From a virus, in the IMG/VR virus record IMGVR_UViG_3300036760_000522, positions 124,001 to 188,000 of that record: a DNA stretch of 64,000 nt; one strand, 5' to 3'. The position numbers and the translations under genes were made by a program. Positions within the stretch are counted from its first letter, which is position 1. Each line of letters opens with the position of its first letter. Positions 1 to 64,000 of the stretch are shown in pieces. The notes beneath the pieces were generated by a model. That model ran no database searches, was not told the DNA's origin, and worked only from the letters and a program-made list of their open reading frames with translations.

Positions 1-651
1 GTTGGGTGCCGAGAACGCCTGCTGTGTTGCGTCGGCGACCATCGAACCCTCCCAAAGGAACAAGCCCGCATAGTGGTCAGGGAACGCGTTGACGGTCGCT
101 TGTGCGAACATGGCGCCACCGACGTAGCCTCCAATCACGACCTTCTGGCTGGGGTTGTAGGCGGCAAGGACAAGGCCCCTCACGAACTCAGCGTCGTCGA
201 TCCTGGTCTGAACGGTCCAACTGCCCATCGCGAGACATCCGGTTGACTCACACGTCCCTGGGGCTTGCTTCGACAGCCTGTCGTCGATCACCCAGACATC
301 GAACCCTAGCGTTGCGAGGGAGCCCAGAAAGGACTTCCGGTAGTTGGTCGTCTCTGTGAGCTCGTACCATCGGACGTCGTATCCAAATGGTCCGTGAAGA
401 ATGACCGGCTTGTGTGAGTACGAAGACTTGACGCGAGTCACCCCAAACACGTTCAGAGGATCTGTCCCCTGCTGGACGGTGTGCTTGGTTCGTGTGAGAC
501 CCGTCGCAGGGTTGTCGATCACCGTGGCAGTGACAGAGTAGTCGCTGAGTGCTTGTGTGACCACCTCGACATCTTGTGAGGCTTGTTGATCAGGTGCGCC
601 TGAGCACGCAAAAAGTAGGGCAACGGCGAGTGTGATTTGGATGGTTTTCAT
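1..651 (-). CDS. Secreted lipoprotein with alpha/beta-hydrolase-like fold (3' end outside window)
   Basis: An open frame of 217 codons starts with ATG at 651 and runs off the left edge. The N-terminus MKTIQITLAVALLFAC is a signal peptide ending in a lipobox-like LFAC, so the mature protein should be a membrane-anchored lipoprotein. Residues about 80-200 read like an alpha/beta hydrolase (HGPFGYDVRWYE, then a GFDVWVIDD strand). The expected nucleophile elbow G-x-S-x-G reads GGYVGGA, with Val where Ser should be, so the visible part may be non-catalytic. The Ala/Gln-rich region after the Cys resembles secreted myxobacterial proteins. The fold call is inference from motif shape only. Confidence 0.6.
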   Translation of the reverse strand, partial: MKTIQITLAVALLFACSGAPDQQASQDVEVVTQALSDYSVTATVIDNPATGLTRTKHTVQQGTDPLNVFGVTRVKSSYSHKPVILHGPFGYDVRWYELTETTNYRKSFLGSLATLGFDVWVIDDRLSKQAPGTCESTGCLAMGSWTVQTRIDDAEFVRGLVLAAYNPSQKVVIGGYVGGAMFAQATVNAFPDHYAGLFLWEGSMVADATQQAFSAPN

Positions 652-697
652 GATGTGGGGAAACCTACGATCCAAAATACGATCAAGTCAATATTTA

Positions 698-773
698 TGG
701 AGCGGGTGACCGGAATCGAACCGGCCGACATTTGCTTGGAAGGCAACGACCTCGCCATTGAGGTGACACCCGC
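698..773 (-). tRNA. tRNA-Gly (anticodon TCC)
   Basis: Read on the minus strand, the acceptor GCGGGTG (773-767) pairs perfectly with CACCCGC (708-702). The discriminator T is followed by an encoded CCA (700-698). The T-arm CCGG-TTCGATT-CCGG and the anticodon loop CTTCCAA are clear, giving anticodon TCC. First of a minus-strand tRNA cluster. Confidence 0.93.
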
Positions 774-781
774 GAGAATAG

Positions 782-853
782 CTGTAGGGGAGGGATTCGA
801 ACCCCCGATCTGTCGGTTAACAGCCGACCGCTTTACCGCTTAGCCACCCTACA
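782..853 (-). tRNA. tRNA-Asn (anticodon GTT)
   Basis: Acceptor TGTAGGG (853-847) pairs with CCCTACA (789-783). The anticodon stem GTCGG/CCGAC encloses CTGTTAA, so the anticodon is GTT. T-arm GGGGG-TTCGAAT-CCCTC is present. CCA is not encoded, so the end would need the CCA-adding enzyme. Confidence 0.93.
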
Positions 854-854
854 A

Positions 855-930
855 TGGCGTCCCATGACGGATTCGAACCGTCGCTACCTGCGTGAGAAGC
901 AAACGTCCTGAGCCACTAGACCCTTCAATT
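855..930 (-). pseudogene. tRNA-Glu-like gene (CTC) with replaced 5' acceptor strand
   Basis: The D-arm (GTC...GAC), anticodon stem TTTGC/GCAGG with loop TTCTCAC (anticodon CTC), T-arm GACGG-TTCGAAT-CCGTC, 3' acceptor ATGGGAC, discriminator G and encoded CCA (857-855) are all intact. The 5' acceptor strand should be GTCCCAT but reads AATTGAA, which does not pair. The foreign sequence begins at tRNA position 9 and matches a second copy at 37,978-38,008. The gene is therefore probably a disrupted tRNA. A rescue such as trans-repair of the acceptor cannot be excluded. Confidence 0.7.
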
Positions 931-951
931 CCCAATCGATCTGATCCCTAC
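922..951. repeat. Dispersed 30-bp element, copy 1
   Basis: This stretch matches 37,978-38,008 at 28 of 31 aligned columns, with a single one-base gap. Copy 1 starts exactly where the tRNA-Glu acceptor should begin. Copy 2 lies about 90 bp upstream of the lipoprotein gene at 38,092. It could be a promoter or a recombination scar; direction is unknown. Confidence 0.6.
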
Positions 952-1073
952 TTACGCGGATCACAAAACAAAGAAACAAGTTTGTGGGCAGATCGGTACC
1001 TTGGTGGGCACCGATCTGCCACACGAGTGAAAAACACGAATTGTCAAAAAGCAAGGTCCTCGAAAGGACTTTT
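952..1073 (+). ncRNA. Candidate small RNA: hairpin plus terminator, antisense to the tRNA cluster
   Basis: No coding frame is convincing here. The stretch holds a strong hairpin (11-bp stem, 987-997 with 1010-1020, 12-nt loop) and then a plus-strand intrinsic terminator (1056-1073). The promoter-like repeat at 922-951 lies just upstream. Together these look like a short plus-strand transcription unit between minus-strand tRNA genes. Transcription itself is inferred. Confidence 0.3.
1056..1073 (+). terminator. Intrinsic terminator, plus strand
   Basis: GTCCT-CGAA-AGGAC followed by TTTT: a 5-bp stem with a tetraloop and a short T run. No plus-strand gene lies upstream except the candidate small RNA. 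Confidence 0.5.
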
Positions 1074-1093
1074 GAAGAGACCTGAAGTCTCAG

Positions 1094-1165
1094 TTCCAGG
1101 AGCTGGAATCGAACCAGCGTTCCGTCGTTCAGAGCGACGTGGCCTACCAATTAGCCGATCCTGGA
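1094..1165 (-). tRNA. tRNA-Gln (anticodon CTG)
   Basis: Acceptor TCCAGGA (1165-1159) pairs perfectly with TCCTGGA (1101-1095), discriminator A. Anticodon stem CGTCG/CGACG encloses CTCTGAA, anticodon CTG. T-arm GCTGG-TTCGATT-CCAGC. No encoded CCA. Confidence 0.93.
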
Positions 1166-1181
1166 ATACGAACTTCTTCTG

Positions 1182-1254
1182 TGGGCTGCCCGAGAATCGA
1201 ACTCGGAACTTTCAGGTTAAGAACCTGCTACTCTACCTGTTGAGTTAGCAACCC
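1182..1254 (-). tRNA. tRNA-Lys (anticodon CTT)
   Basis: Acceptor GGGTTGC (1254-1248) pairs with GCAGCCC (1189-1183) through one G-U. The anticodon loop TTCTTAA gives CTT. T-arm CCGAG-TTCGATT-CTCGG. CCA not encoded. Confidence 0.92.
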
Positions 1255-1260
1255 ATCAAG

Positions 1261-1333
1261 TGGAGGTGACAGGGATCGAACCTGCAATCTACGTGTTAAA
1301 AGCACGTTGCATTACCAATTTAGCTACACCTCC
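1261..1333 (-). tRNA. tRNA-Lys (anticodon TTT)
   Basis: Acceptor GGAGGTG (1333-1327) pairs with CACCTCC (1268-1262), discriminator A. Anticodon stem ACGTG/CACGT encloses CTTTTAA, anticodon TTT. T-arm GCAGG-TTCGATC-CCTGT. Second Lys isoacceptor in the cluster. Confidence 0.93.
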
Positions 1334-1398
1334 ATTCGTTGTGTGCCCGCCTTCACGGGCTTGTGTTTCACTGTTTTCATGATCGTGTCTTTCTTTTG

Positions 1399-1481
1399 TG
1401 GGTCCGTGAAGAGTTGAACTTCTTAGCCAATGGCCCCACGTTTACAGCGTGAGTCGCGTTCCGACGACGAACCCCGGACCC
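1399..1481 (-). tRNA. tRNA-Tyr (anticodon GTA), class II
   Basis: Acceptor GGGTCCG (1481-1475) pairs with CGGACCC (1406-1400), discriminator A. The anticodon loop CTGTAAA gives GTA. A long variable arm (GGCC-ATT-GGCT) fits the bacterial class II tRNA-Tyr. The D-arm is unusual, with no clear GG in its loop, and the T-stem has one mismatch. Confidence 0.82.
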
Positions 1482-1492
1482 AGAAATGTCAA

Positions 1493-1520
1493 AAGCCGCC
1501 TCGGATTTCCCGGGCGGCTT
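1493..1520 (-). terminator. Intrinsic terminator downstream of the 1549-1791 gene
   Basis: Perfect 8-bp stem AAGCCGCC/GGCGGCTT with a 12-nt loop. Read on the minus strand it is followed by TTTTGA. It would stop transcription from the upstream minus-strand gene before tRNA-Tyr. Confidence 0.6.
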
Positions 1521-1548
1521 CAAAGAACAAAGTTTGGTGAGTTCTTTC

Positions 1549-1791
1549 TCAGCCGCCTCGACAATACGTCTCCGAATTCATATACCGCTTCGCTGCTTCT
1601 CGTAGGCGTTGACTTGGCTGCGGGGGATTTTCGATGAGTCCCATTACTGTCGTAAACGCCTCAGCAGACAACGTGATGACAGTGTCGCTATCCAAACCAC
1701 GCGGGACATCTGACGCTCGGAGATCCGTGAGCGGTTTCCTGGGACCGTCAAGGTAGGTCACCGCTGGTGTGGGCCACAATTCACGAGGCAT
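1549..1791 (-). CDS. Small protein with a C-terminus like DUF1778/TacA antitoxins
   Basis: An 80-residue frame with an ATG start. Residues about 40-72 (VITLSAEAF, then LIENPPQPSQRLREAAKRY) match the C-terminal pattern of DUF1778 antitoxins, where a Leu-Ser strand is followed by a PP-P-x-LR-AA helix that contacts the partner acetyltransferase toxin. The N-terminal half is not an obvious ribbon-helix-helix, and no GNAT toxin gene is adjacent. It could be a remnant or an anti-toxin mimic. The family link rests on motif resemblance only. Confidence 0.5.
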   Translation of the reverse strand: MPRELWPTPAVTYLDGPRKPLTDLRASDVPRGLDSDTVITLSAEAFTTVMGLIENPPQPSQRLREAAKRYMNSETYCRGG

Positions 1792-1839
1792 GACGGATCG
1801 AACCTGACAGGAACTAACTAGCCCGTCAAGTGAAATCGT

Positions 1840-2154
1840 TCATCGGCACAGCTCCCCGAAATGATAGACTCTTATGTGATCGATCCCGGCACGCTCCTCA
1901 AGGAGTAAGGGTCTGTTTATGGAGTCCACGCTTGTCGGTCCGTAGACGACAAGCGTGTTGGCGTTTTCCGGCCAGTGCGCCAAGACTTCCCGTTTTGACA
2001 GGAACCGATACAAGGCAGGGGTTCCGCACAACGTGCCGCTCGTGTTGCTGCCCAAGTAGATGATCCTACTCGCACAACTGATCAGATGCACGAGTGCTGG
2101 CTGTGTGTTGTGGTCACGTCGGCAAATTCGTACGAGCCGACCACGTCCAAACAC
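1840..2154 (-). CDS. Hypothetical protein
   Basis: A 104-codon frame with a GTG start at 2154 and no clear ribosome-binding site. The middle (IIYLGSNTSGTLCGTP, then LVVYGPTSVDSINR) has the alternating strands and loops of a small alpha/beta protein, but I recognise no family. It lies in the same direction as the tRNAs and the 1549-1791 gene. Coding potential is uncertain. Confidence 0.35.
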   Translation of the reverse strand: MFGRGRLVRICRRDHNTQPALVHLISCASRIIYLGSNTSGTLCGTPALYRFLSKREVLAHWPENANTLVVYGPTSVDSINRPLLLEERAGIDHIRVYHFGELCR

Positions 2155-2253
2155 ACGGGCACTGGATGCGATCGCGAATTGAGCCGAACGGGTTGAAGGC
2201 TACGTAACTAGTGAAAGCTCTTGTGGCCTCGCCCCTGTCAGGTGAAGCCCATG

Positions 2254-2733
2254 ATGAAAAATCTAATCGCTCTTTGTGTCGTATCCACTCTCGTCTTCGG
2301 TTGCGAACGCACTCCGACGCCAGAAGACCTCAATAACCTTCGGGACACGGTGACCAAAGGTGTCGCCACCACGACGGCCTTGGTTGAATCCGCCAAGACG
2401 ACCTTCCAGGAGGCCGCAGAAGCCCTGAAACAGCCCGGCGGCTGTGCCAAGGTCCAAGGAATGGTCAAGACCATCACCCGGTCCGGTGAGGCGGCCATCG
2501 CCGCTGGTGCCCTCGTGCAGACAGCTTGCGCCATCCTCCCGCTGTTCAAACAAGACGACAAGACGATCCGAACGCTCACGGACGAAGTCTGTCCAACCGT
2601 CACCAAAATCACCGATGCCGTGCCTGCCATCCGAGAACAGGCTCTCGCGCTTGGTGCTCAAGCCGACAAACTTTGCTCGATGCTGAAGGTGGCGGAACCT
2701 TGTCCGGAACCTGCGCTTAACCTGAAGAAGTAA
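2254..2733 (+). CDS. Small lipoprotein, helical
   Basis: Start chosen at the second of two adjacent ATGs (2251/2254), with AGGTGAAG upstream. The signal peptide ends in LVFGC, a good lipobox. The mature protein of about 140 residues is mostly Ala/Thr-rich helix with four or five Cys, ending in CPEPALNLKK. It is probably anchored to a membrane of the infected cell. Such phage lipoproteins often act in superinfection exclusion, but nothing here proves that. Six bases separate it from the next gene. Confidence 0.7.
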   Translation: MKNLIALCVVSTLVFGCERTPTPEDLNNLRDTVTKGVATTTALVESAKTTFQEAAEALKQPGGCAKVQGMVKTITRSGEAAIAAGALVQTACAILPLFKQDDKTIRTLTDEVCPTVTKITDAVPAIREQALALGAQADKLCSMLKVAEPCPEPALNLKK

Positions 2734-2739
2734 GCACCA

Positions 2740-3954
2740 GTGAAAACCAAAAACCTCATCTCAGATGGCGTCGTCGCTAGTGCAATGGCGCACTGGCGAT
2801 TCAACACTTTCGGCGCCCAGTCATTTCCGGTCGAAACCATATCCCCGTACGTCGTCAACATTGCCGACAATTCCTTCGTCTATCCTGCACACGAAATCTT
2901 GTTGGCTGGACGATACAACAGCTCATTTGAAGCTGAAATAATCATTGGTGGAGATGGCAGCGGAGCAGGTGTTGGGTCTAGCGCTGCTAGTGGCTGGCAC
3001 ATTTTGCCTGGGATTGCAGGCTTCGTAGCAGGCGGTACCAATACGCTAACAGTGCTGGGGGAGTACCAAGGGGTCTCGATTGCTGTAGAGCACGGCAGTC
3101 AGGACGTTTACCGCACCAGCAACTCTACTACGTTTTCAGTGGTCTCAACCGTCGCCCCAACGTCACACGGTCTTTCAGCCCTAGCCTTATCCCGCTCCAC
3201 TTTTCCCGGGCGTATCATAGTGGGCGTGTACGGCGCAGGCACCACACAAAACCGCATCTCTACAAGTGACAATGGCGGTGCATCTTGGACGATTCGCGCC
3301 GTCCCTACTTCGTGGAACGTGAGCCACATCTTCCACATCATACCCAGCCACACGTCGGATCTGATAGTGCTCGCCACGGGCAGCCTGTTGGGGTCCATTC
3401 TGCGTTCGACAGACAACGGAATCACTTGGTCTTCCATCACGCTGCCTTCTGAGTTCTCGAGCAGCTTCTTCGGCTGGGACACCTACCAAGTCGCGTGGAG
3501 TCCCGTCTGGCGGCAGTACCTGCTCTTGGACGGGTCTTTGCAGATGGCAGTTTCACCCGACGGCCTAAGCTGGACTGTCATACCTGGGTCTTCGGCTTCT
3601 GCTTACGCCAATATCATCGAGCCGTCAGGTACTGATCGCGGAAGACTTCTGGCTGCAAACGGTTCCGTGTTTTGCCTAGCTGCAAACACAAAGGGGCTTT
3701 CCAATGACTTGTACGTTCGCGGGGGTCTTTGGACAGCAAACGCCGGCAGAACCTGGAATTTCTCTGCGTTCGGAAATGCCAACAACAGCACGTCTTACCA
3801 TCTTCGTGGGATCAAGCCCTGGAGAAACGGATTTGCTGCGTTCAGTCAGTACGGAGTCTACTTGTCCGGATCCTTGAAATTCGAACATCCGACGTATGAC
3901 TTCGGCAGCTTACAAGCTGGTTTGCCCCACAACGACTTGGGTTACAACTTCTAA
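2740..3954 (+). CDS. Asp-box (BNR) repeat beta-propeller protein, probable virion or fibre protein
   Basis: 404 residues from a GTG start. At least four Asp-box motifs of the S-x-D-x-G-x-x-W type are visible (STSDNGGASW, RSTDNGITW, SPDGLSW, TANAGRTW), spaced along the chain as in sialidase-like propellers. There are no catalytic sialidase arginines that I can identify, so a binding or structural role is more likely. Its stop overlaps by four bases the stop of the convergent 3951-5210 gene, which has the same repeats. The product resembles the late proteins at 62 kb. Confidence 0.65.
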   Translation: MKTKNLISDGVVASAMAHWRFNTFGAQSFPVETISPYVVNIADNSFVYPAHEILLAGRYNSSFEAEIIIGGDGSGAGVGSSAASGWHILPGIAGFVAGGTNTLTVLGEYQGVSIAVEHGSQDVYRTSNSTTFSVVSTVAPTSHGLSALALSRSTFPGRIIVGVYGAGTTQNRISTSDNGGASWTIRAVPTSWNVSHIFHIIPSHTSDLIVLATGSLLGSILRSTDNGITWSSITLPSEFSSSFFGWDTYQVAWSPVWRQYLLLDGSLQMAVSPDGLSWTVIPGSSASAYANIIEPSGTDRGRLLAANGSVFCLAANTKGLSNDLYVRGGLWTANAGRTWNFSAFGNANNSTSYHLRGIKPWRNGFAAFSQYGVYLSGSLKFEHPTYDFGSLQAGLPHNDLGYNF

Positions 3955-5210
3955 GGCAACCACATACGAGGGTCGACAGGGTTTGTGGCCCCGTACGCAG
4001 GTATGGCGTAGGCGTCACTTGCGAATACAGCTGGATCGTTCACGCCTGGGTAGTAAACGTGAATTCGAGATCCGTCATTCAACAATGAGACAGGATTCGG
4101 GTTCGAGTCGTTGTCCGTGAACGGATAGTCTGATTGATCGAAAAATGGTGCAGTCAAGGAAGTTAGGAACTGCCAGAGGCGTCCCCCGTTGCGGCTGATG
4201 AAAACCTGTGGCGGTGTACCGTACATGCCCAGCATGATTTGCCCTTCCGGATCAACCTTCTCAATGACGTTGAAGCTCAACCCAACAGCAGTGGTTGCCG
4301 ATGTTGGAAGGTTGGCATCCAGAACTCGACACGTAGTCCACGTAGCTCCGCTATCGTCGGAGTAGTACTGCTCCTCGCCGTCAGCGTCGGACCCCATGAT
4401 CCATCGGTTAAACATCGACGAGTACTGGATCTCCACATACGGAGAAGGAGTCAACGAAAGTGCCATGACAGCCCAAGTGACACCACCGTCCAACGAGCGA
4501 TACGTTGCACCAAATGACGTTCCAACCATCTGAACCGTACCTGTGTCGTCAATTTCGTAGTTGACGACTTCAAAACTTGGAATGGGTGTTGTGGTGATAG
4601 CAGTAAAGCCAGTTGAAGTGGCAGTCGCACCTGAAGCGCGGCAAATACTAGCGGTTCCACCAGTATTGTTGTTCACCAAATAATAGTAGAAGTTGCCGGC
4701 CCGACGCAAGGCAAGGGCTTCACCAACTGTGACTGAATGACCGGGGGGCGGAGCAAGCCAGTTATCCGAACTAGCCGTCGGAATAGCAGCCCCGTAAGGC
4801 AAAGCCATGATGCGAGGAATCGACACCGAGCTTTTTCCGAGCACCCACAAAAAGCTGGTGTAGTAATGTGCCGAAGATACGTGTGTGTACGTGATGGTAC
4901 CTGTTGTCTTGGTAGGAAAAATCGTCGTTTCGTTGAAGCGACACAGTGTGTTGAGGTAGCTCGTAGCGTCTACAAAGGTGTTTCCACTGACAGCCAGTCC
5001 GCTGTTGTACGGACTGGTAATCGAACCGCCGCGAAACATGACGCGCACGAGTCGCCGCCCTGCGCCCACAAAGACGGTTCCCCGCCTAAGTAACGAACCG
5101 TGGATCCCAGTAGTTTCCGCGCCAAAATCCAAATGGCCGGCGAACCGCCAATTGAGCGCGGCCTGAAGGTAACTGGGGTTCCGCAGATTGATCTGGTGTA
5201 GTTCCGGCAT
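3951..5210 (-). CDS. Asp-box repeat protein, probable virion or fibre protein
   Basis: 419 residues from an ATG start. Asp-box motifs include RSLDGGVTW, YSDDSGATW and ISRNGGRLW. The N-terminus MPELHQINLRNPSYLQAA looks like an attachment segment, and the chain is rich in Thr/Ser/Gly beta-strands. It is probably exposed on the virion and may bind surface glycans, which is inference from the fold. It converges with the similar gene at 2740. Confidence 0.65.
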   Translation of the reverse strand: MPELHQINLRNPSYLQAALNWRFAGHLDFGAETTGIHGSLLRRGTVFVGAGRRLVRVMFRGGSITSPYNSGLAVSGNTFVDATSYLNTLCRFNETTIFPTKTTGTITYTHVSSAHYYTSFLWVLGKSSVSIPRIMALPYGAAIPTASSDNWLAPPPGHSVTVGEALALRRAGNFYYYLVNNNTGGTASICRASGATATSTGFTAITTTPIPSFEVVNYEIDDTGTVQMVGTSFGATYRSLDGGVTWAVMALSLTPSPYVEIQYSSMFNRWIMGSDADGEEQYYSDDSGATWTTCRVLDANLPTSATTAVGLSFNVIEKVDPEGQIMLGMYGTPPQVFISRNGGRLWQFLTSLTAPFFDQSDYPFTDNDSNPNPVSLLNDGSRIHVYYPGVNDPAVFASDAYAIPAYGATNPVDPRMWLP

Positions 5211-5257
5211 GGTCAGGCTCTCGTAAGGTGTCGAGACAAAACAGGACTAGTGTGCGT

Positions 5258-5671
5258 TCAGCCGCGTTCGTTCTGGGCGACGACGCGTTTCACGAGTTCA
5301 ATGAGTTGACTGCCAGGCTCGTTGTTGCGCAGCCTGATCTCTGTCTTGATGCCGCGGAACCCAATTTCGTCCCAAAAAATGCCTCCCAATGTGGTGCCTT
5401 GAAAAGTGTCGGTCAGGTAGCCCACGACGAGCTCGACCTCAAGGTCTCGAACGCTTGTTCCTTTGCATCTGACTTCAGTGTAGTCACGGCTTTGGTCCAC
5501 CTCTCCGCGATCGGCCTTGTACCGAGCGGGGATGGCTTTCAGAATGTCTTTGCCGAGTGCGAGGCCCCATTCCCTGGCAACCTCCTCTATTGAACCAGCA
5601 TTGGACGCCGCAGTCTTGGTGGCGACCGCATGAACTCGTTGCAGTACACGTCGATCATAATCGTACATCAT
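5258..5671 (-). CDS. Hypothetical protein with N-terminal YDYDRR motif
   Basis: 137 residues, two ATGs at the start, strong Shine-Dalgarno GAGGAG upstream. The N-terminus YDYDRRVLQRV resembles the next upstream protein (YSYDRRNAAV). The rest is a mixed alpha/beta domain (VRDLEVELVVGYLTDTF) with no family I recognise. The neighbouring topoisomerase suggests a DNA- or capsid-associated role, but this is a guess. Confidence 0.6.
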   Translation of the reverse strand: MMYDYDRRVLQRVHAVATKTAASNAGSIEEVAREWGLALGKDILKAIPARYKADRGEVDQSRDYTEVRCKGTSVRDLEVELVVGYLTDTFQGTTLGGIFWDEIGFRGIKTEIRLRNNEPGSQLIELVKRVVAQNERG

Positions 5672-5678
5672 GTTCTCC

Positions 5679-6008
5679 TCACTTAAGCTTCAGTGACGTA
5701 AACACTCGATTGGCGTCATCGTACGCTTCAGTCAGGGCTGGTATGCTCTGACGAACACGGTCCAACGCTTTCGCCAAATAATCTAGCTGTTGCTCTGGAG
5801 CGTACTTGTCCAAGCCTGGTAACCCTGTCACGGCCTGGTCTTCCCGTATTGCGGCGTAAAGCTCAACCAAAGCAGAGGCTGCCGCAGGGAGGTGTTTTGC
5901 TGCACGATCAAGATCGTCCACGACACGAACGATCTTGATCAGATTGTCCGAGTACGTACCCGACCGCACTGCGGCATTGCGACGATCGTAGCTGTAGGTT
6001 GCTGACAT
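5679..6008 (-). CDS. Hypothetical helical protein with N-terminal YSYDRR motif
   Basis: Start placed at ATG 6008, because AGGA lies upstream at good spacing and the frame before it is Arg-rich and improbable. The 109-residue product is largely helical (LDRAAKHLPAAASALVELYA, then LDYLAKALDRVRQSI). It sits directly after the topoisomerase gene, whose stop is two bases away, and is probably co-transcribed with it. Confidence 0.6.
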   Translation of the reverse strand: MSATYSYDRRNAAVRSGTYSDNLIKIVRVVDDLDRAAKHLPAAASALVELYAAIREDQAVTGLPGLDKYAPEQQLDYLAKALDRVRQSIPALTEAYDDANRVFTSLKLK

Positions 6009-6009
6009 G

Positions 6010-7464
6010 TCAATTTCCTCGAATCGGTCCAAAACCTCTGGGCAACCGTGACGCCGACATCTGCGACGACGTCTTTTTGGCGTTGAGGTAGCGGGCCACC
6101 ACTCGTTGTGTAGCACTCAACGGTGATCGGCGTAAAGCGCTGCCCTCATCTGTCTGCCACGCGGGATCCAAATCGTTTTTGGTGATGTTCTCGTCTTGAA
6201 ACAGTTTACGGTAAAGCGCAGTAGCGATACCGGATCGTCGGAACTCAGGTTCCACCTGAACCATTTTGATTTGGTAGCGACCTTGGTAGAGTGACCAGCT
6301 GAGCCAACCAACACGCTCATCGCGGCCAGGAACCCAAACGGAAATCCACCCATCGTGCTGACCCCGAGCGATGGAATCGTTACCGGTTTCGAAATACAGC
6401 GACTTCTCGAAGCCCTGTCGATCATAGGCCCACGTGATGAGATTCTTCCCACCGGCCTTGACGAGGTAACGTAGAATCACCTCGTCACTTTTGCTAGACT
6501 CAGTCGACACGATAGCAATCTTGTTGCCGCGCCAAACAGCGACCTTCTCGCTGCCCAATCCAGACTTGTACAACGAATGCCCGTCTGTCGAAAGCATCCG
6601 GCCATCTGCGGTCTCTTTCTTGATGAACGCGGCAACAACACGCTTGTCCGAAGTGGTCAAACCCGCGAACCGCATTACGAGTTCTGCCAACTTCATCTTG
6701 GAATAGACAGACCCGTCTTTGAGGAACGTCTCCTCGAGCCCCGGAACCAGGTACATGGACTTCAGAGTCGACGCTTCGTGACCGACAGCTTTAGCCGTCT
6801 CATCGAGTGCGTGTTCGAACTCCTTCTTGAGCTGTGCGTCTCGCTTCTTCTTGTCTTCCGACAGTTCACCACTTTTTGAACGGATTGCGCGGAGCTCATC
6901 TTGCATGAGTTTGTTTGCATGAAATCCGCGTAAATCTTTCGCTGTGATCTCGAACTTCTTGAGGTACGCGTTGACGTGACTTGCGGTGATCTTGCCAGAG
7001 CCGTGGCAGAAAATCGAATCCTCGTCGCAGCCCTCGTAAGCGTCTCGGAGAGCGGCCAAAATAGCCTTGTCGCTCACGATCTTCTTCTGTTTGACGCCAG
7101 ACTTCCCGACGTACTTGATAGTCGCCTTGCTGCGACCAAAGCTGATGTGACTCTTCTGCCACCCGGTGACGCCCACATGCCCGTCGTCGGCGCTTGTTGC
7201 ATTCCCAACACGTTCGTAAGTGTGATCTATCAAAGCCACGGCTAGCGAAGTCAGAGCCGTATCAGGATCGCTAGACTTCAGATCCTTCCGTACCTGGCTT
7301 CGTAAGCCTTTGATTTTACCGCGCAATTTCTCGAGTCGTGCTGCCTTTTCGTTGTTTCGACGCGCGATCTGTCGCTCCGAGTACTGATAGACGACCGTTC
7401 CGGTATCCAGCTTCTTTTTGGACTTGTACCGGGCCGCGACGCGAGCAGAAGGGGTCACTATCAA
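6010..7464 (-). CDS. Topoisomerase IB fused to a GNAT-like acetyltransferase domain
   Basis: 484 residues. Residues 20-250 form a type IB topoisomerase: Arg85 (ERVGN), Lys121 (GKSGV), Arg179 and His182 (DLRGFH), and the nucleophile Tyr238 (LKSMYLVPG) are all in order. Residues about 255-345 are a second module (STDGHSLY, then KVAVWRGNKIAIVS). Residues 355-445 resemble a GNAT domain with motif A VEPEFRRSGIATALY. SARVAARY (6-13) and TQRVVARY (452-459) recur at both ends. The start is TTG; a GTG two codons on is possible. It should relax supercoils by nicking; the acetyl target is unknown. Confidence 0.88.
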   Translation of the reverse strand: MIVTPSARVAARYKSKKKLDTGTVVYQYSERQIARRNNEKAARLEKLRGKIKGLRSQVRKDLKSSDPDTALTSLAVALIDHTYERVGNATSADDGHVGVTGWQKSHISFGRSKATIKYVGKSGVKQKKIVSDKAILAALRDAYEGCDEDSIFCHGSGKITASHVNAYLKKFEITAKDLRGFHANKLMQDELRAIRSKSGELSEDKKKRDAQLKKEFEHALDETAKAVGHEASTLKSMYLVPGLEETFLKDGSVYSKMKLAELVMRFAGLTTSDKRVVAAFIKKETADGRMLSTDGHSLYKSGLGSEKVAVWRGNKIAIVSTESSKSDEVILRYLVKAGGKNLITWAYDRQGFEKSLYFETGNDSIARGQHDGWISVWVPGRDERVGWLSWSLYQGRYQIKMVQVEPEFRRSGIATALYRKLFQDENITKNDLDPAWQTDEGSALRRSPLSATQRVVARYLNAKKTSSQMSASRLPRGFGPIRGN

Positions 7465-7554
7465 AGCGAAACAATAGGAAGAAACGTTGCTGACGATTTC
7501 ACTCGATTTTGAGGCCCCGTGATTCGTAGTAAGAAGTACAGGAGTTCACGAAAC
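7465..7554. promoter_or_regulatory. Divergent intergenic region
   Basis: About 90 AT-richer bases separate the divergent topoisomerase and 7555 genes. Promoters for both directions must lie here or very near. I cannot assign -10/-35 boxes with confidence. Confidence 0.3.
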
Positions 7555-7848
7555 ATGACTACAGGTACTAATGGCCGAGTTCGTTTACAGCCGGAGCCAA
7601 ACGAAGACTTTGAACTAATCGCGGTCACCGTCGATGGTAGATCCTGGCTAAGTCGCGACAAGCTGCTCTGTGGGAACCCGAAGCGCCAACGCCGTGTTTG
7701 GTGTGTCCGTTTGGGTGTGACTGACGACGGACTTGCTCTTGGCGGCTGCTGTATATTTCACACTGAGCCTGAGGCACGCGAGAACTTTGCCCGTATAGCC
7801 CCGACCTTTTCCCAGGTCTTTGATCCCATTACTGGCGAAAGGCGTTGA
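7555..7848 (+). CDS. Hypothetical small protein
   Basis: Start at ATG 7555 is supported by GGAG ten bases upstream; an in-frame GTG at 7519 is an alternative. The 97-residue product has a Trp-Cys-Val core (RRVWCVRLGVTDDGLALGG) and looks like a small beta-rich domain. It is followed seven bases later by the 7856 gene and then Ku, so the three probably form one operon. Function unknown. Confidence 0.55.
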   Translation: MTTGTNGRVRLQPEPNEDFELIAVTVDGRSWLSRDKLLCGNPKRQRRVWCVRLGVTDDGLALGGCCIFHTEPEARENFARIAPTFSQVFDPITGERR

Positions 7849-7855
7849 GTTGCCA

Positions 7856-8260
7856 ATGAACACTTCACGCTTTCCGAACTTCCGGGAGTTCATGCTCCTC
7901 GCTAGCGAAATCGACATCAGCCGGCCTCCAGGGTTCTTGTCACAAACCTACTCTGCACGCCGATACGTCGAGTTGTATGACCTCGCCGAACGGGCTTGGA
8001 ACAGTTGCGGCGACCAAGGACCGAGGATTGATTCCATGGTCGTTGCCGTGACCAACGAGTTCATTTTCAACGAAGAAGCGGGCAAGCTCGTCGCCATGAC
8101 AGACACCCGCTTTACCTGTGGTGCACTGCTGCGCTTCAAAGGACCTGTGATAGGCTTTCCCCTCTTTGCGGTCCACCTCACAGGTACGGGCATGGACGCC
8201 TACGTCGAGTCAAAATATTGGTGGACCTACGTCCTACCACTTCAACCCAAATACCTCTGA
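7856..8260 (+). CDS. Hypothetical protein upstream of Ku
   Basis: 134 residues from ATG 7856 (an upstream in-frame ATG at 7820 overlaps the previous gene). It contains FREFMLLASEIDISRPP and a C-terminal strand-rich part (FTCGALLRFKGPVIGFPLFAV). No family recognised. The short gaps on both sides suggest co-expression with Ku. Confidence 0.5.
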   Translation: MNTSRFPNFREFMLLASEIDISRPPGFLSQTYSARRYVELYDLAERAWNSCGDQGPRIDSMVVAVTNEFIFNEEAGKLVAMTDTRFTCGALLRFKGPVIGFPLFAVHLTGTGMDAYVESKYWWTYVLPLQPKYL

Positions 8261-8286
8261 AAATCTCAAACACGAAAGAACCCACC

Positions 8287-9174
8287 ATGCGCGCCTTTGC
8301 CTCATCGTCGATCACATTCGGTCTCGTTTCGATCCCCGTCAAACTTTACGTCTCGGCCTCGGACGATCGCCCACACCTCAACATGCTCACCAAAGACGGG
8401 CACCGCGTCAAACAACAGATGCTCGATGCGGAAACCAGCCTACCTGTCGAACACAGTGAGTTGGATCGCGGCTACGAAGTCAGCAAGGGACAGTTCGTCC
8501 GAATCACCAAAGAGGAGCTTGCGTCGCTCGAGACCAAGGCCAACCAGGTTGTCGAGATCTTGGAATTCGTACCCATCGGCCATGTGGACTTCGTACAGTC
8601 TGAGAAGACCTACTACCTCAGTCCTGACAAGGGGGGAGACAAGGGCTACACGTTGCTCGCGGAAACCTTGGCCGTACAACAGGTGCAAGCAATCGCCAGA
8701 TGGACCAACCGCGGCAAGCAACACCTGGTCACCGTCCGAACCTACCGTGGAGGACTCGCACTCCAGGTGCTCTTCTACTCAAGTGAGGTACGCGACTTCG
8801 AGGAGGTTAAGGCCGCCAAAGTCGAAATCTCACAAGCTGAACGTGACTTGGCCAACCAACTCGTAGCGCACCTAACAAAGCCATCCTCTGACATCAGCCA
8901 GTACACAGATGAGTGCACGGCAACGCTGATGCGACTTGTCGACGCCAAAGTCGCCGGTCGTGAGATCGAAATCCCCCAAGCCTCCGGACAACCCGCCGTA
9001 CTCGACCTTTTTGATGCTCTCAAACGCAGCCTCGAAATCTCGGCGCAAAATACACCGAAACTCGCAAACGGGACACCGTCTGAAAAAATCAACGGCTCCT
9101 CACCGTCTCATGACAAGAACACCAACAAACCTAAATCAACCAAAAAATCAAAATCACACGCGCGTACGACTTGA
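8287..9174 (+). CDS. ku: Ku homologue (DNA end-binding protein)
   Basis: 295 residues. The N-terminus SSSITFGLVSIPVKLYVSAS is the hallmark of bacterial Ku, followed by the conserved core (LDRGYEVSKGQFVRITKEEL, VDFVQSEKTYYLSPDK, VTVRTYRGGLALQVLFYS). Known bacterial Ku forms a homodimeric ring on double-strand ends and recruits LigD. Here the C-terminus is a 40-residue Lys/Ser/Thr-rich tail, like extended tails that bind DNA. No LigD or other ligase is visible in the window. It may protect or circularise phage DNA ends. The start is fixed by the conserved N-terminus. Confidence 0.93.
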   Translation: MRAFASSSITFGLVSIPVKLYVSASDDRPHLNMLTKDGHRVKQQMLDAETSLPVEHSELDRGYEVSKGQFVRITKEELASLETKANQVVEILEFVPIGHVDFVQSEKTYYLSPDKGGDKGYTLLAETLAVQQVQAIARWTNRGKQHLVTVRTYRGGLALQVLFYSSEVRDFEEVKAAKVEISQAERDLANQLVAHLTKPSSDISQYTDECTATLMRLVDAKVAGREIEIPQASGQPAVLDLFDALKRSLEISAQNTPKLANGTPSEKINGSSPSHDKNTNKPKSTKKSKSHARTT

Positions 9175-9197
9175 CACCCGTCGATAACATGTCTACT

Positions 9198-9268
9198 TTT
9201 CGGACCGCGTTCAATCTTCAAAAGGAAGCTCACCTCCTCAAAGTGTGAGACTCGAACGCGGTCCGAAA
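9198..9268. repeat. 15-bp perfect inverted repeat after ku
   Basis: Arms 9198-9212 and 9254-9268 are perfectly complementary, with a 41-nt loop that itself contains a small CTTC/GAAG hairpin and an AAGGA-type sequence. There is no T run directly after it, so a cis-regulatory or mRNA-stability structure is as likely as a terminator. Confidence 0.6.
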
Positions 9269-9270
9269 CT

Positions 9271-9286
9271 CCCTGGAGTTCCAGGG
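9271..9286. promoter_or_regulatory. Palindromic operator-like site before the HARE-HTH gene
   Basis: CCCTGGA-GT-TCCAGGG, a 7+2+7 palindrome ending 14 bases before the ATG at 9301 and touching the ribosome-binding purines GGGAAGAG. It could be an operator or an RNA hairpin controlling translation. Confidence 0.45.
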
Positions 9287-9300
9287 AAGAGAAATTAAAG

Positions 9301-9897
9301 ATGCCGAAAGGTCATGAAAAACTCGCAGTCGCAGTCGTAGACGAATTGGTGAGACGCCTCACCAATTCCAGTTCCTCCGCGTCCGCGAGCCAAGAAACAC
9401 CACAAGAAGCAAAGCCTGTTCAACGTCGCGGACGAAAAAAAGCAGTAGTAACTGCTTCGCCCCCTGTTGCCTCAGAAAACGGAGAAGCCGCCAAACGCGG
9501 TCCCGGAAGACCGAAGACAAAGTCCCTCGCTGCGGCGTCTTCAGTTGCAGCGAAACCAGACGGTCGCAAGCGCGGTCGAAAGTTGTCCGATATCGAGGGA
9601 TCCGCTGCGTCAAAAACTCCAGGTCGAAAGCGTGCAGTTGATCCTGAAACGAACGGGCATTCAAAGAAATCGGGAGCGTTGTACAACCTGATGGTGCAAG
9701 CCATGTTGGCAGAAGGCAACAAGCCCATGAAAGCCACGGACGTTCTCGAGGCTCTTGCTAGCCAGGGACACAAAGTCACGGCTAGCAACCCGCGTAACTA
9801 CGTGAGCTTCCTACTGTCGAAGCGAGAAGACCTTTTCACCAAGGTCTCACACGGAGTCTATCAAGCAAAAAAAGGGACGAGGTCGGCGGAGGCGTAA
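9301..9897 (+). CDS. HARE-HTH-type DNA-binding protein with AT-hook-like linker
   Basis: 198 residues. The N-terminal helix is followed by a basic, Ser/Ala-rich linker with AT-hook-like patches (RRGRKK 42-47, RGPGRPK 66-72, GRKRGRK 88-94, PGRKR 107-111). Residues 125-188 match the HARE-HTH/H1-like winged helix pattern, ending F-T-K-V-S-H-G-V-Y. It should bind DNA without strong sequence preference. It lies directly downstream of Ku. Near its 3' end the codons run GCA AAA AAA GGG, a slippery site, so a longer -1 frameshift form is likely. Confidence 0.75.
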   Translation: MPKGHEKLAVAVVDELVRRLTNSSSSASASQETPQEAKPVQRRGRKKAVVTASPPVASENGEAAKRGPGRPKTKSLAAASSVAAKPDGRKRGRKLSDIEGSAASKTPGRKRAVDPETNGHSKKSGALYNLMVQAMLAEGNKPMKATDVLEALASQGHKVTASNPRNYVSFLLSKREDLFTKVSHGVYQAKKGTRSAEA

Positions 9898-9912
9898 CCC
9901 CACCCACCGATC
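9867..9912 (+). promoter_or_regulatory. Candidate -1 ribosomal frameshift signal
   Basis: Seven A residues (9867-9873) form A AAA AAA in the zero frame. Seven bases later a stem begins: 9881-9889 pairs with 9904-9912 (eight pairs including one G-U, one mismatch, 14-nt loop). Slippery heptamer, spacer and stem have the standard arrangement for programmed -1 frameshifting. Confidence 0.6.
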
Positions 9913-10013
9913 TAGAACCCAAACCGACGCCCCTCACAATCGACGAAGCGATGTCTATGTGGGGCGTCGGTGGCGGGGAAGAACCTGCGAAAGATGACCC
10001 TTTCGCCGTATGA
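9873..10013 (+). CDS. -1 frame extension of the HARE-HTH protein
   Basis: In the -1 frame after the A7 run, 46 codons stay open (RDEVGGGVTPP, then LTIDEAMSMWGVGGGEEP, ending DDPFAV). The frame has no plausible start of its own apart from internal ATGs that would give about 20 residues. Its TGA overlaps the ATG of the 10,010 gene (ATGA), as expected if ribosomes really terminate there. A shifted product would be 237 residues with an acidic tail replacing GTRSAEA. A single-base sequencing error is the main alternative. Confidence 0.6.
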   Translation, partial: RDEVGGGVTPPTDLEPKPTPLTIDEAMSMWGVGGGEEPAKDDPFAV

Positions 10014-10522
10014 AAAGCCAAAGGCGACTCACACTCGCGGCTGAGTATGGGGAGAACATCCGGCGTACAACACGCGTAGATTGCCGCAGAAGTTGCTCCG
10101 CGTGTTGTAGTCACCCAGTCATCATCACTCTTGACGAAGCTGACGAGATCTACGAGTTTCTGCGTAGCAGAAGGCTCTGGACAGCTGCATTGAAGATCAG
10201 TCTTGAACAGACCTCGAAGCTCACTGCCGGTTTGAGCTTCGAGGTCTGGTTGTTAGCAGAGATTCAGTGTCCCCTGCTGGACGGCAGCGATCTTTGTAGC
10301 GTCTATCCAAAACGCCCCTTTCAATGCGCCGTCACATTCTCACGTGATCGTCGAGACTGTGAGCCGACGGTTCTCGGTCCTGGCTTGATCCCAAAGCTCG
10401 AAATCCTCGAGAAGCTTGAGAAGCTCGAAACTGATGCCGGGAATTACCGGAACATTTCGACGAGGCTACCGCTTGCAGCAGCTCTTTTGATCGCAGACAG
10501 TCGCCATTCTCATGAATCGTGA
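10010..10522 (+). CDS. YkgJ-like CxxCxxCC metal-binding protein
   Basis: 170 residues. The pattern C-R-x-S-C-S-A-C-C near residue 25 and CPLLDGSDLCSVYPKRPFQC near 88-107 match the zinc/iron-chelating domain family once called UPF0153. These proteins probably coordinate a metal through the cysteine cluster; their reaction is not established. The ATG overlaps the stop of the -1 frame extension, and its own stop overlaps the next gene, so it is translationally coupled on both sides. Confidence 0.75.
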   Translation: MKSQRRLTLAAEYGENIRRTTRVDCRRSCSACCSHPVIITLDEADEIYEFLRSRRLWTAALKISLEQTSKLTAGLSFEVWLLAEIQCPLLDGSDLCSVYPKRPFQCAVTFSRDRRDCEPTVLGPGLIPKLEILEKLEKLETDAGNYRNISTRLPLAAALLIADSRHSHES

Positions 10523-10817
10523 CTTCAATCAGTGTTGTATCTGTCTGCGGGCTTGTCGAGGACCTGAAGCCCACGTCATCAATCTCACGCGCGACGAACA
10601 AGCGTACCTCAAAAAGTCCACGGGCATAACGACGCCCGCCAGTTTCATTTATTGTCAACCTTGTTGGCGTGTCCTGTCTGATCCTGTAACCGGGATACAG
10701 TTTTTCACAAACCACTTCCAAAAGCTTGTGAAAGCGATGGGTGTTGCCAAGCCAGAGGTGCATGCCAACGCGTACCGGGACAGACTTTACAAATTGATGC
10801 GGAGGAACAGCAACTGA
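10512..10817 (+). CDS. Small putative zinc-binding protein
   Basis: 101 residues from ATG 10,512, overlapping the previous gene by 11 bases. Cysteines CCICLRAC (8-15) and YCQPCW (about 47-52) can make a four-Cys zinc site. The C-terminus is basic (RDRLYKLMRRNSN). No named family. Its stop overlaps the start of the DHH gene. Confidence 0.6.
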   Translation: MNRDFNQCCICLRACRGPEAHVINLTRDEQAYLKKSTGITTPASFIYCQPCWRVLSDPVTGIQFFTNHFQKLVKAMGVAKPEVHANAYRDRLYKLMRRNSN

Positions 10818-11947
10818 TGATCGACAAGAATCGACTACGAGACATCAAGCGCATCATCACACACGCGCACTGCTCGGATGGGGTAGCGTCTGCCATGATC
10901 CTCCTCGACGCATTGCCTGAAGCGACAGTGGAGTTCGTCCAGTACGGCACAAAAGAGCACAAAGAGCTCGAGGCCACACCAAACACAATCTTTTGCGACT
11001 TTTCCCCTCCTAGAGAACGTGTCGACGAGTTCTTGGCAGCTGAGACTATCGTGCTCGACCACCACAAAGGTGCCCCCGTAGAACGATTCGTGGAAGCAGG
11101 CCTGGGGGACTTCGTCCCAGAAACCCCAGGAGTCTCTGGTGCCAGTCTCGCCTACGCGGACGTTTGGGTGCCCCTCAGAAACCCAAACGATACGCCGAAT
11201 TTCTTTACACGCCTAGCAGTGCTCGCTGCAACCTACGACACTTGGCAAACAGACAGCCAGGACTGGGACGAAGCCTGTGATGTGGCTGAGTGCCTAAGAT
11301 TCTGGCCGTGGTCGTATATCGAAGACAAAGTCAAAAAATCGTCTTTCTTCGGTTCTTCCCCGCCACCACAGACGCTGACATGGGAGGATCTGTTCGAGGT
11401 CGGTCCCCACCTCAGCAAACTGTCAGATGTGGACTCCGTGACACTGTCCAAAAACGCTTTTCGTGTCACCAGCAAGCGGGAGCGGAAGGTCGCCATCGTT
11501 CCAACGACAGGTGCCAAGCTAAACAAGGTGGCACACCATGATCAAGGCAATGCAGATCTCGTCATAGGCTTCAGTTACAACATCGAACCGGACTCCGTAA
11601 AGCAAATCTGTTCATGCCGGACCAAAACAGATTTCGATTGTCACGCGTTCGCGCTTGCCATGGGCGGTGGAGGACACACCAAAGCCGCAGGGTTTTCAAT
11701 ACCTGTGGATGTAACCCACAAAGACCCGATAACTGTCATCCGACGCATGTTGGGACTCTACGAAGAAGTTGAAGACCTGTGGAAGGCCAAGATCAAAGAG
11801 CCACACTTCACAGAGAATTATCCAAGACCCCAACAAGCTTTCGCGCATCTGCTACTAGTACAGATACCGGGGCTCCGGAATGCACCCGAAGTGCTCAAAC
11901 TGTTTTTCCCAGAGGGAACTCCCGATCCAAGTCACCAGAACAAATGA
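10817..11947 (+). CDS. DHH-family phosphoesterase
   Basis: 376 residues. Motifs in order: THAHCSDGVASAMI (DHH motif I variant), FCDFSPP (motif II), VLDHHKGAP (motif III, the DHH signature) and a C-terminal DHHA1 motif MGGGGHTKAAGFS. The family hydrolyses phosphodiesters in short RNAs, pAp or cyclic dinucleotides, using Mn2+. HCSDG in place of the usual H-x-D-x-D-G resembles a phage subgroup with H-A-N-C-P-D-G. In phage it might degrade nanoRNA or nucleotide alarm signals, which is inference. It ends a coupled operon starting near 9301. Confidence 0.85.
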   Translation: MIDKNRLRDIKRIITHAHCSDGVASAMILLDALPEATVEFVQYGTKEHKELEATPNTIFCDFSPPRERVDEFLAAETIVLDHHKGAPVERFVEAGLGDFVPETPGVSGASLAYADVWVPLRNPNDTPNFFTRLAVLAATYDTWQTDSQDWDEACDVAECLRFWPWSYIEDKVKKSSFFGSSPPPQTLTWEDLFEVGPHLSKLSDVDSVTLSKNAFRVTSKRERKVAIVPTTGAKLNKVAHHDQGNADLVIGFSYNIEPDSVKQICSCRTKTDFDCHAFALAMGGGGHTKAAGFSIPVDVTHKDPITVIRRMLGLYEEVEDLWKAKIKEPHFTENYPRPQQAFAHLLLVQIPGLRNAPEVLKLFFPEGTPDPSHQNK

Positions 11948-12089
11948 TAGAGAGACGGCGGAGCACCCGATCTGTCTTTCCCTGTTGCAACGCTTCCTGC
12001 AACATCCTCTGTCGAGGGTCATTGATCTTGCGAGCCCGCTCGAGTGCTTGACGAGCGAGACGGTTCCAGTCGACAACGCTTCGTGTCAT
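11895..12089 (-). CDS. Hypothetical small helical protein
   Basis: 64 residues if started at ATG 12,089 (a TTG at 12,113 is an alternative). The sequence is helical and charged (LARQALERARKINDPRQRMLQEALQQGK). Its 3' end overlaps the convergent DHH gene by about 53 bases. Modest confidence that it is translated. Confidence 0.4.
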   Translation of the reverse strand: MTRSVVDWNRLARQALERARKINDPRQRMLQEALQQGKTDRVLRRLSIICSGDLDREFPLGKTV

Positions 12090-12210
12090 TCTCTCAACAT
12101 CTGACAGGTTCAAACTTGACTAAAGGCGCAAAGCTACCATTGAGTGGCGAGACTAACTCAGTCATTTCCTATTGGCAACTTCGAAGATCCGTCCTTTTTA
12201 AGACAAAGAT

Positions 12211-12621
12211 TCATTGAGCAAACGGCGGCTGTCCGCGAAAAGCTGTATAGAACGGAATGCTCGCAGCCATTTGGTTTATCTGTGACATCTCCTCGTCCCC
12301 TTGATACGTCGTTGGGAGACGCGGGGTCGTTGCGGCAAGTGTTCGCAAGTGAGCGTCGCTTGTCACCCGCAAAAGGTCTTCTCTCGCGTGCTCATCCCTC
12401 TGCAAAATGAAAACGATCATATCGTCATCCAGATTGTCGAGAGTACAGATCCCTCCGGTGCCGTCGGGGGCTATCCCTTCGACCCAAACGTTGTTGTTGC
12501 GGTCTAGGTCGCACTTCGTCGGCTGAGGACCTGGATCTTCTTCAGGAAGGCAACAATCAGTTGGGATCGAGTCTTCGAGCGTGGGTAACGTGTTGCAGTC
12601 TTCGAGCGTGGGTAGTGACAT
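12211..12621 (-). CDS. Hypothetical acidic protein with LPTLED repeat
   Basis: 136 residues with ATG at 12,621 and AGAGGA upstream. The N-terminus carries a tandem LPTLED-CNT-LPTLEDS duplication encoded by a 17-bp direct repeat (12,571-12,587 and 12,598-12,614). A Cys/acid region follows (DCCLPEEDPGPQPTKCDLDR), and the C-terminus is mixed. It diverges from the amidase gene. Function unknown. Confidence 0.5.
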   Translation of the reverse strand: MSLPTLEDCNTLPTLEDSIPTDCCLPEEDPGPQPTKCDLDRNNNVWVEGIAPDGTGGICTLDNLDDDMIVFILQRDEHAREDLLRVTSDAHLRTLAATTPRLPTTYQGDEEMSQINQMAASIPFYTAFRGQPPFAQ

Positions 12622-12651
12622 GGGTGGATCCTCTCATAACACACGCTCAAT

Positions 12652-13398
12652 GTGACAGCAAGTCTCCGCGTTGCAGCAGTTCAGTTTGCGCCGGCCTTCG
12701 AGCGACCGAACCGGAATCTCACGACAGCTGTCCAGTTGGTTACTCAAGCCATCCGTGAAGGAGCAAAGCTCATCACGTTGCCTGAGCTGTGCACAACAGG
12801 CTACAGCTTCATGGACTACGAACATGCAGCCAGATTTGCGGAGGACTTGTCCGGACCTGAGACGTCAAGCTCCATGGCGATTTTCAAAGAGATCTGCCAT
12901 CGCTACGATGTCGCCATCGCCTACGGCACCCCAGAACGTGATCCAGGAACACACAAGCTCTACAACAGTCAAGTCTTGATCACGCCGAATCTCTGGTGTG
13001 TTTTCCGCAAAATTAACCTGTGGGCCAATGACTACCTTTGGGCGACGGAGGGATCGGAACCGCCTGCCATTCTTGAGTTTGGTGGTCGGAGAGTCGGAAC
13101 TCTGATCTGTCGGGACATCCGAGATAAGTCCGACGACGTGGCCAGCTTCTACGAAAAGGGTGACGCGGACGTCGTTTGTTTCAGTTCCAACTTTGGCAAA
13201 GGAGGATTTCCAGCGGTCAGTTGGATCCGGTTTGCCAAGAACAACAAGGTGTGGCTTCTCGTTTCGAATCGCTACGGACTCGAACAGAACAACGACTTTG
13301 GACACGGCGGGATCTGCATCGTCAACCCCGAAGGACAAGTCTCCTGTCGAGGACTCAAGTGGAACCAACCATGTGTCGTGACAGCCGACATCCCGTGA
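12652..13398 (+). CDS. Carbon-nitrogen hydrolase (nitrilase superfamily)
   Basis: 248 residues from GTG 12,652. The catalytic Glu-Lys-Cys triad is complete: Glu45 (LPELCTTGY), Lys120 (FRKINLW) and Cys153 (LICRDIRD). Length and layout fit a single-domain amidase such as N-carbamoylputrescine amidase or omega-amidase relatives; substrate cannot be read from sequence. Such enzymes hydrolyse amide or carbamoyl bonds of small molecules in the cytoplasm. In a phage it would be an auxiliary metabolic gene, perhaps for polyamine or NAD supply, which is inference. The gene is alone and convergent with the 13,400 gene. Confidence 0.85.
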   Translation: MTASLRVAAVQFAPAFERPNRNLTTAVQLVTQAIREGAKLITLPELCTTGYSFMDYEHAARFAEDLSGPETSSSMAIFKEICHRYDVAIAYGTPERDPGTHKLYNSQVLITPNLWCVFRKINLWANDYLWATEGSEPPAILEFGGRRVGTLICRDIRDKSDDVASFYEKGDADVVCFSSNFGKGGFPAVSWIRFAKNNKVWLLVSNRYGLEQNNDFGHGGICIVNPEGQVSCRGLKWNQPCVVTADIP

Positions 13399-13399
13399 C

Positions 13400-13825
13400 T
13401 CACAGAAATTGCTGCTCCCAAGTTTTGATTTTTGGGCCTTTGTACCGTCGATGTGTGATGGGTGTTTCCGACGCTAGCATCACATACGTTGGGACTTGCT
13501 TGGGCTTAATACCGTCGCGGTACTTGACCTCGTAGTGATCATCTTTCCACACAATGATCGCGCGACCCTCTTGGTGGAGCATAGTCTCCAAAACGTCAAG
13601 CGAAACGTCGGAACGGAAACGCACGAAATTGATCGTCGCCAGCGAAGTGACTCCGTAAACATACAATGACAAGAATCGCTGTTCCGCATTGGCGGCGTGT
13701 ATCATGATGTGTTCCACCACCTTGTGTGGAGTCTCATAAGACCTGATCTCGACAGCCGCGTAAGCCACTGCGTTCTCACGTCTCAAACGGCGAGCGGTGA
13801 ACCACTTGCGTATCCGGGTCAACAT
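13400..13825 (-). CDS. Hypothetical protein
   Basis: Start placed at ATG 13,825 (MLTRIRKWF), which shortens overlap with the upstream gene; an ATG at 13,903 is possible. The product has a basic N-terminal helix and then a compact alpha/beta part (HIMIHAANAEQRFLSLYVYG, VLETMLHQEGRAIIVWKDDH). No family recognised. Its stop is two bases from the convergent amidase stop. Confidence 0.5.
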   Translation of the reverse strand: MLTRIRKWFTARRLRRENAVAYAAVEIRSYETPHKVVEHIMIHAANAEQRFLSLYVYGVTSLATINFVRFRSDVSLDVLETMLHQEGRAIIVWKDDHYEVKYRDGIKPKQVPTYVMLASETPITHRRYKGPKIKTWEQQFL

Positions 13826-14876
13826 CCAATGGATAGGAACGTACAGAAGTAGGTCCGTGTAACCAAACCCGCCAATGGACTTTTGCGTAAACCGCCCACA
13901 CACTGCCGGACTCTCTGGAAGATACCGAGTAGGAATCGATCTTCACACGGCCCGCACTCGGGGAAAGCGAGACAGTTTGCGCACCAACTACAGGCAATAC
14001 ACGGTTCAGCGGATTTTTCTGTAGCAAGACCGATACAGCTTCCGGCGGAGCAATCCAGAATCCAGGGCCAGAATCCGAACTTACGGAAGGTAAGCCAGGT
14101 ATGACCGAGATCAAACGCGCCATTTCCCGCAACACGCCAGCGGCTAAGCTGGCGCGTGTGTTGGACGCGTGTTGGTGCACGACAGACAAAGCAAGTAAGT
14201 CGCTGATCCCGAAATCCGTGCCGGAGACGGTCTGGCCGCTCACAGAGGGCTCTGTGTCAGGCTCAGTCGTGACCGGTTGGAGCCTAGACCAGAACTCCCT
14301 CAAAATGCCTCTGGCAGAGTCTAGGAGGGCGGTCGGGTCCAACTGTCCAATGGCTGTGGCGATAGCTTGCCGGCCATTTCTCGAGAGTATGAGTAGACGG
14401 GTATCGAGACCAGAAATTCCAAGACGGGCGGAAAAGAAGTCAATCGCGCCTTTCTCCCGCCCCCGATCAGAGAACCAGAGGGTTAGGGCTGCCTCTACCT
14501 CTGGTTTCAGCCTCGGAAGCCCGATGCCGAGCCTACCGTTCTCACGCATGACTCGAGGCTGTTCCTCGAGATAGGACGGATCTAGTGCTCCGATTGCGTA
14601 ACCTGTCTCGGTTGACGAGAGGATGATCCGATCGCCGGCCTGCAAAACCTCTTCGGCTAAGTACTGAGCCGTGATTTGAGGATCGTGAATGTCCTCACAC
14701 AGCTCTAACTGTCCTTGTATTTCCGTCGTGAGCTGCTCAAGTGATTTGGTTGCGGCTTCATACAGAAGGTACGGACGCGCCTTGAGTATCGATCGGGCTG
14801 CCAACAAATCCGGAGGAATCGGCCGGACAGTCATCGCAAGGGATCGTATCGGTGTTTCTTTCGACAATTGATCCAT
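13776..14876 (-). CDS. Hypothetical protein overlapping the AAA+ gene
   Basis: 366 residues with a strong Shine-Dalgarno (AGAAGGAG seven bases before ATG 14,876). The first 40 codons overlap the 3' end of the AAA+ gene in another frame by 119 bases. The middle is helix-rich (LDPTALLDSARGILREFWSRL), the C-terminus strand-rich. I recognise no family. A coding-region inverted repeat (GCCAGC/GCTGGC, near 14,129-14,165) lies inside. It may work with the ATPase. Confidence 0.6.
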   Translation of the reverse strand: MDQLSKETPIRSLAMTVRPIPPDLLAARSILKARPYLLYEAATKSLEQLTTEIQGQLELCEDIHDPQITAQYLAEEVLQAGDRIILSSTETGYAIGALDPSYLEEQPRVMRENGRLGIGLPRLKPEVEAALTLWFSDRGREKGAIDFFSARLGISGLDTRLLILSRNGRQAIATAIGQLDPTALLDSARGILREFWSRLQPVTTEPDTEPSVSGQTVSGTDFGISDLLALSVVHQHASNTRASLAAGVLREMARLISVIPGLPSVSSDSGPGFWIAPPEAVSVLLQKNPLNRVLPVVGAQTVSLSPSAGRVKIDSYSVSSRESGSVWAVYAKVHWRVWLHGPTSVRSYPLDVDPDTQVVHRSPFET

Positions 14877-16410
14877 TACTGTCTCCTTCTAGCGACGACG
14901 CGTATCTGGCTCGAACACCGTCTCTTGAAATCGGATCGTACCCGATCCACTCGTGCAGCGCCTCAGCCTCACGAGAAAAAGCGCGTAGCAGCCTTGGTCT
15001 GTTGGTCAACGCCACTCCTACCTCATAAATGAGGTAGGAGTGCTTTAGGTAGGATTGCAACAAGGCGTCGTTGATAGATTGCTCGATCTCACTGCCTACA
15101 AGCCCGTGTGCGGCTTGCATCAGTTCGCTGCATTCTATGCTCGTGAGCTTCGAAGATGTGTGTTTGCGAAGATGGATATTCAGGATCTCCAGACATTCAG
15201 CAGGCGTTGGCGGACCAAAGAAAAACCGCTCATTACTGCGTCGAACGAAAGCAACAGGCAATGCTGCCATGTTGTTGACCGTGAATACAAAGCACAGCGG
15301 GGCTTTAGTCTCTTGTAGCCAGGTAGCGAACCGGGCATGCATACGCGAGGTAGTTCCCGCATCACTGTACGTCGATGACGGATCACCTGACAGGTTTCTT
15401 TCGGCTTCATCGATCCAAACCAAAGCAGGTGCAGACGCTTCCAGAATGTCAATTGCCTTGCGAACGTTCGATTCAGAATCCCCGAGTCCTCGTTCGCGTA
15501 AACGTCCGAAATCGAGTTCGAACAAGGGTAATTCCCAACAACCTGCAAGAGCGCGCACGGATAGACTTTTTCCACACCCCCAGAAACCAAGCAGGATCAA
15601 CCCGCGAGGCGGAACAAGTCCTTGTTTCTGCCCTTCAGGCGACCAAGTTGTTTTCTGATCCTGAGCCCACGATTTGAACCGATCGGCTCCGCCCAAATCA
15701 TCTAAAGACGCAACGTCTTTGACCAACGTCACAAGTCCGGTCGTCAGAAGGCGACGACTCTTCAGTTGAGTCACGTATTGCAGGTCAACCCGTGACTCGG
15801 GTACTGTAGAAGCAACGCTCTGACCAATGGCGGAACGGATCTCGTACGTCGACATGTCGCGAAACAGTGAAAGATCCGCAGGCGGCTCGACCTTGTGCTC
15901 TCGACAGATGCGGCCCACGAGGTTCTCCAGTCGCCGCTTGCTGATCCCCGGATCACGAACGACTTGAAGGTACCTTTCTAACGAACCCGGGATCGTGATC
16001 CTTGGTCCAAGAAAAATCACTGTCACACCAACCTTCGAAGCGTGGTTGCATACGTGAATGAGATCCAGGATCAGACGAACAATTAGCGCATCTCGAAACA
16101 GCCGCTCAGGATCTGTGAAAATCCAGTAACTCGCCTCCTGAACCAAAGGACGGATCTTTCTGAGAGCCTTGTCCGCGTCCTTTGTGGTTGGCTCAGCCTT
16201 GAAGGTCGTCGGCTCATGCCAACTTTTGAGCGCTGACACCAAGTTGACGAGGCCCATCGCCGGAGAGTAGAGATTGGCTTGCTCTGGTTTGTCCTTGAAA
16301 AGTTTCCCGAAATCTAACAGGAAACGATCTTCTTCGTCCGTCACGTAGTAGAGGAACCGGTTTCCCGCACATCGGTGGAAGTCCAGATCCGCTGACAAGC
16401 CAGTAGACAT
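14758..16410 (-). CDS. Ycf46-like AAA+ ATPase
   Basis: 550 residues. Residues 1-230 are a helical N-domain. The AAA+ module has LDDLGGADRFKSW (about 236-248), Walker A GFWGCGKS (275-282), Walker B VWIDEAE (331-337), a TSRMHARFATWLQE segment and a RRSNERFFF arginine-finger region. This order is typical of the Ycf46/bacterial AAA family, whose members probably remodel protein complexes. The last 40 codons overlap the next gene in another frame. A perfect 14-bp inverted repeat lies in its coding sequence. The target is unknown. Confidence 0.8.
   Translation of the reverse strand: MSTGLSADLDFHRCAGNRFLYYVTDEEDRFLLDFGKLFKDKPEQANLYSPAMGLVNLVSALKSWHEPTTFKAEPTTKDADKALRKIRPLVQEASYWIFTDPERLFRDALIVRLILDLIHVCNHASKVGVTVIFLGPRITIPGSLERYLQVVRDPGISKRRLENLVGRICREHKVEPPADLSLFRDMSTYEIRSAIGQSVASTVPESRVDLQYVTQLKSRRLLTTGLVTLVKDVASLDDLGGADRFKSWAQDQKTTWSPEGQKQGLVPPRGLILLGFWGCGKSLSVRALAGCWELPLFELDFGRLRERGLGDSESNVRKAIDILEASAPALVWIDEAERNLSGDPSSTYSDAGTTSRMHARFATWLQETKAPLCFVFTVNNMAALPVAFVRRSNERFFFGPPTPAECLEILNIHLRKHTSSKLTSIECSELMQAAHGLVGSEIEQSINDALLQSYLKHSYLIYEVGVALTNRPRLLRAFSREAEALHEWIGYDPISRDGVRARYASSLEGDSNGSIVERNTDTIPCDDCPADSSGFVGSPIDTQGASVPSV
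15013..15042. repeat. Perfect 14+2+14 inverted repeat inside the AAA+ gene
   Basis: Arms 15,013-15,026 and 15,029-15,042 are exact reverse complements separated by AA. It encodes part of KHSYLIYEVGVAL, so the palindrome is kept despite coding constraint. Function unknown. Confidence 0.75.
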
Positions 16411-16439
16411 CCTTCAGTTCCCAGTCCCAAAACACCGAA

Positions 16440-16970
16440 TCACTGAAACCTAATCTTGGCTCCAGGTTTCACAATCCGCTCATTGCTCTTGGTGGGGGCT
16501 TCCCACGGATCAATCTTGACGCTCGGCGTTGTTGGCGGCGTGCCGATCATTTGGCCTTGCCGCACGGGAGTGTTGTAACTAGGGATCCGTGCAACCTGGT
16601 CAAGGTCGGTCATTGGAACCTGCACAACAGGTTCAGGTTCCGAAACGTCAGTACGCACAATTGGTTCAGGAATCGAGATAGTCGTCGTGGAAGGGACTTC
16701 CCTAGGATCCACCCACTCAGTTCTGGGCTGCTCGACCTCGATAAAATGCTTGGCCGTGATTTCAGAGTACCGGCTATCGTCTTGGGACATGCGAGACACC
16801 CCTGTAAAGAGACGGCTCTCCCAGGAGAGGACGCGCTGATCAAATCTGGATCTTCCGTGTTGGCTGCGAGAGCACTCCGCCTGCTGACAACGAGAACAAA
16901 ACTGCAACATGAAGTCCTCGTGAGGGACATTGTGGTCGTTGCAAAGCCGGAGGTAGTCTTGCTTCGACAT
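16440..16970 (-). CDS. Hypothetical protein with Cys-rich N-terminus
   Basis: 176 residues from ATG 16,970. The N-terminal part has C-N-D-H-N ... F-C-S-R-C-Q-Q-A-E-C, a possible zinc site. The rest is Pro/Thr/Ser-rich and probably disordered (ISIPEPIVRTDVSEPEPVV), ending PGAKIRFQ. Four bases separate it from the DNA polymerase stop, so it belongs to the replication operon and may be a polymerase or SSB partner (guess). Confidence 0.55.
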   Translation of the reverse strand: MSKQDYLRLCNDHNVPHEDFMLQFCSRCQQAECSRSQHGRSRFDQRVLSWESRLFTGVSRMSQDDSRYSEITAKHFIEVEQPRTEWVDPREVPSTTTISIPEPIVRTDVSEPEPVVQVPMTDLDQVARIPSYNTPVRQGQMIGTPPTTPSVKIDPWEAPTKSNERIVKPGAKIRFQ

Positions 16971-16974
16971 GGCG

Positions 16975-19899
16975 TCAAGTCAGCACGTAGGTTCCGGGAC
17001 CCAATCCACGATCCGCCATCTTGTGGCCAAAACATACAGGGTCAATGGGTATGGGCTTTTCTAAAGGGTCGATCAGAACGTTGTCATGCTGGTCGACCAA
17101 ACACAAGAGCACATCCCCTCCAGGTTGTAGAGATCCTGCCACCGCCTCATAGGTCAACCTCACAGAAGCTTCTGTGAGGTACGTCTGGCACAGTACGAAC
17201 CGCGCAATCCTCTTTGAAGCTGGTTTTTGGATACCGTTAGTCGCGTTCTTTGGCAAGGGGTCTACCTGCGACGCCACACGAACTGTCGAGTCAGTGACAG
17301 CAGGCGGAGTGAAAGTCGTCGCAGTTGACGGAATCGTTGGGACCAGTGGCAGACCGACTGGTAGCCTATCAGGCAAAGCGTCTGGAGTCACGAACTCCAC
17401 CAGCCACTCTGGCACAGGGGTCTTCTTGGAAATCACCTTGTCCCAAGCGATCTTGCTGCCCCAGTTCAAGCCCAGTGAAACGTCGACAACCAAAGGGACT
17501 TTCCATCGCAGCATCTGACTCGGATGTTCCATGACCTCAATGACAACAGGAATCACCTCCATCAAATACTGATGCTTGATCTCGAACACGATTTCATCGT
17601 GCACTGTCAGGATCATGCGAACCCGGTCGTCTCCGAGTTGTTTCCAATTCTGATCGTAGTACCGATCCCAATTGTGCTTGCGAAACGCTTTGGTGAGAAG
17701 CACCAAAGCGACTTTCATGATATCTGCACCTGTTCCCTGCACGGGGTAGTTAACGGACTCGCGTTCGGCTGAGCCTTTTCTTGACCAGGCCTCTTTCTTG
17801 TCAATTACAGCTAGGCGTATTTTCTCTCCACAATTTGAACAAGGTTCTGTCTCAGCTTTCTTCGGAGTGAAACAGTGGCCACACCGTTGACACGAAAGAT
17901 CCCCCTCTTTGATGGCAGCACCAGGAACCTCAATCCAACGACGGAATGCCGAATAGACACCCTTGTTGGCTTTGACGAACGCATGTTGCTTCTTGATCCA
18001 TTGCGCTATCTTGGGCACTCCCGCTAGGAACTGCTCGATCCAGCGGGCAGCATCATGCTCCGCACATCCTGCGTTTCGTTGAACAGCCTTGATCCCACCT
18101 CCATACAAGATGCTGAAGTTAACGCGCTTGCCTTTGTCGCGCTCGACTTCGTCTTTCTTGGTGATGTGCGGACCGAAGATGTTTTTGGCTGTGATCGTAT
18201 GGATATCGCCAGTGCCGTTCAAGAACTCGTTGATCCACACATCCTCACCGGACAGGTTGGTAGAAATTCGAAGTTCTTGTCCTGAGTAGTCACACTTCAC
18301 CAAGGTGTAGCCGTCACGTGCAATGAATGCCCGACGCAACGAGTGTGCGACCTTGGGCTTTTTTGGATCGTCTCGAACAGGGATCCCCTGAATCGGGATT
18401 CCCGCGTAGCCGTCACTAGTATCACCTTGGGGTGCAGTAAATCGTCCTGTGATGGCCCCCAACTGATTGAACTTGTACCTCAGTTGGTCCTGGTCATCAC
18501 ACGTATCCAACATCCCCTGTAGATAGGTGCCCTTGATCTTGTCGATTTGCTTGTATTTGATGATGTCGGTCAGGACCTTAGAGGCCCCTGGGGCGTCACC
18601 GAGCTTCTCGAGTACCTTGGCGTTGGTCTCGTACTGCTGCTTAGCCTCTGTGAAATTCGGTTTCGGTTTTAGGTCAAGCCCTCTTTCCGAGAACAAGAAA
18701 TCTGACAGTTGCTTCGGCGATCCTGGGTTCAGTTCCGAAAACAACGTCTTGTCACGCGCTATCCCAACCTTTCGTATTTCCGTCAGTAACGTCGCTAGTT
18801 CGGCCTCAGCCTCAGTTAACAGTCTTTGGATTTCTGCGCGATCAATCTTGGAACGATTCCGCTCCATGACACGAACCACCTGTACAGTCTGTTTCTCCAG
18901 ACGGTGCGTGAACGTGTACTTGGACTCGACAACTGCGCTGACGACCTCCCGATAGTCATACTCCAGACCGGGCTGCGTGTGCTCCCAATCTGTCTTGCGG
19001 TGCTCGCAGAGTAATTCGGTACAAATAGCGTCCGAGCAGCCGTAGACAACGATGTCACTGTCGTCATCAGGGTAACGTGTGGCAATCTTGCGTTCTTTGC
19101 GGGATACATTGGGAGGAAACAGCTCGTTGTAATTGATCATCTCGTACGGGACGTACTCATTCGTCTCAGGATCCTTGACCTTGAGCCACCGTAGAGCGTT
19201 TTCCTTCAGTCCCAAGTCAGCATCAGAATGTACTGCGTAAATCGCAAGCTCCACGTCTTCAAAACTCGACGGGTGCCAGAAATCAATGCCTGTAACCGGA
19301 TACAGGAACTCCTGGTCGAACTTGGCACCGGCAAAATAGACGACGATCTTGCCGGGCTCTTGTATCGACTTCGAGCCCAACGGATCCTCAGCTAATCCTT
19401 CCGGAGTCAAGACTGGCTGAGACGCCCAACAAAGCCGTGCGATCTCTTGCTCTACAGACTCAACAGGAACGTTTGGGTCACGCTCCGCGTAATTGGCGTC
19501 ATAGTTGTGACGCACTGGTATGTAGTGTCCGTGACCGCGAACTGAAATGGCGTAACCGACAATCTGATGTTTGGTTCTCGGACGCCCATCGACGTAGTCA
19601 ATGCGGTTGTCGAACCCCTCCGTTTCGAGGTCCAAGGAACAACGACCGTGTGCCAGTGCACTATCCACCAAAGAACGAACTTCCTCGACTGTCTTCACCA
19701 AAGTGAAATGATGGAACTTCATCCACCGTTTACGTAGAGAAGTTTCTTTGACCTTGTCCGCAATATCGTTCTGCAACGCTAGAAATGCTTCAGCGTTACC
19801 GCTCACCGCAATAGGAACCGTTGACTTTTTCGGTTCTGATTTTTTGGGAGTTTCGACGAGGCCCAAAAAACTCAAGAGGTCGTCGTCTTCAGATGCCAT
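16975..19899 (-). CDS. polA: Family A DNA polymerase with 3'-5' exonuclease and zinc-ribbon insertion
   Basis: 974 residues. The exonuclease domain shows Exo I D90-L-E92, AGAKFDQEFL (Exo II) and YGCSDAICT (Exo III). Polymerase motif A CDYSGQELR lies near residue 534, motif B KRVNFSILYGG near 590, motif C TVHDEIVFE near 767. Between B and C sits a C-x2-C ... C-x2-C zinc ribbon (about 669-695), not standard in Pol I. About 130 residues after the catalytic core form a Pro/Thr linker and a small C-terminal domain. It should be the replicative polymerase of the phage. Confidence 0.95.
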   Translation of the reverse strand: MASEDDDLLSFLGLVETPKKSEPKKSTVPIAVSGNAEAFLALQNDIADKVKETSLRKRWMKFHHFTLVKTVEEVRSLVDSALAHGRCSLDLETEGFDNRIDYVDGRPRTKHQIVGYAISVRGHGHYIPVRHNYDANYAERDPNVPVESVEQEIARLCWASQPVLTPEGLAEDPLGSKSIQEPGKIVVYFAGAKFDQEFLYPVTGIDFWHPSSFEDVELAIYAVHSDADLGLKENALRWLKVKDPETNEYVPYEMINYNELFPPNVSRKERKIATRYPDDDSDIVVYGCSDAICTELLCEHRKTDWEHTQPGLEYDYREVVSAVVESKYTFTHRLEKQTVQVVRVMERNRSKIDRAEIQRLLTEAEAELATLLTEIRKVGIARDKTLFSELNPGSPKQLSDFLFSERGLDLKPKPNFTEAKQQYETNAKVLEKLGDAPGASKVLTDIIKYKQIDKIKGTYLQGMLDTCDDQDQLRYKFNQLGAITGRFTAPQGDTSDGYAGIPIQGIPVRDDPKKPKVAHSLRRAFIARDGYTLVKCDYSGQELRISTNLSGEDVWINEFLNGTGDIHTITAKNIFGPHITKKDEVERDKGKRVNFSILYGGGIKAVQRNAGCAEHDAARWIEQFLAGVPKIAQWIKKQHAFVKANKGVYSAFRRWIEVPGAAIKEGDLSCQRCGHCFTPKKAETEPCSNCGEKIRLAVIDKKEAWSRKGSAERESVNYPVQGTGADIMKVALVLLTKAFRKHNWDRYYDQNWKQLGDDRVRMILTVHDEIVFEIKHQYLMEVIPVVIEVMEHPSQMLRWKVPLVVDVSLGLNWGSKIAWDKVISKKTPVPEWLVEFVTPDALPDRLPVGLPLVPTIPSTATTFTPPAVTDSTVRVASQVDPLPKNATNGIQKPASKRIARFVLCQTYLTEASVRLTYEAVAGSLQPGGDVLLCLVDQHDNVLIDPLEKPIPIDPVCFGHKMADRGLGPGTYVLT

Positions 19900-20317
19900 C
19901 GCGTTCGATCACCAAAATGTAGACGTCTAGCTTCCAGAGGTCGAGAGCCCGCGTCAATGTCTCCTGCACGTCTCCTACAACACCGCCGGGCATGTAACAC
20001 GGAGGGCGTTGTCGATGCTCAGCTTGGCAACGCTTGTCGTGAAAAGGACAGGTTCGTTTTTGTGAGCACGTCTTTGCTTCAAGAGGTAGCTTTTTGAGCG
20101 ATCCAACTGGCGGCAGACCGAGTGCCTCTGACAAGGGTCGACTCCACCCCTGAAGAGCTTGTTCTAAGACTTCAAAATCAATCTTGGTGACCAAACCTTC
20201 GTAGGTAGTCCCACGCAATGAATCCCACTCTGTCTCCCAAATACCGTTGTGTGCTTGGACCAACAACGCTGAAATTTCGCCTCGCTCATGTGTCGGGATT
20301 TTGACTTGCCGGGCCAT
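19889..20317 (-). CDS. Hypothetical protein with Cys/His cluster
   Basis: Start at ATG 20,317 (MARQVKIPTHERGE); an ATG at 20,332 is possible. About 142 residues; the cluster CSQKRTCPFHDKRC and then C-Y-M-P-G could hold a metal. It overlaps the polymerase start by 11 bases and the primase-like gene by about 32 bases, which shows tight coupling in the replication operon. Function unknown. Confidence 0.55.
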   Translation of the reverse strand: MARQVKIPTHERGEISALLVQAHNGIWETEWDSLRGTTYEGLVTKIDFEVLEQALQGWSRPLSEALGLPPVGSLKKLPLEAKTCSQKRTCPFHDKRCQAEHRQRPPCYMPGGVVGDVQETLTRALDLWKLDVYILVIERDGI

Positions 20318-20906
20318 GGCGAACTCTCTCACCGATCTTGTGCAGCAAAGCGTTGAGAGATTTTTTGGCTTCCTCGTAGCTCAAAGTCCCGTGTCGAACA
20401 GCGTAATCGATGCGATCCAATACGATGCCAGCAGCTGCGTAGCTCTTGAAGTTGTCGGTCCGAAGAAAATCGTCTCGCGTGCTACACAACCTAGTCTCTA
20501 CTTGCATCTGAAACTCTGACCACGACTCGTGTCGGCGATCAGAGACCTCTTTTACGGCATCGACACCTTCAGGAACTGGAGGTGTCGGGATCTGGTAGGC
20601 ACGCTCAATTTCCGAAAGGGTTTTCCCAAATGGCTGCTCTGAATCGTTGAACTTTCTCCAAAGAGCAATGACGTCCCAACGCTCTCGACAGACGAAACAC
20701 CAGGCTCCGCTGGGCCCCCCTGAAGACGTAAGATAGACTCGGGCACTCGGCTTCTCGTCCTTACCGTGAAAGGGACAAGAGATCTGCTCTTCCTTGTCGT
20801 GGCTTGAAAGCTTGATGCCGTGTTGGCGCAGAACGCTGTGCACAGACACTTGGTCATGAATTTTCGCAACCCGTTGTTTGTACCAAGCACGAAGTTCGTC
20901 ACTCAC
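20286..20906 (-). CDS. Primase-type CHC2 zinc-finger protein lacking a TOPRIM domain
   Basis: 206 residues from GTG 20,906, which overlaps the helicase stop (GTGA). Residues 15-85 match the DnaG zinc-binding domain: VSVHSVLRQHGI, ISCPFHGKDEKPSARVYL and GAWCFVCRERWDVIALW give the C-x2-H ... C-x2-C site. The rest is helical and has no TOPRIM or RNA-polymerase motifs. In DnaG this finger reads the template start site, so this may be a recognition subunit for a catalytic primase outside the window, or a repurposed regulator. Confidence 0.8.
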   Translation of the reverse strand: MSDELRAWYKQRVAKIHDQVSVHSVLRQHGIKLSSHDKEEQISCPFHGKDEKPSARVYLTSSGGPSGAWCFVCRERWDVIALWRKFNDSEQPFGKTLSEIERAYQIPTPPVPEGVDAVKEVSDRRHESWSEFQMQVETRLCSTRDDFLRTDNFKSYAAAGIVLDRIDYAVRHGTLSYEEAKKSLNALLHKIGERVRHGPASQNPDT

Positions 20907-23662
20907 AGTCCAGCCTCATTCAACAGTCGCAAATCCTCTTTGGTCAGCTCCTTGTTGTTGAAGGATTCCTGTCCTTCCAGGTTGCGCAACCTTCGAGCGT
21001 TCGCGAAGTCGACCTTCACCTTAATCTTGCTGAACAAGTCGTTGTCGCGGTTCTTAAGATTGCAAAAAATAGTCTCTCCTGCTGCCCGTAAGGAGTCGCA
21101 CAAATACGTCGTCGTCACGTAATCCGCGGAGCGTTCTGCCTCATTGGCATAAGACAAATTGCTGAACCGATACACACCCTCCTTCTCGGTCCCTTCCTGC
21201 TTGTCCGCTGCGTCTTTGCCCTGACGGTTGATCTGGTGCAACAACAAAACCGGTAAGCCAGTCCCCCCATTGAAATGTAGGGCAAGGAGCTTAGCGTCAA
21301 CAATTACTGTGTTGTGCTCAACAGTGTAGTCCTTGTGTGCCCGAGCAGCTTTGACAAGACCACTATGATCGACGACCAGTAGCCCAACATCCATCGATCG
21401 ATGAACGGACTCCGCATACACACGAATGTCATCGACACCGACTTTGCGATCAGGTGAATAGACCCGAATCTTGTGGTATTCAGGATTGTTCTCGAGATCG
21501 TGTAGGGCTTCTTTGTAGAAGGCTTCTTCCTCCCTAGTCAAGTCTCCGTCACGTACCTTGCGATAGTCCAAGGGTTGTCGACCCTGAGCTGTGAACTTCC
21601 CGTTGGATGTGTGCATCACAGCCAGTAGACGTCGCAAATGCTCGTACCGCATTTCGAGGCTGACGTACAGGCTGTGTGTGCGATAGCGTGTCGCCAGGTT
21701 GTAACACCAATTGATCGCAAAACTCGAATTGTGAGTGATAATGTCATTCGCTACGAAAGTGCGGTGCACAGGCACTGATAGGTCATAGGTCATTTCAACG
21801 CCCATTGAATTAACACTCTTGACACAATCCCAGTAAATATCGCCTGTGCTCACGCCAAATTTTTCAGCGACATCCGAGGTAACCGTGGGATTGTTTCTCG
21901 AGGCTGTACGAGCATACCTCCAATGTCCATTGATCTTAATGCGACGTCCATCTGGCAATAGACTAGAAGGCACAGGAGTCGAGTCTATTTTAGGTAGACG
22001 CGAAAGGAGTCGAGAAAATTTAGCCTCTTTGCCTACAATCCGAACTTTTTCACAGAACAACCGTTTGCTTGGATTGGTGACTATTCGGACAGTCCAGAAA
22101 CGATATGGGCGGTCCTCTACCTTTGTATTAACGAAAGTAACCGTTGATTTTATACCTAGACGTAGCAGCAGAGACTGTATGTCCTCACAAAGCTCTCTAC
22201 ACACGGACGAATAGGTGATGATGTGACTGGACTGCTTAGCACCTGTTCCGTCTTTGTTGATTCGATCCTTTCGAACGTAGTCGTCGGTGCAACAGGATCC
22301 GTTTGTTGACCACAAGGCTCCCAACAGAGCCGCGACAAGATCCTCGCTCATTCCAAAAAACTCACTTGGAATCCGCTTGTTGTAAGAGTCCGTCCCGTAA
22401 AGACCGAGCTGCTCTAAAAGAAGCCGAAGTGGAGAAACCGTACGATGCCACCGATCACCTAAACCGTGAGCAACTCGAACATACGGAACACGTTGGCCGC
22501 CCTGAGGAACATTTAGAGAAAACCAAGGATTTTCATAGTCGGGCTCTCCTTCTATGTAACCAAGGTCTCTCAAACAAGTAACGAAATCACACAAAATGGG
22601 CCCGTCTTGTTGTGTGAAGTTGATGCATTGTCCGATCGCACCGTCCCCGATGAGATAGCCAACCAATTTGACCTCTGAGAGCGAGTACGGTCGTGCCCCC
22701 ACAGCCCTCATGACTTTGGGGGTCGCTACAAAGTCCCCTTCCTTCAATGACGACAACGACTCCCATCCGAAAGGAGTGAGAAATTTGTGATTGGAGGTGG
22801 CACCTATACGCCGGCCTGACACAAGTAACAGTTCAAATATTTCACGTCTTCCGTTCTGAACTAGATGTGAAGCCGGAGTTTGTACAAGTACTGGGCTTGC
22901 CCCTTCATTTTGGATCGCTGACACTACCGGCAAGTCGCCGCAGGCGTACAGCTCTGACAGGCGCCGACGTCGTTGGGTGCGGTGGTCAAATACTGTAGTG
23001 TCTCCTGCTAGGCATTTCAACTCTCCTGTCGCGGCAGCGTGAACCCACAGTTCTCCTTTCTTGATGCCATGGCACGTTTTGTCAATATGATCAATGCCTG
23101 TGAACTTCCCATAAGCCTTGTCTTTCTGTGACTTGGCATCTTGGTACTCTGTCCACACACGTTCCGTATCGTGTACGATGTCCCCTTCAATTTGAATGTT
23201 GTGGTCTCGAGGAACCTCCTCGTAGACGTGTTGGTTGAAGTACTGTAGCGCGTGTGTGACGCCTTTCAGCTGTGTCTTGCCTTCGACACGTCCCCTCGTG
23301 ATGATCTCTTCGACGTCACGTAGCAGTTTTCGAACCTTGTTCTGGGCCTGTTCCTCACGTAGCGTTCTGAGTAGCGTGCCGTAGTTACTACGAGTGTAGG
23401 CTTCGACTGTTTTGATGTCGGCAAGTTTTTCGACAACCGTTATTTCGTTATTTCGTTCGAAGTAATCTCGAATCGACGCCCAGTCCGGAGGTTCCAGATT
23501 CTGTTGAACGTACTCCTGTACGTAGGTCCAGATCTTGGTTTCATCAGGGTTGTGCCACTCAAACCCTGATCTCAATAGACGACGATAGTTGCCGTCTATT
23601 TGCTCAATCGTGAGCTTAGCATCCCCAAAATCGATGATGCCCCGTAAAAGCCGTTTGGACAT
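20903..23662 (-). CDS. dnaB: DnaB-type replicative helicase interrupted by an intein
   Basis: 919 residues before splicing. Extein N (1-216) is a helical N-domain leading into GKFTGIDHIDKTCHGIKKGELW and AAATGELK. The intein occupies 217-645. Extein C starts SSFAINWCYNLATRYRTHSLYVSLEM and continues with LLVVDHSGL (Walker B) and VLLLHQINRQGK (motif H3/H4). The spliced Walker A reads A-A-A-T-G-E-L-K-S-S, with Leu where Gly is usual. It should unwind the fork as a hexamer. The stop overlaps the primase-like gene. Confidence 0.9.
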   Translation of the reverse strand: MSKRLLRGIIDFGDAKLTIEQIDGNYRRLLRSGFEWHNPDETKIWTYVQEYVQQNLEPPDWASIRDYFERNNEITVVEKLADIKTVEAYTRSNYGTLLRTLREEQAQNKVRKLLRDVEEIITRGRVEGKTQLKGVTHALQYFNQHVYEEVPRDHNIQIEGDIVHDTERVWTEYQDAKSQKDKAYGKFTGIDHIDKTCHGIKKGELWVHAAATGELKCLAGDTTVFDHRTQRRRRLSELYACGDLPVVSAIQNEGASPVLVQTPASHLVQNGRREIFELLLVSGRRIGATSNHKFLTPFGWESLSSLKEGDFVATPKVMRAVGARPYSLSEVKLVGYLIGDGAIGQCINFTQQDGPILCDFVTCLRDLGYIEGEPDYENPWFSLNVPQGGQRVPYVRVAHGLGDRWHRTVSPLRLLLEQLGLYGTDSYNKRIPSEFFGMSEDLVAALLGALWSTNGSCCTDDYVRKDRINKDGTGAKQSSHIITYSSVCRELCEDIQSLLLRLGIKSTVTFVNTKVEDRPYRFWTVRIVTNPSKRLFCEKVRIVGKEAKFSRLLSRLPKIDSTPVPSSLLPDGRRIKINGHWRYARTASRNNPTVTSDVAEKFGVSTGDIYWDCVKSVNSMGVEMTYDLSVPVHRTFVANDIITHNSSFAINWCYNLATRYRTHSLYVSLEMRYEHLRRLLAVMHTSNGKFTAQGRQPLDYRKVRDGDLTREEEAFYKEALHDLENNPEYHKIRVYSPDRKVGVDDIRVYAESVHRSMDVGLLVVDHSGLVKAARAHKDYTVEHNTVIVDAKLLALHFNGGTGLPVLLLHQINRQGKDAADKQEGTEKEGVYRFSNLSYANEAERSADYVTTTYLCDSLRAAGETIFCNLKNRDNDLFSKIKVKVDFANARRLRNLEGQESFNNKELTKEDLRLLNEAGL
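21728..23014 (-). other. Intein with LAGLIDADG-type endonuclease domain
   Basis: 429 residues (217-645 of the helicase precursor). Block A is CLAGDTTVFD with Cys1, block B GATSNHKFLTPFGW, block F VRIVTNPSKRLFCEK, block G VANDIITHN followed by Ser+1. All splicing residues are present. Endonuclease motif C is LVGYLIGDGAI with its Asp, but motif E reads LLGALWSTNGSC, with Asn where the second catalytic Asp belongs. It should splice but may no longer cut. The insertion is at the Walker A Lys-Ser, a known hotspot. Confidence 0.92.
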
Positions 23663-23668
23663 GGTGGA

Positions 23669-24538
23669 TCAACGTCGGTATTTATGACGTTTCGAACCTC
23701 CGCCCAACATAACGTCCAACCTGTCGCTCTCGTCAGAGGGTTCGCCAAAACTACCTTGAGCCGTTTCCGGTACGAAAGACGAATGTTCAACCGGCGCAGT
23801 CTCCACATCCACAAACAAGTCTTCCGAGGTCTCCGGTGAATCAAGCCCGATATCCCCCGACGCGACTTCCACACCCAATTCAGAAGTCAAATGCACCTCT
23901 TCGTAACGAGACTCAATGTAGGACTCCACCTCAGTACTGTGTGAATGCTTCCACACGTAAGCCGGGTCACAGGACTCAAATACCCACGTAGGCTGATTGT
24001 CTGTTTCACGGATTTTGAGAGCCTCTTCTAGGACACCGCTCGCGGCCACGTTCTTCCAACCAAGATGTCCTAGCCGAAGAATGACCAAACCGAATTCCTG
24101 TCCTACCAACTCTCGGATCACGTTATGTGTTTCACGCTGATCACGCTTTGAAACGGCCGTCGACCTGTAGGCTTCTCCTCCGACGAACACGTCACGCAAA
24201 CGGCCGTCGTCAACTACCTTGAAAGTCAGTGTCGGATGACAAACCAACACTAACTTGAGATGAGGAAGGAATTCGGACCAAGTTGTGCCTCGGATACGAA
24301 CGTTTTTTGTTGTGCAGTCGACCTCAGATGTTGTGGACTCGTCTTTACGTGGCCGATAGAATGGACTCTCCAAAATATTAGCAGCAGAGGCTATTTCAGA
24401 GCCCAAACGCCGATGGATGGAATCAACAGCGTCACGGACACAGATGTTCGGGCAGCGACGTACTGTGATGTCGTTGACCGAGATTTCCCCGTCCTTACAC
24501 CCATCATAAGGCGTCAAGCCACAACGATCGCAAGACAA
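23669..24538 (-). CDS. Probable helicase-loader-like protein lacking Walker A
   Basis: 289 residues from TTG 24,538, directly after the SNF2-type gene stop. The N-terminus C-D-R-C-G ... R-R-C-P-N-I-C resembles zinc clusters of phage DnaC-type loaders. The core (FGLVILRLGHLGWKNVAASGVLEEALKIR, split here, then PTWVFESC) looks like the Walker B/sensor part of a loader, but I see no Walker A. The tail after residue 225 is acidic and disordered. Position immediately upstream of the helicase in the operon supports the role. Inference. Confidence 0.5.
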   Translation of the reverse strand: MSCDRCGLTPYDGCKDGEISVNDITVRRCPNICVRDAVDSIHRRLGSEIASAANILESPFYRPRKDESTTSEVDCTTKNVRIRGTTWSEFLPHLKLVLVCHPTLTFKVVDDGRLRDVFVGGEAYRSTAVSKRDQRETHNVIRELVGQEFGLVILRLGHLGWKNVAASGVLEEALKIRETDNQPTWVFESCDPAYVWKHSHSTEVESYIESRYEEVHLTSELGVEVASGDIGLDSPETSEDLFVDVETAPVEHSSFVPETAQGSFGEPSDESDRLDVMLGGGSKRHKYRR

Positions 24539-26671
24539 CTAGACTTCTCCCCTCACGACCTTCTGTGACTCTCTCATCAGACGGAATAAGTCGCGGGTAC
24601 TGCCATCTTTGTCCTTCTCCAGTTCGATCGCTCCCACTTTGTCTGCCGACAGAACTTGTTCGATCAAGCGCTTCTTCTTTCGCAACAAGGTCAGTACGTG
24701 ATGGTCGATCGTCTTCCTGGCTTTGCCCTCACCGTCCAGCTCAGCCAAGAACAAGTACACTAAGACACCGCGGTGAGGGGATCCGATCCGGACCATGCGT
24801 CCTAGGATCTGAACGAAGTCCCCCCACGACCACGGCATGTCGAAGTAAATGAGAGCTGCCCCAGCTTGCAGGTTGATGGCTTCAGAACCCGCGTTCGTGA
24901 TCACGACAACACGCACGTCGGACTTCAGGTCTTGAAACGCAGCTTGCGCCTCATCACGCTGTCGTGTGTTTTCAGCCCCTGTGATTTTTACGGCCCTGAT
25001 TTTGTGCTTTGCTAAGATCTCACACAACCGCGTGGTGTGGCTCGCGAAACGCGTGTAGACGATGACCTTGGCCCCATCCAACTCATCCGTCAAAAGATCG
25101 ATCAGAGCGGCTTCCTTGCTGCTCAAACTGCCAACCTTAGCGGTGTCCCCGCTCAAAACATCGCTGAAATCTCCTACGTCGTCGCCTTCTTGAAACTTCA
25201 GCAGTGCGAGGGAGTTCACAACCTGTTGACAGTAAATGAGGCTGGTCAAAGCCTTGGTCTCACTGAAGGACTTCAAATCGCCGTCGCCAAGTTCAATCAA
25301 GCCTCGCAACGCCTCCTGGTACTTGATCCGTTCAGCGCGATTGAGCTCGATCAAAAACTCCCGAGTAGTGAGGACAGGAAGGTCAGTCGTGACCGTATGC
25401 TTAGCCCGACCGAGGTAGACAGGTTCGATCGTCCGTCGAAACTGGTCTAGATTCTTGTAACCCTTGATGATTGGGATCTTTCTACCACGCTGCACCTCCA
25501 ACAACTCGACGTAACAGAAGTCCTTCATGAAACCGGTCTTCGTGCGGAATAAAGTAGGCACGATGACCTTGTAAATACCGTACCCCTCGAAGAGGCGATT
25601 TTTGAGCAAGGTTGCGGTGAGGCCGTACACACGATCAGCTGACTGCGCAGCGTATCGGCAAATCTCCCACGTCTTCGTGCGGGTCTCCTTGAATGCTGTG
25701 CACTCGTCGTAAATGAGGACAAGGTTCGGACCGGAAGACTTGAAAAGTCGATCGAGCATTCCTGGTATCACAGGTTGCTTGGGATCGGGGCGTGCCGTAC
25801 CAGGCAACAGCGGCCGATAGCCGTCGTAGTTCCAGTCGATGATCAGTGTCTTGTAACTCAAGATGAGAACAGATCGGTCCGTCCGAAACCATTCTTCGTA
25901 AACTAGGCGGCGCGCTTCAGCCGGTGGCTTGTCTTTGATCTTTTGATCCGCGACGACGAAGGACTTGACACCTTGTGTGAATTTGGCGATCTCACTCGCC
26001 CACTGGCGAAGCGCACTCTTCGGTGCGACGACCACGACTTTTGTATTTGGGTGCTTCCCCCACAGATAACAAAGTGTCGCTAAAGTTTCAAACGTCTTCC
26101 CGATCCCAGTATCATCACCAAGCACCATGCGCTTCATCGCGAGCATGGTGAGGATAGCTTGGATCTGGTAGTACCGGATCTGAAGCGGTGTCAACTCTCC
26201 GTCGAGTCCTCGAATCTCCGTTTTCAACAGAGGCGTCGGCGGCAATGGCTTCAAGTCTTTTCGAGACCTGATAACCCGCAGCTTCTCCAGCAACGGGTTC
26301 GATTTAGTCGGGGCCTCCATCAGTCGTTGAGGTTTCTGTACTCGATCCCCCAAGAAATTGATCTTGGCGTGCTCAATCCCCTTCTTCATACCTTCAGTGA
26401 CTCCGTAGTCCGTGTAGCCAGCTACCATATCCGCAACTTCATAGAACACCAAACCGACCTCTATCCCGAGTCGGCGTTCCTCAAGTACACGATCATCTAA
26501 CGCTCCAGGGTACATCCGATGCGAAGCAAACGGTGCTTCTCCACGGAGAAGCGAATCGCGTATGGCCAGCTGCAAGTAGTTCTTGTTACGTGCAAGCTCC
26601 TTTAGTGTCGCGAGACCGTTCGGTCCAGAACCTGAACCGTAAGGTGACTCAATGATCACGATCGGTTTCAC
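24539..26671 (-). CDS. SNF2/DEAD-type helicase with N-terminal DUF7768-like domain
   Basis: 710 residues from GTG 26,671. Residues 1-115 (VIIESPYGSG, RDSLLRGEAPFASHRMY, LDDRVLEERRLGI, YTDYGVTEGMKKGIEHA) match phage DUF7768, a fold related to nucleoside 2-deoxyribosyltransferases. Residues 155-690 are a superfamily 2 helicase: Walker A VLGDDTGIGKT (183-193), motif II with DECTAF, and motif VI QILGRMVRIG. It may remodel protein-DNA complexes or assist replication and recombination. The fusion is unusual. Confidence 0.88.
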   Translation of the reverse strand: MKPIVIIESPYGSGSGPNGLATLKELARNKNYLQLAIRDSLLRGEAPFASHRMYPGALDDRVLEERRLGIEVGLVFYEVADMVAGYTDYGVTEGMKKGIEHAKINFLGDRVQKPQRLMEAPTKSNPLLEKLRVIRSRKDLKPLPPTPLLKTEIRGLDGELTPLQIRYYQIQAILTMLAMKRMVLGDDTGIGKTFETLATLCYLWGKHPNTKVVVVAPKSALRQWASEIAKFTQGVKSFVVADQKIKDKPPAEARRLVYEEWFRTDRSVLILSYKTLIIDWNYDGYRPLLPGTARPDPKQPVIPGMLDRLFKSSGPNLVLIYDECTAFKETRTKTWEICRYAAQSADRVYGLTATLLKNRLFEGYGIYKVIVPTLFRTKTGFMKDFCYVELLEVQRGRKIPIIKGYKNLDQFRRTIEPVYLGRAKHTVTTDLPVLTTREFLIELNRAERIKYQEALRGLIELGDGDLKSFSETKALTSLIYCQQVVNSLALLKFQEGDDVGDFSDVLSGDTAKVGSLSSKEAALIDLLTDELDGAKVIVYTRFASHTTRLCEILAKHKIRAVKITGAENTRQRDEAQAAFQDLKSDVRVVVITNAGSEAINLQAGAALIYFDMPWSWGDFVQILGRMVRIGSPHRGVLVYLFLAELDGEGKARKTIDHHVLTLLRKKKRLIEQVLSADKVGAIELEKDKDGSTRDLFRLMRESQKVVRGEV

Positions 26672-26685
26672 AAGGTCGCCGAAGG

Positions 26686-27285
26686 TCAGAAAAATGCGAA
26701 CCAGAGGGCTGCTTCAGGATTGTGTTTCGCTGTCCAGCCGTAGGCGTAGCCTGCGTAGACACCAAAGTTCTTGACCAGATCTACACCAAGGCCCAGACCA
26801 ACAGCCCGAAACCCAACATGCGCATTGAGATTGAAATCACGAACGTAAAACATATCGATCATGGCGCCTGCGTCCCAGGCATCCCGAAACCTGCGGCCTT
26901 CTTGGAAGGGCTCAGCAAGCAACGCGCCCAAGTACGCTTTGGGACGAAACCGAAACCCAACCCAGGGCGGCTCCTGTACGGCAGCAACGACATTGAGTTT
27001 TCCTTGGGCCTCGATGTCGTACACACACCACTTAATTCGTAGCTTGTACGGCTGAGGCCCCTTCGTCGAGTAGAAAATCCGACCTGCTCGGTCCACTGTG
27101 ATAATCACAGGGTCGAGTTCAAAAGTTGGAACGGTTTGACTGAGACACTGCTTCTCACGAACGATCTCAATCATCGCGTGCAAATCTGGCTCCGCGACAC
27201 AAGTTGAACCCGCGTCGCATTCAGCGCCGTACGACGCTCGTACGAATCCGAACGCCAACAAAAAAGACAATGTGCGAATCAACAT
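26686..27285 (-). CDS. Secreted/outer-membrane protein
   Basis: Start at ATG 27,285, preceded by GGAGG. The signal peptide ends near SYGAEC, with several Cys after it (CDAGSTCVAEPDLH). The C-terminal part alternates Gly-aromatic strands (VGFRAVGLGLGVDLVKNFGVYAGYAYG, divided in two strands) and ends in Phe-Phe, as outer-membrane barrels do. It lies 15 bases from the helicase start and next to holin-like genes. It may change the host envelope or act in lysis. Confidence 0.55.
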   Translation of the reverse strand: MLIRTLSFLLAFGFVRASYGAECDAGSTCVAEPDLHAMIEIVREKQCLSQTVPTFELDPVIITVDRAGRIFYSTKGPQPYKLRIKWCVYDIEAQGKLNVVAAVQEPPWVGFRFRPKAYLGALLAEPFQEGRRFRDAWDAGAMIDMFYVRDFNLNAHVGFRAVGLGLGVDLVKNFGVYAGYAYGWTAKHNPEAALWFAFF

Positions 27286-27333
27286 CCAGGCCTCCACCTA
27301 GGATGGGGATCACAACACCGAACGCGATGAGCG

Positions 27334-27849
27334 TCAGCTCCCGTACCGCTTCAGAAGGTCGTCGACTGTCTTCTTCGGAACCTTCGAAGAGTCGGTAACG
27401 GTCACTGCGAAAATTTCAGGCTTCACGATCACGACCTTGTCGACATCTCGCGCCCTAACCCCTGTAGGGAGGTCAACAACGTGCTTGGTGCCGTCTTCAG
27501 CTTTGATTGTCACTTGTTTCGGGTTCGAAAATAACCCTGGAGGCTCAATCGACACTACCTTGGCTTGCGTGATCCCGTGCTCATCGGGCGTCCCGACTGG
27601 TATCAACTTGCCGTCCTTGTCGACACGGTCCTTTGGAATGGTGTTGGCAACGTCGACAGCTTTCTTGTCGCTACCGGACTTGCCAAGCAAGCGAGCTAAG
27701 AGCCCGCCGATTTGCAAATTCTTGACGCCCAACATGACCAGGACGATCGCCCCAATGACGAGCAAGAGCGCCGGCAACGGTGCAAGGATCCAACGACGGA
27801 TCCAGGCCCAGACCTTCTGAGCCTTAGTTTCGTTCGGTTGGGGGGACAC
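27334..27849 (-). CDS. Membrane-anchored protein, possible lysis or spanin-like component
   Basis: Start placed at GTG 27,849 so the overlap with the holin-like gene is short; a TTG at 27,873 is possible. A single transmembrane helix (WILAPLPALLLVIGAIVLVML) follows a basic N-terminus. The rest is a soluble domain (VVSIEPPGLFSNPKQVTIKAE, split strands, then VVDLPTGVRARDVDKVVIV). Not a typical coiled-coil i-spanin. Its position next to a holin candidate is the main hint. Confidence 0.5.
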   Translation of the reverse strand: MSPQPNETKAQKVWAWIRRWILAPLPALLLVIGAIVLVMLGVKNLQIGGLLARLLGKSGSDKKAVDVANTIPKDRVDKDGKLIPVGTPDEHGITQAKVVSIEPPGLFSNPKQVTIKAEDGTKHVVDLPTGVRARDVDKVVIVKPEIFAVTVTDSSKVPKKTVDDLLKRYGS

Positions 27850-28243
27850 TGGGAGTTGGATCTGGTAGCGCAATACCCGTACTCTTGTACAGCGTTTTCT
27901 GTACGACCTCGTACAAGAAGTCGGAGAACCACCCAACCACCATCGCGTAGAAGATTCGACCGGACGTCGTGGTGATCTCGGTTCCGCCGTAAATGGCAGG
28001 CTCTTTGACGAACATCCCGAACAGAGCACCTGCAATGACAGGCAGTGCGTAGAGCCCGACTTGGTTCCACAACATCGAACCTCGACTCGTGTACATGGGC
28101 CCGTGATCCATTTCGCGCGCGAGAGGCTTCAGAAAGGGAAACGCGATCTCGACAAGGCGTCGAGTGAAGAACACAAATATCACAACAGAAACCGCAATGA
28201 TCGCGGTTCCGCGACTCAAAAACTGAGAGACTACGTCATCCAT
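27824..28243 (-). CDS. Holin-like membrane protein
   Basis: Start at ATG 28,243. About 139 residues with three hydrophobic helices (TAIIAVSVVIFVFF near 10-25, VGLYALPVIAGALFGMFV near 60-78, and a third amphipathic one around FYAMVVGWFSDFLYEVV). Size and topology fit class I holins, which make holes in the inner membrane at lysis. No endolysin is recognised in this window, so the call rests on topology and small size. Confidence 0.5.
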   Translation of the reverse strand: MDDVVSQFLSRGTAIIAVSVVIFVFFTRRLVEIAFPFLKPLAREMDHGPMYTSRGSMLWNQVGLYALPVIAGALFGMFVKEPAIYGGTEITTTSGRIFYAMVVGWFSDFLYEVVQKTLYKSTGIALPDPTPSVPPTERN

Positions 28244-28244
28244 G

Positions 28245-28445
28245 TCAGTTCTCCGAAGTTGGGACAGGCAACACACCGTTTGCCCACTGGTTGATGCGCG
28301 TCAACTGTTGTTCTAACTCCTGAGCTTGCCTTGGCGTGTTACTTGGATCTGCCAAACGTTCCAAGAGCTTCGCATGATGTTTCACCGCCATCGCTTGTCG
28401 GCGATTAGGTGGAATATCGAGGTAGGTCAGTGTTCGCGCTGCCAT
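28245..28445 (-). CDS. Small hypothetical protein
   Basis: 66 residues from ATG 28,445, rich in charged helix (KHHAKLLERLADPSNTPRQAQ). The stop lies next to the start of the holin-like gene (TGACATG), so the two are coupled. Function unknown. Confidence 0.5.
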   Translation of the reverse strand: MAARTLTYLDIPPNRRQAMAVKHHAKLLERLADPSNTPRQAQELEQQLTRINQWANGVLPVPTSEN

Positions 28446-28487
28446 ATCCCTAACGAGACAACAAGTGGACTAGGACAGACCGTCAAT

Positions 28488-28898
28488 CTAAACTGGAACA
28501 CCGACAGGCATTGATCGTCGTTCGTCCCCTAGAATTTCGTGACGCCATGATTTGGGGCGACGTCGTTCAGAGCGATTGTCGATGTAGGGAATGTAAGTAG
28601 ATCCTTCTGCTTTCAGTTGCCGAACAACTCCGCGAAGCGTTTCAACCGATTCCTGTATTTCGAGCGTTCCGTTACCTGCCCTGTAATGAAGTTTTTGAGG
28701 GGCAGTCGGACGCGATTTGACACGCGTCCTTCTCAGCCGACCTCGCAGCTTCTCATAGTGCACGTTCTCTAGGCGAGCGAGATCTGCCAGACTTTGCCAC
28801 CGCCCCATCCACGGCACCCAAAAAGTCGTTCGCTTCCGGTTGTTGAACCGTTCGTGTTGAGTCCACACACAATTATTGACGTGATATCCACGACTCGG
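28488..28898 (-). pseudogene. 3' half of an HNH/AP2-type phage endonuclease gene split by the 8.66-kb element
   Basis: This 134-residue segment carries the family's C-terminal half: GYHVNNCVWTQHERFNNRKRT, then MGRWQSLADLARLENVHYEKLRGRLRR in pieces. The reading frame enters from the inserted element and has no natural start. Joined to 37,557-37,934 after removing 28,899-37,556 and one 9-bp duplication, it makes an uninterrupted 259-codon gene. Its own product, if any, would be inactive. Confidence 0.85.
28890..28898. repeat. 9-bp target duplication, left copy
   Basis: ACGACTCGG, repeated exactly at 37,557-37,565 on the far side of the element. Confidence 0.85.
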
Positions 28899-28909
28899 GG
28901 CTTTGCCTG
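28899..28909. repeat. Left terminal inverted repeat
   Basis: GGCTTTGCCTG, the exact reverse complement of 37,546-37,556. CGGGCAG-type motifs follow at about 28,940 and 28,957, including the palindrome CTGCCGGGCAG. Confidence 0.85.
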
Positions 28910-29023
28910 AGAAAGGGCCGACCGACATGAGTTGTCGGGCAGTCTTGGGTTCTGCCGGGCAGCCGGTGTGCCACCTGAAAGAAAGGCCTCAGCATACGTC
29001 ACTAGGCCTTGAGCCGCGGGCGA

Positions 29024-29344
29024 CTATTCGCTGCGCGTCGTGGGGTGAGCCTGAATCCGGCCCTCCGCTACACACTCCTGTCGCCAGGCTTCATGTTGAC
29101 GATGCCTCCACTCAGTTTCTGCGATTCGTCGAGCCTCTTGCCCCTCTGGGGTTGCATGGAATCGCTCGGCTACGTGGTCCATCATTGCCTCATCGACCTT
29201 CTTGGTTCCCGTCTCCGCCCACTCGAACGCTCGTTGTATCCCGTCACAATCAAGTCCGGAACGAGCCAGCAGCAGTCCGACAAGGTGGCGGAGTTCCTTG
29301 ACCGTCTGAACGAGGTTGTCCGAGTGAATTGGGTCTAGTGTCAT
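29024..29344 (-). CDS. Hypothetical helical protein (element cargo)
   Basis: Start at ATG 29,344 (MTLDPIHSDNLVQTVKEL); the longer upstream frame is Cys/Arg-rich and less plausible. About 106 residues, charged helices (FEWAETGTKKVDEAMMDHV, then ARRIAETEWRHRQHEAWRQEC split). No family recognised. Confidence 0.45.
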   Translation of the reverse strand: MTLDPIHSDNLVQTVKELRHLVGLLLARSGLDCDGIQRAFEWAETGTKKVDEAMMDHVAERFHATPEGQEARRIAETEWRHRQHEAWRQECVAEGRIQAHPTTRSE

Positions 29345-29636
29345 TATCCAAACTGACCGCCACATCTGAAGCCTGTCAACCCGTGGACAGCCAACTGCGC
29401 CAGAGTGGAACAACCAATCCTGCGCTGAGATGCGTCTAGGGCCGCACAGGGTGTGTTGGCAGGCGTGGCACAGCGTGAGTCTGACGGAAGCTGTCACAGC
29501 GAACGAAGACCGGGATGGTGAGGAGAAATGCCCTTCTTCGTGACCGGGACACGCCCGCTCCACGACCAGTGCTCGTTCAAGAGCAGTTGGTACGTCCCAT
29601 CGCGCTTTTTGGAGAAAAGCGGGTAGTTGAGCAGGC
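29345..29636. other. Gap without a clear gene
   Basis: About 290 bases between element genes. Two minus-strand frames pass through it, but neither has a good start nor a recognisable domain. A CHACQHTLCG segment resembles a zinc finger and may be a decayed gene. Confidence 0.3.
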
Positions 29637-30077
29637 TCAATCGACGAGATCTTGGTACCGATGCTTCCCGTTCTCCGCGAGAACCAAGATGAACCCGTGA
29701 CGCTTGGTCCAAAGTTTGTGTTCGATTAACGCTCGTGAGATGAGCGTGACCGTTGTGTTCTTCGCCGGATCGGAGGTCGGATCGACGGACTCGAGCTTAT
29801 CAAGTGAGACGATTCCGTAGTCATACGATGATGCGTCGTAGATAAAGTCCTCGGCGCTCTTGGTCACGAAAATCCGGCCCGGCAGAAGCTCGGACTTGAT
29901 CACGTCATCGGTCATTCCAGGCCGAGGAACGATAACTCGGATGTTCGCCGCTCGAAGAGGCACAGCGATGGTTTGCACATTTTCTTCGACAACGAGAACG
30001 CCCCGCGATGTCGCTTCGCGAGTTTGATCTTTGAAGCGATCCAAGATCCGATCGATGTCACCTTGTACGACGGTCAC
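29637..30077 (-). CDS. PIN-like (DUF5615/Mut7-C-type) protein
   Basis: 146 residues from GTG 30,077. The pattern VLVVEENVQTIAVPLRAANIRV, shown here in part as EENVQTIAVPL, then GRIFVTKSAEDF, matches the DUF5615 PIN-like layout of an acidic first strand, an Arg-helix and a T-K/D-x-D-F motif. VEEN replaces the usual V-D-E-N. Members are candidate RNases in toxin or defence loci. It sits 59 bases downstream of the type IIG gene on the same strand and could be an accessory to it. Function inferred from fold. Confidence 0.55.
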   Translation of the reverse strand: MTVVQGDIDRILDRFKDQTREATSRGVLVVEENVQTIAVPLRAANIRVIVPRPGMTDDVIKSELLPGRIFVTKSAEDFIYDASSYDYGIVSLDKLESVDPTSDPAKNTTVTLISRALIEHKLWTKRHGFILVLAENGKHRYQDLVD

Positions 30078-30135
30078 CTAGAAGCGATACCACGCGAAAC
30101 GGGAGGCAGCCGCTGATCATGCCCAAAAAGTGAGG

Positions 30136-33100
30136 TTACGCAGTCTCGCGACGGGGCGGAGGCCGCGTGGAGACTTTGACGATGTTGGGGCCGATGCTCC
30201 TCTCGCCTGTGGTTCGCGCAACGGCCTTCCACTGTCGATGCTTGCCGTTGAAGCTCACCGCCATGCCCAATGCCTCCAGTGTTTCCAATGCAGGGACAAC
30301 TGCGTCCGCCGAAGCGCCAATGTACAACGCAGCGACATCATTGGCTGTTAGGGCCTCGCTGCTAGCTACGATGAAATCTCGAATCGCCGCGACCTGCTGC
30401 GGCAACTCCATTGGCCACGGCAACTGAAGCTGGTGTTCTGGCGCCTCTGGCACACGCACAGCCCGAGGAACGGCCCCCTTTGCTTCTTGGAAAGCAGGTC
30501 GCAGCCAACGAACCGTTCCGGACGACTCCTCGGCGGTGCGCACTTGATTCAGAGTGAGTAGTTTCTCCAGAACGATGTCGTCAGAGAGCCCTCCTGACCA
30601 ACCATAGGCACTACATACGGCCTCATCGAGGTCTGAATGAAGCCTCTGTAGGCCCGAGACCAAGCCCTGGTCGTAGCTCAGTCTCTCTTTGTCCGTCAGC
30701 GGTTCACCAGACCGGAGCTTCTCGAGCACATTGTACATTGCAGTGATCGTTAGCTGCGGGTGTGCGGCCTGCTGGCGCCTGCGATGGCCATCAAGTTGTT
30801 CACCCAGATCGCGAATGCACTGTCGCTGTGTCTCCGTGGCGGACGGGAAAGGAAAAGTCTCAAAGCAGCGCGTCTTATTGTAGCGAGGCCGATCCTCGAG
30901 GGTTCCACCAGCGGCTAACGCCCACGCAACATGTATCCGACTGGATAGAACACCGAGTACATATGCGTCGTCGGCTGCTATGTTCACGAGCATGTTATCC
31001 GGAAGCACGGCTTCGTCGAGGAAAACGAACACTCGGTGCTTGGCTGTTTCGACCGTCGCAATGAAACGTGAGAGCCCAACAAGTGCGGGGCGAAAGGCAC
31101 TCCGAGGCTCGCCGTGTATCCACCAGTTGTCGCGGTAGACTGCTCGTCTATTTTGGTCTCTCTCCGGTTTGACCGTGTCGTGGATGTGTTGAAACACTTC
31201 CGGGAAGCGTTTTTGGACTTGCCCGAGGGTTAGGCCAAACAAGTCGATGACCCAGACTCCTCGAGGAGTCTGGGTCACGTCACGCCCATTTCGGTACTCG
31301 CGAATGTGCCGTTCGAGTCCTTCTTTTCGACCCAACCCGAGCTGTTCTGCTTTGTCCGGCCTGACGACAAATCCCGAGCCGTGGAGCTTAACACCAGGGC
31401 AGCTCAAGGCTTCATTGGAGCGAAGCGGAGCCGCACTCGAAACGTCTGCTCCGACTGAGAGATCGGCAGAGATAGTGCCGATGCGTGTGGCGAGTTCAAT
31501 AGTGGCACCGAGGCTCCCCTGGTTAGACTCGCATTGGACCGACAGCAGTCGACCAGCATGAATTCCGGCTTGGCCAACCGTCATGGAGATTCGTACCGCG
31601 GCACCATCCGCAGAGTCGACCCAAGGATGGTCTGGGATGGCGAAGACCAATGATAGTGGCTCCTTGTCGCTCAGGTGGGTTCTGACAACTCTGCGGTTGA
31701 AGGTCTGCCGCAGGCTGTTGGTAGCAATGAATCCGAATCGCCTTGCACGCCCTGCACGAACGAGTTCTGCGGCCTTGTGCCACCAGTACATCACGTAGTC
31801 ACACGACTCGGGAAGCTCCGGGTAAGCGTCGCGGATGGTTTCAGCATAGCCCTCCCCAAGTGTCCCGCGCATTCGTCCATTGCCCACGAATGGGGGGTTC
31901 CCTACGATGAAATCCGCGGCTGGCCAGTCAGCCCTCCTTGGGTTGATATACCGAACAACAGGCACCTGCGCCGTTTCATCTGGGACCTCGTCGCCGGTCA
32001 CATGGCTCTTCTTCATCGTCTCGCCGTCCCAAAAGGTCAGCAATGCGCCTGTGTGCTCATTGCGAGCTTCTTCTTCATGATCGTAAGCGAGCACCGCATC
32101 TCTGCATTCGATATTCTTGTCGTCCCTCAGGATTGGTTCTGGAGGTGTTTTTGACTGCCCGTACATCTTGTGATGCCATTGCAGGTAGCCGATCCACAGA
32201 ACCAGCTCGGCGATCTCCTTCGACCCACGACGGGCCTCGATACCTTTGAACTGTCGAGGCGTCACCATCATGTTTTCGCCCAGTTCCTGTTGCTTCATAC
32301 CCAGGTCGAAAAGCGTCGCCAGGACCTCGCTTTCCAAACGCTTGAAAAGGTTGAGCGCAACATAGAGAAAATTTGCAGATCCACAGGCCGGGTCGAGCAC
32401 GGTCGTGTTGCAGAGCTTCTCCAAAAATTCTCGAACAACGGACTGAGCTTCGTTTACTCTCTTTGGCGGCGAGAACTCGCCCGGTGGCACTAGCTGTCGA
32501 ACCCTGACTCGTACGATGTCCCATTCGGCGCGCAGTGGTTCCTCGATGGTCGGAACAAGCAAACGCTCTACGTACGAAGTCGGAGTAAAATGCGCGCCCA
32601 ACTTGTGACGCTCCTTCGGATCCAGGGCTCGCTCAATAAGCGTGCCAAAAATCGCTGGCTGCACGTCACACCACTCGCGCTTGGCTGCTTTGAGCAATAT
32701 TCTCAATTGCGTTGCCTCAAGGGGTAACGCCTCCGGATCCGCGAAAAGTCCACCATTGAACTGCAAGAGCTTTCCGAGAATGAAGAAGCTTTTCCCAGAA
32801 TTCATCGCGTCCCAAAGTGCCTCGACACCAGTCTTGAACGATGACGGATCCGGAATCCATGTTTTCTCCAAAGCGGTGGTGAACACCTTTTCTCGCAAAA
32901 GACCGATATCTTCGGCAAACATTGTGAAGACGCACCGCATCAGAAACCTCGCCACGACCTCGGACGAGTAACTGGTTTTTTCGAGTTCGCCAGCGAGGAC
33001 GGCAAGGTCGGTTGCAATTTCGCGAGTCACCTCCTCAGACTTGCGTGCCGGGTCGAGACTGCGAGGGTCAAGCCAGATCGCCCGCAAACAGTCAGAATGG

Positions 33101-33654
33101 TTTGCCAGGTCACTCAGGAAGATGCGGTTCTTCTGGTTATTCGGATAGGCGTGGTAGGCCCCACTGCCGTCAAAGCACGCGAACAGATCGAAACAGTACC
33201 CGATGTCGGTGACGATCACGAATGGGGGTGGCTGCGCCACGCCTTTCGTGTAGCGAAGAGCCTGACCTTGGGCAGCGTTCATTGCCGAACTCCAGCCTGG
33301 AGTTCCTCGTACTGCGGTTCCCTTCTTTTTACTGCCCTTGTTGGACCCCTGCTTGGCCTCCAACACGAAGCACCCCTGTTTGTACAGATCCATCAAGCCA
33401 GATTTTTGACCGTCGTGTTCGTGAATGACAGCGTCGGCTTCGAAGACGTAGACGTCCTGTTCTGGATCGCCCGTCTTTGCGTTGGGCTCCGGAACGCCGA
33501 GGGCTCTGCACAAATCTTTGCAGAAGCTATCCTTGTTTGCGCGTTCACTGCCCTCGCTGTGTTGCCAGCGGGCTATGAAGTCGTCGATTGGCACTAGTGT
33601 ATCGCTTTCGGCGATTGGTGGCCCACGCAGACGAACCAGTCCGTCAGACTGCAT
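30136..33654 (-). CDS. Type IIG (MmeI-like) restriction-methyltransferase fusion
   Basis: 1,172 residues from ATG 33,654. The N-terminus has a PD-(D/E)xK nuclease, Asp89 ... Glu99-Ala-Lys101, with the D-x9-ExK spacing of MmeI. GAHFTPTSYVERLLVPTIEE leads to SAM motif I DPACGSANFLYVAL and catalytic motif IV NPPFVGNG. The C-terminal third (from RPDKAEQLGLGRKEG onward) should be target recognition. One protein can methylate adenine in one strand and cut nearby. It would defend the carrier against competing DNA or mark its own. A second C-terminal helical part resembles regulatory HTH (LPQQVAAIRDFI). Confidence 0.88.
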   Translation of the reverse strand: MQSDGLVRLRGPPIAESDTLVPIDDFIARWQHSEGSERANKDSFCKDLCRALGVPEPNAKTGDPEQDVYVFEADAVIHEHDGQKSGLMDLYKQGCFVLEAKQGSNKGSKKKGTAVRGTPGWSSAMNAAQGQALRYTKGVAQPPPFVIVTDIGYCFDLFACFDGSGAYHAYPNNQKNRIFLSDLANHSDCLRAIWLDPRSLDPARKSEEVTREIATDLAVLAGELEKTSYSSEVVARFLMRCVFTMFAEDIGLLREKVFTTALEKTWIPDPSSFKTGVEALWDAMNSGKSFFILGKLLQFNGGLFADPEALPLEATQLRILLKAAKREWCDVQPAIFGTLIERALDPKERHKLGAHFTPTSYVERLLVPTIEEPLRAEWDIVRVRVRQLVPPGEFSPPKRVNEAQSVVREFLEKLCNTTVLDPACGSANFLYVALNLFKRLESEVLATLFDLGMKQQELGENMMVTPRQFKGIEARRGSKEIAELVLWIGYLQWHHKMYGQSKTPPEPILRDDKNIECRDAVLAYDHEEEARNEHTGALLTFWDGETMKKSHVTGDEVPDETAQVPVVRYINPRRADWPAADFIVGNPPFVGNGRMRGTLGEGYAETIRDAYPELPESCDYVMYWWHKAAELVRAGRARRFGFIATNSLRQTFNRRVVRTHLSDKEPLSLVFAIPDHPWVDSADGAAVRISMTVGQAGIHAGRLLSVQCESNQGSLGATIELATRIGTISADLSVGADVSSAAPLRSNEALSCPGVKLHGSGFVVRPDKAEQLGLGRKEGLERHIREYRNGRDVTQTPRGVWVIDLFGLTLGQVQKRFPEVFQHIHDTVKPERDQNRRAVYRDNWWIHGEPRSAFRPALVGLSRFIATVETAKHRVFVFLDEAVLPDNMLVNIAADDAYVLGVLSSRIHVAWALAAGGTLEDRPRYNKTRCFETFPFPSATETQRQCIRDLGEQLDGHRRRQQAAHPQLTITAMYNVLEKLRSGEPLTDKERLSYDQGLVSGLQRLHSDLDEAVCSAYGWSGGLSDDIVLEKLLTLNQVRTAEESSGTVRWLRPAFQEAKGAVPRAVRVPEAPEHQLQLPWPMELPQQVAAIRDFIVASSEALTANDVAALYIGASADAVVPALETLEALGMAVSFNGKHRQWKAVARTTGERSIGPNIVKVSTRPPPRRETA
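31248..31277. repeat. 30-bp perfect palindrome inside the type IIG gene
   Basis: TGACCCAGACTCCTC (31,248-31,262) is followed directly by its exact reverse complement (31,263-31,277). It encodes the conserved-looking DVTQTPRGVWV stretch, so the two strands encode nearly the same peptide. Confidence 0.8.
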
Positions 33655-33867
33655 CTCATGGTGGTATTGTCCCCCTTGCCAGGCTGCGTTGTGCCGCTCG
33701 ACAGCACAACGGTCACTTGTTGTTGTTAATATCTCGCCTCAGTACGGATCATGGCCCACGGCGGTTTAGCCTTTTGGAATGAGTCGAAGAAGGTGAACGG
33801 AGCGTCAATGTCCTGACGGTCCGTGTCCTTTCGACAGACCATTGTCGTCGGTCACACCACGCGGGAT
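33655..33867. promoter_or_regulatory. Non-coding gap upstream of the type IIG gene
   Basis: 213 bases with no convincing gene. The promoter of the type IIG gene should lie here, in the AT-richer part near 33,715-33,740. I cannot assign boxes reliably. Confidence 0.3.
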
Positions 33868-34077
33868 TTAGAAATGGAATATTGCCGACGGCAGCGCACT
33901 CAGAGCCTCGTCGAGTTCGTCGCCGGATCCGTCAATCCCTGGTACCAATGGACTTTGTGAGAGCGTGGCGCGTGCTGCCACCGCATAGTTTGGCGGGTGC
34001 GAGAACAGGAGAGTCCGCTCAAACTTGCATGGTTCGAGCGAAGCACCGCTCCGGCACACTGCCGCCTCTTCAAACAC
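33868..34077 (-). CDS. Hypothetical small protein (element cargo)
   Basis: If started at GTG 34,077, five bases upstream of the previous gene's stop, the product is 69 residues (FEEAAVCRSGASLEPCKF, then LVPGIDGSGDELDEALSALP). Longer starts overlap the upstream gene heavily. No family recognised; translation uncertain. Confidence 0.35.
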   Translation of the reverse strand: MFEEAAVCRSGASLEPCKFERTLLFSHPPNYAVAARATLSQSPLVPGIDGSGDELDEALSALPSAIFHF

Positions 34078-34459
34078 GTTCAATGAGACAGAAGACGTCC
34101 CCGGAATCCAGCTCGCCTCTCCAATGGCGCAAAAGAACATCTCGGTTCTTAATGATGAACGGAACAACTTGCCTTTGGATTTTACCCGGCAACGTTCCAA
34201 GAATTCGCGACGGATTCGTGATCGTTACCGAGACGGAGGTATCGAGTCCTTCGGTCGTGGTCTCCTCACCAAGCACGACTTTGACCCTCGGACCGTGTTG
34301 AGAATCTGTTCCCCCGAATTCTCCAGGAGAGACCCAAATGGCGGCTCCCTGCACCCCAGTTCGTTTTGGGAGCAGGTTGGTCATGGCTTCCATGAGGATG
34401 CTCGGTTCTTCGAATCGCGAAGCAGTTCGTTGGAAATCACGCATGAAGAAGTTTTGCAC
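34070..34459 (-). CDS. Hypothetical protein (element cargo)
   Basis: 129 residues from GTG 34,459 or ATG 34,444. The chain has a central strand region (AAIWVSPGEFGG, then PRVKVVLGEET) and ends with NRDVLLRHWRGELDSGDVF, reminiscent of the W-containing tail of DUF4160-type proteins. That likeness is weak. It may form an operon with the genes at 34,569-35,050. Confidence 0.45.
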   Translation of the reverse strand: MQNFFMRDFQRTASRFEEPSILMEAMTNLLPKRTGVQGAAIWVSPGEFGGTDSQHGPRVKVVLGEETTTEGLDTSVSVTITNPSRILGTLPGKIQRQVVPFIIKNRDVLLRHWRGELDSGDVFCLIERV

Positions 34460-34568
34460 GACGGGAAGGAACTTTTGGTCTTCCGGCGTATCGTTTCCCG
34501 GCCGTACACGGCACGTCGCCGTTGAGCTACCGTGATCGACTGGGCAGTCTCTGCCCTCACGGCCTCAA

Positions 34569-34799
34569 TCAGAACAACAGCCGCTGCACCTCTTGCTCGA
34601 CTTCCGCCTCCGTCTTCATCGGTACCAACAAACAAACGTCCTGAATGGCCAGAGATACAGCCAACTGCCCTGCCTGATCGTATGGGCGTTCGAACATGCG
34701 GAGTCGAGCAGGAGCGATGTAGTCCCGATCCGTGAATTTTGTCCCCGACGCGGCCTTGCCGTAGGCTCGCACGTAGATGCTGTAGGTTTTGCCTTTCAT
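34569..34799 (-). CDS. Hypothetical protein (element cargo)
   Basis: 76 residues from ATG 34,799, which overlaps the stop of the upstream gene (ATGA). It starts MKGKTYSIYVRAYGKAASG and contains a compact alpha/beta part. The tight coupling with 34,796-35,050 suggests partners of one complex or a toxin-antitoxin-like pair. No family recognised. Confidence 0.55.
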   Translation of the reverse strand: MKGKTYSIYVRAYGKAASGTKFTDRDYIAPARLRMFERPYDQAGQLAVSLAIQDVCLLVPMKTEAEVEQEVQRLLF

Positions 34800-35050
34800 G
34801 AAGCGCGTTTCCTGCGATCGTGTCGTCCCTGCCGCAGACCTCGAGCTAGCGACACGGCACAAACTTGGTCGACCAGCTCGAACAGAAGCTCGTTCGTGAC
34901 CTCTTCGATGACCAAGTAGAGCTGAAACTGCGGGAGACTCACGGCTCGCCTGAGGCGCGCCTGGTGCCTCGTGAGCCTCTTCGCGAGCTGCTGAAGCTTC
35001 GGGCTCGTCGCGAGTAGGTGATCTGTGAGGTCGGGGGGTGCCTCGGACAT
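34796..35050 (-). CDS. Hypothetical helical protein (element cargo)
   Basis: 84 residues from ATG 35,050. Basic and helical (LQQLAKRLTRHQARLRRAVS), then an acidic amphipathic helix (VIEEVTNELLFELVDQV) and a basic tail GRHDRRKRAS. Its promoter region is shared with the divergent XRE gene, so the XRE protein probably controls it. Confidence 0.5.
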   Translation of the reverse strand: MSEAPPDLTDHLLATSPKLQQLAKRLTRHQARLRRAVSLPQFQLYLVIEEVTNELLFELVDQVCAVSLARGLRQGRHDRRKRAS

Positions 35051-35088
35051 TTGGCTTCCCCGAGTTCACACCAGGTCGCCGTTCATTT

Positions 35089-35102
35089 CAACCTATAAGT
35101 TG
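35089..35102. promoter_or_regulatory. Operator-like palindrome between divergent element genes
   Basis: CAAC-CTATAA-GTTG, a dyad of 4-bp arms spaced by six bases, in the 89-base gap between the divergent 35,050 and XRE genes. TATAAG could be a -10 box. The position is typical of an XRE autoregulatory operator. Confidence 0.4.
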
Positions 35103-35139
35103 GTTTTAATTGGGTCCTCGATACCGCGAGCCTGCGGGT

Positions 35140-35412
35140 GTGACGAAACAGAAGGCCGATGAACTAGGGCACAACGTTGGAAGGAGGGTCGCTGAAATAC
35201 GGCAGAAAAACGGCCTGACGCAGCAGGGGCTAGCGACCTCAGTTCGGGCGACCGTCCAGTGGATTAGCCGAATCGAGAATGGTGAGGAAAACCTGACCCT
35301 CGCGACGCTTGTGAAATTGGCCAACGCGTTGTCCGTGACGGTCAGGGAGCTGTTTGAGGAGCCAGCCTCCAATCCCAAGGAGGTTCGGCGCGGGAGACCA
35401 CGAAAGGGCTGA
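35140..35412 (+). CDS. XRE-family regulator (helix-turn-helix)
   Basis: Start chosen at GTG 35,140 (VTKQKADELG); a TTG at 35,110 is possible. Residues 14-65 are a Cro/C1-type HTH: VGRRVAEIRQKNGLTQQGLA, then VRATVQWISRIENGEENLTL in two pieces, and NALSVTVRELF. The tail is basic (VRRGRPRKG, AT-hook-like). It should bind DNA as a dimer and repress its own and the divergent promoter, a standard control for restriction-modification or toxin cargo. Whether it controls the type IIG gene is unknown. Confidence 0.85.
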   Translation: MTKQKADELGHNVGRRVAEIRQKNGLTQQGLATSVRATVQWISRIENGEENLTLATLVKLANALSVTVRELFEEPASNPKEVRRGRPRKG

Positions 35413-35509
35413 CCCCCAGAGTTTTCTGGTGCACCTGAAGGGGCTCGTTCGAAGTCCGCTATTCCACTTCTGAAATCCGCCACAGAAGGTGGCCCCCCAG
35501 TGCTGACGA

Positions 35510-36025
35510 TTGGAGTTGTGCGGAATTTTGGAGGACACCCACGTTTCTGGCAGAACGGGAGTTGTGGCCGATCCACTTCCCGCAGAGGCAGTGCTCGAAC
35601 AGGCAGCCCGGCTCCTCAAGGTGGCCACGGATATTCTGTCCAATCTCAAGCCCCAAGGGGACGAGCAACGTGGAAAAACCGCGGGGCCGTTACAAATCGC
35701 GGGGCGACTGTACCTGAGCCTCACTGCAATCCTTGCCCTTTCAGCAACCGGATGGTCGTACCTCTTCAAAGGCACGGAAGGGGCAACATGTTCAACGGTG
35801 GTAGCTACACTGAGATGGTTGCTCGTGGCCGCAATCTTTCTAGGCATCACGGGGATTCTGTGGCTCGTAGCTCACCTGACACGCAAACACGTGTCACTGC
35901 TTTCTGGTCCCGGTGAATATTCATCCACGGTCCACGAGGCCTTGATGAGTAAGGGAGACCCGTTGGGGAGCGGCCCACCTGACTCTGTCACACAACTTCC
36001 GGGACCTGCTGGTACTTCGAAGTGA
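35510..36025 (+). CDS. Two-transmembrane protein (element cargo)
   Basis: Up to 171 residues; the start is uncertain (TTG 35,510, or GTG near 35,564). Two hydrophobic helices, LYLSLTAILALSATGWSYL and WLLVAAIFLGITGILWLVAHL (the latter split by a short loop), then a soluble tail of about 45 residues. Its stop overlaps the GTG of the next gene (GTGA). Two-TM effectors paired with a small sensor are common in abortive infection loci; that role is inference. Confidence 0.55.
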   Translation: MELCGILEDTHVSGRTGVVADPLPAEAVLEQAARLLKVATDILSNLKPQGDEQRGKTAGPLQIAGRLYLSLTAILALSATGWSYLFKGTEGATCSTVVATLRWLLVAAIFLGITGILWLVAHLTRKHVSLLSGPGEYSSTVHEALMSKGDPLGSGPPDSVTQLPGPAGTSK

Positions 36026-36303
36026 TCTACTTGGTCACATTGCAGCGAAGTCCCCCTAGAGTGATGCCGGGATTTACCGATCAATTGGCAGAGAGTTCTG
36101 AGTTTCATCGAAAGATCATGGACAACGTGTGGGTCGTCGACACTTGGTTCGGTAGTCGGGATCTCACAGAAGTACTTCGAGTGCATCTGGGTCCAGCTGA
36201 TCAGCTTTTGGTGATACGAGTACACGACGATTACTTCGGATGGATGCGTCAGGACGTATGGAAGTGGTTGCGAGCCGCTTCAAGCTATCGAAGATTCGAC
36301 TGA
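36022..36303 (+). CDS. Cas2/SinR-like small protein (element cargo)
   Basis: 93 residues, GTG start coupled to the upstream 2-TM gene. The pattern MIYLVTLQRSPPR, NVWVVDTWFGSRDLTEVLRVHL in pieces, DQLLVIRVHDDYFGWM and DVWKWL resembles the SinR-type ferredoxin-like proteins related to Cas2. Those have an initial YLV strand, a W-x-V-x-T strand, an L-L-V-I strand and a terminal GW-x5-WxW. No nuclease residues are obvious. It may be the sensor or inhibitor of the 2-TM protein. Family resemblance only. Confidence 0.5.
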   Translation: MIYLVTLQRSPPRVMPGFTDQLAESSEFHRKIMDNVWVVDTWFGSRDLTEVLRVHLGPADQLLVIRVHDDYFGWMRQDVWKWLRAASSYRRFD

Positions 36304-36568
36304 GCCATTGATTTGGTGAGGTCGGCGCCAATACAGTTTCGGGCGATCCTCCAATTGCTCACAACACCTTCTTTGGTGGCGCCGGCCGGGAAGGGAATGG
36401 GATGATCTTCGCAGAAGGCCCTGATCGATTAGACCGATCATCCTGTTCGTTCCCGTTCGCGACTTTGAGCAGATTCAAAACAGACGCCGAATACCGGACT
36501 ACCTTCGCGGCCCCTGGGTATCCTGGCTCCTGTTTCTTGGCTTACGGGAATCCGAAAAGTAGGGTGAG

Positions 36569-36596
36569 CCCGCCCGAGGTTTGATTACCGGGCGGG
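36569..36596. repeat. 8-bp GC hairpin
   Basis: CCCGCCCG and CGGGCGGG with a 12-nt loop. No T run follows. Confidence 0.65.
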
Positions 36597-36760
36597 GACA
36601 CGCTTTCGACTAGGCGTGGCTCATGCCACCTACGGTCCGCCACCAACGAAGGTGCCGAATCAGCGGGCACATGAATCCCTCACGCAAGTGCTTGTAATGC
36701 ACAGCGTTTTCCTCTGCGGACATTCGTCGCCGCTGACGGGCCTTGACACGACTCCCACGC

Positions 36761-36809
36761 GGGCGTTAAAGTCCGCCTGCGTCAGGTGTTGGCTGGACTT
36801 TGAGCGCCC
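36761..36809. repeat. Long imperfect hairpin
   Basis: Arms 36,761-36,777 and 36,791-36,809 pair over about 15 positions, with one bulged G and two G-U pairs. The outer sequences CTGACGGGC/GCCCGTCAG can form a competing stem, so two structures are possible. Confidence 0.6.
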
Positions 36810-36856
36810 GTCAGGGCCGCTTTTGGGACGTGACACGGCCTATATGGCCCCAAAGA

Positions 36857-36885
36857 CCCCGTGGTGCTTTAACACCTGGGGTTTT
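36857..36885. terminator. Bidirectional intrinsic terminator
   Basis: CCCCGTGGTG-CTTTAA-CACCTGGGG followed by TTTT on the plus strand. It sits between the plus-strand operon ending at 36,303 and the minus-strand gene ending at 36,900, so it can serve both. Confidence 0.65.
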
Positions 36886-36899
36886 CGGCTATTTGGAGA

Positions 36900-37442
36900 T
36901 CAGTTCATCATGGCGGCGGCCTCCGGCGGGACGGGAATCTTCGAGAGTTCTACGAGCTTGGCGACGTTGACCTTGTAGCGGTTACCACCGAGACTATCGA
37001 TAACGCGGAGCGTCTTTAGTCTCGTCAGCTGGGCGTTTACTCGGTTCTTTGCCACCATCTTTTTGAGACCGGAGCCCCAAATGGCTTCGGCGGTGCACTG
37101 GTAGTCCAGCTCGGGGTTCTCCAAGAGCCGGAACGCGATTCGCCAACAGATGGGTGTGCTCGGCGGCAGGACGTATTCCTGTTGGGGCCGTAACTGGGTC
37201 GAGCCGTTGAGCCCTGGTGTCGGTTGTGACGAACCGTTTGTGGCCTGGATTGGGGGACAATCATCATCACAGCGGCCGTGGGCGATGACTTCTTGTAGGT
37301 GGGCCTCTGTCTTGGTCTCGACTTCCTTGGCCTTGATCAAGGCTTTGGTCAGGTCGGCGACGTTCTTTTTCGCCACGTCGAGAGCGTGAACAGCGTCGAT
37401 TACAAGGTCGACGCCTTCGTTTCTATGGGAAGTCTTGGCCAA
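36900..37442 (-). CDS. Coiled-coil/winged-helix protein at the right end of the element
   Basis: 180 residues from TTG 37,442. Residues 10-55 form a coiled coil (VIDAVHALDVAKKNVADLTK). A Gln/Pro/Gly-rich linker follows, then a winged-helix-like C-terminal domain (ICWRIAFRLLENPELDYQC, VAKNRVNAQLTRLKTLRVID, GGNRYKVN). It probably binds DNA. The gene is the closest to the right inverted repeat and its tandem subterminal repeats, so it may be an element-specific binding or mobilisation factor. That role is inference. Confidence 0.55.
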   Translation of the reverse strand: MAKTSHRNEGVDLVIDAVHALDVAKKNVADLTKALIKAKEVETKTEAHLQEVIAHGRCDDDCPPIQATNGSSQPTPGLNGSTQLRPQQEYVLPPSTPICWRIAFRLLENPELDYQCTAEAIWGSGLKKMVAKNRVNAQLTRLKTLRVIDSLGGNRYKVNVAKLVELSKIPVPPEAAAMMN

Positions 37443-37500
37443 GCCACCGCAGTCTACACAAGCGCAGGACCCTGTCTACACCGTCGTGTAAATCCAGACC

Positions 37501-37556
37501 GTTTTACCAGGCAGCTACACGATTTACCGGGCAGAGAGGTTTACACAGGCAAAGCC
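37501..37556. repeat. Three 20-bp tandem subterminal repeats at the right end
   Basis: Units begin at 37,501, 37,521 and about 37,540. Each has a TTTAC core followed by C/A-rich sequence and GGCA (TTTACCAGGCAG, TTTACCGGGCAG, TTTACACAGGCA). The last overlaps the terminal repeat. TCTACAC-type sequences continue inward (about 37,452-37,490). Such repeats are typical protein-binding sites at transposon ends. Confidence 0.55.
37546..37556. repeat. Right terminal inverted repeat
   Basis: CAGGCAAAGCC, exact reverse complement of 28,899-28,909. Confidence 0.85.
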
Positions 37557-37565
37557 ACGACTCGG
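37557..37565. repeat. 9-bp target duplication, right copy
   Basis: ACGACTCGG, identical to 28,890-28,898; the right inverted repeat ends immediately before it. Confidence 0.85.
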
Positions 37566-37934
37566 ATGTAAGCGTCCTAGCATCTTGCCAACCGGACAAG
37601 GTCCCATGTCCGCCAGGAATTCTTCGAACACTTGCCACCGAGGGTCTACTCGAACTCCTCGCTTCTCAGCAAAATAGCGCATGTGCGCCCAAGACTGGTA
37701 CGTGCTGTTTTGACAGCTCCCTCTACGGGCACAGCCGTGTCGTATGTGGCGTCCACGTCCACTGAAACGACAACCACAGCCCTTGCTGAGACCTGCACAC
37801 AAACTGTCAACTTGGACACCTCGCTGTATGCCACAAGCGCAGTGACATTTGACGTACAGTTTGCGGCCTCGCTTATACGGTGGCGACATCACGACCCAAT
37901 GGCCAAACGTCACGCCTCGTTTGATCGAGACCAT
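37557..37934 (-). pseudogene. 5' half of the split HNH/AP2-type endonuclease gene
   Basis: Start at ATG 37,934; a GTG at 37,970 with AAGGAGG just upstream is an alternative. The 126 codons hold the family's N-terminal half: GVTFGHWVV, CHCACG, LCAGLSKGCGC, STYQSWAHMRYF, EEFLADMGPCPVGKMLGRL. Without the element the frame continues from PSRG straight into the 28,889-28,488 half. In the present state it runs into the element and stops after LSAR. The family includes homing-type HNH nucleases of phages. Confidence 0.85.
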
Positions 37935-37977
37935 CTTGGCCTCTGTTCCGATTATGACTTTTCTGCGCACCCTTCCT

Positions 37978-38008
37978 CCTTCAATTCCCAGTCCGATCTG
38001 ATCTCTAC
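37978..38008. repeat. Dispersed 31-bp element, copy 2
   Basis: Matches 922-951 (28 of 31 columns). Lies between the divergent split endonuclease and the lipoprotein gene. On the minus strand it merges with a Shine-Dalgarno sequence; on the plus strand it is placed like a promoter of the lipoprotein. Confidence 0.6.
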
Positions 38009-38091
38009 CCCAAATCAGCACTTTCATTTTCAAGTTTTGAGCGGTCTCAACCGTATTTAGCTACGCCATGGTACACGACCGAAAAACCTGT

Positions 38092-40650
38092 ATGTCCAGA
38101 TTTGGCACATTACTCGCGATCTTGCTTGTTGTCGCAGGTTGCGGAGAAAGCCTCTACGGACCTAAACAAATTGATATACCGGGCTCCGCCCCTATCCCGC
38201 CCGAACCCGAAACCCCCTCCATCACAGCGAGTTCGGGAGGCTCTCAAAGTGGAACGGATCCCACCGCACTTGAGCCAGACGCGGGTGCCGATAACCTAGG
38301 CGGTTCTGGTGGATCTGGTGGCAGCTCCTCTAGTGGCGGGACCGCAGGAGTGACTGGCGGCGGCGGAAATAGTGCAGCCGGTGCACCCAACACGACATTT
38401 TGCGACCCGGCCACTACACAGTGCAACGGTTCCGCATTTGAAACATGCCGCCAAGATGGCTCGGAATGGATCCCAACCGAAACTTGTCCGTTCGCCTGTG
38501 ACGACGAATTCGGGTGCATCGGCGAGTGCGTCCCCGAAGATGCCCGCTGTACGCTCAACTTAGGGGAACACGAGATCTGCGACGCCTTCGGTCAATGGTC
38601 GACTGAATCATGCCCCTTCGGCTGCGAAAACGGTGCGTGTACGGGCGTATGTGTGCCTGGGACCAACGCGTGTCTGCAAATTCCCGACCTGACCATGACC
38701 CTGATCACTGCCTTGTGTGACGGACAAGGGTCCTTTGTCCAGACCGACATTTGTGACTTCGTGTGCAAAGAGGAATCGGGCGTAGCCTACTGTACCGGGG
38801 AGTGCGTCCCCGGAACCAAGCGATGTGCCGGAGGGCCGGCCGTCGAGCTCTGCGACTCGGACGGCGAGTGGATCCCCGACGCCGACTGTGAATTCGCTTG
38901 CGAGGGTGACGGCGTCTGTGCCGGAACCTGTGAGCCAGGGACGATGCGTTGTTCTGGGCTCGGAATCGAATCCTGTGACACCCAGGGGGCTTGGCAACCT
39001 GCTACGACGACTTGCCCCTATGCCTGCCTGAACGGAGCTTGCACGGGCAACTGTGTGCCCGGAACCCTACGTTGCAACGGCTCTGCGACCGAGACTTGCG
39101 ACACCTTGGGAGAATGGGGATCGACCGTCTCGTGTCCGGTCGATCCTAACACGGCGCCAATCTGCTCAGGAGCCGGCATCTGTGGCACTGCCTGCACTTC
39201 TGGCTTCGCTGACTGCACAGCTGCTCCGGGATGTGAAACCACACTTGGGTCGTCGACCAACTGTGCCGCCTGTGACGACGCGTGCACGGCGACACCCGAG
39301 AACGCTGATCCAATTTGTGTCGGCGCCGTCGAGGGCTGTGGATTCACGTGCATCCAAGGTTTCGCCGACTGTACGGCCGACCCTGGATGTGAAACGAACA
39401 CCCAGAACGACGAAACGAACTGCGGCGTGTGTGGGCTCGCGTGCAACGGTGGCCAGTGTTTCAACGGCGCCTGCGAGTACCCGGGAATCGAACCAATTGC
39501 GGTCCATCCAGGAGGAAATAGCAGCGGGTGGGGTGACCGCATCGCTCAAGACGCGGACAACCTCTACACCTTCGAATACGACTACACCGAGAACCAAGTC
39601 ACTGTTCGAAAAATGCCCAAGAACGGGAGTGTGTCCGAAGTCATCACTAGCTTTGAATACTCGCCCCAAGCCGAGATCAGCATTGGAGTCGCTGATATGT
39701 TGTCAGCCGGACAACATTTGTACATCATCAAGCAGACGTACGTCGCATTTGTCGGCATCACGTCATCCGAGATCATTCGCTGTCCGACAACAACGCCTAA
39801 TCCGCTCGACTGCACACAAGTTTATAGCGGGACGGGGAGTTCACACCAACGCCTTGTGAAAAACTCGACACACGTCTATTGGCACAACGAGGACCAGGAA
39901 GGACCGTGCCTTGTGAATGGCAATGGGTGTGATCCGACGGGCTACCCGTTTAGGTCCGTAACGTTCTACCGCACATTGATCGATTCAGCATCGCCGTCAA
40001 ACGAACTTGTCTACTCCCTCTCAGGAACCTGGTTCGTGGAGCCAAAAATCGTCGTCGATGACGATTTCATTTACTACTGGCACGTCGAGAGAGGCACAGT
40101 AGCTCTCAATCAATATGTCTATCAAGCGTACCTGACGAAGCACTCGCTAGCTGAGCCAACGACAGCGCCCGAGAATGATATTGGATTGGCGGCTTTCGCC
40201 ACCTACATCAACGAGAATGGTTTCCTTGTCGAGGGCCGACCTCTGCACTACCCAGTCGATTTGATCAAGATGGAGTCGGGTCAGATCATTGCAACCTCCG
40301 ACAACAAATACTTCATCTTCGGTGCCTACCCCGAGGACACGACAGCCGAGCTGCTACACGTCGTGCAGTCCGTACAAAGCATCGTACCTACCGACGAATA
40401 CCTGTTCAACAAAGACGACCGAATCTACACACCCACTCAATGGCTGGATGTGAGAAACTTCACACGCGGCTACTGGACAACGTATCCGCACCAAGCTTAT
40501 GCGATCATGTCCGACGTTGCCGACGACGACTACGTGTACTTCCTGAGCTGGGGCTACTGGAACGAGTACCAATATCAGATAGATGGTCCTGACGTGGTGA
40601 CCCCTCAGACGCTTTATCGTGCCCCAGTGACTACGTACCAGGTGTTCTAG
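38092..40650 (+). CDS. Large Cys-rich lipoprotein with C-terminal propeller-like domain, host-type
   Basis: Start at ATG 38,092; the lipobox is VVAGC. A Pro/Gly/Ser linker (GGSGGSGGSSSSGG) follows, then about nine Cys-rich units with the pattern C-x-PG-x2-RC-x-G ... E-x-C-D ... G-x-W ... C-x3-C-x-G-x-C. The C-terminal 380 residues look like a strand-rich propeller (DADNLYTFEYDY, THVYWHNEDQE, DDFIYYWHVERG). This architecture is typical of secreted lipoproteins of Polyangia. In the phage it could be a transferred host gene that alters the cell surface or blocks receptors. Confidence 0.7.
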   Translation: MSRFGTLLAILLVVAGCGESLYGPKQIDIPGSAPIPPEPETPSITASSGGSQSGTDPTALEPDAGADNLGGSGGSGGSSSSGGTAGVTGGGGNSAAGAPNTTFCDPATTQCNGSAFETCRQDGSEWIPTETCPFACDDEFGCIGECVPEDARCTLNLGEHEICDAFGQWSTESCPFGCENGACTGVCVPGTNACLQIPDLTMTLITALCDGQGSFVQTDICDFVCKEESGVAYCTGECVPGTKRCAGGPAVELCDSDGEWIPDADCEFACEGDGVCAGTCEPGTMRCSGLGIESCDTQGAWQPATTTCPYACLNGACTGNCVPGTLRCNGSATETCDTLGEWGSTVSCPVDPNTAPICSGAGICGTACTSGFADCTAAPGCETTLGSSTNCAACDDACTATPENADPICVGAVEGCGFTCIQGFADCTADPGCETNTQNDETNCGVCGLACNGGQCFNGACEYPGIEPIAVHPGGNSSGWGDRIAQDADNLYTFEYDYTENQVTVRKMPKNGSVSEVITSFEYSPQAEISIGVADMLSAGQHLYIIKQTYVAFVGITSSEIIRCPTTTPNPLDCTQVYSGTGSSHQRLVKNSTHVYWHNEDQEGPCLVNGNGCDPTGYPFRSVTFYRTLIDSASPSNELVYSLSGTWFVEPKIVVDDDFIYYWHVERGTVALNQYVYQAYLTKHSLAEPTTAPENDIGLAAFATYINENGFLVEGRPLHYPVDLIKMESGQIIATSDNKYFIFGAYPEDTTAELLHVVQSVQSIVPTDEYLFNKDDRIYTPTQWLDVRNFTRGYWTTYPHQAYAIMSDVADDDYVYFLSWGYWNEYQYQIDGPDVVTPQTLYRAPVTTYQVF

Positions 40651-40714
40651 AGAGTGTTGCGACCGATGTTGTGCTGCTAACCAGAAACATGCTAGGGTCC
40701 ACCCGGGCCCCAGC

Positions 40715-40909
40715 GTGAAACCAACGTCGACACGGATCCCGTACCCAATTCTTCTCGTCTACGCGCTGGGCCTCGGAATCACCACGGCCGCCATTGCACG
40801 TGCAGCTCTAGAGAGTGACCAAGAATACACCTGGGTTGCCTGGGTTTTCATTGCGTTTGTCCTAAACGACGCCCGTAAGACATTTAGACGCCACGAGAGC
40901 AGGCTGTGA
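40715..40909 (+). CDS. Small membrane protein
   Basis: 64 residues from GTG 40,715. One or two hydrophobic helices (ILLVYALGLGITTAAIARA, WVAWVFIAFVL) and a basic tail (KTFRRHESRL). The stop TGA overlaps the ATG of the next gene (TGATG), so it opens a three-gene operon. Confidence 0.5.
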   Translation: MKPTSTRIPYPILLVYALGLGITTAAIARAALESDQEYTWVAWVFIAFVLNDARKTFRRHESRL

Positions 40910-41265
40910 TGTCTGACATCGAAACCAGGATCATTTCGTGGAGGGACTTCATGTCAGGTCTTTCTGACATCGTTCCACCCTATCCTTGCCCCATATTCTG
41001 TCCATCTTGCAAAGCAAGACACCTCGACATAGGGCCCTGGTTGACACGACTACACAAGAAACACCTGTGTCTCGAATGCGAAAAGATATTCGTCACCTCG
41101 AACACACACCCAACCGTAGGCGTCAGCAACGAGTTTCTACAAAGCAAGCATCTGACAAAGCCGGAAATCATCGCCAGGCGCACTATGGGAATCAAACCGT
41201 ACCTCGTATTGGAAGACGAACGCCTCGCTTGGCTAGCTGTAGCCAAGACACTCACTGGGGACTGA
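40909..41265 (+). CDS. Phage zinc-ribbon protein
   Basis: 118 residues from ATG 40,909. FCPSCKARHLDIGPWLTRLHKKHLCLEC carries C-x2-C ... C-x2-C spacing and the L-D-I-G-x-W signature of small phage zinc-ribbon proteins; the second half is helical. Probably nucleic-acid binding or a protein adaptor. Six bases upstream of the methyltransferase-like gene. Confidence 0.6.
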   Translation: MSDIETRIISWRDFMSGLSDIVPPYPCPIFCPSCKARHLDIGPWLTRLHKKHLCLECEKIFVTSNTHPTVGVSNEFLQSKHLTKPEIIARRTMGIKPYLVLEDERLAWLAVAKTLTGD

Positions 41266-41270
41266 TCAAA

Positions 41271-41909
41271 ATGTTCGTCCCCATGATTTCAGTCTTCCGA
41301 CCCACCGTCAGTGGGCACATAGAAATCAAGCACGAGGAGGTCGAAGAAACCCACTACATCGACACGCCTGACGGTAAAGGAACGGAAGTCAAATTCCCTA
41401 AGACACGTTGTTGTCGTCTCTATCGTACAGCAATCTTGCTGCCCAAGTTGCTCGCACAAGATTCACCTGCTGAGCAACTTGCAAACCGTCAAGTTGTGTC
41501 GGAAGCCTTTGGTGACGTGCTCATCGCAGGACTCGGAATCGGTATGACTACGGTCGCGATCCTACAAAGACCAATGGTACGCACGGTCACCGTCGTCGAG
41601 TCCGACGCTGAAGTCCTACGTGTTGTCGGAGACGTTCTCAAAAAGTTGCCCGACGCCCAGCGGAAACTCGGCTTCGTTCACGCAGACATCACTGAATGGA
41701 AACCGTACAAACGAAAATGGAGTACGATTTGGTTCGACATCTGGTCATCCGTCGATGAAGGGACAATTCCAACGATCAACTTCCTACACAAGAAGTACCA
41801 AAAGCACAAGCGCCCCGACGGTTACATGGGTTCGTATAAACAACAGTTTTTGCGCAACACTAGGAAAGATCAACGATCACCCCAGAAGGACTGGAGTGAT
41901 CTAGGCTAA
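41271..41909 (+). CDS. Class I SAM-dependent methyltransferase/spermidine synthase-like protein
   Basis: 212 residues from ATG 41,271. The Rossmann motif VLIAGLGIGMTTV is followed by VTVVESDAEVLRVV (acidic end of strand 2), FVHADITEW and WFDIWSS. The order fits the spermidine-synthase-like branch, which transfers aminopropyl or methyl groups. Substrate unknown. It may be linked with polyamine metabolism, as may the amidase at 12,652, which is speculation. The stop overlaps the convergent 41,901 gene. Confidence 0.65.
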   Translation: MFVPMISVFRPTVSGHIEIKHEEVEETHYIDTPDGKGTEVKFPKTRCCRLYRTAILLPKLLAQDSPAEQLANRQVVSEAFGDVLIAGLGIGMTTVAILQRPMVRTVTVVESDAEVLRVVGDVLKKLPDAQRKLGFVHADITEWKPYKRKWSTIWFDIWSSVDEGTIPTINFLHKKYQKHKRPDGYMGSYKQQFLRNTRKDQRSPQKDWSDLG

Positions 41910-42398
41910 CGTCGAGAGAAAATCGGCTAGTTCGCGATTTTCATCAGGGAGAGGGGAAACACAGCTCTCGAGCCAAGTCATAGCGCGTTCGAGCGTAGGA
42001 CTTCGGAAGTCAATCGGGATTGCTTGGTTAATTTCATCGATCGCGGAACGCAAGTCTTTAGGGGGTTTGACTTTTCTTTTCGACGATTTACACATTTTCG
42101 CAAGGTCAGGCGACCACACTGCCCCAGGCGCTAGTGTCCACACTACAGCGTTACGACCGGTACTTGTGGCCCGAACGCGATCAGAGTCAACAACCAAGCC
42201 ACAACTAACCAAGGCCACACGTGCGGGACGCTCGGCATTGCCTCCCGCTGCGAATCTTGCCTCCATTTCCTGGTCCGTCAGACCTTGTTCGTGTTCTTGT
42301 AAGAGCTTGAAACACAACTCTATGTTGGTCTCAGATCGCGCGATTGCAGCTTGGCGTGATGTCTCGGAGTGTTTTTGGAAGGGGCCTGGCGCAGCCAT
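41901..42398 (-). CDS. Winged-helix DNA-binding protein
   Basis: 165 residues from ATG 42,398. Residues 10-90 follow the phage winged-helix pattern: TSRQAAIARSETNIELCFKL in two parts, EQGLTDQEMEARF, ERPARVALVSCGLVV, RATSTGRNAVVW. The C-terminal half is helical. It diverges from the DNA methyltransferase and may regulate it; the 35-base gap probably holds both promoters. Confidence 0.65.
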   Translation of the reverse strand: MAAPGPFQKHSETSRQAAIARSETNIELCFKLLQEHEQGLTDQEMEARFAAGGNAERPARVALVSCGLVVDSDRVRATSTGRNAVVWTLAPGAVWSPDLAKMCKSSKRKVKPPKDLRSAIDEINQAIPIDFRSPTLERAMTWLESCVSPLPDENRELADFLSTLA

Positions 42399-42432
42399 AC
42401 TACCAAAACACCGGTGTTAAAACCTCCACCAC

Positions 42433-43335
42433 ATGACGACACTTCACGAGATTGGCAGAGCCAAGATTTACCTAGTTGACGACAGCCTGAATTGGCTCGC
42501 CACCCAGAAAGAAAACAGCTTTCAAGCAGTAGTTACTGATCCGCCTTACGGCGCCAACGAGTTCGCGACAAAAGAGCTTGAACATCTACGTAACGACAAC
42601 AAGGGTATATGGGGGACACCTCCTAAAGGACGTAGTCCTTTACCAAGATTCACCATACTGGATGACAGCGACATCGATTCGATGTCGCTGTTTTTCACAC
42701 AATTAGCAAAACAACTCCACCGAGTTCTTGTACCAGGAGCTCACGTCTTCATCGCTACGAACGTGCTGCTATCACAATACGTCTATATTGCGTTTCTGCA
42801 AAACGGCTTCAAGAAACGAGGGGAAGTAGTCCGGCTAGTCCAGACGCTTCGTGGTGGAGATCGTCCGAAAAATGCCGAAGACGAGTTTCCAGACATAACT
42901 GTCATGGCGAGATCCGCATGGGAGCCGTGGGGGATATTCCGCAAACCTTGTGAAGGCCGTGTCCAAGACAATCTGAAGAGGTGGAGAACAGGCGGTCTAC
43001 AAAGAGAAAGCGTGAGTCGACCTTTCACTGACGTCATCAAAAGTGCATTGCCCTCGGATGCGGAAAGAGCAATCTCACAACACCCTACTCTAAAACCTCA
43101 ACGGTTCATGAGACAAATTGTCAGAGCAGCTTTACCGCTTGGGGGAACGGTCATAGACCCATTCATGGGGTCTGGGTCCGTGGTCGCGGCTGCCTTACAC
43201 TTGGATTGTGACGTTGTTGGGCTCGAACGCGATCATGTTTTCTTCGAAGAGGCGAAAACTTCGATACCAAAATTTGTCGAAATCAACGATGACTTGTCGA
43301 ATCGTCGGGACTTCGACGCATTGATGGAGCTTTAG
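42433..43335 (+). CDS. DNA methyltransferase (beta class, N6-adenine or N4-cytosine)
   Basis: 300 residues from ATG 42,433. Catalytic motif IV is DPPY (36-39). The SAM motif VIDPFMGSGSV is near residue 247, after HPTLKPQRFMR, so the domain order is IV then I (beta class). It modifies phage DNA, perhaps to escape restriction. No cognate nuclease is next to it. Two hairpins lie in its coding sequence, one of them like an intrinsic terminator. Confidence 0.88.
   Translation: MTTLHEIGRAKIYLVDDSLNWLATQKENSFQAVVTDPPYGANEFATKELEHLRNDNKGIWGTPPKGRSPLPRFTILDDSDIDSMSLFFTQLAKQLHRVLVPGAHVFIATNVLLSQYVYIAFLQNGFKKRGEVVRLVQTLRGGDRPKNAEDEFPDITVMARSAWEPWGIFRKPCEGRVQDNLKRWRTGGLQRESVSRPFTDVIKSALPSDAERAISQHPTLKPQRFMRQIVRAALPLGGTVIDPFMGSGSVVAAALHLDCDVVGLERDHVFFEEAKTSIPKFVEINDDLSNRRDFDALMEL
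42624..42642 (+). repeat. Hairpin in the methyltransferase coding sequence
   Basis: TAAAGGAC-GTA-GTCCTTTA: perfect 8-bp stem with a 3-nt loop, 24 bases before the terminator-like hairpin. Confidence 0.7.
42666..42695 (+). terminator. Terminator-like hairpin inside the methyltransferase gene
   Basis: CAGCGACATCGA-T-TCGATGTCGCTG followed by TTTTT: a perfect 12-bp stem with a T run. It encodes SDIDSMSLF. On the plus strand it has all features of an intrinsic terminator, so it could attenuate methyltransferase expression. Confidence 0.6.
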
Positions 43336-43338
43336 TAG

Positions 43339-46300
43339 CTAGAGAACTTCATTGGTCAGCAACAATTCCGACGCACGCGCTAACACAATAGTCGCCGGAT
43401 CGACCATTGACCGTGCCGGATTGTTGGTAATTGGGTGGCCGGTCAGACGATACAAATCGGCGGCGCTGTAGCCCTCACCCGTACCTGCCGTGCTCACCTG
43501 GACGGCATTGATGTTGTCCGCCCCGCTGTCCGTAGGTCGAGCTGTCGTCGCGATAAGCATCAGCAGCTCATCGCCGGCCGACACCTCGTTGGCTCCGACG
43601 TTGGTCGGCACATTCCGGACCAACATGGCAAGCCCTGCCAAAACCCCTCCAGAGGTCGTGTGGCTGGCGCTAGGAGGGGTGATCGCCCCCACGTCGCCAC
43701 CGGAGTGCCCAAACACTGAAAACGCGCTACCGCCTCGATTGGTGCGGTAGTTGGTCAGGACCGAGTAGTTGCCGTCGTTACCGTCCACATGGACCACGGT
43801 CTCCCCAGCATGTCCGCCAGTCACCGAACCTGTGTGGACGGGTACTGTTTCGTATTCGAGATTCTGGACCGGTGCGACTGAAGCTGCCTGGATCCCAGGT
43901 GCACTGTAATCAACCGAAAACGGCCCAATGTCTCCGACGTAGTTCCCCCGGAAGTCCTTGTCCCGGAAGAGCGCTCCCAACGGGAGACGCTCGGTCATCC
44001 CCAGATATTCAGAGCCGATCGGAAGACTTCTCTCAGACGTAGTTAGGGCCTCAGGCGTTGGCGTTGCACGTGGAACAACAGTAGTCGCCGGGATCAGCCA
44101 CGGCTCGTATCCCGGAACACGCACATCCTCATCGCTGGCGGGAACATCCCCTGAAAGCCGTCCCGTGCCAAGAGTGGTTACGAATTTAACACTAGCTAGG
44201 ACCTCGAGGACCTTTTGGTTCGGTCGAGTGAGGTTCGAGTATTCCAAACTCGTATTCAACAGCTGGTAACGTATGGCTGTTGTGAGTGTGCCTGGCTTGT
44301 ACCCAAGATCCGATTGGGTGCTCTGGCTGCCCCAAACATCTCCTTGGTACGGAGTCCGGCTGTAGTTGATCGCGATCTCGTCCCCTGCTTTGGGTGCCCC
44401 AGGAAAAATGAAAACGGGATTAGTAATGTGCAACCCCGCTGCGCCTGTCCCTTCTCTGCCAAAGGTACCTAGTAGTCTAGTGAGCACAAGACGTGCATCC
44501 TGGTTAAGATCAAAAAACCCACGGTCGCACCCAAAGATAGACGCTTCAATCACGTAGTTCGCGGCACTGAACGACGCAATGGGATTTGGGCTTTTCGAAA
44601 TGTCGATCACGTCAGCGTTAAGAATGAACGTCGGATCGCCATCGACGTCAGATTCAATCCAGAATGTAGGTCCAGAGAAATTTTGACGCAGAAGATTTGT
44701 TGCGCCGCCAGTTTCTGCTTCACGTGTTGAAGGATTGAATGCACTACCCTCGGTACCATAGTCCTGGGCTTCGTACACTGCGAACAAGCGGGCAATACCG
44801 TAAAATGGAGGAAGCTCCAAACCCTGACGACCAAGACCTCGCCCGTCCACAAAGAACCGCATTCCAGCCATCAAATTGGTGAACCCAAGAAATGATGTGT
44901 TGTAGGCGGCAGCCGTCAGCGTAGTGAAGTTGTACGTCGAAAATAACTGGTAACTCACAGACCCACTACCAGCCGTTAAGGGCACGTAGTTCTGCACCGA
45001 AGGAGCCAGAGGAGCCGCACCTTTACGTGCCTCAATCCCAAAATTGATCCCTTGATCAAAGTCTCCGGCGTCTGTCCACAAAATAGGAACTCGAACCTCA
45101 CCCCAACCAGGCACCAGACGACGTGGAACAACCACCACCATATTACCAGAAGTGGCACTTGGATCAGCGTAGCTAGCGAACAACATCAGAGGATCTGTAG
45201 CCCCCCACTTCACTCCACCTGCCGGGGTATTGGCCGGCATTGCGCCAAACGTTGGGCTAAAACCAGGCCCCGCAGTTTTCTGTATCGTTTTGAAAGTGGA
45301 ATTTGCCGGGACTCCTCCGGTACCTGCTGTGTACGGAATCCGACGAAAAGGAGTCAGTACAACTGTTTTGCTTCCGGGGTCGGCATACGACTCGCAAGTC
45401 GAAGGCAGACCTCCATTGAATGTCGCGTTACGATACCGACTCCACTGCGCAAGCCATGTGGTACGCAGGGTCTGGTTATCAGCAGGGAGACCTTGAATTT
45501 GTAACAAGATCTCCGAATTGCCTGACAAATACGCAAGACTGTGTATCGCGTCAGGTCGACGTGAAAGCCCACGCCCAGCACCGTACAACACGTGCATCGT
45601 GATGAACGCTCCAACGTTTCTGACAACGAATCCTCCGAGAAGAGTGATGAGCAAATCCCCGATGCCGTTGTTCGCGACGCTGTAGTGAGCTAACGACAAG
45701 TCCGCAATCTCACCAAGAAACCGAATCTTGACGTACGATTGGACCGCAACAAGCGTGATTTGATCAACATCTGATCCGGGCAGTGAGCCTGTGAACAAGC
45801 TCTTCGGCACCGTGATCACGTTCGTTGGTTGAAACCCGGTTCCGGAAGGGTGGTTGATGGTTACTCCAACACCTACCCCACCACCGAAACCAGCCCCCAA
45901 CGTGCCTCCAATTTCCACCACAGTGGTTGAGGTTCCTGGGGTGTTGATAGGAATCACCACTGCCTGCAAAAGCGCGGGATCACCCCAGACTTGACGAATC
46001 CCGTCAGGTGCGTCTAACTTCGTGACTCCAAGCGCTCCTGGAGAGGCCGAAATCTTGTCTTGGTAGAACACGAACGAACCTTGTGGACCCCCACCTGTAC
46101 GCTTCCACGTCGCCCTGAGGCGTCCTCGCAGAAGACGATCCAGGTTTCCCCGCAACAGTGCCTCGTAGTCCAACGACGGCCCAGTCAAGTGTCGCAAATC
46201 CAGGATATCGTCCTTGATGACTTGGTCCGCAAACAGACCGTCTGGTCGCCCCGAAAGCACTGTGACGGTCGACCCTGATGCGTGAGCTTCTGCTAACGAA

Positions 46301-47421
46301 CCAAACTGTCCACGAGAAGCAATAGTCATCGTCGTCCCTGTGATCGACGAATAGGTCAGAATCTCGTCACCGATTTGAATGGCTACAGGAGTCGCAGGCG
46401 TCAACGGCAGCGGTACGTTGGTCACCGTCGCCAAAGACAATGTCAACGCACTGCTCGTCAATGCACTCGCCAGCGACGGAACCGTTGAAAACGTTTTGTA
46501 CCCTGTCCGATCGACAGCAGTCGGATTTCGGTCAACGGAACCGTTCAGATTCTGTCCAGGGTCCCCCGTCCATGAAACACGATTCCGGCGAAAGACAACA
46601 CAAATAGGCACCGCGTAGGTATAACCGTCGACTGAACCTAGGGTACTCTGTGTTCCGTCCCCTGCACGCCAGAGGCCCACGTCCCCAAGCTCAATACGCA
46701 TGTTCGTGAAGACATAGCTTGTCGGAACCGCGCTTGACCCTTGCCCTTTGACGGTTGCAGGATCAAACCCGTCCGGGTAACTTGCAAGACCGACGTTGGA
46801 GACAACTCGAATCCGGTACTGCAACTGGACCCGTTGCGTGGTTTCAAATCCAATCGCAGGATCTTGTAAGTCGTCAGCCAAGAAGGTGTAGCCGCCTTCC
46901 ACGTTGCCGTAGCGATAGAGAGCCGATGCACCAGGCTTGTTGAGCGTCGAAGGGTTCGGTGGCACACGAGCCTGCCAAACCTCCAGAAACACGAAGTCGA
47001 TCCTCGCGTCCCCTGTGTTCGCAGGGGGCGGTGGAAGGGTGATTCTGTTCCACGTATCCGCGTCATTGGGAGAACCAGGGGGCGTTCCAGTCAAGGTGCC
47101 AGTCACAGGTATCAGCCAACCATTGACGTTGGCCCACATAATCGCTTGCTTCTCGCCAGCAAACTGTGGACCAAACTTGAACCAATTGGACCAGATCCTG
47201 TTCGTCACGAACGAGTCGATTGGGTTTGCGGCGTCCCCCAAAAAGCCGCTTGGCGCAGTTCGAAGCGCAAGATTGCGATCACCCTCCGTCGCAATCTGAC
47301 CCAAGAGTGTGAGTTCAGAGTCGATCGGGGGCTTGCCAGCCTGAAAAATAGGAACAAGAAAACCGGTTTGTTTCGGATTCAGAACTCTGGAAGCGCCCGG
47401 TCCGTAATTGTCAGCCATCAT
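43339..47421 (-). CDS. Large virion protein A (AGKP..D.EL family)
   Basis: 1,360 residues; start ATG 47,421 or 47,418 with GGAG just upstream. The N-terminus (YGPGASRVLNPKQTGFLVPIF then QAGKPPIDSELTLLGQ) and middle (IDFVFLEVWQARVP, YRYGNVEGG, VGLWRAGDGTQSTLGSVDGY) match the 50,261 gene, so the two are paralogues. The family resembles DUF4815-type baseplate or tail proteins with an N-terminal anchor and long Gly/Thr beta regions. It should be a tail, baseplate or fibre component. Last gene of a minus-strand operon. Confidence 0.7.
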   Translation of the reverse strand: MMADNYGPGASRVLNPKQTGFLVPIFQAGKPPIDSELTLLGQIATEGDRNLALRTAPSGFLGDAANPIDSFVTNRIWSNWFKFGPQFAGEKQAIMWANVNGWLIPVTGTLTGTPPGSPNDADTWNRITLPPPPANTGDARIDFVFLEVWQARVPPNPSTLNKPGASALYRYGNVEGGYTFLADDLQDPAIGFETTQRVQLQYRIRVVSNVGLASYPDGFDPATVKGQGSSAVPTSYVFTNMRIELGDVGLWRAGDGTQSTLGSVDGYTYAVPICVVFRRNRVSWTGDPGQNLNGSVDRNPTAVDRTGYKTFSTVPSLASALTSSALTLSLATVTNVPLPLTPATPVAIQIGDEILTYSSITGTTMTIASRGQFGSLAEAHASGSTVTVLSGRPDGLFADQVIKDDILDLRHLTGPSLDYEALLRGNLDRLLRGRLRATWKRTGGGPQGSFVFYQDKISASPGALGVTKLDAPDGIRQVWGDPALLQAVVIPINTPGTSTTVVEIGGTLGAGFGGGVGVGVTINHPSGTGFQPTNVITVPKSLFTGSLPGSDVDQITLVAVQSYVKIRFLGEIADLSLAHYSVANNGIGDLLITLLGGFVVRNVGAFITMHVLYGAGRGLSRRPDAIHSLAYLSGNSEILLQIQGLPADNQTLRTTWLAQWSRYRNATFNGGLPSTCESYADPGSKTVVLTPFRRIPYTAGTGGVPANSTFKTIQKTAGPGFSPTFGAMPANTPAGGVKWGATDPLMLFASYADPSATSGNMVVVVPRRLVPGWGEVRVPILWTDAGDFDQGINFGIEARKGAAPLAPSVQNYVPLTAGSGSVSYQLFSTYNFTTLTAAAYNTSFLGFTNLMAGMRFFVDGRGLGRQGLELPPFYGIARLFAVYEAQDYGTEGSAFNPSTREAETGGATNLLRQNFSGPTFWIESDVDGDPTFILNADVIDISKSPNPIASFSAANYVIEASIFGCDRGFFDLNQDARLVLTRLLGTFGREGTGAAGLHITNPVFIFPGAPKAGDEIAINYSRTPYQGDVWGSQSTQSDLGYKPGTLTTAIRYQLLNTSLEYSNLTRPNQKVLEVLASVKFVTTLGTGRLSGDVPASDEDVRVPGYEPWLIPATTVVPRATPTPEALTTSERSLPIGSEYLGMTERLPLGALFRDKDFRGNYVGDIGPFSVDYSAPGIQAASVAPVQNLEYETVPVHTGSVTGGHAGETVVHVDGNDGNYSVLTNYRTNRGGSAFSVFGHSGGDVGAITPPSASHTTSGGVLAGLAMLVRNVPTNVGANEVSAGDELLMLIATTARPTDSGADNINAVQVSTAGTGEGYSAADLYRLTGHPITNNPARSMVDPATIVLARASELLLTNEVL

Positions 47422-47429
47422 TGCTCCGT

Positions 47430-47558
47430 CTACTGTTTCTCGCAGTCACGACACTGTGCGTGATATTTACGAAAAGTCCCAGTACCTCCACACCGCGTAC
47501 AACGTCTGGAGGTACAGACGCTACTTGACAAATCGGGAGGTCCAAGGTAATCAGTCAC
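47430..47558 (-). CDS. 42-residue zinc-finger microprotein
   Basis: GTG 47,558 overlaps the stop of the upstream gene (GTGA), with GGAG eight bases upstream. The product starts MTDYLGPPDL and holds C-T-R-C-G-G-T-G-T-F ... C-R-D-C, a DnaJ-like C-x2-C-x-G-x-G zinc finger. It ends EKQ, nine bases before the large virion gene start. It is too short for usual gene callers. It may be an assembly chaperone or regulator for the large virion proteins, which is a guess. Confidence 0.65.
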   Translation of the reverse strand: MTDYLGPPDLSSSVCTSRRCTRCGGTGTFRKYHAQCRDCEKQ

Positions 47559-47767
47559 TGGTCAATCTCCACGATGCGATGAACCTCAACACCGGTCTGA
47601 TTTTGGGTTCTCATACGTCGACAAATTTCCTGGATCTCACGGCGCAACACGAAAAGATCCCACTCAGACACTTCACGCTCAGGGCGTAGCTTGTCCACCG
47701 GCGGTGCCCAATTTTGCGGCCACCCCCAAGCTACGCTTGTCGGCTTAGTTAGTAAATCAAGGCCCAT
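47555..47767 (-). CDS. Small hypothetical protein in the virion operon
   Basis: 70 residues from ATG 47,767, overlapping the upstream gene by 19 bases. N-terminus MGLDLLTKPTSVAWGWPQNW, C-terminal charged helix (LFVLRREIQEICRRMRTQ). Overlap on both sides supports translation. Possibly an assembly factor. Confidence 0.6.
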   Translation of the reverse strand: MGLDLLTKPTSVAWGWPQNWAPPVDKLRPEREVSEWDLFVLRREIQEICRRMRTQNQTGVEVHRIVEIDQ

Positions 47768-48417
47768 GAGCCTAACCACGTCTTCTGAGTCGTTTCGTTG
47801 AACAATGACAACCTGAATTGATTTCCTTGATTTACTAACGGTATGGTCAACATCGCACCATTGGTGACCAACAACCAAGCAGACGGATCGGGATCGTTGT
47901 TGAACGTAACGTACACTTGGAAATTTGAGTCGATCGTCTCTTGATAGGTACGAGCCGCGACACCACTGATTGGATCTGTGAGTCCGTAACGAAAAGCCTC
48001 GTAACGCACGACACACGAAGTCGGGGTCGACGTAAGAACGTGTAAATCAGTAGCGAGAAGACCGTCCGAGCTTGAACCAACAGGCACTACACCTGTCGTC
48101 TGGCGTTCACCGATGAAGAAGCCACCGATACCATTGCCGAGCGTGATCGAAGTAGCCTCGTCCCATCCAATGCCGTCAATCTGCTCGTCGTACAAGATGG
48201 TCGTGTAGCCGGGGTACAGTGACAAGAGACCTGTGTATTTCTTGGACACCAGATCAGTAAGGTCTGAAGGCACACCGTCAACCGGGACATCAAACGGCAC
48301 ATTGACGGGGAAGCTGCCCCGCAAATTCAACGACCCGCTCTGCAAGTTCACAGTATCGCGAATCCTCGACGTGCCGAGAACCGTGGAGTGTGCGTCAACG
48401 AGATAAATGGTTCCCAT
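47749..48417 (-). CDS. Virion operon protein
   Basis: 222 residues from ATG 48,417, directly after the 48,419 gene (spacing one base). Beta-rich (TIYLVDAHSTVLG, LLSLYPGYTTILYDE, FQVYVTFNNDPDPSAW). Probably a tail or baseplate part. No named family. Confidence 0.6.
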   Translation of the reverse strand: MGTIYLVDAHSTVLGTSRIRDTVNLQSGSLNLRGSFPVNVPFDVPVDGVPSDLTDLVSKKYTGLLSLYPGYTTILYDEQIDGIGWDEATSITLGNGIGGFFIGERQTTGVVPVGSSSDGLLATDLHVLTSTPTSCVVRYEAFRYGLTDPISGVAARTYQETIDSNFQVYVTFNNDPDPSAWLLVTNGAMLTIPLVNQGNQFRLSLFNETTQKTWLGSWALIY

Positions 48418-48418
48418 G

Positions 48419-50200
48419 TTACGGCCCGTAATCAGTTCTCGTCAAGAACCACTCAAGTATGTACTGTGCTTCGAATTTCAATACTGTCCCAGCCGAACTT
48501 GGCGTGCTGTCATCGGACCCGGAAAACCGAAAGTTTGCAGGCCAAACAACCGTCGACAATTCACCTAAGCTGCCAGCGGTGACGTTGTAAGCAACATAGA
48601 TCGTGATGCGGTCTCCAAACTCAGGAGTGTACGTTCCATCCAGAGCGATCGTCAGTACCCGGCTGCTCGATCCTGTGAATCCGAAATAGATCGTGCTGAC
48701 AGTTCTCGGATCAAACGTCTGTGTCTGTGTGGAGCCAATGGCAATCGTAGATTGTGATCGGCTGCTCAGGAGGCCCCGAATTCGACCTCCACGGCTTTCA
48801 ATAGACCCGTCACCCCAAAGCTCGCCTTTGACGGTCTTACGGCCGAGATCAGTTACGGCCGCCCCTTGCTCAGTGTACGCGCCCCACTCCAGAGCATGCA
48901 AGTTCCAGTCACTGGTTCCTCCTCGAGCTGTGTCGAGTGTGCCAGCTGACCAGAACGGTGGGGTTTGGGAGATCTCAGAAGTCGGAGTTGACGTTATGGC
49001 GCCTGGCACCAAATGCGAGAAACCATTTAGGCGGTTTTCTGCGTCTCCAAATTGATCCGTGTCACCCCCAGCAAAGAACCCTGTGCGGATCCAACGAATG
49101 TTTACGGATTCCCCGACATCCGGAAGCACAGCGGAGCCTGAAGACTCCCCGCCCAACACATTCACAGAACACTGTCTTGAGTTCAGTGGGTCAAGGGAAC
49201 GTATGATGTAGACTTCCCTCGTCCCGATCTTGGTGCCTGTCGTGTACGTGATTTCAGCAAGATCAACGCCAACTCTGACCGCCGTGCGAAACGGACCCGA
49301 AAGATACCAATAGTCTGAGGCCGCTAACTCCAACTCGTCAGTTGCCGAAATCGTCCCAACTGAAGAAGCGTTGACTCTAGTCCACGCAGTTGCACCGCCA
49401 AGAGTTCCTGATGCGATATCTTTTTCGTAGACAGCTAGGAATCCGGCCGCTTGGTGTCCAACAAGTCCTCTGTCATTGGCGTCAGCAACGTTCTTTTTGC
49501 GTCCAACGTAGACATACCCTGTAGAGCCGCTGGACGCGCCGGTTGTCGGATGTACGGTCGCGCCCCGTAAGTGAGCCCGCCAGTGTGATTTGTAGGGGTC
49601 TAAATAAAGCCCTAGATCTGTTGCCGTGTTGACGATAACAGTTGGTGCAATACCACTACGCAGGTATTCAGGAAAACGAACACGATCAGGCGAGCGGCGC
49701 AAGGCTGGATGACTTGCTAGCTCGATCGGCAAACTGCCGACCAAAGCCTGCTTCCCGTAGTAGACCTTGTAAGTGACGTTCTGCGGGATTGACGGCGTGA
49801 ATGTCAATGTCAGGTTCGCAGCGAAGAACCCAGCACCTATCGCTGCGGGCGAAATAGCGGTGACCGCGACGTAGGATCGACTGACAGGATCGAAAATTTC
49901 TGTGTCGTCAGCTGCATTGACCACACGAAACAGATCCTGCAACTGGTCTCCACCGGAATCGCCAACGTAGAAAGGTCCGTAAGTTGTGTTGACCAACAGC
50001 AGCGTTGCGTCGGCTGAAGACCCTGAGGCAAACGAAGCCGTGACACTCGGTGCCGCCAACGGCTGATTGAGGACGCCTACCAATACACCCAACACAGCTG
50101 AGCTGGTCTGCGCGTACAAGTCCGCCGCAGCGTTCACAACATCGTTGTGAAGCTTTCCAGGTCCAGTCGTAATGGTACTAGGGTCAGCAGTACTCGGCAT
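48419..50200 (-). CDS. Virion structural protein
   Basis: 593 residues from ATG 50,200. Starts with an Ala-rich helix (LHNDVVNAAADLYAQ), then Gly/Ser/Thr beta-rich domains and a C-terminal strand region (FRFSGSDDSTPSSAG). No sequence family recognised, but the composition, size and operon place it with baseplate or fibre proteins. Confidence 0.6.
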   Translation of the reverse strand: MPSTADPSTITTGPGKLHNDVVNAAADLYAQTSSAVLGVLVGVLNQPLAAPSVTASFASGSSADATLLLVNTTYGPFYVGDSGGDQLQDLFRVVNAADDTEIFDPVSRSYVAVTAISPAAIGAGFFAANLTLTFTPSIPQNVTYKVYYGKQALVGSLPIELASHPALRRSPDRVRFPEYLRSGIAPTVIVNTATDLGLYLDPYKSHWRAHLRGATVHPTTGASSGSTGYVYVGRKKNVADANDRGLVGHQAAGFLAVYEKDIASGTLGGATAWTRVNASSVGTISATDELELAASDYWYLSGPFRTAVRVGVDLAEITYTTGTKIGTREVYIIRSLDPLNSRQCSVNVLGGESSGSAVLPDVGESVNIRWIRTGFFAGGDTDQFGDAENRLNGFSHLVPGAITSTPTSEISQTPPFWSAGTLDTARGGTSDWNLHALEWGAYTEQGAAVTDLGRKTVKGELWGDGSIESRGGRIRGLLSSRSQSTIAIGSTQTQTFDPRTVSTIYFGFTGSSSRVLTIALDGTYTPEFGDRITIYVAYNVTAGSLGELSTVVWPANFRFSGSDDSTPSSAGTVLKFEAQYILEWFLTRTDYGP

Positions 50201-50260
50201 CTTTTACCTTGGTTGTTGCTAAGCTCCCTCAACTGTAGTAGTTTGGAGTTTCCGTCGTCT

Positions 50261-52894
50261 TCAGACGGCGGAGAAATTGAAACCTAGCAGTTGTCCCTTG
50301 AGCTTGTACACGCTGGCGCTCGAACGATTCGAGACAAGACTTGACATGAAAGCGATTGTGTTTTCGTCATCGAACGAAGCCCATCTCGTAAGCAAGAGCA
50401 GCACAAGTTCGCCCTTGAACCCAAACGGAGTGTCGACGGACAACTCACAAAGGATTGGCAAAAAGTTCTTGTGACGCTTCGGGTCGCTTAGCGGCTGCGC
50501 GACGCCCAACGGCTTGTACGCACTAGTCAAGGCCTTGAAAAAGGTCCGTCCTTCTGCGTCGACATCCCCTGGGGCGCGACTGAACACAAAGTCGTCAGGC
50601 GATGGAACGACTGGCACGTGTGCAGGGAGACGCAGAAAACCCGTATCCGCAAACAACGTGGTCACGGAGACGCGCAGAGCCCCATCAAGTTCATGGTCCC
50701 CTGTAAACGTGCCCCCAGATGTCGGGTAAACACCCCCTGATTGGACGTACGCAGTCGGAAACGGGTAGCCCTGGCCATCACTACCACTCCCCGCAGTCAA
50801 CGCGTAGACATCTTGTGTGACCAATCGAGGAATCAAACTCAAACTCGTACCAAGCAGCGCTGCGCGAACTGTTTGCGGCAAACGCGCCTCGTAGTAGATG
50901 GTCAGCTGCTCGTCATTCTGAGGCAGTGGACGGATCGACTGGTAGGTGACGGTGACGGTGACGCCACCACCTCCAACCGCAGGGCTCAATGTCAGAAGGT
51001 ACCCGTCACTCGAGACCGTGATGGATCCGCCGTAAGGACCTCCCGGAGCTTGTGAAATGGAAACCGTGCCTGTAATTGCACGCTCAGGCAGAGCAATCGT
51101 TGTTGTGGTTGAAGTCGAGAAGAAAGTCCTAGAATGCGAAACAGTTGTATAAGACAAGGACACTTCACGATTTGGTGTGTTGAAAGTCGGGGTCTGAAGA
51201 GCACTGTAAAGAATCGGTGATCCCGCTGGAAGTTGTGCAGGGTTGTTTATGAACACCCCTTGCAAAGTGGGAAGAACAGCGTTGTTTGCAAAAATAGCCG
51301 TTGGTGTACGAAAAAGTCCGGCTCCGGACGGATACGCGATGAGAACCGAAATGTAGATGGGTGATGTGCCGCCGATTGTTGTATGAATCCTAAACGTCAG
51401 AGCACCCTGTGGAACACTACCGAGGCCTTCAATGCTCCAACGAGGCGACGTTGTGTCCGTCGTAACATTGACGGAATTCTGTCCCAACGATTCACCGAGG
51501 TATACAACGCGAACAACATCCACGAATGAAATCGTGGATGGAGCAAAGGCTGTCCAATTGAATGCTGTGTACGGCCAAATGGGCAGCGCAGACGGCGAGA
51601 TAGTGATGGTGTCTCCATCCGCCCAGCTAGGGCCCCCGCCCGAACCGTCTGCCGGCGTGAACCTCAAAACGATCGTTTCGTAGATCGTGCGGTCCGAAAA
51701 TGTTCGACGTACGGCGTCAAACTCGCCAATGAACTCTGCACCCGGAGTGTCACCCGTCGTCGTTCCGTCACCACCGTTGGCGTTCGACACTCCGATCTCG
51801 TCGGCCCACATGACGGTGTGCCCGTGAAGACCCCCACCCAACAGTGTTGCTCCGATCTCGGTTTGGATCTGGTTGTCGAGCAAAAGATGCAAGTTACGTT
51901 GCGTTACCTCTTGCAGATCCCAACCAGTGGGTGAGGTACCAAACCGCAGGTCGAGGATGTCCCTAGCAACGACGTTGTCGCTGAACAAACTGTCCGGACG
52001 GTCCGAAGGACCAGGAAACGCTACACCGCCGTTGTGGTTTGTGTTTCTTGCAAAGGCTGTTGTGTTGCGCCGAAACACAGCACAAAAAGGCAGGGCGTAC
52101 ATGTATCCGTCAACGGTGCCTAGCGTGTTGGTCGGATCCCCATTACCGGCTCGCCAAAGCCCGGGGTCCCCCGACAACGACTGATTCGTATATGTGTAGA
52201 CCGTAGCCGTTCCGTCGGGGGTCGCAGCCGTGGCCGGCACAGTGTTGGCCACGACAGACGGGTCCTCGATGCCGTTGGGGAAGCTGAATAGGTCAACGGC
52301 GTTGACGACACGCAACCGGTATTGGATTTGAACCCGCTTCGTGGTTTCAGACCCTACAGCTCCGTCCAAGATGTCATCAGCGAAGTTCAGTGCCAGGTCG
52401 CTAGCGGTCGGAATCTTGACGTTTCCATAGCGCCAGATTCTCGCCGCAGGACTTTTTCCGGTTGTTGTCGGAGCAGCTGGAATGAGCCGGCGCCAAACTT
52501 CCAAAATGATGAGATCGGTTCGTTTGGTTCCAGCTCCAACCGGGCCAGCACCGAGGCTCAAAACGTTCAGCTCTGTTGCGTCTCCTGTGTCGGCGACGTG
52601 GACAAGCCAGCCATTGACGTGCGCACGCTGCGTCGTGAGACTGACAGTGTTGGCCGTCGTAACGAGCGCATTCAAGAGGCCAGACTGTGTTACATTGAGA
52701 AACTGGTTCGACACCCATCCTGAAGGAAACGAGCGCCGACGGGTGACAAGCTCGGCCTCTTGTCCAACATCCTGAGCAAGATTGAGTTCCTTGTCGAGGA
52801 TCGGCTTCCCCGCCTGAATAACGACTGTTTCCCAAGCACGATCCGCAGGATCCAAATACCCGGACGTTGCCGGCCCATAGTCTTTGGCTGTCAT
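50261..52894 (-). CDS. Large virion protein B (paralogue of protein A)
   Basis: 877 residues from ATG 52,894. Shares with 43,339-47,421: IQAGKPILDKELNLAQD, ILEVWRRLIP, WRYGNVKIP, LQYR-type strand RVQIQYRLRVVN, and GLWRAGNGDPTNTLGTVDGY (in part). The C-terminal half differs. Two related anchors with different distal domains suggest alternative or stacked fibre/baseplate arms. Confidence 0.7.
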   Translation of the reverse strand: MTAKDYGPATSGYLDPADRAWETVVIQAGKPILDKELNLAQDVGQEAELVTRRRSFPSGWVSNQFLNVTQSGLLNALVTTANTVSLTTQRAHVNGWLVHVADTGDATELNVLSLGAGPVGAGTKRTDLIILEVWRRLIPAAPTTTGKSPAARIWRYGNVKIPTASDLALNFADDILDGAVGSETTKRVQIQYRLRVVNAVDLFSFPNGIEDPSVVANTVPATAATPDGTATVYTYTNQSLSGDPGLWRAGNGDPTNTLGTVDGYMYALPFCAVFRRNTTAFARNTNHNGGVAFPGPSDRPDSLFSDNVVARDILDLRFGTSPTGWDLQEVTQRNLHLLLDNQIQTEIGATLLGGGLHGHTVMWADEIGVSNANGGDGTTTGDTPGAEFIGEFDAVRRTFSDRTIYETIVLRFTPADGSGGGPSWADGDTITISPSALPIWPYTAFNWTAFAPSTISFVDVVRVVYLGESLGQNSVNVTTDTTSPRWSIEGLGSVPQGALTFRIHTTIGGTSPIYISVLIAYPSGAGLFRTPTAIFANNAVLPTLQGVFINNPAQLPAGSPILYSALQTPTFNTPNREVSLSYTTVSHSRTFFSTSTTTTIALPERAITGTVSISQAPGGPYGGSITVSSDGYLLTLSPAVGGGGVTVTVTYQSIRPLPQNDEQLTIYYEARLPQTVRAALLGTSLSLIPRLVTQDVYALTAGSGSDGQGYPFPTAYVQSGGVYPTSGGTFTGDHELDGALRVSVTTLFADTGFLRLPAHVPVVPSPDDFVFSRAPGDVDAEGRTFFKALTSAYKPLGVAQPLSDPKRHKNFLPILCELSVDTPFGFKGELVLLLLTRWASFDDENTIAFMSSLVSNRSSASVYKLKGQLLGFNFSAV

Positions 52895-52904
52895 GCAAGT
52901 AAAC

Positions 52905-53564
52905 TCAAAAGCTCAAGCGCCACGTGATTGCCAGCGTTGACGTAGGAGGTTTATTCACGACTTTGAAATTTAACACATTGAACAAAGTCTCGAACGCAGT
53001 GAGGTCCACCGTGGGGTCGTACGGACCGTTGGGAGGCGTCACAGGGTTCCGTATGGACATGTTGGTCGAGATGTTCCCGCCGATGAGGCCCATCTCGACC
53101 AACGGTCCCACAGCTTCGGACTCCGTGTAGATCGTGTTGAAGTCCACGACACGCGTTGGGTAAGCGACAGGTGCACCTGCACCATCGACGAACTGGACAG
53201 ACGCAAAGGTCTTGCGTGTGATCTCGCCGTAAAGGGCCCGTTGTGTATTGGTAGGAGCCGGCGGATTCATTGGGTCCCATCCCGTGTCGCCAGTACCAAT
53301 GGCCAGCGCGAAAATACCGTGAGGCGGTTCTTGATTGTCGCGGGCCAAACGGGCTAGCAAAATCGATGCATCGAGAACAACCAAGTTTTCGAGGTGGCGT
53401 TCTTCCTGGATCGCCCCAGTCTCTCCGTCACGCAAACAGAGAAAGACTTCCCCACGAATGTGAGGACCCTGATCCGCAGCTCGAACCGCGAACGAGAACC
53501 CTACTTGCTCCGTCGGTTCCCTAAGACTTTCCGAGCCTTTCAAATCGTCCTCACCTTCTGGCAA
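52905..53564 (-). CDS. Virion-associated protein
   Basis: 219 residues from TTG 53,564. Contains FAVRAADQGPHIRGEV, a conserved-looking IGTGDTGWDPMNPPAP loop and a C-terminal VEMGLIGG strand typical of tail proteins of the phage FATGTG-type. Function not established. Eleven bases from the next gene downstream. Confidence 0.55.
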   Translation of the reverse strand: MPEGEDDLKGSESLREPTEQVGFSFAVRAADQGPHIRGEVFLCLRDGETGAIQEERHLENLVVLDASILLARLARDNQEPPHGIFALAIGTGDTGWDPMNPPAPTNTQRALYGEITRKTFASVQFVDGAGAPVAYPTRVVDFNTIYTESEAVGPLVEMGLIGGNISTNMSIRNPVTPPNGPYDPTVDLTAFETLFNVLNFKVVNKPPTSTLAITWRLSF

Positions 53565-53569
53565 GCATA

Positions 53570-53613
53570 GGGCATAAGAGGCTTATGCCCTCGAAGCAGT
53601 TGAACACCGCTTC
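53570..53613. repeat. Two adjacent hairpins between virion genes
   Basis: GGGCATAAG-AGG-CTTATGCCC (53,570-53,590) is a perfect 9-bp stem with a 3-nt loop; CGAAGC/GCTTCG follows. They lie in the 69-base gap upstream of 52,905-53,564. No T run, so mRNA processing or attenuation is as likely as termination. Confidence 0.6.
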
Positions 53614-53633
53614 GCCAGGGGCTGTGATCACAA

Positions 53634-54323
53634 TCACGGACTATAGGCCCCTAGGGTGCGATTGAACTCGTCGAGAATTTGACCTGAAGTCAATCCGATA
53701 TTCAGGACTTTCAATGAAGACAATATGCCCGAGGGTGCTGTCCCAGCCACGGTCGATGATCCAACCCTGAACCGACCACTTGTGCCGTCGGTTGGTGTCG
53801 TGAGCGTTCCGGAAGCAGCTCCCAACGTTCGACCGTTCAAATAGAATTGAACAACGTTGGTAACCCGAGTTACAGCAAAATGGCAAAGCGACAATGGCGG
53901 GTACAGAGTAATCGAATACGAAGCATTCACACCAGCGCCTGATTCACTAAACAGTCCCACATTTTCAGAGGTCGTTGCCACCATGTCAATTTGGTAAAGA
54001 GCGTTGGTATCCGAAGTCTCACCAGTTGCTGTGTGCGAACAGAGAAATTTTCCGGCTTCGTAAGCGGGGGACAACTGCAACAACATCTCGATCGTGAGAT
54101 TGCCAGTGATCCTCAGCACAGGCTCAGCTACGTTGTAGATCAACTTAAGTGGATCGACGATCAACAGTGCTCGCAGACCTGGGAAAATGTTCGTGTAGCG
54201 GGCGGCACCGGACTCAACCGTCAAATGGAATCCGTTGCCAGAGCTGTCATTCAAGTCCCCGTCGAACTGCCACAGCCCCACTGGGCTGTGGTGCAAACCA
54301 TGTCTTTGAACAACAGCCGTCAC
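53634..54323 (-). CDS. LamG-like protein 1
   Basis: 229 residues from GTG 54,323. Starts VGLWQFDGDLNDSSGNG, the opening strand of concanavalin/LamG-like lectin domains, and continues with TNIFPGLRALLIVD, LTIEMLLQLSP, VVQFYLNGRTLG, SGRFRVGSS. The same domain occurs in the two upstream genes. Probably a glycan-binding tip or shaft domain of the virion. Confidence 0.7.
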   Translation of the reverse strand: MTAVVQRHGLHHSPVGLWQFDGDLNDSSGNGFHLTVESGAARYTNIFPGLRALLIVDPLKLIYNVAEPVLRITGNLTIEMLLQLSPAYEAGKFLCSHTATGETSDTNALYQIDMVATTSENVGLFSESGAGVNASYSITLYPPLSLCHFAVTRVTNVVQFYLNGRTLGAASGTLTTPTDGTSGRFRVGSSTVAGTAPSGILSSLKVLNIGLTSGQILDEFNRTLGAYSP

Positions 54324-54335
54324 ATGCCCACCGAA

Positions 54336-55037
54336 TCAGTTTACGAACCCAAAAAAGGATCCCAACGTCAGGTTGTATTCCGCTTTGATCTGCGTCGCAG
54401 TAAGAGCGCTTGCAATCACTTTGACGGATGAGATCATGTTGGGAGCCCCTGTACCGCCAGGGGAGCCTAAACCCTCGGAAGCCCCAATTCGAAATCGACC
54501 GCTCGTACTACCTGTTGGTGCCGTGAGAGTTCCAGACGCGGCACCAAATGTCCGGCCGTTGAGGTAAAACTGAACAACGTTGGACGCCCTGACAAGAGCA
54601 AAATGAGAGAGTCTGCGTGGGGGCACTAAATTTGTGGTGTTCAGTGTTTGGTTGGTCCCTGTACTGAACTCGTGGAGGTATTGGAAGGTCGTAGTTGTAA
54701 ACTGCGCGGCGTAGGAATAGTTCGTCGCCTCCGTCTCTCCAGAAGCGCCGTGGGATACAACGCCGGTGGCCACGTTGTTCGTAATAACATGAAGCAGACA
54801 CTCAATCGTCAGATCCCCCAGGATATTCAAGGATGCTGTGAAAGCACTTCGTCCAACAGTCAAACCGTCTTGCAAGTACAAGGCTCGTTTGCCAGACGAA
54901 AAAATGTCCGTGTAACGCGCTGTGCCTGCAATGGCTGTCAAAGTCAGTCCGTTACCGGAGCTATCGGTGAGGTCATTCTGCAACTGCCACAGACCCGCAG
55001 GGCTGTGGGTCGTCGTATGTAGATTAACTGCGCCGGC
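54336..55037 (-). CDS. LamG-like protein 2
   Basis: Start at GTG 55,037, with GGAGAG ten bases upstream; the longer frame overlaps the upstream gene. About 233 residues: AGLWQLQNDLTDSSGNG, TDIFSSGKRALYLQD, LTIECLLHVIT, VVQFYLNGRTFG, SGRFRIGAS. A paralogue of 53,634-54,323. Confidence 0.7.
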   Translation of the reverse strand, partial: AGAVNLHTTTHSPAGLWQLQNDLTDSSGNGLTLTAIAGTARYTDIFSSGKRALYLQDGLTVGRSAFTASLNILGDLTIECLLHVITNNVATGVVSHGASGETEATNYSYAAQFTTTTFQYLHEFSTGTNQTLNTTNLVPPRRLSHFALVRASNVVQFYLNGRTFGAASGTLTAPTGSTSGRFRIGASEGLGSPGGTGAPNMISSVKVIASALTATQIKAEYNLTLGSFFGFVN

Positions 55038-55042
55038 CACTT

Positions 55043-57484
55043 TCAAATCTCTCCGTAGAACCGACCAAGTGTTCTGTTGTACTCGGACACGATGTCCGTT
55101 CCCGATAACCCGGACGCGATCAGCTTTAGGGACGCGACATCGCAATCAGGTGCGCGTTGCGTCGAAACGCCCACACGGAAACGCCCACTCGTTCCACCAT
55201 CGGGTGTCGTCAACGTTCCGGACGTAGCGATCAAAACTCCGTCAATGTAGAGACGTATGACCTGGGATATTCTGGTTAACGCTAGATGACACAGATTGTT
55301 CAAAGGCGGACGAGTCGTACTGTATGTGACGGCGGAGTCCGCCCCTGAACCGGACTCTTGGAGGTATCCAAACTCCCCCGTCGAGTCCAACACCTGCATG
55401 CAGTAGAAGGCATTGTCGGCTGACGCCCCGCTTCCAAAAGTGCCAGCGTGGCTCACTAGATTTCGGAGACTTGTGTAGGCCTGGAGGTTCAACAACATTT
55501 CGATCGTGAAGTCCCCTGTGATCGCAAGCGTTGCTTCCGCGACGTTGTAAATAAGGCCCGTCAAATCATTGAACTTGAACCCGCGAACTCCTGGGAAGAT
55601 GTCAGTGTAACGCTCGGACCCAGTCTCGACAGTCAGGCTGAAACCGTTGCCGCTACTGTCGGTAAGATCGTTCTGGAATTGCCACAACCCGACCGGACTG
55701 AAGGTCGTGTCGTGCAACTGAACGGGTGCCTGCGTCCACGTAAAGTCCACGACCACTGCTGTGTCATTGTTGGATCTGTCGTACTCGAAACCACGGATCA
55801 CTGTGTCCGTGAGAGCAATCGTGTCTGTGACTACAACGTCTCTGACACGGCCGGCAGCGACAGCGTCCGTCACAGACAATGTATCGGAGACGCTGACCAG
55901 CAAGGTCAACCCTGCGACCACAGTGTCTGTGATGCTGACGACGTCTTCTTCTTCGACAACAATGGCGCCCGAAGAGAGGACTGTCGTCTGGTCGACCATC
56001 GAAATCACGTCTTGTGTAAAGGTTTCCAAGACGTTGATGACCACTTGATCGTCAACCGCCACATCGTCATACAAGTGGCGGATGTCCGGCCAATAGAGCC
56101 GTTGCGTCACAGTCGGGCCGGGACCAACCGGCGTCAGATTGTCGAGGGCTCGAAACGATTGAGGCAATGCTCCTGCCCACACAGCTGTGAAGCTCGGAGT
56201 AATACGCTCGACAGTGACTGCGTCGAGGGCCAACATCGTATTGTCGACCGTGACATTCGTACCCGACACTTGTGCGATGTTCTGGGAGCCAAATGTCACG
56301 AAACGAGGATCGTTAAGAAACCCTCCACGTGAAACGTCGATCGGCTCCTCAAGTGTCGCGTCGACCGGTGTGTCGGTGATCATCGAACCAAAGTCAGCGA
56401 TCGCAAAGTCATAAATCGGCGGCAACGCATCGTTCGCGTGTTGCGGGTGCAGCTCTATGCGAGCCTGACCTAAACGATCAAACGGTGCCCAGACAACAGC
56501 AGTGCCGATGACGCTTGTGATCCCTGGTCGCCACGTGAACAACGGGTCTGGATCTGGAGGATCAGGAAAGTGGTACTCGTCGTAAGCACGAGTGCAGACA
56601 GATACGTCCTCCACGTCAATGAATGACGGATTCGAAACTGCCTCAAGAGCCGGCGAGAAGAAAACAAGCCCAGCAGGATCACCCAAGATCCCGCTTGTGA
56701 CCTCGCCCGAAAAGTTTTCAATAGGGATCTCGAGCGGAGAGACTGCAATAGCCTCGGTCGCATCGGCCCACTGAAAAATGTCGGTATCGTTGACGACAGC
56801 TTGGTTCAGGACATCTTTGACGACGGCACTGATGATCGCTGCGTAGTACTCTTTGGAGTTCAGCTCTTGCCCAAGAGTGAGTGTGAGTCGTTGGATCGGC
56901 AGGGGCCCTGAAACAGTCGCAGTCAAAACCGGGATTACAACTCCGCCAGTCGTGGTCCGTATAGTGTAGTTTCCTGGGTTGGTGAATGCAGCGTTCACCA
57001 ACATCGGATTCGAAAACACAAACTCAATTTTTGACAGAGCCTGAGCCCCGACAAAAAAGGTCGTCGTTCCTATTGAGAACCCAACAAACGAGGCAGTATC
57101 GTCCGTTCCTAGATCAACTCCGGTTGTGGTTTGAGCATCGGTAACGGTAACGATGTAGAGAATCGCCAGCTGAAACGACGTAGTGAGTCGTACATGTGTC
57201 GAATCAAGAACGATTGCCCCTGTGACTGCCAACCCAGGGATCGTGTAGTTCGCCGGATTGACGAGCGGAGGGTACGCAATGTTGAGCGGTCTGGAAAACT
57301 CAACGATGACCAGTGTCGACGTAGAGGACGCAGCAGAAACCACACGAAGTGGAACAATCCCTTCGACTGTTTCAGCAATCGAAATCGTCTCATCGATCCC
57401 GATGTCGAATAGCTCAGCGACTTCCCCGGCGCCCGAGTCCCCCCAAGCACCGCCTCCCCAGCCTATGCCTCCATAGCCGGCCAT
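55043..57484 (-). CDS. Fibre-like virion protein with C-terminal LamG domain
   Basis: 813 residues from ATG 57,484. The N-terminus MAGYGGIGWGGGAWGDSG is a Gly-rich anchor. Ig-like strands follow, then a repeat of the type V-S-V-S-D-T-L-S-V-T-D near residues 490-560. The C-terminal 200 residues are a third LamG-like copy (VGLWQFQNDLTDSSGNG). The ATG overlaps the stop of the upstream 57,714 gene. A receptor-binding role is plausible. Confidence 0.7.
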   Translation of the reverse strand: MAGYGGIGWGGGAWGDSGAGEVAELFDIGIDETISIAETVEGIVPLRVVSAASSTSTLVIVEFSRPLNIAYPPLVNPANYTIPGLAVTGAIVLDSTHVRLTTSFQLAILYIVTVTDAQTTTGVDLGTDDTASFVGFSIGTTTFFVGAQALSKIEFVFSNPMLVNAAFTNPGNYTIRTTTGGVVIPVLTATVSGPLPIQRLTLTLGQELNSKEYYAAIISAVVKDVLNQAVVNDTDIFQWADATEAIAVSPLEIPIENFSGEVTSGILGDPAGLVFFSPALEAVSNPSFIDVEDVSVCTRAYDEYHFPDPPDPDPLFTWRPGITSVIGTAVVWAPFDRLGQARIELHPQHANDALPPIYDFAIADFGSMITDTPVDATLEEPIDVSRGGFLNDPRFVTFGSQNIAQVSGTNVTVDNTMLALDAVTVERITPSFTAVWAGALPQSFRALDNLTPVGPGPTVTQRLYWPDIRHLYDDVAVDDQVVINVLETFTQDVISMVDQTTVLSSGAIVVEEEDVVSITDTVVAGLTLLVSVSDTLSVTDAVAAGRVRDVVVTDTIALTDTVIRGFEYDRSNNDTAVVVDFTWTQAPVQLHDTTFSPVGLWQFQNDLTDSSGNGFSLTVETGSERYTDIFPGVRGFKFNDLTGLIYNVAEATLAITGDFTIEMLLNLQAYTSLRNLVSHAGTFGSGASADNAFYCMQVLDSTGEFGYLQESGSGADSAVTYSTTRPPLNNLCHLALTRISQVIRLYIDGVLIATSGTLTTPDGGTSGRFRVGVSTQRAPDCDVASLKLIASGLSGTDIVSEYNRTLGRFYGEI

Positions 57485-57714
57485 CAGACGCTAATGACCG
57501 CCAACAAAGTGATGTCAGTGAAGTTGATCGTCCCGCCGCAATGCGTTCCGCTGAATTGACTTGCAGTAAAATCAGGCTCGTCAAGAGCAAGCCAAGTCCG
57601 GTACGTCAGTGACCCACAGTTCAGATCAATGGATCGCATTTTGTACAGAAACGTTCCCGGCGGAGCCAGACCGCCGGCCCCAAACGAAATGAGTTCTCCG
57701 TCAATGTCCGCCAT
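57484..57714 (-). CDS. Small virion operon protein
   Basis: 76 residues from ATG 57,714. Beta-rich with two Cys (GGLAPPGTFLYKMRSIDLNC, FSGTHCGGTINFTD). The stop overlaps the next start (ATGA-type), so it is coupled to the 813-residue protein. Function unknown. Confidence 0.6.
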   Translation of the reverse strand: MADIDGELISFGAGGLAPPGTFLYKMRSIDLNCGSLTYRTWLALDEPDFTASQFSGTHCGGTINFTDITLLAVISV

Positions 57715-57720
57715 CGCAAC

Positions 57721-58059
57721 CTACTGTTGTGTACAAGAAGCGGAATCCCGCGTTCGATACTCTTCGACTTGGTCGCAAGTCTCGATCAACGACACACACT
57801 GCGGATTCACGGGCACGCCTTTGCCTTGCAGGTCCTCGCAAAAGTCTGGGCAGCTCTGGTTCGGCACATCCACTGGACCTGGGAGGTCGTTGTTGTAGAC
57901 GGATTCCCCCTCCTCACATCCTAGCGATACCAAGTGCTCACACATGATTTCGCACTGCCCCGGCTCATTGTCGGGCGGTAAGGGCTTCGGCGTTTCTGTG
58001 CCTTGAGACGGAAGACACCCAACTATGAAAAAGAGAGCTATCAGTGAAAGCTGGTGCAT
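57721..58059 (-). CDS. Small Cys-rich lipoprotein
   Basis: 112 residues from ATG 58,059 with AGAGGA upstream. Lipobox FIVGC at residues 11-15, then a Pro-rich linker and eight Cys (CEIMCEHLVSLGC, SCPDFCEDLQG, CVSLIETCDQV). Probably an envelope lipoprotein made in the host during late infection. It diverges from the papain-like gene. Confidence 0.65.
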   Translation of the reverse strand: MHQLSLIALFFIVGCLPSQGTETPKPLPPDNEPGQCEIMCEHLVSLGCEEGESVYNNDLPGPVDVPNQSCPDFCEDLQGKGVPVNPQCVSLIETCDQVEEYRTRDSASCTQQ

Positions 58060-58106
58060 GGGGGTTTCCTCTTTTCGACCTCACTACACTAGAGGAGCCC
58101 ATAAAA

Positions 58107-58928
58107 ATGTTGACGAAGTATGGCTACAAAGCAGACCCCCCGAAGAAGGCGGATCAAAAGCCCGACTTCGACTTCACAGCAGGTCTTCTTCCGAAACTCC
58201 CACAAGTCTCGCAAGGCGACGTCGATCTCATGGCTTTCTGTACCGAGAGCCACCAGTATTCGATTGGATCATGTACTGGTAACGCGTCAGCGGACTCCGT
58301 CGAGGTCCTGAACGCCATCGAAGGTAAACCGGGAGTCCAGCTTTCGAGGCTTTTCGTCTACACGTTAGCCAGAAACTTCATGGACCAGGACGGTGACGGA
58401 AAAGGAGACATCGACAAAGACGATGGGGCTTTTCTCCGGTTCTGCTTCGAAGTTCTGTCAAAGTTCGGAATTTGCAGAGAAGACTTACCTGCCGGCAAGG
58501 GTGGCTGGCCTTACGACGTAAACAAGGTTCACACACTGCCCGATCTCATGGCCATGCGTGCGGCTACCGCGCACCGAATCCACAGCTACTACAGAATCAG
58601 TGAGACCGGAGACAACCGACTCGAGAAAATCGTTGCAGCCTTACGTGCAAACCACCCGGTTACTTTCGGAACCATTGTCGACACATCCTTCCAACAAATC
58701 CGTGACGAAACTCCATGGGAAGGGCCAAAGGGCCAGATCCTTGGAGGGCATGCCATGCTTGTGGTCGGTTACCTCGCCTCATTTGGTTTCATCGTCAAGA
58801 ACTCATGGGGCAAAAATAATTTTGGGTTCAACGGCTTCTGCATCGTTAAGCCCCATGTCTTGGCGTCCAAAGAAACGGGCGACCTGTGGGTTCCAACCAA
58901 AGGAACTGCGTTCAAACTTGCAGCTTAG
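58107..58928 (+). CDS. Papain-like cysteine protease
   Basis: Start at ATG 58,107, with AGAGGAG nine bases upstream; an in-frame GTG at 58,044 would overlap the divergent gene. 273 residues. The catalytic Cys lies in QYSIGSCTGNASADSVE, the His in GGHAMLVVGY, the Asn in IVKNSWGKNNFG: the complete C1A order. A DQDGDGKGDIDKDDG stretch looks like a calcium-binding loop. No signal peptide is clear. It may process virion proteins or degrade host proteins. Plus strand, isolated among minus-strand genes. Confidence 0.82.
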   Translation: MLTKYGYKADPPKKADQKPDFDFTAGLLPKLPQVSQGDVDLMAFCTESHQYSIGSCTGNASADSVEVLNAIEGKPGVQLSRLFVYTLARNFMDQDGDGKGDIDKDDGAFLRFCFEVLSKFGICREDLPAGKGGWPYDVNKVHTLPDLMAMRAATAHRIHSYYRISETGDNRLEKIVAALRANHPVTFGTIVDTSFQQIRDETPWEGPKGQILGGHAMLVVGYLASFGFIVKNSWGKNNFGFNGFCIVKPHVLASKETGDLWVPTKGTAFKLAA

Positions 58929-59956
58929 ACAGGTGTTGATCGGTTCCACGGCCAACACAGCGGACCAAGTTGCATGAAACGCTTCAAGGTCCCGCTTGCT
59001 GGAAATGTGTTGGGACCGTTCGAACCGTCCAAGTTGCCTGCAACCCACCAGAGATCTGCTAAGAATCCGTGACGCCCTTGCCTGCCAGCGGTGTCGCAGT
59101 AAATGCCAATTGGCAGTAACGAGTAGAGGCTCGTAACATCACTAGGAACACTCAAGTCTTCCCCAATAAACGGCCGATTTTGCATGTCGGCTTCCCCTGT
59201 CAAATTCAGGTTCATAGTTGCAGTACTTCGACCGCGCGCGTCTGCAACGTCCGTCAAATCGTCGTAATTGACTGCGGACGTTGCAGGTCCTGTCGCACTA
59301 TCAGCTCTCAGCATGGAAACCGACGGACTCGTCCAACCAGCGACAGGATCTCGAGGAACATCGAAAATCCAAAATCCAACCAAATTGGCGTTCCGCGTAA
59401 TGACTACTCGATTCGACATTCCGTCCACAGACTTCATGACATGATACCTGGACGTGTTGTTTCCTCCGCCACCCCACGTATTCACAGTGGAGCTGATCAA
59501 GGTTGTCTGATCTGTAGCTGTCGGCGCAGCGGACGTTGATCCGTCAGTACCTCCATTGACCGAACCAAATCCAGCGACAGGCGAAACAGCCAACAAAGCG
59601 AAGTCGTCAAGACTGTTGTTGAGATGTATGAGCAACTCAAATTTTGGAGAGATCCCAGGCTGGCGAAGAACGATCCACGAGCGGACACTGGCAGAAGACC
59701 AGTCAAGGTCACTGTCCACTGTCCAGCGGTCGACAGAGTCCATACCGGACGACGTGCTGTTCGACGATCCACTAACAGTCCAATTAGCCTGACTGGTAAC
59801 CAAACCTCCAGCACTATTGGTCCAACTGCCCGTCCCCAAGAGTGTATTCTTGATGCTCCTCAGCAAGCGTCGATTGGTCGACAAACTACTACCCAAAGCA
59901 GAAACAGTTTGGTTGACTTGAAACTGCCAGCGTCGAACAGGGATCGGTAAAGGCAT
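58925..59956 (-). CDS. Virion protein, paralogue 1
   Basis: 343 residues from ATG 59,956. Starts VRRWQFQVNQTVSALG, continues LLGTGSWTNSAGG, QANWTVSGSSNSTSSG, RSWIVLRQPG and ends FMQLGPLCWPWNRSTPV. The neighbouring gene has the same order of segments. Probably tail or capsid decoration. Confidence 0.62.
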   Translation of the reverse strand: MPLPIPVRRWQFQVNQTVSALGSSLSTNRRLLRSIKNTLLGTGSWTNSAGGLVTSQANWTVSGSSNSTSSGMDSVDRWTVDSDLDWSSASVRSWIVLRQPGISPKFELLIHLNNSLDDFALLAVSPVAGFGSVNGGTDGSTSAAPTATDQTTLISSTVNTWGGGGNNTSRYHVMKSVDGMSNRVVITRNANLVGFWIFDVPRDPVAGWTSPSVSMLRADSATGPATSAVNYDDLTDVADARGRSTATMNLNLTGEADMQNRPFIGEDLSVPSDVTSLYSLLPIGIYCDTAGRQGRHGFLADLWWVAGNLDGSNGPNTFPASGTLKRFMQLGPLCWPWNRSTPV

Positions 59957-59962
59957 AGGCGA

Positions 59963-61054
59963 TCACGCTGTCATGACGGGAACTGTGCCGTTCCAAGGAA
60001 CGATCACCACACCAAATTGTGCAAACTGCTTTGAGCTGTCGATAGGATACGTTGAACCGTCCACTACAGAGTCGCTGCCAAACCAAAGATCAGACATCCA
60101 GGCGTGGCGACCACGAACGGACGCATAAATGGTGTTGCTACGATCAAGACCGACCGGAAAGATCGGGTACTTACTACTCAAGTCGTTGAGATCCATGCGA
60201 TCGCCAATGGGGTCTATCGAAGTTGGTGTAGCCGAACCGATACACTCTGTTGAAAAAGGAAGAGCTGCCCTCGAACCAGCACCTAATGCGCTATCTGGTG
60301 CCAGCCCATTAATCCTAGAGCAAGGTCCACCACCACCCGAGGTTTGGTTAGACATTGCTGTGTAACTCAAGTGTGAACTTGACGGAGGACCGGAACTTCC
60401 CTGTGTCCAACCAACGTAAGGAACAGTCCAACCATCGACTGGGTGTATTGGGCGCTCCCAACCCCAAAAAGTTGTCGAGAAGCCGCTGCGACAAGTGATG
60501 ACTCGCGTCGCAGCTCCGTCCGTTGATTTCATAACATGGAGAACAGCTCCGACATTTGTGGTTGGTACAAGTCCGGGTGACGAAGAGTTCAAGCCAGAGA
60601 CCATACCAATAGCATCAGTAGCAGTTGGCCGACTAGTAATACTGCCGCCTGTGTATCCAACAGAGGGTGAGGCCGCTGTGGTGCTAGCCTCCGGAACGGC
60701 TGACACGAACCCTTCGAGAGCAAACAGTATTTCCGATTGTGCGTAAATGCCAGGTTGTCGCAGCACAATCCATGATCGTGCTTGCCCAGAATCTGCCCAG
60801 ACTAAAGCGTTGTTGTTCGTCCAACGATCAACTCCATCCAACGCGGCTGTACCTGCGTTGGATGAGCCGCTGACGGTCCAGTTCGCTAGAGACGCCACGA
60901 CCTCCCCATTACGGTTGGTCCAAGTCCCAGATCCTTTCAGGATGTCCTTGAGAGTCCGCCAAATGGTTTGAGCCGTGATGAGTTGTGTTCCACCGGCAGC
61001 CACAACGACATTGACCTGGTACTGCCACGTTCGCTGGATGACAGGGTAGGCCAT
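59963..61054 (-). CDS. Virion protein, paralogue 2
   Basis: Start at ATG 61,054 (MAYPVIQRTWQYQVN); an ATG at 61,066 overlaps the next gene. 363 residues. Shared with paralogue 1: WQYQVN, LKGSGTWTNRNGE, LANWTVSGSSNAGT, ARSWIVLRQPG, RHAWMSDLWFG and a WNGTVPV end. Clear tandem duplication. Confidence 0.62.
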   Translation of the reverse strand: MAYPVIQRTWQYQVNVVVAAGGTQLITAQTIWRTLKDILKGSGTWTNRNGEVVASLANWTVSGSSNAGTAALDGVDRWTNNNALVWADSGQARSWIVLRQPGIYAQSEILFALEGFVSAVPEASTTAASPSVGYTGGSITSRPTATDAIGMVSGLNSSSPGLVPTTNVGAVLHVMKSTDGAATRVITCRSGFSTTFWGWERPIHPVDGWTVPYVGWTQGSSGPPSSSHLSYTAMSNQTSGGGGPCSRINGLAPDSALGAGSRAALPFSTECIGSATPTSIDPIGDRMDLNDLSSKYPIFPVGLDRSNTIYASVRGRHAWMSDLWFGSDSVVDGSTYPIDSSKQFAQFGVVIVPWNGTVPVMTA

Positions 61055-61058
61055 CAAA

Positions 61059-61949
61059 TCACACAATTGAGAGTTGGACGAGTTTCGATCCTACAAAGTC
61101 AGACGCAGTCCCTCCGTTTCGATACAACCTAACTTCATAGGTTCGGAGTGCGTTTCGCAAATTGCCGGCAGCACCGCCGACGGTCAGCGCACTGGAAATA
61201 ACACGTGTCGGAGAAGTCACAGCAGTCGTAATCGTCGAGCCTGTCACTGTCTCAGCGTCATCCAAATTCCAAAGCTCGACGGTTGATAGCGCAGCAGCGT
61301 TGGTGGTCTCGATCACGGCTTCCAAGTAGAACGAAGCCCCAGGAAACTCCGTCGGATCGACGACAATCATGCCAATGCTGTAGGGACCTGTCTGGTTGGT
61401 CGTCCACGGGCCTGAAGACCCGACTACCTTCCTAGTACCCGCGTCCCTAAAGCGTCTCAGCAAGTGGTTCAGGAGCCCGTCTACGGTGTCTCCGGCCCAC
61501 CCATCAAGCTGTCCTCCGAAATTGAACTCGTTGGGCTTGGCCCCCATCATACCACTTGCCGGATCGGGCAAGGGTATCGGCCAGAGCTGTGGTGGAGGGA
61601 CTACAATTCCGTTGGCTTCAGGAACAGCGAAGACCCGCTGGTCGATGTCAGTCGGAACCCCGACACGGTTGATGACGTTCCAAACCTTCAGAGCGAAACG
61701 ATAGCAGCCTCGAACGTCAGGTGTGAAGTTCGCGATGGGTGTGTTGTTGTTGTTATGGAACGTGAACGGAGCCGCTGGAACAAGCGAGCTTGCTGGATCG
61801 ACATACAACAAATCGATCTGCCAACTTGCTACATCCGTGTTGTTGCTGTTCGCTACAGAAACCAAGGATCCAGTCGTACCCTTAAGGGCTTCGCCATCAG
61901 CCCCGATGTTGAGGCCCTGCGTGAATTTTGAAAGTGCAATTGCGGTCAT
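61059..61949 (-). CDS. Virion operon protein
   Basis: 296 residues from ATG 61,949. Beta-rich, with GGQLDGWAGDTVDGLLNHLLRR (split by a turn) and a C-terminal jelly-roll-like part (FYLEAVIETT, VRLYRNGGTASDFVG). No family recognised. Overlap with the ATG of paralogue 2 is avoided by the shorter start. Confidence 0.58.
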   Translation of the reverse strand: MTAIALSKFTQGLNIGADGEALKGTTGSLVSVANSNNTDVASWQIDLLYVDPASSLVPAAPFTFHNNNNTPIANFTPDVRGCYRFALKVWNVINRVGVPTDIDQRVFAVPEANGIVVPPPQLWPIPLPDPASGMMGAKPNEFNFGGQLDGWAGDTVDGLLNHLLRRFRDAGTRKVVGSSGPWTTNQTGPYSIGMIVVDPTEFPGASFYLEAVIETTNAAALSTVELWNLDDAETVTGSTITTAVTSPTRVISSALTVGGAAGNLRNALRTYEVRLYRNGGTASDFVGSKLVQLSIV

Positions 61950-61955
61950 GTGACG

Positions 61956-63149
61956 CTACGGATACACAAACATCGGAGAGGATGAATACAAGCCAGAGTT
62001 CTCTTGCGACAAACAAAGACGTCCTCCGGCCAGCTTTGTGAACGGCTGGGCATTCGCACCAGAAAATCTCTGCGATGTAACCATCCGCCAGCTCTGACCA
62101 AAGTCCCTGCTCACAAACCACGTCGCAATAGAAGGCACCACAGTGCTGTAGGCATAAAGACCGATGATCCCAGACTCCACTACCAATGACATCAACACAT
62201 ATGCCGTGCTGCCAGCCAAAGGATTCGTGGCTGACGCCAATTGCGTCCAAGCGCTACTCGCCGACGGACTCGACAAAATAACCAAACCCACACTCAAGTC
62301 GTCACTGACGATATACCAGACGTCCTCAACTTTGTCGTACGCTGTGAGGCGCTTTCCGTAGTCTCCTGCAAGGACAGGAAACGGTGGCGTCGAACACTGC
62401 ACAGGTACCGGCAAGCTGACAAGGCTGAACGTGCTGCCATTCGCACTATAAACTATCTGGCTGTTGGAGCCACCCAACAGACCAATGGTCTTCCCAAGCC
62501 CTGTGGCTAGGGATCGGATGGGTACTGACGACCCGTACGACACGCTTGTCCAACTAGCCACACCTCCAAGGTTACGTTCCAAAGTCGCCGTGCTGCCCAT
62601 GTCACTCCAAGACGCCAGGAACACGTCATTGACACTGTCGTAGACCAAAGCTTGACAGATTTCGTCTGCGCCTAAACCGGCTCGTGTTTGCAACGTGAAC
62701 ACAGGTACCGCCGCCAATGTGCCTTGGATGTACCCGTCAGTGTTTCCTGTAAACTGACGCAGACCAACAATGAAGGGTCCTGTTCGAGGCTTGACTGCTA
62801 CACGCAAACACTCAGTTTCGTTGCTTTGATATGCCCCTATCACGCTGTTTCCAGTATCGCCCAATCCCGTAGCCACAAAGATCTTGAACTCATCAGCGGG
62901 GTACCCCAAGTACGCGTTGGCCGTGATGATCGTGTAATGTGCCAAGTCTTCATTTGTTACAAGCGTACGATCCGCGAACTCAATGTCGGAACAGTCGTCT
63001 GCGACACCAAGAGATCCGAATTTCGTGAAAGACAACCAGTTGATTTCTGCAAACGTCCGCAAGCTTTCCAACATCTTGTTGACGTGGTCGTCGTCAAAGT
63101 CTTCACCTGTAAAAAAAGTGCCGAAAGGTTTGGGGTCTTGGTAGCTCAT
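61956..63149 (-). CDS. Asp-box-like virion protein
   Basis: 397 residues from ATG 63,149. An N-terminal helical part (VNKMLESLRTFAEINW) is followed by propeller strands with at least one clear Asp box (VSRDFGQSW) and degenerate ones (YSANGSTF). Related in style to 2740-5210. Three bases from the next gene start. Confidence 0.6.
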   Translation of the reverse strand: MSYQDPKPFGTFFTGEDFDDDHVNKMLESLRTFAEINWLSFTKFGSLGVADDCSDIEFADRTLVTNEDLAHYTIITANAYLGYPADEFKIFVATGLGDTGNSVIGAYQSNETECLRVAVKPRTGPFIVGLRQFTGNTDGYIQGTLAAVPVFTLQTRAGLGADEICQALVYDSVNDVFLASWSDMGSTATLERNLGGVASWTSVSYGSSVPIRSLATGLGKTIGLLGGSNSQIVYSANGSTFSLVSLPVPVQCSTPPFPVLAGDYGKRLTAYDKVEDVWYIVSDDLSVGLVILSSPSASSAWTQLASATNPLAGSTAYVLMSLVVESGIIGLYAYSTVVPSIATWFVSRDFGQSWRMVTSQRFSGANAQPFTKLAGGRLCLSQENSGLYSSSPMFVYP

Positions 63150-63152
63150 GGC

Positions 63153-64000
63153 TCAACACAGAGGCGATCCTAGGGGTCCGCCGATCTTAAAACAGTACAA
63201 ATCAGCCGTCATTGAGATAGCGTCGGATACTCCGATATCGAACGATTGAGGTCCGGGATCCACGGATACGCGCACTACGCCAGCACCCGGATCCCGCTCA
63301 ATCCGGTAGGTGTGGTACCGACCGTCCAGATAGTCGAGACTGATGGCACCCAAATATTTCCCATCTTGCTGATCCGAGACAATCGCGAAGCGCTCTGCTA
63401 TCCCGGAAGTCAACAAAGCAATCGCGACTGTAAACCCTGGCGCAGAAATTCCGAACCGAATCTGTGTGTCCCCGACACCAAGTGTCGAATCTGCGGCAAC
63501 TCGCAGTCGGAAAACAGCCTCCGTGATGAGACCAGGAGCATCGAGCAGCGGTGTCGGATTACGATACACTGTTGCCCCACCGACCGTACCATAGGACAAC
63601 GCACCCCCAGCAACGCTCGCGGAAACATCCACAGGAACGTCGCTCACAAGCTCCCAAGGCGTCGGCGCCGTCGTGTCGTTCTCAGGCAGAACTGTGCCGT
63701 CGTATGTCAAACAGACTTCTCTAACGTACTGGAATCCTCCAAGCTCAGGTCCACACGAATCATCAGCCGGCGCGATCAGCGCCAGGGCCCCAGTCGATTG
63801 TTCGATGACATCCAAACACGAGTACAAAATGTCATCCGGCACTTCAAGTCGAATGCGTGTTGAACCGTCATTCAAAACGAAGTCACCGTCATTGTTGAGC
63901 ACGTCTTCGGGGTTGTTCAGGACCGAGACGAACTCTGTAACGACGTAAGGAGCACGCGTCTCAAAAGTCTGCGTACTCGGCACCAACGGCGTACCTTCAT
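63153..64000 (-). CDS. Virion operon protein (5' end probably outside window)
   Basis: The frame is open to the right edge. TTG 63,986 is a possible start, but the preceding codons (EGTPL) read smoothly, so the gene probably begins beyond the window. Visible part: TRAPYVVTEFVSVLNNPED, YLGAISLDYLDGRYHTYRIE (concanavalin-like strands) and a C-terminus DLYCFKIGGPLGSPLC. Probably a virion surface protein. Confidence 0.55.
   Translation of the reverse strand, partial: EGTPLVPSTQTFETRAPYVVTEFVSVLNNPEDVLNNDGDFVLNDGSTRIRLEVPDDILYSCLDVIEQSTGALALIAPADDSCGPELGGFQYVREVCLTYDGTVLPENDTTAPTPWELVSDVPVDVSASVAGGALSYGTVGGATVYRNPTPLLDAPGLITEAVFRLRVAADSTLGVGDTQIRFGISAPGFTVAIALLTSGIAERFAIVSDQQDGKYLGAISLDYLDGRYHTYRIERDPGAGVVRVSVDPGPQSFDIGVSDAISMTADLYCFKIGGPLGSPLC

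Follow-up and report, generated by a model that had tools for sequence, protein, structure and literature searches.

A candidate programmed −1 frameshift predicted to add an acidic tail to a winged-helix protein of a phage-like genome

Introduction

Does a phage gene for a basic DNA-binding protein give rise to a second, longer product through a programmed −1 frameshift? The question is raised by a locus in a 64,000-nucleotide stretch (positions 124,001 to 188,000; hereafter the window) of the 301,550-base virus record IMGVR_UViG_3300036760_000522, whose gene content is phage-like, with tail-fibre-like, DNA polymerase and helicase genes and five tRNAs within the window. A first-pass annotation, made from the sequence alone, had proposed that ribosomes slip on an A_AAA_AAA heptamer near the 3' end of this gene and thereby extend a HARE-HTH protein by an acidic tail. 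Most annotated phage frameshifts are those of tail assembly chaperones, whereas the gene concerned here encodes a DNA-binding protein, and its tail would be missed by automatic annotation.

Results

A putative slip site would join the gene to a −1 frame that ends at the next gene

The elements of the locus are reported in Table 1. Read from the ATG at 9301, the slip-site context is GCA AAA AAA GGG, seven codons ahead of the zero-frame stop, and the heptamer is in frame exactly as had been proposed. A shift at this point would join 191 zero-frame residues to 46 residues of the −1 frame, yielding a trans-frame protein of the predicted length, 237 aa, in which the tail replaces the zero-frame end GTRSAEA. 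The −1 frame terminates at TGA 10011-10013; this stop shares two bases with the start codon of the next ORF, ATG 10010-10012, in an ATGA, and the earlier description of a 46-codon open frame ending in this junction is correct to the base. The tail is indeed acidic, with 10 D/E against 3 K/R and a calculated pI of 4.05.

Table 1. Features of the frameshift locus and neighbouring genes (window positions; L001, related virus contig)
Feature	Position	Strand	Details
Ku gene	8218-9174		PF02735, E 1.8e-34; upstream of the winged-helix gene
Zero-frame gene	9301..9897	+	198 aa; counterpart in L001, 6001-6600
SD-like GGAG	9852..9855	+	conserved in L001; anti-SD duplex −6.1 kcal/mol
Slippery heptamer A_AAA_AAA	9867..9873	+	GGG next; identical in L001
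−1 frame tail	9873..10013	+	46 codons + TGA: RDEVGGGVTPPTDLEPKPTPLTIDEAMSMWGVGGGEEPAKDDPFAV
Spacer	9874..9879	+	6 nt, GGGACG; GGGGCG in L001
Stem-loop	9880..9913	+	AGGUCGG(C)GG ... CC(A)CCGAUCU; arms identical in L001
Zero-frame stop TAA	9895..9897	+	retained in L001
Next gene	10010..10522	+	170 aa; CxxCxxCC putative metal-chelating domain, PF03692 E 1.8e-8
Third gene	10512..10817	+	101 aa; start overlaps end of the 10010 gene

Since ATG, GTG and TTG are all absent from the −1 frame between its upstream stop and tail codon 27, independent initiation cannot make the tail, which, to judge from its sequence, must be reached by way of the upstream gene. The possibility that the tail is a separate gene was accordingly rejected, the first ATG, at codon 27, leaving 20 aa only. 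Tail codons 1-26 are conserved too, although they lie upstream of any possible start codon. A minus-strand ORF is also found at 9836-10114.

An open −1 frame of at least 46 codons is common here, being found at 18% of in-frame positions and at 17 of 65 ORF ends. Heptamers of the form A_AAA_AAN in the reading frame are far fewer, with 4 in the ~20,140 codons of the longest ORFs of the window, and only from that at 9867-9873 does the −1 frame run on past the stop of the zero frame. The same gene holds another in-frame A_AAA_AAA, at 9434-9440 in an AT-hook-like stretch. It was rejected as a slip site: no SD-like element lies within the required distance and its −1 frame, open for 66 codons in the window and for about a dozen in the relative described below, is not conserved, the counterpart of the heptamer itself being A_AAA_AAG there.

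Elements flanking the heptamer resemble known frameshift stimulators

The first-pass annotation had placed a nine-position stem after a 7-nt spacer. A stem is present, but its start and extent required correction: it begins at A9880 (A9880-U9913) rather than at 9881, which leaves a spacer of 6 nt, and it consists of seven pairs (A9880-G9886 with C9907-U9913) followed by a C.A mismatch and then 2 further pairs, with the zero-frame UAA in the hairpin loop. The calculated stability of the hairpin in the window, −17.1 kcal/mol (z −1.4), is modest alone, and that of its counterpart in the relative is stronger (−24.5 kcal/mol, z −3.25); as the stem arms are identical in both sequences (n=2), covariation is uninformative.

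On the upstream side, 11 nt separate the GGAG from the first base of the A7 run (~10-11 nt upstream of the heptamer), a spacing inside the 6-17 nt range in which SD-like elements stimulate frameshifting in E. coli (PMC4066793). An SD-like motif of this class falls in the required range by chance at 11-13% of positions. All together, the arrangement is that of the dnaX/IS type, with a zero-frame X_XXY_YYZ heptamer, a stem 6 nt downstream (5-8 nt being the criterion) and the optional upstream SD-like stimulator; among IS frameshift heptamers, A_AAA_AAG plus A_AAA_AAA make up 72% (PMC4066793). In addition, genes for tRNA-Lys(UUU) and tRNA-Lys(CUU) lie side by side in both phages. These Lys isoacceptors belong to an array of five tRNAs at 781-1333, the order of which is kept in the relative (L015 5192-5703).

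The tail is the best-conserved part of the gene in the one relative found

When viral contigs were scanned by protein, by alignment and by the tail alone, the one relative to emerge in any scan was 3300037424_001177 (L001), a separate 159-kb virus contig in which the gene is about 85-88% identical. No further relatives were found in genome contigs, plasmids or GenBank phages, and a match to Bacillus phage P59 (34% identity, E 6) was without significance; the conservation evidence therefore comprises two sequences in all, both of them metagenomic assemblies.

In L001 the run is again A7 and the zero-frame stop is kept; the stem has the same two arms, and the −1 frame is open as far as the ATGA junction with the next gene. 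The frameshift proposal had been declared vulnerable, at the sequence level, to a different length of the A-run and to a −1 frame that relatives do not conserve. On both counts the comparison supports it: the run is A7 in the separate virus contig as well, and in this one relative 43 of the 46 tail residues are identical, the one indel is of 3 nt, and the residue changes are D/G, P/S and F/Y.

At the DNA level, the tail past the zero-frame stop is 95.5% identical between the two sequences. The gene ahead of the slip site reaches 87% (Fisher p 0.009 against the tail) and the intergenic DNA preceding the gene about 77% (Fisher p 0.0001). At synonymous sites the tail shows 3 differences per 33, the upstream part 46 per 140 (p 0.005); set against the next gene, the tail does not differ significantly (p 0.13). 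In the ranking by identity of 136-nt windows along the aligned region, 9850-9985 stands in the top 1.2%, and the tail contains an identical block of 82 nt, 9904-9985. Within the tail, pN is 0.03 and pS 0.09, values that derive from one relative and six substitutions (3 synonymous and 3 not). With six substitutions only, these figures are suggestive of purifying selection specific to the −1 frame; more weight falls on the difference from intergenic DNA. It is this conservation in L001 that, as far as sequence comparison goes, raises the slip-site arrangement well above chance.

The encoded protein is predicted to carry a winged-helix domain

In the predicted model, an N-terminal helix is followed by a disordered linker of basic character, in which the stretches KRGPGRPK and GRKRGRK are AT-hook-like, and by a confident winged helix at residues 123-189 (pLDDT about 90). 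This domain is entirely encoded in the zero frame and would be carried by both the 198-aa and the 237-aa forms. The HARE-HTH label could not be upheld, as the gene has no match to PF05066 (cut-off 25.9 bits) and the sole hint of this family is a PF05066 E of 0.15 in one member of the three-protein family set. A PDB sequence search returned chance ankyrin matches only. In a Foldseek comparison, the top PDB hit was the Rok DNA-binding domain (E 0.04). Leading hits among viral models (BFVD, best E 0.0013) include phage proteins with a Rok domain, and no hit in either set reaches E 0.001. The modelled domain is thus described as a winged helix, Rok-like at best. The overall layout, with an N-terminal helix, a long linker and a C-terminal winged helix, resembles that of Rok, a Bacillus DNA-binding repressor, and of Rok-like phage proteins, but the structural match lies below significance and similarity in sequence is not shown.

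The 198-aa form is strongly basic, with a calculated net charge of about +19, to which the tail contributes about −7. Acidic tails occur in other DNA-binding proteins and, on that analogy, a reasonable guess is that the tail would compete with DNA for the basic linker.

Elsewhere in the phage, a paralogue (G000:288880-289140; L003 1327-2061) has the same winged-helix domain. It has no A7 run, and its C-terminus is different and in-frame.

Shifted ribosomes would end on the start codon of the next gene

Neither the gene at 10010 nor that at 10512 has an SD sequence (−0.2 and +0.3 kcal/mol, respectively). Termination at 9897 leaves a ribosome over 110 nt short of the ATG at 10010, whereas a shifted one would end on it. 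Because both genes lack an SD and shifted ribosomes would end on the ATG at 10010, the frameshift would probably feed ribosomes to both by coupling, and it likely also controls them. This argument is soft, since the SD is absent from several other genes of the same phage. The DHH gene at 10817 is probably not part of the coupled unit, because it has an SD of its own, a strong one (−9.5 kcal/mol), and lies in the opposite orientation in the relative. Specifically, the DHH-phosphoesterase region 10817-12089 is inverted with respect to the related contig (L001 7517-8732), and the flanking DNA is collinear on both sides.

On the other side of the winged-helix gene, a perfect 15-nt inverted repeat, TTTCGGACCGCGTTC / GAACGCGGTCCGAAA, lies at 9198-9268, between this gene and the Ku gene. 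Both arms are present in L001; the loop is 41 nt here and shorter in L001.

Discussion

The best explanation of these data is, with good confidence, a programmed −1 ribosomal frameshift of the dnaX/IS911 kind. Pairing of the GGAG behind the ribosome with 16S rRNA, together with a hairpin in front that resists unwinding, would make it pause on AAA AAA (two Lys codons); both Lys-tRNAs could then slip back by one base within the A7 run and pair again, and reading would resume in the −1 frame. The output would be the 198-aa basic DNA-binding protein together with a fraction of the 237-aa form bearing the 46-residue acidic tail. The shifted ribosomes would terminate at the TGA overlapping the next start, so feeding the CxxCxxCC gene and the one following it. 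The data show the sequence elements, their conservation in one relative, the constraint on the tail and its lack of a start codon; that ribosomes shift here, and at what rate, is our inference, and so are the coupled translation of the following genes and any influence of the tail on how the protein binds DNA. A more ambitious version, in which a dnaX-type frameshift sets the ratio of a basic nucleoid-type protein to its acidic-tailed form and gates two SD-less genes, with the phage's own tRNA-Lys tuning the slip, appears rather unlikely when taken as a whole.

The main rival is transcriptional slippage at A7, in which the polymerase would add one A (or drop two) and the same 237-aa protein would result. 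The site is a homopolymer of seven A, the conservation evidence is compatible with slippage to an equal degree, and the mechanism is used by Thermus dnaX and some IS elements, with short runs slipping in a helpful context (PMC5009743). Seven is nonetheless a short run, the high-efficiency cases in vivo having had runs of 9 (PMC5009743), and slippage would have no need of the two translational stimulators, the SD-like GGAG upstream and the hairpin 6 nt past the heptamer; we regard slippage as improbable. Constraint on the nucleotides themselves has also to be weighed: the gene would simply end at 9897, with no functional frameshift, and the tail DNA would be kept as an RNA element, an sRNA or a leader of the next gene. 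The 82-nt identical block and the unusually conserved synonymous sites would suit such a role, but the codon-long indel, the frame open to the exact ATGA in both sequences, the mild changes (the three replacements listed above and 3 synonymous ones) and the placing of the slip site exactly where the two frames would join all speak for coding, and we give this alternative little credence. An Rfam search of the locus gave no family at or above its threshold.

Two further readings concern the A-run itself. Homopolymers are error-prone and both records are metagenomic assemblies, so that the true run might be A8 (or A5) and the gene a plain 237-aa ORF; yet an identical A7 stands in two records whose surrounding DNA is ~10% different, with the zero-frame stop intact and the heptamer in the A_AAA_AAA register in each, which makes an assembly or sequencing error very hard to credit. 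Least credible of all is a fixed frameshift mutation that cut off an in-frame C-terminus in the common ancestor, or a phase-variable A-run. A-runs do mutate readily and the tail resembles coding sequence, but at an upstream synonymous difference of ~33% a dead tail should show more changes, stops and non-triplet indels, and it is instead the best-conserved part.

A programmed −1 frameshift would have several known counterparts. It resembles E. coli dnaX (tau/gamma) in the A-rich heptamer read as two Lys codons, the SD-like element, the hairpin a few nt downstream and the two products with a common N-terminus. The SD-like element of dnaX lies about 10 nt upstream of its slip site. The E. coli dnaX signal has three elements, namely an SD-like element, a heptamer and a hairpin (PMC3711429), its heptamer is A_AAA_AAG instead of A_AAA_AAA, and frameshifting shortens the protein there, whereas here it would lengthen it and end on the start of the next gene. 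The IS3/IS911 transposases share the A_AAA_AAA or A_AAA_AAG heptamer, the GGAG SD-like stimulator and the stem-loop; in our case the downstream frame is a 46-residue acidic tail rather than a catalytic domain, and there is no transposase. In phages, the lambda G-GT chaperone and the capsid/tail Ig-domain proteins also have a −1 frameshift near the 3' end of the gene that provides a C-terminal extension (PMC5009743), but these are virion-assembly genes, while the present gene encodes a DNA-binding protein beside a Ku gene. A tail assembly chaperone frameshift was rejected, the neighbours being Ku, CxxCxxCC and DHH genes and not a tape measure gene. Lactobacillus phage A2 cro is a further case of a −1 frameshift in a phage DNA-binding regulator, but there shifting shortens the product by 12 aa, and the effect, observed in E. 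coli, appeared to have no relevance in L. casei (PMC5009743). The mechanism is hence of a known kind, and the gene it would serve is unusual for a phage.

If this reading is true, the locus would be one in which a regulatory role of frameshifting, as a switch tied to the downstream genes by the exact ATGA junction, can be put to the test. A phage with both Lys tRNAs would also bear on whether virus-encoded tRNAs affect frameshifting, which is an open question (PMC5009743).

Farther downstream in the window, the DnaB-like helicase gene at 20903-23662 contains an apparent intein, as judged by inspecting its translation by eye, and its product is 34% identical to a protein of the uncultured 485-kb phage LR745208.1.

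Follow-up and report, generated by a model that had tools for sequence, protein, structure and literature searches.

How a complete restriction-and-methylation enzyme came to lie inside an HNH endonuclease gene of a large phage, and what could have carried it there, is the question raised by this locus. The window, which is the whole 64-kb stretch of DNA analysed here, covers positions 124001-188000 of the 301,550-base IMG/VR virus record IMGVR_UViG_3300036760_000522, and the phage genes near the insertion include those for a DNA polymerase and for a DnaB-like helicase. The original prediction of an 8.66-kb element with 11-bp inverted ends and a 9-bp duplication was borne out to the base. The whole element occupies 28899-37556 (8658 bp), with 56.8% GC vs 53.5% in the remaining window. 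Its left terminal inverted repeat (TIR), GGCTTTGCCTG, lies at 28899-28909 on the plus strand, and the right TIR at 37546-37556 on the minus strand is a perfect inverted copy (11/11 bp). Both ends are bordered by the 9-bp target site duplication (TSD) ACGACTCGG, at 28890-28898 on the left and 37557-37565 on the right. The sequence GGCTTTGCCTG has exactly two copies in the window, where 0.02 are expected, and just two across the entire record, one per element end. A scan for any 11-bp inverted ends accompanied by a 9-bp direct repeat returned a single pair in the window, which is this element, and the same scan returned no pair in 60 Markov-1 randomisations of the window. These features support the view that the segment is discrete and mobile, bounded by TIRs and flanked by a TSD. 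Near the right end, two subterminal direct repeats TGCCYGGTAAA (Y being T or C) are located on the minus strand at 37503-37513 and 37523-37533. No other exact match to this motif occurs in the 301-kb record, and the two repeats are in line with the right-end TGCCTGTGTAAA and resemble additional, putative protein-binding sites.

The element separates the N-terminal part of the HNH gene (37566-38033) from its C-terminal part (28488-28898), both on the minus strand, and the machine-called open reading frame (ORF) of the C-terminal part begins within the element at 28928. The product of the interrupted gene matches PHROG 374 'HNH endonuclease' (E 5e-24), which places it in the HNH family, and shows about 34% identity to the HNH proteins of Acinetobacter phage AP22 and related phages; the homing type given to it in the original prediction is putative. 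When the element and one TSD copy were removed in silico, an open HNH frame of 301 codons from stop to stop was obtained, or 259 codons from an inner ATG, and its junction reads ...LHPSRG/YHVNNCVW; the proposed fusion of the two half-genes into a 259-codon frame with a conserved junction was reproduced by this deletion. Since the insertion point lies between PSRG and YHVNNCVW, neither half holds the complete motif, and the HNH protein is presumably inactive because its motif is split.

The empty site predicted by this deletion occurs naturally. The DNA polymerase scan of viral contigs yielded one relative, L009 (contig IMGVR_UViG_3300037424_001177, 159,228 bases), whose polymerase is 94% identical. 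Window positions 28726-28898 align to L009 2242-2070 and window positions 37555-39656 align to L009 2080-14, therefore both flanks of the element adjoin in L009. The target is present there as a single copy, CCGGCTCGG, with two substitutions relative to ACGACTCGG. The HNH gene of L009 is intact, with an open 254-codon frame reading ...LGRLHPSRGYHVNNCVW... across the insertion point, and this is the unbroken gene which had been suggested as a thing to look for in related phages. A search of the 159-kb record of L009 did not recover the type IIG enzyme carried by the element. Further scans with the helicase and with the HNH protein recovered no close relative besides L009, so the empty allele is represented by one genome, and no allele without the HNH gene was found. 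With L009, the in silico excision becomes a comparison between two natural alleles.

Other differences between the two phages were also observed. A 75-bp in-frame segment of the C-terminal HNH half (window 28651-28725) is absent from L009, and directly after its HNH gene L009 has some 345 bases (2404-2749) that include a short open frame, where the window has about 45 (28446-28490). The DnaB-like helicase gene (window 20903-23662) contains a 429-aa intein (21728-23014, minus strand) in its Walker A motif, with the borders GELK/C...HN/SSFAIN, and a LAGLIDADG-like stretch, GYLIGDGAI, was recognised in the intein by eye. The L009 helicase is free of the intein and reads GELKSSFAIN, which makes the intein a second mobile element separating the two phages. 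The alignment with L009 breaks at window 10817-12211, and 10817-12089 maps to L009 17775-18990 in the orientation opposite to its neighbours, which suggests that 10817-12089 is inverted relative to L009. A putative Ku-like protein gene, recognised by eye in the translation, is found at window 8218-9174.

The element encodes a protein of 1172 aa (30136-33654, minus strand), which the original prediction had described as a restriction enzyme, and this description is supported by its MmeI domains and its PADLOC type IIG match. The MmeI_N, hel, Mtase and TRD Pfam domains are all over the cut-off in one chain, the score against the PADLOC type IIG model is 1423 bits, and the solved MmeI structure 5HR4 is matched at 1e-40. 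The catalytic residues of MmeI are D70...E80-M81-K82, and MmeI enzymes have an invariant His in the AHYT segment and an invariant Trp in the aromatic box (PMC4833311). In the protein described here, the nuclease signature D89-x9-EAK, in which the motif begins at residue 89, is conserved with relatives, and both the invariant His and the invariant Trp are present in the alignment to MmeI, as LGAHFT and DHPW. Methylase motif IV is NPPF, as in the relatives. In motif I the protein reads DPACGSANFL, against GSGNFL or GTGNFL in nearly all relatives, although one (L024) also has GSAN; the methylase activity is not certain because motif I reads GSANFL. MmeI and this protein are alike in the MmeI_N, helical spacer, methylase and TRD domains, in D-x9-ExK and in NPPF, but MmeI has 919 aa vs 1172 aa here, and the GSANFL form of motif I is a difference. 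Judged by its domains and motifs, the protein is a member of the MmeI-type (type IIL/IIG) restriction-modification enzymes, which combine a PD-(D/E)XK nuclease, a helical spacer, a gamma-class N6 methylase and a TRD in a single chain.

The remaining cargo consists of short ORFs. A regulator of 100 aa (35110-35412, plus strand) is encoded divergently from the type IIG gene and matches Pfam HTH_3 (E 3e-12), and the regulator of the original prediction can accordingly be assigned to the XRE type; a homologue with 47% identity adjoins a type IIG gene in the deltaproteobacterial contig L040. Two of the proposed labels could not be confirmed. The 146-aa ORF at 29637-30077 (minus strand), whose frame is supported by codon usage, had been called PIN-like, yet it gave no match in Pfam, PHROG, NCBIfam, PADLOC or plasmids, and its AlphaFold model was unusable (pLDDT 35). 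The 93-aa protein at 36022-36303 (plus strand), the gene of which shares 4 bases with the one before it, had been called Cas2-like, yet its sole match is PHROG 1090, a family without assigned function, and its AlphaFold model is weak (pLDDT 47). That upstream gene, a 171-aa ORF (35510-36025, plus strand), has two hydrophobic stretches by eye and corresponds to the protein described as having two transmembrane segments; profile searches gave it no family match. A family match was also lacking for the minus-strand ORFs of 129 aa (34070-34459), whose frame codon usage supports, of 84 aa (34796-35050), for which the coding evidence is weak, and of 180 aa by the right end (36900-37442), the last of which had no relative in the viral contigs. 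No RNA family was found in the Rfam search.

The enzyme of the cassette is likely of bacterial origin, because such enzymes are common in bacteria and full-length in none of the phage records searched, and the GC content of the element is 57% vs 53.5% in the remaining window. Relatives of the enzyme were found at 39 loci of GTDB genomes (best 61% identity), in 30 of the 379 Myxococcota genomes (best 56%), and on 69 plasmids at a coverage of at least 80% with identities of about 50% or less. Five viral contigs hold relatives at 50-51%, and 50,697 phage records gave weak partial matches only, none of them covering 80%. Apart from the XRE homologue of L040, none of the type IIG relatives that were examined had the same ends, a flanking TIR and TSD or the same orphan genes. 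As to the host, a gene for an 860-aa cysteine-rich repeat protein of the CxPGTxRCxG type (window 38068-40650) adjoins the HNH gene. This protein is reminiscent of surface proteins of Myxococcota, and a myxobacterial host is only our guess from this neighbour.

Inverted ends together with a 9-bp TSD are the mark of a DDE transposase, yet no transposase or integrase domain was found in the element ORFs scanned outside the type IIG frame. The two transposase families tested, DDE_Tnp_1 and DDE_Tnp_1_5, were both absent from the 301-kb record; the IS903-type DDE transposase (PF13737), the model of which was positive in other genomes, was found neither in the element nor in the record. Of the original description as a mobile island, the discrete element with TIRs and a TSD stands, but the self-mobility which the word island suggests is unsupported, as no transposase or integrase was found. 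The ends were also searched for elsewhere by exact patterns, by which diverged ends would be missed: in IMG/VR, two patterns for the right end and one for the left gave five unpaired matches with no second end beside any of them, four unpaired matches were obtained in the 379 Myxococcota genomes, and nothing of use came from searching phages, plasmids and the literature for the right end or the TIR. The same termini around other cargo, which the original prediction had proposed to seek, did not appear in the IMG/VR, Myxococcota, phage and plasmid collections searched, and neither an autonomous partner nor a second copy bearing these ends was found in the collections searched.

As no recognised transposase is present, a passenger cassette moved in trans is the most economical account, as it is for mobile insertion cassettes. 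The element is probably such a transposase-less passenger cassette, the ends of which would be recognised by a DDE-type transposase acting in trans, most likely that of a host insertion sequence. According to this explanation, a bacterial MmeI-like enzyme would have been enclosed between short inverted ends along with its regulator and a small set of orphan genes, and the cassette would have entered while the phage was inside a bacterial cell, by a 9-bp staggered cut. The enzyme, if active, would mark phage and host DNA and cut unmarked competing DNA. An IS903-like transposase is one candidate for the enzyme in trans. IS903B, of the IS903 group in the IS5 family, is bounded by GGCTTTGTTGAATAAATC and duplicates 9 bp of its target (PMC10569121), and the element shares with it the first seven bases of the end (GGCTTTG) and the length of the duplication. 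Genomes of Myxococcota with IS903-type transposases have end-like sequences nearby, e.g., GGCTTTGTTGCATAAATA and GGCGTTGGTGCATGAATC, which are related to those of the element. On the other hand, only 11 of 18 end positions match IS903 on the left and 10 of 18 on the right, the others being different. The element gave no sign of a transposase, and the IS903-type loci in Myxococcota have other end sequences, with no insertion sequence bearing GGCTTTGCCTG ends among them. That the cassette was moved by a host IS903-like transposase and has ends of the IS903 group, a narrower form of the preferred explanation and compatible with it, is a possible but tentative reading.

Alternatively, the element could once have been a complete transposon whose own transposase was deleted or decayed, with the gene-poor stretch at 33.7-36.9 kb as the scar, and which was later moved, if at all, by a foreign transposase. 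Such a loss would agree with 33.7-35.1 kb, where there are short ORFs only and the coding signal is mixed, but no fragment of a transposase domain was detected in the scanned ORFs and the ends and the TSD remain perfect, and we consider this course of events unlikely. A self-mobile element, with a recombinase of an uncatalogued family among its orphan ORFs, for instance the 180-aa right-end protein, seems highly improbable: several ORFs are indeed without a family match and the right-end repeats resemble binding sites, but the plausible orphan genes all encode fewer than 200 aa, whereas DDE transposases usually have at least 300 aa. As the record derives from a metagenome and the cargo is bacterial in type, an assembly chimera, in which a bacterial fragment was joined to the phage contig with no insertion at all, was also considered. 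A chimera would not yield perfect TIRs, a 9-bp TSD and flanks that adjoin exactly in a separate contig; it is scarcely credible and was rejected on account of the exact empty site in L009. A composite transposon was rejected because no insertion sequence copies are present at either end of the element.

The element, together with the natural empty site, offers a base-exact snapshot of how a large phage genome gained a complete restriction-and-methylation enzyme with no recognisable mobility gene of its own, and indicates that bacterial defence genes can reach phages as passenger cassettes. It provides a concrete case for the question of how phages acquire defence genes and an example of a phage HNH gene lost through insertion, and the ends of the element may serve as a probe for the missing transposase. 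A bolder extension would be that cassettes of this kind form a family with an unseen transposase partner and regularly ride large phages, which would thus gain restriction enzymes from bacteria through transposition and deploy them against competitors; we regard this as quite unlikely.

Among known systems, a mobile insertion cassette is composed of one or more passenger genes between transposon-like inverted ends, without a transposase and with a target duplication; MIC231 of Bacillus cereus has IS231A as its partner, and mic-qnrD is a plasmid-borne cassette of 1.5 kb (PMC3913671). The element described here resembles MIC231, mic-qnrD and mic-qnrS2 in its inverted ends, its passengers, its TSD and the lack of any transposase found, but it is 8.7 kb long as compared to the 1.5 kb of mic-qnrD, is phage-borne, carries a restriction enzyme and has no partner found so far. 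In mobile restriction-modification units (Furuta, Abe and Kobayashi 2010, as cited in PMC3031569), restriction-modification genes move as discrete units associated with repeats and insertion sequences; the movement of PaeR7I is likewise linked to insertion sequences. The movement of such genes as a discrete unit is common to both, but these known cases are in bacterial genomes and plasmids, whereas here a single-chain MmeI-type enzyme resides in a phage for which the empty site is known. The chromosomal island I55, which has a tyrosine integrase and type II restriction-modification cargo, is transduced by a jumbo phage (PMC12595487). Type II defence cargo moved by large phages is the shared feature in this comparison, but the present element sits inside the phage genome and has TIRs and a TSD. 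Both transposase-less passenger cassettes and mobile restriction-modification units are known kinds of element, and it is the carrier that is unusual here.
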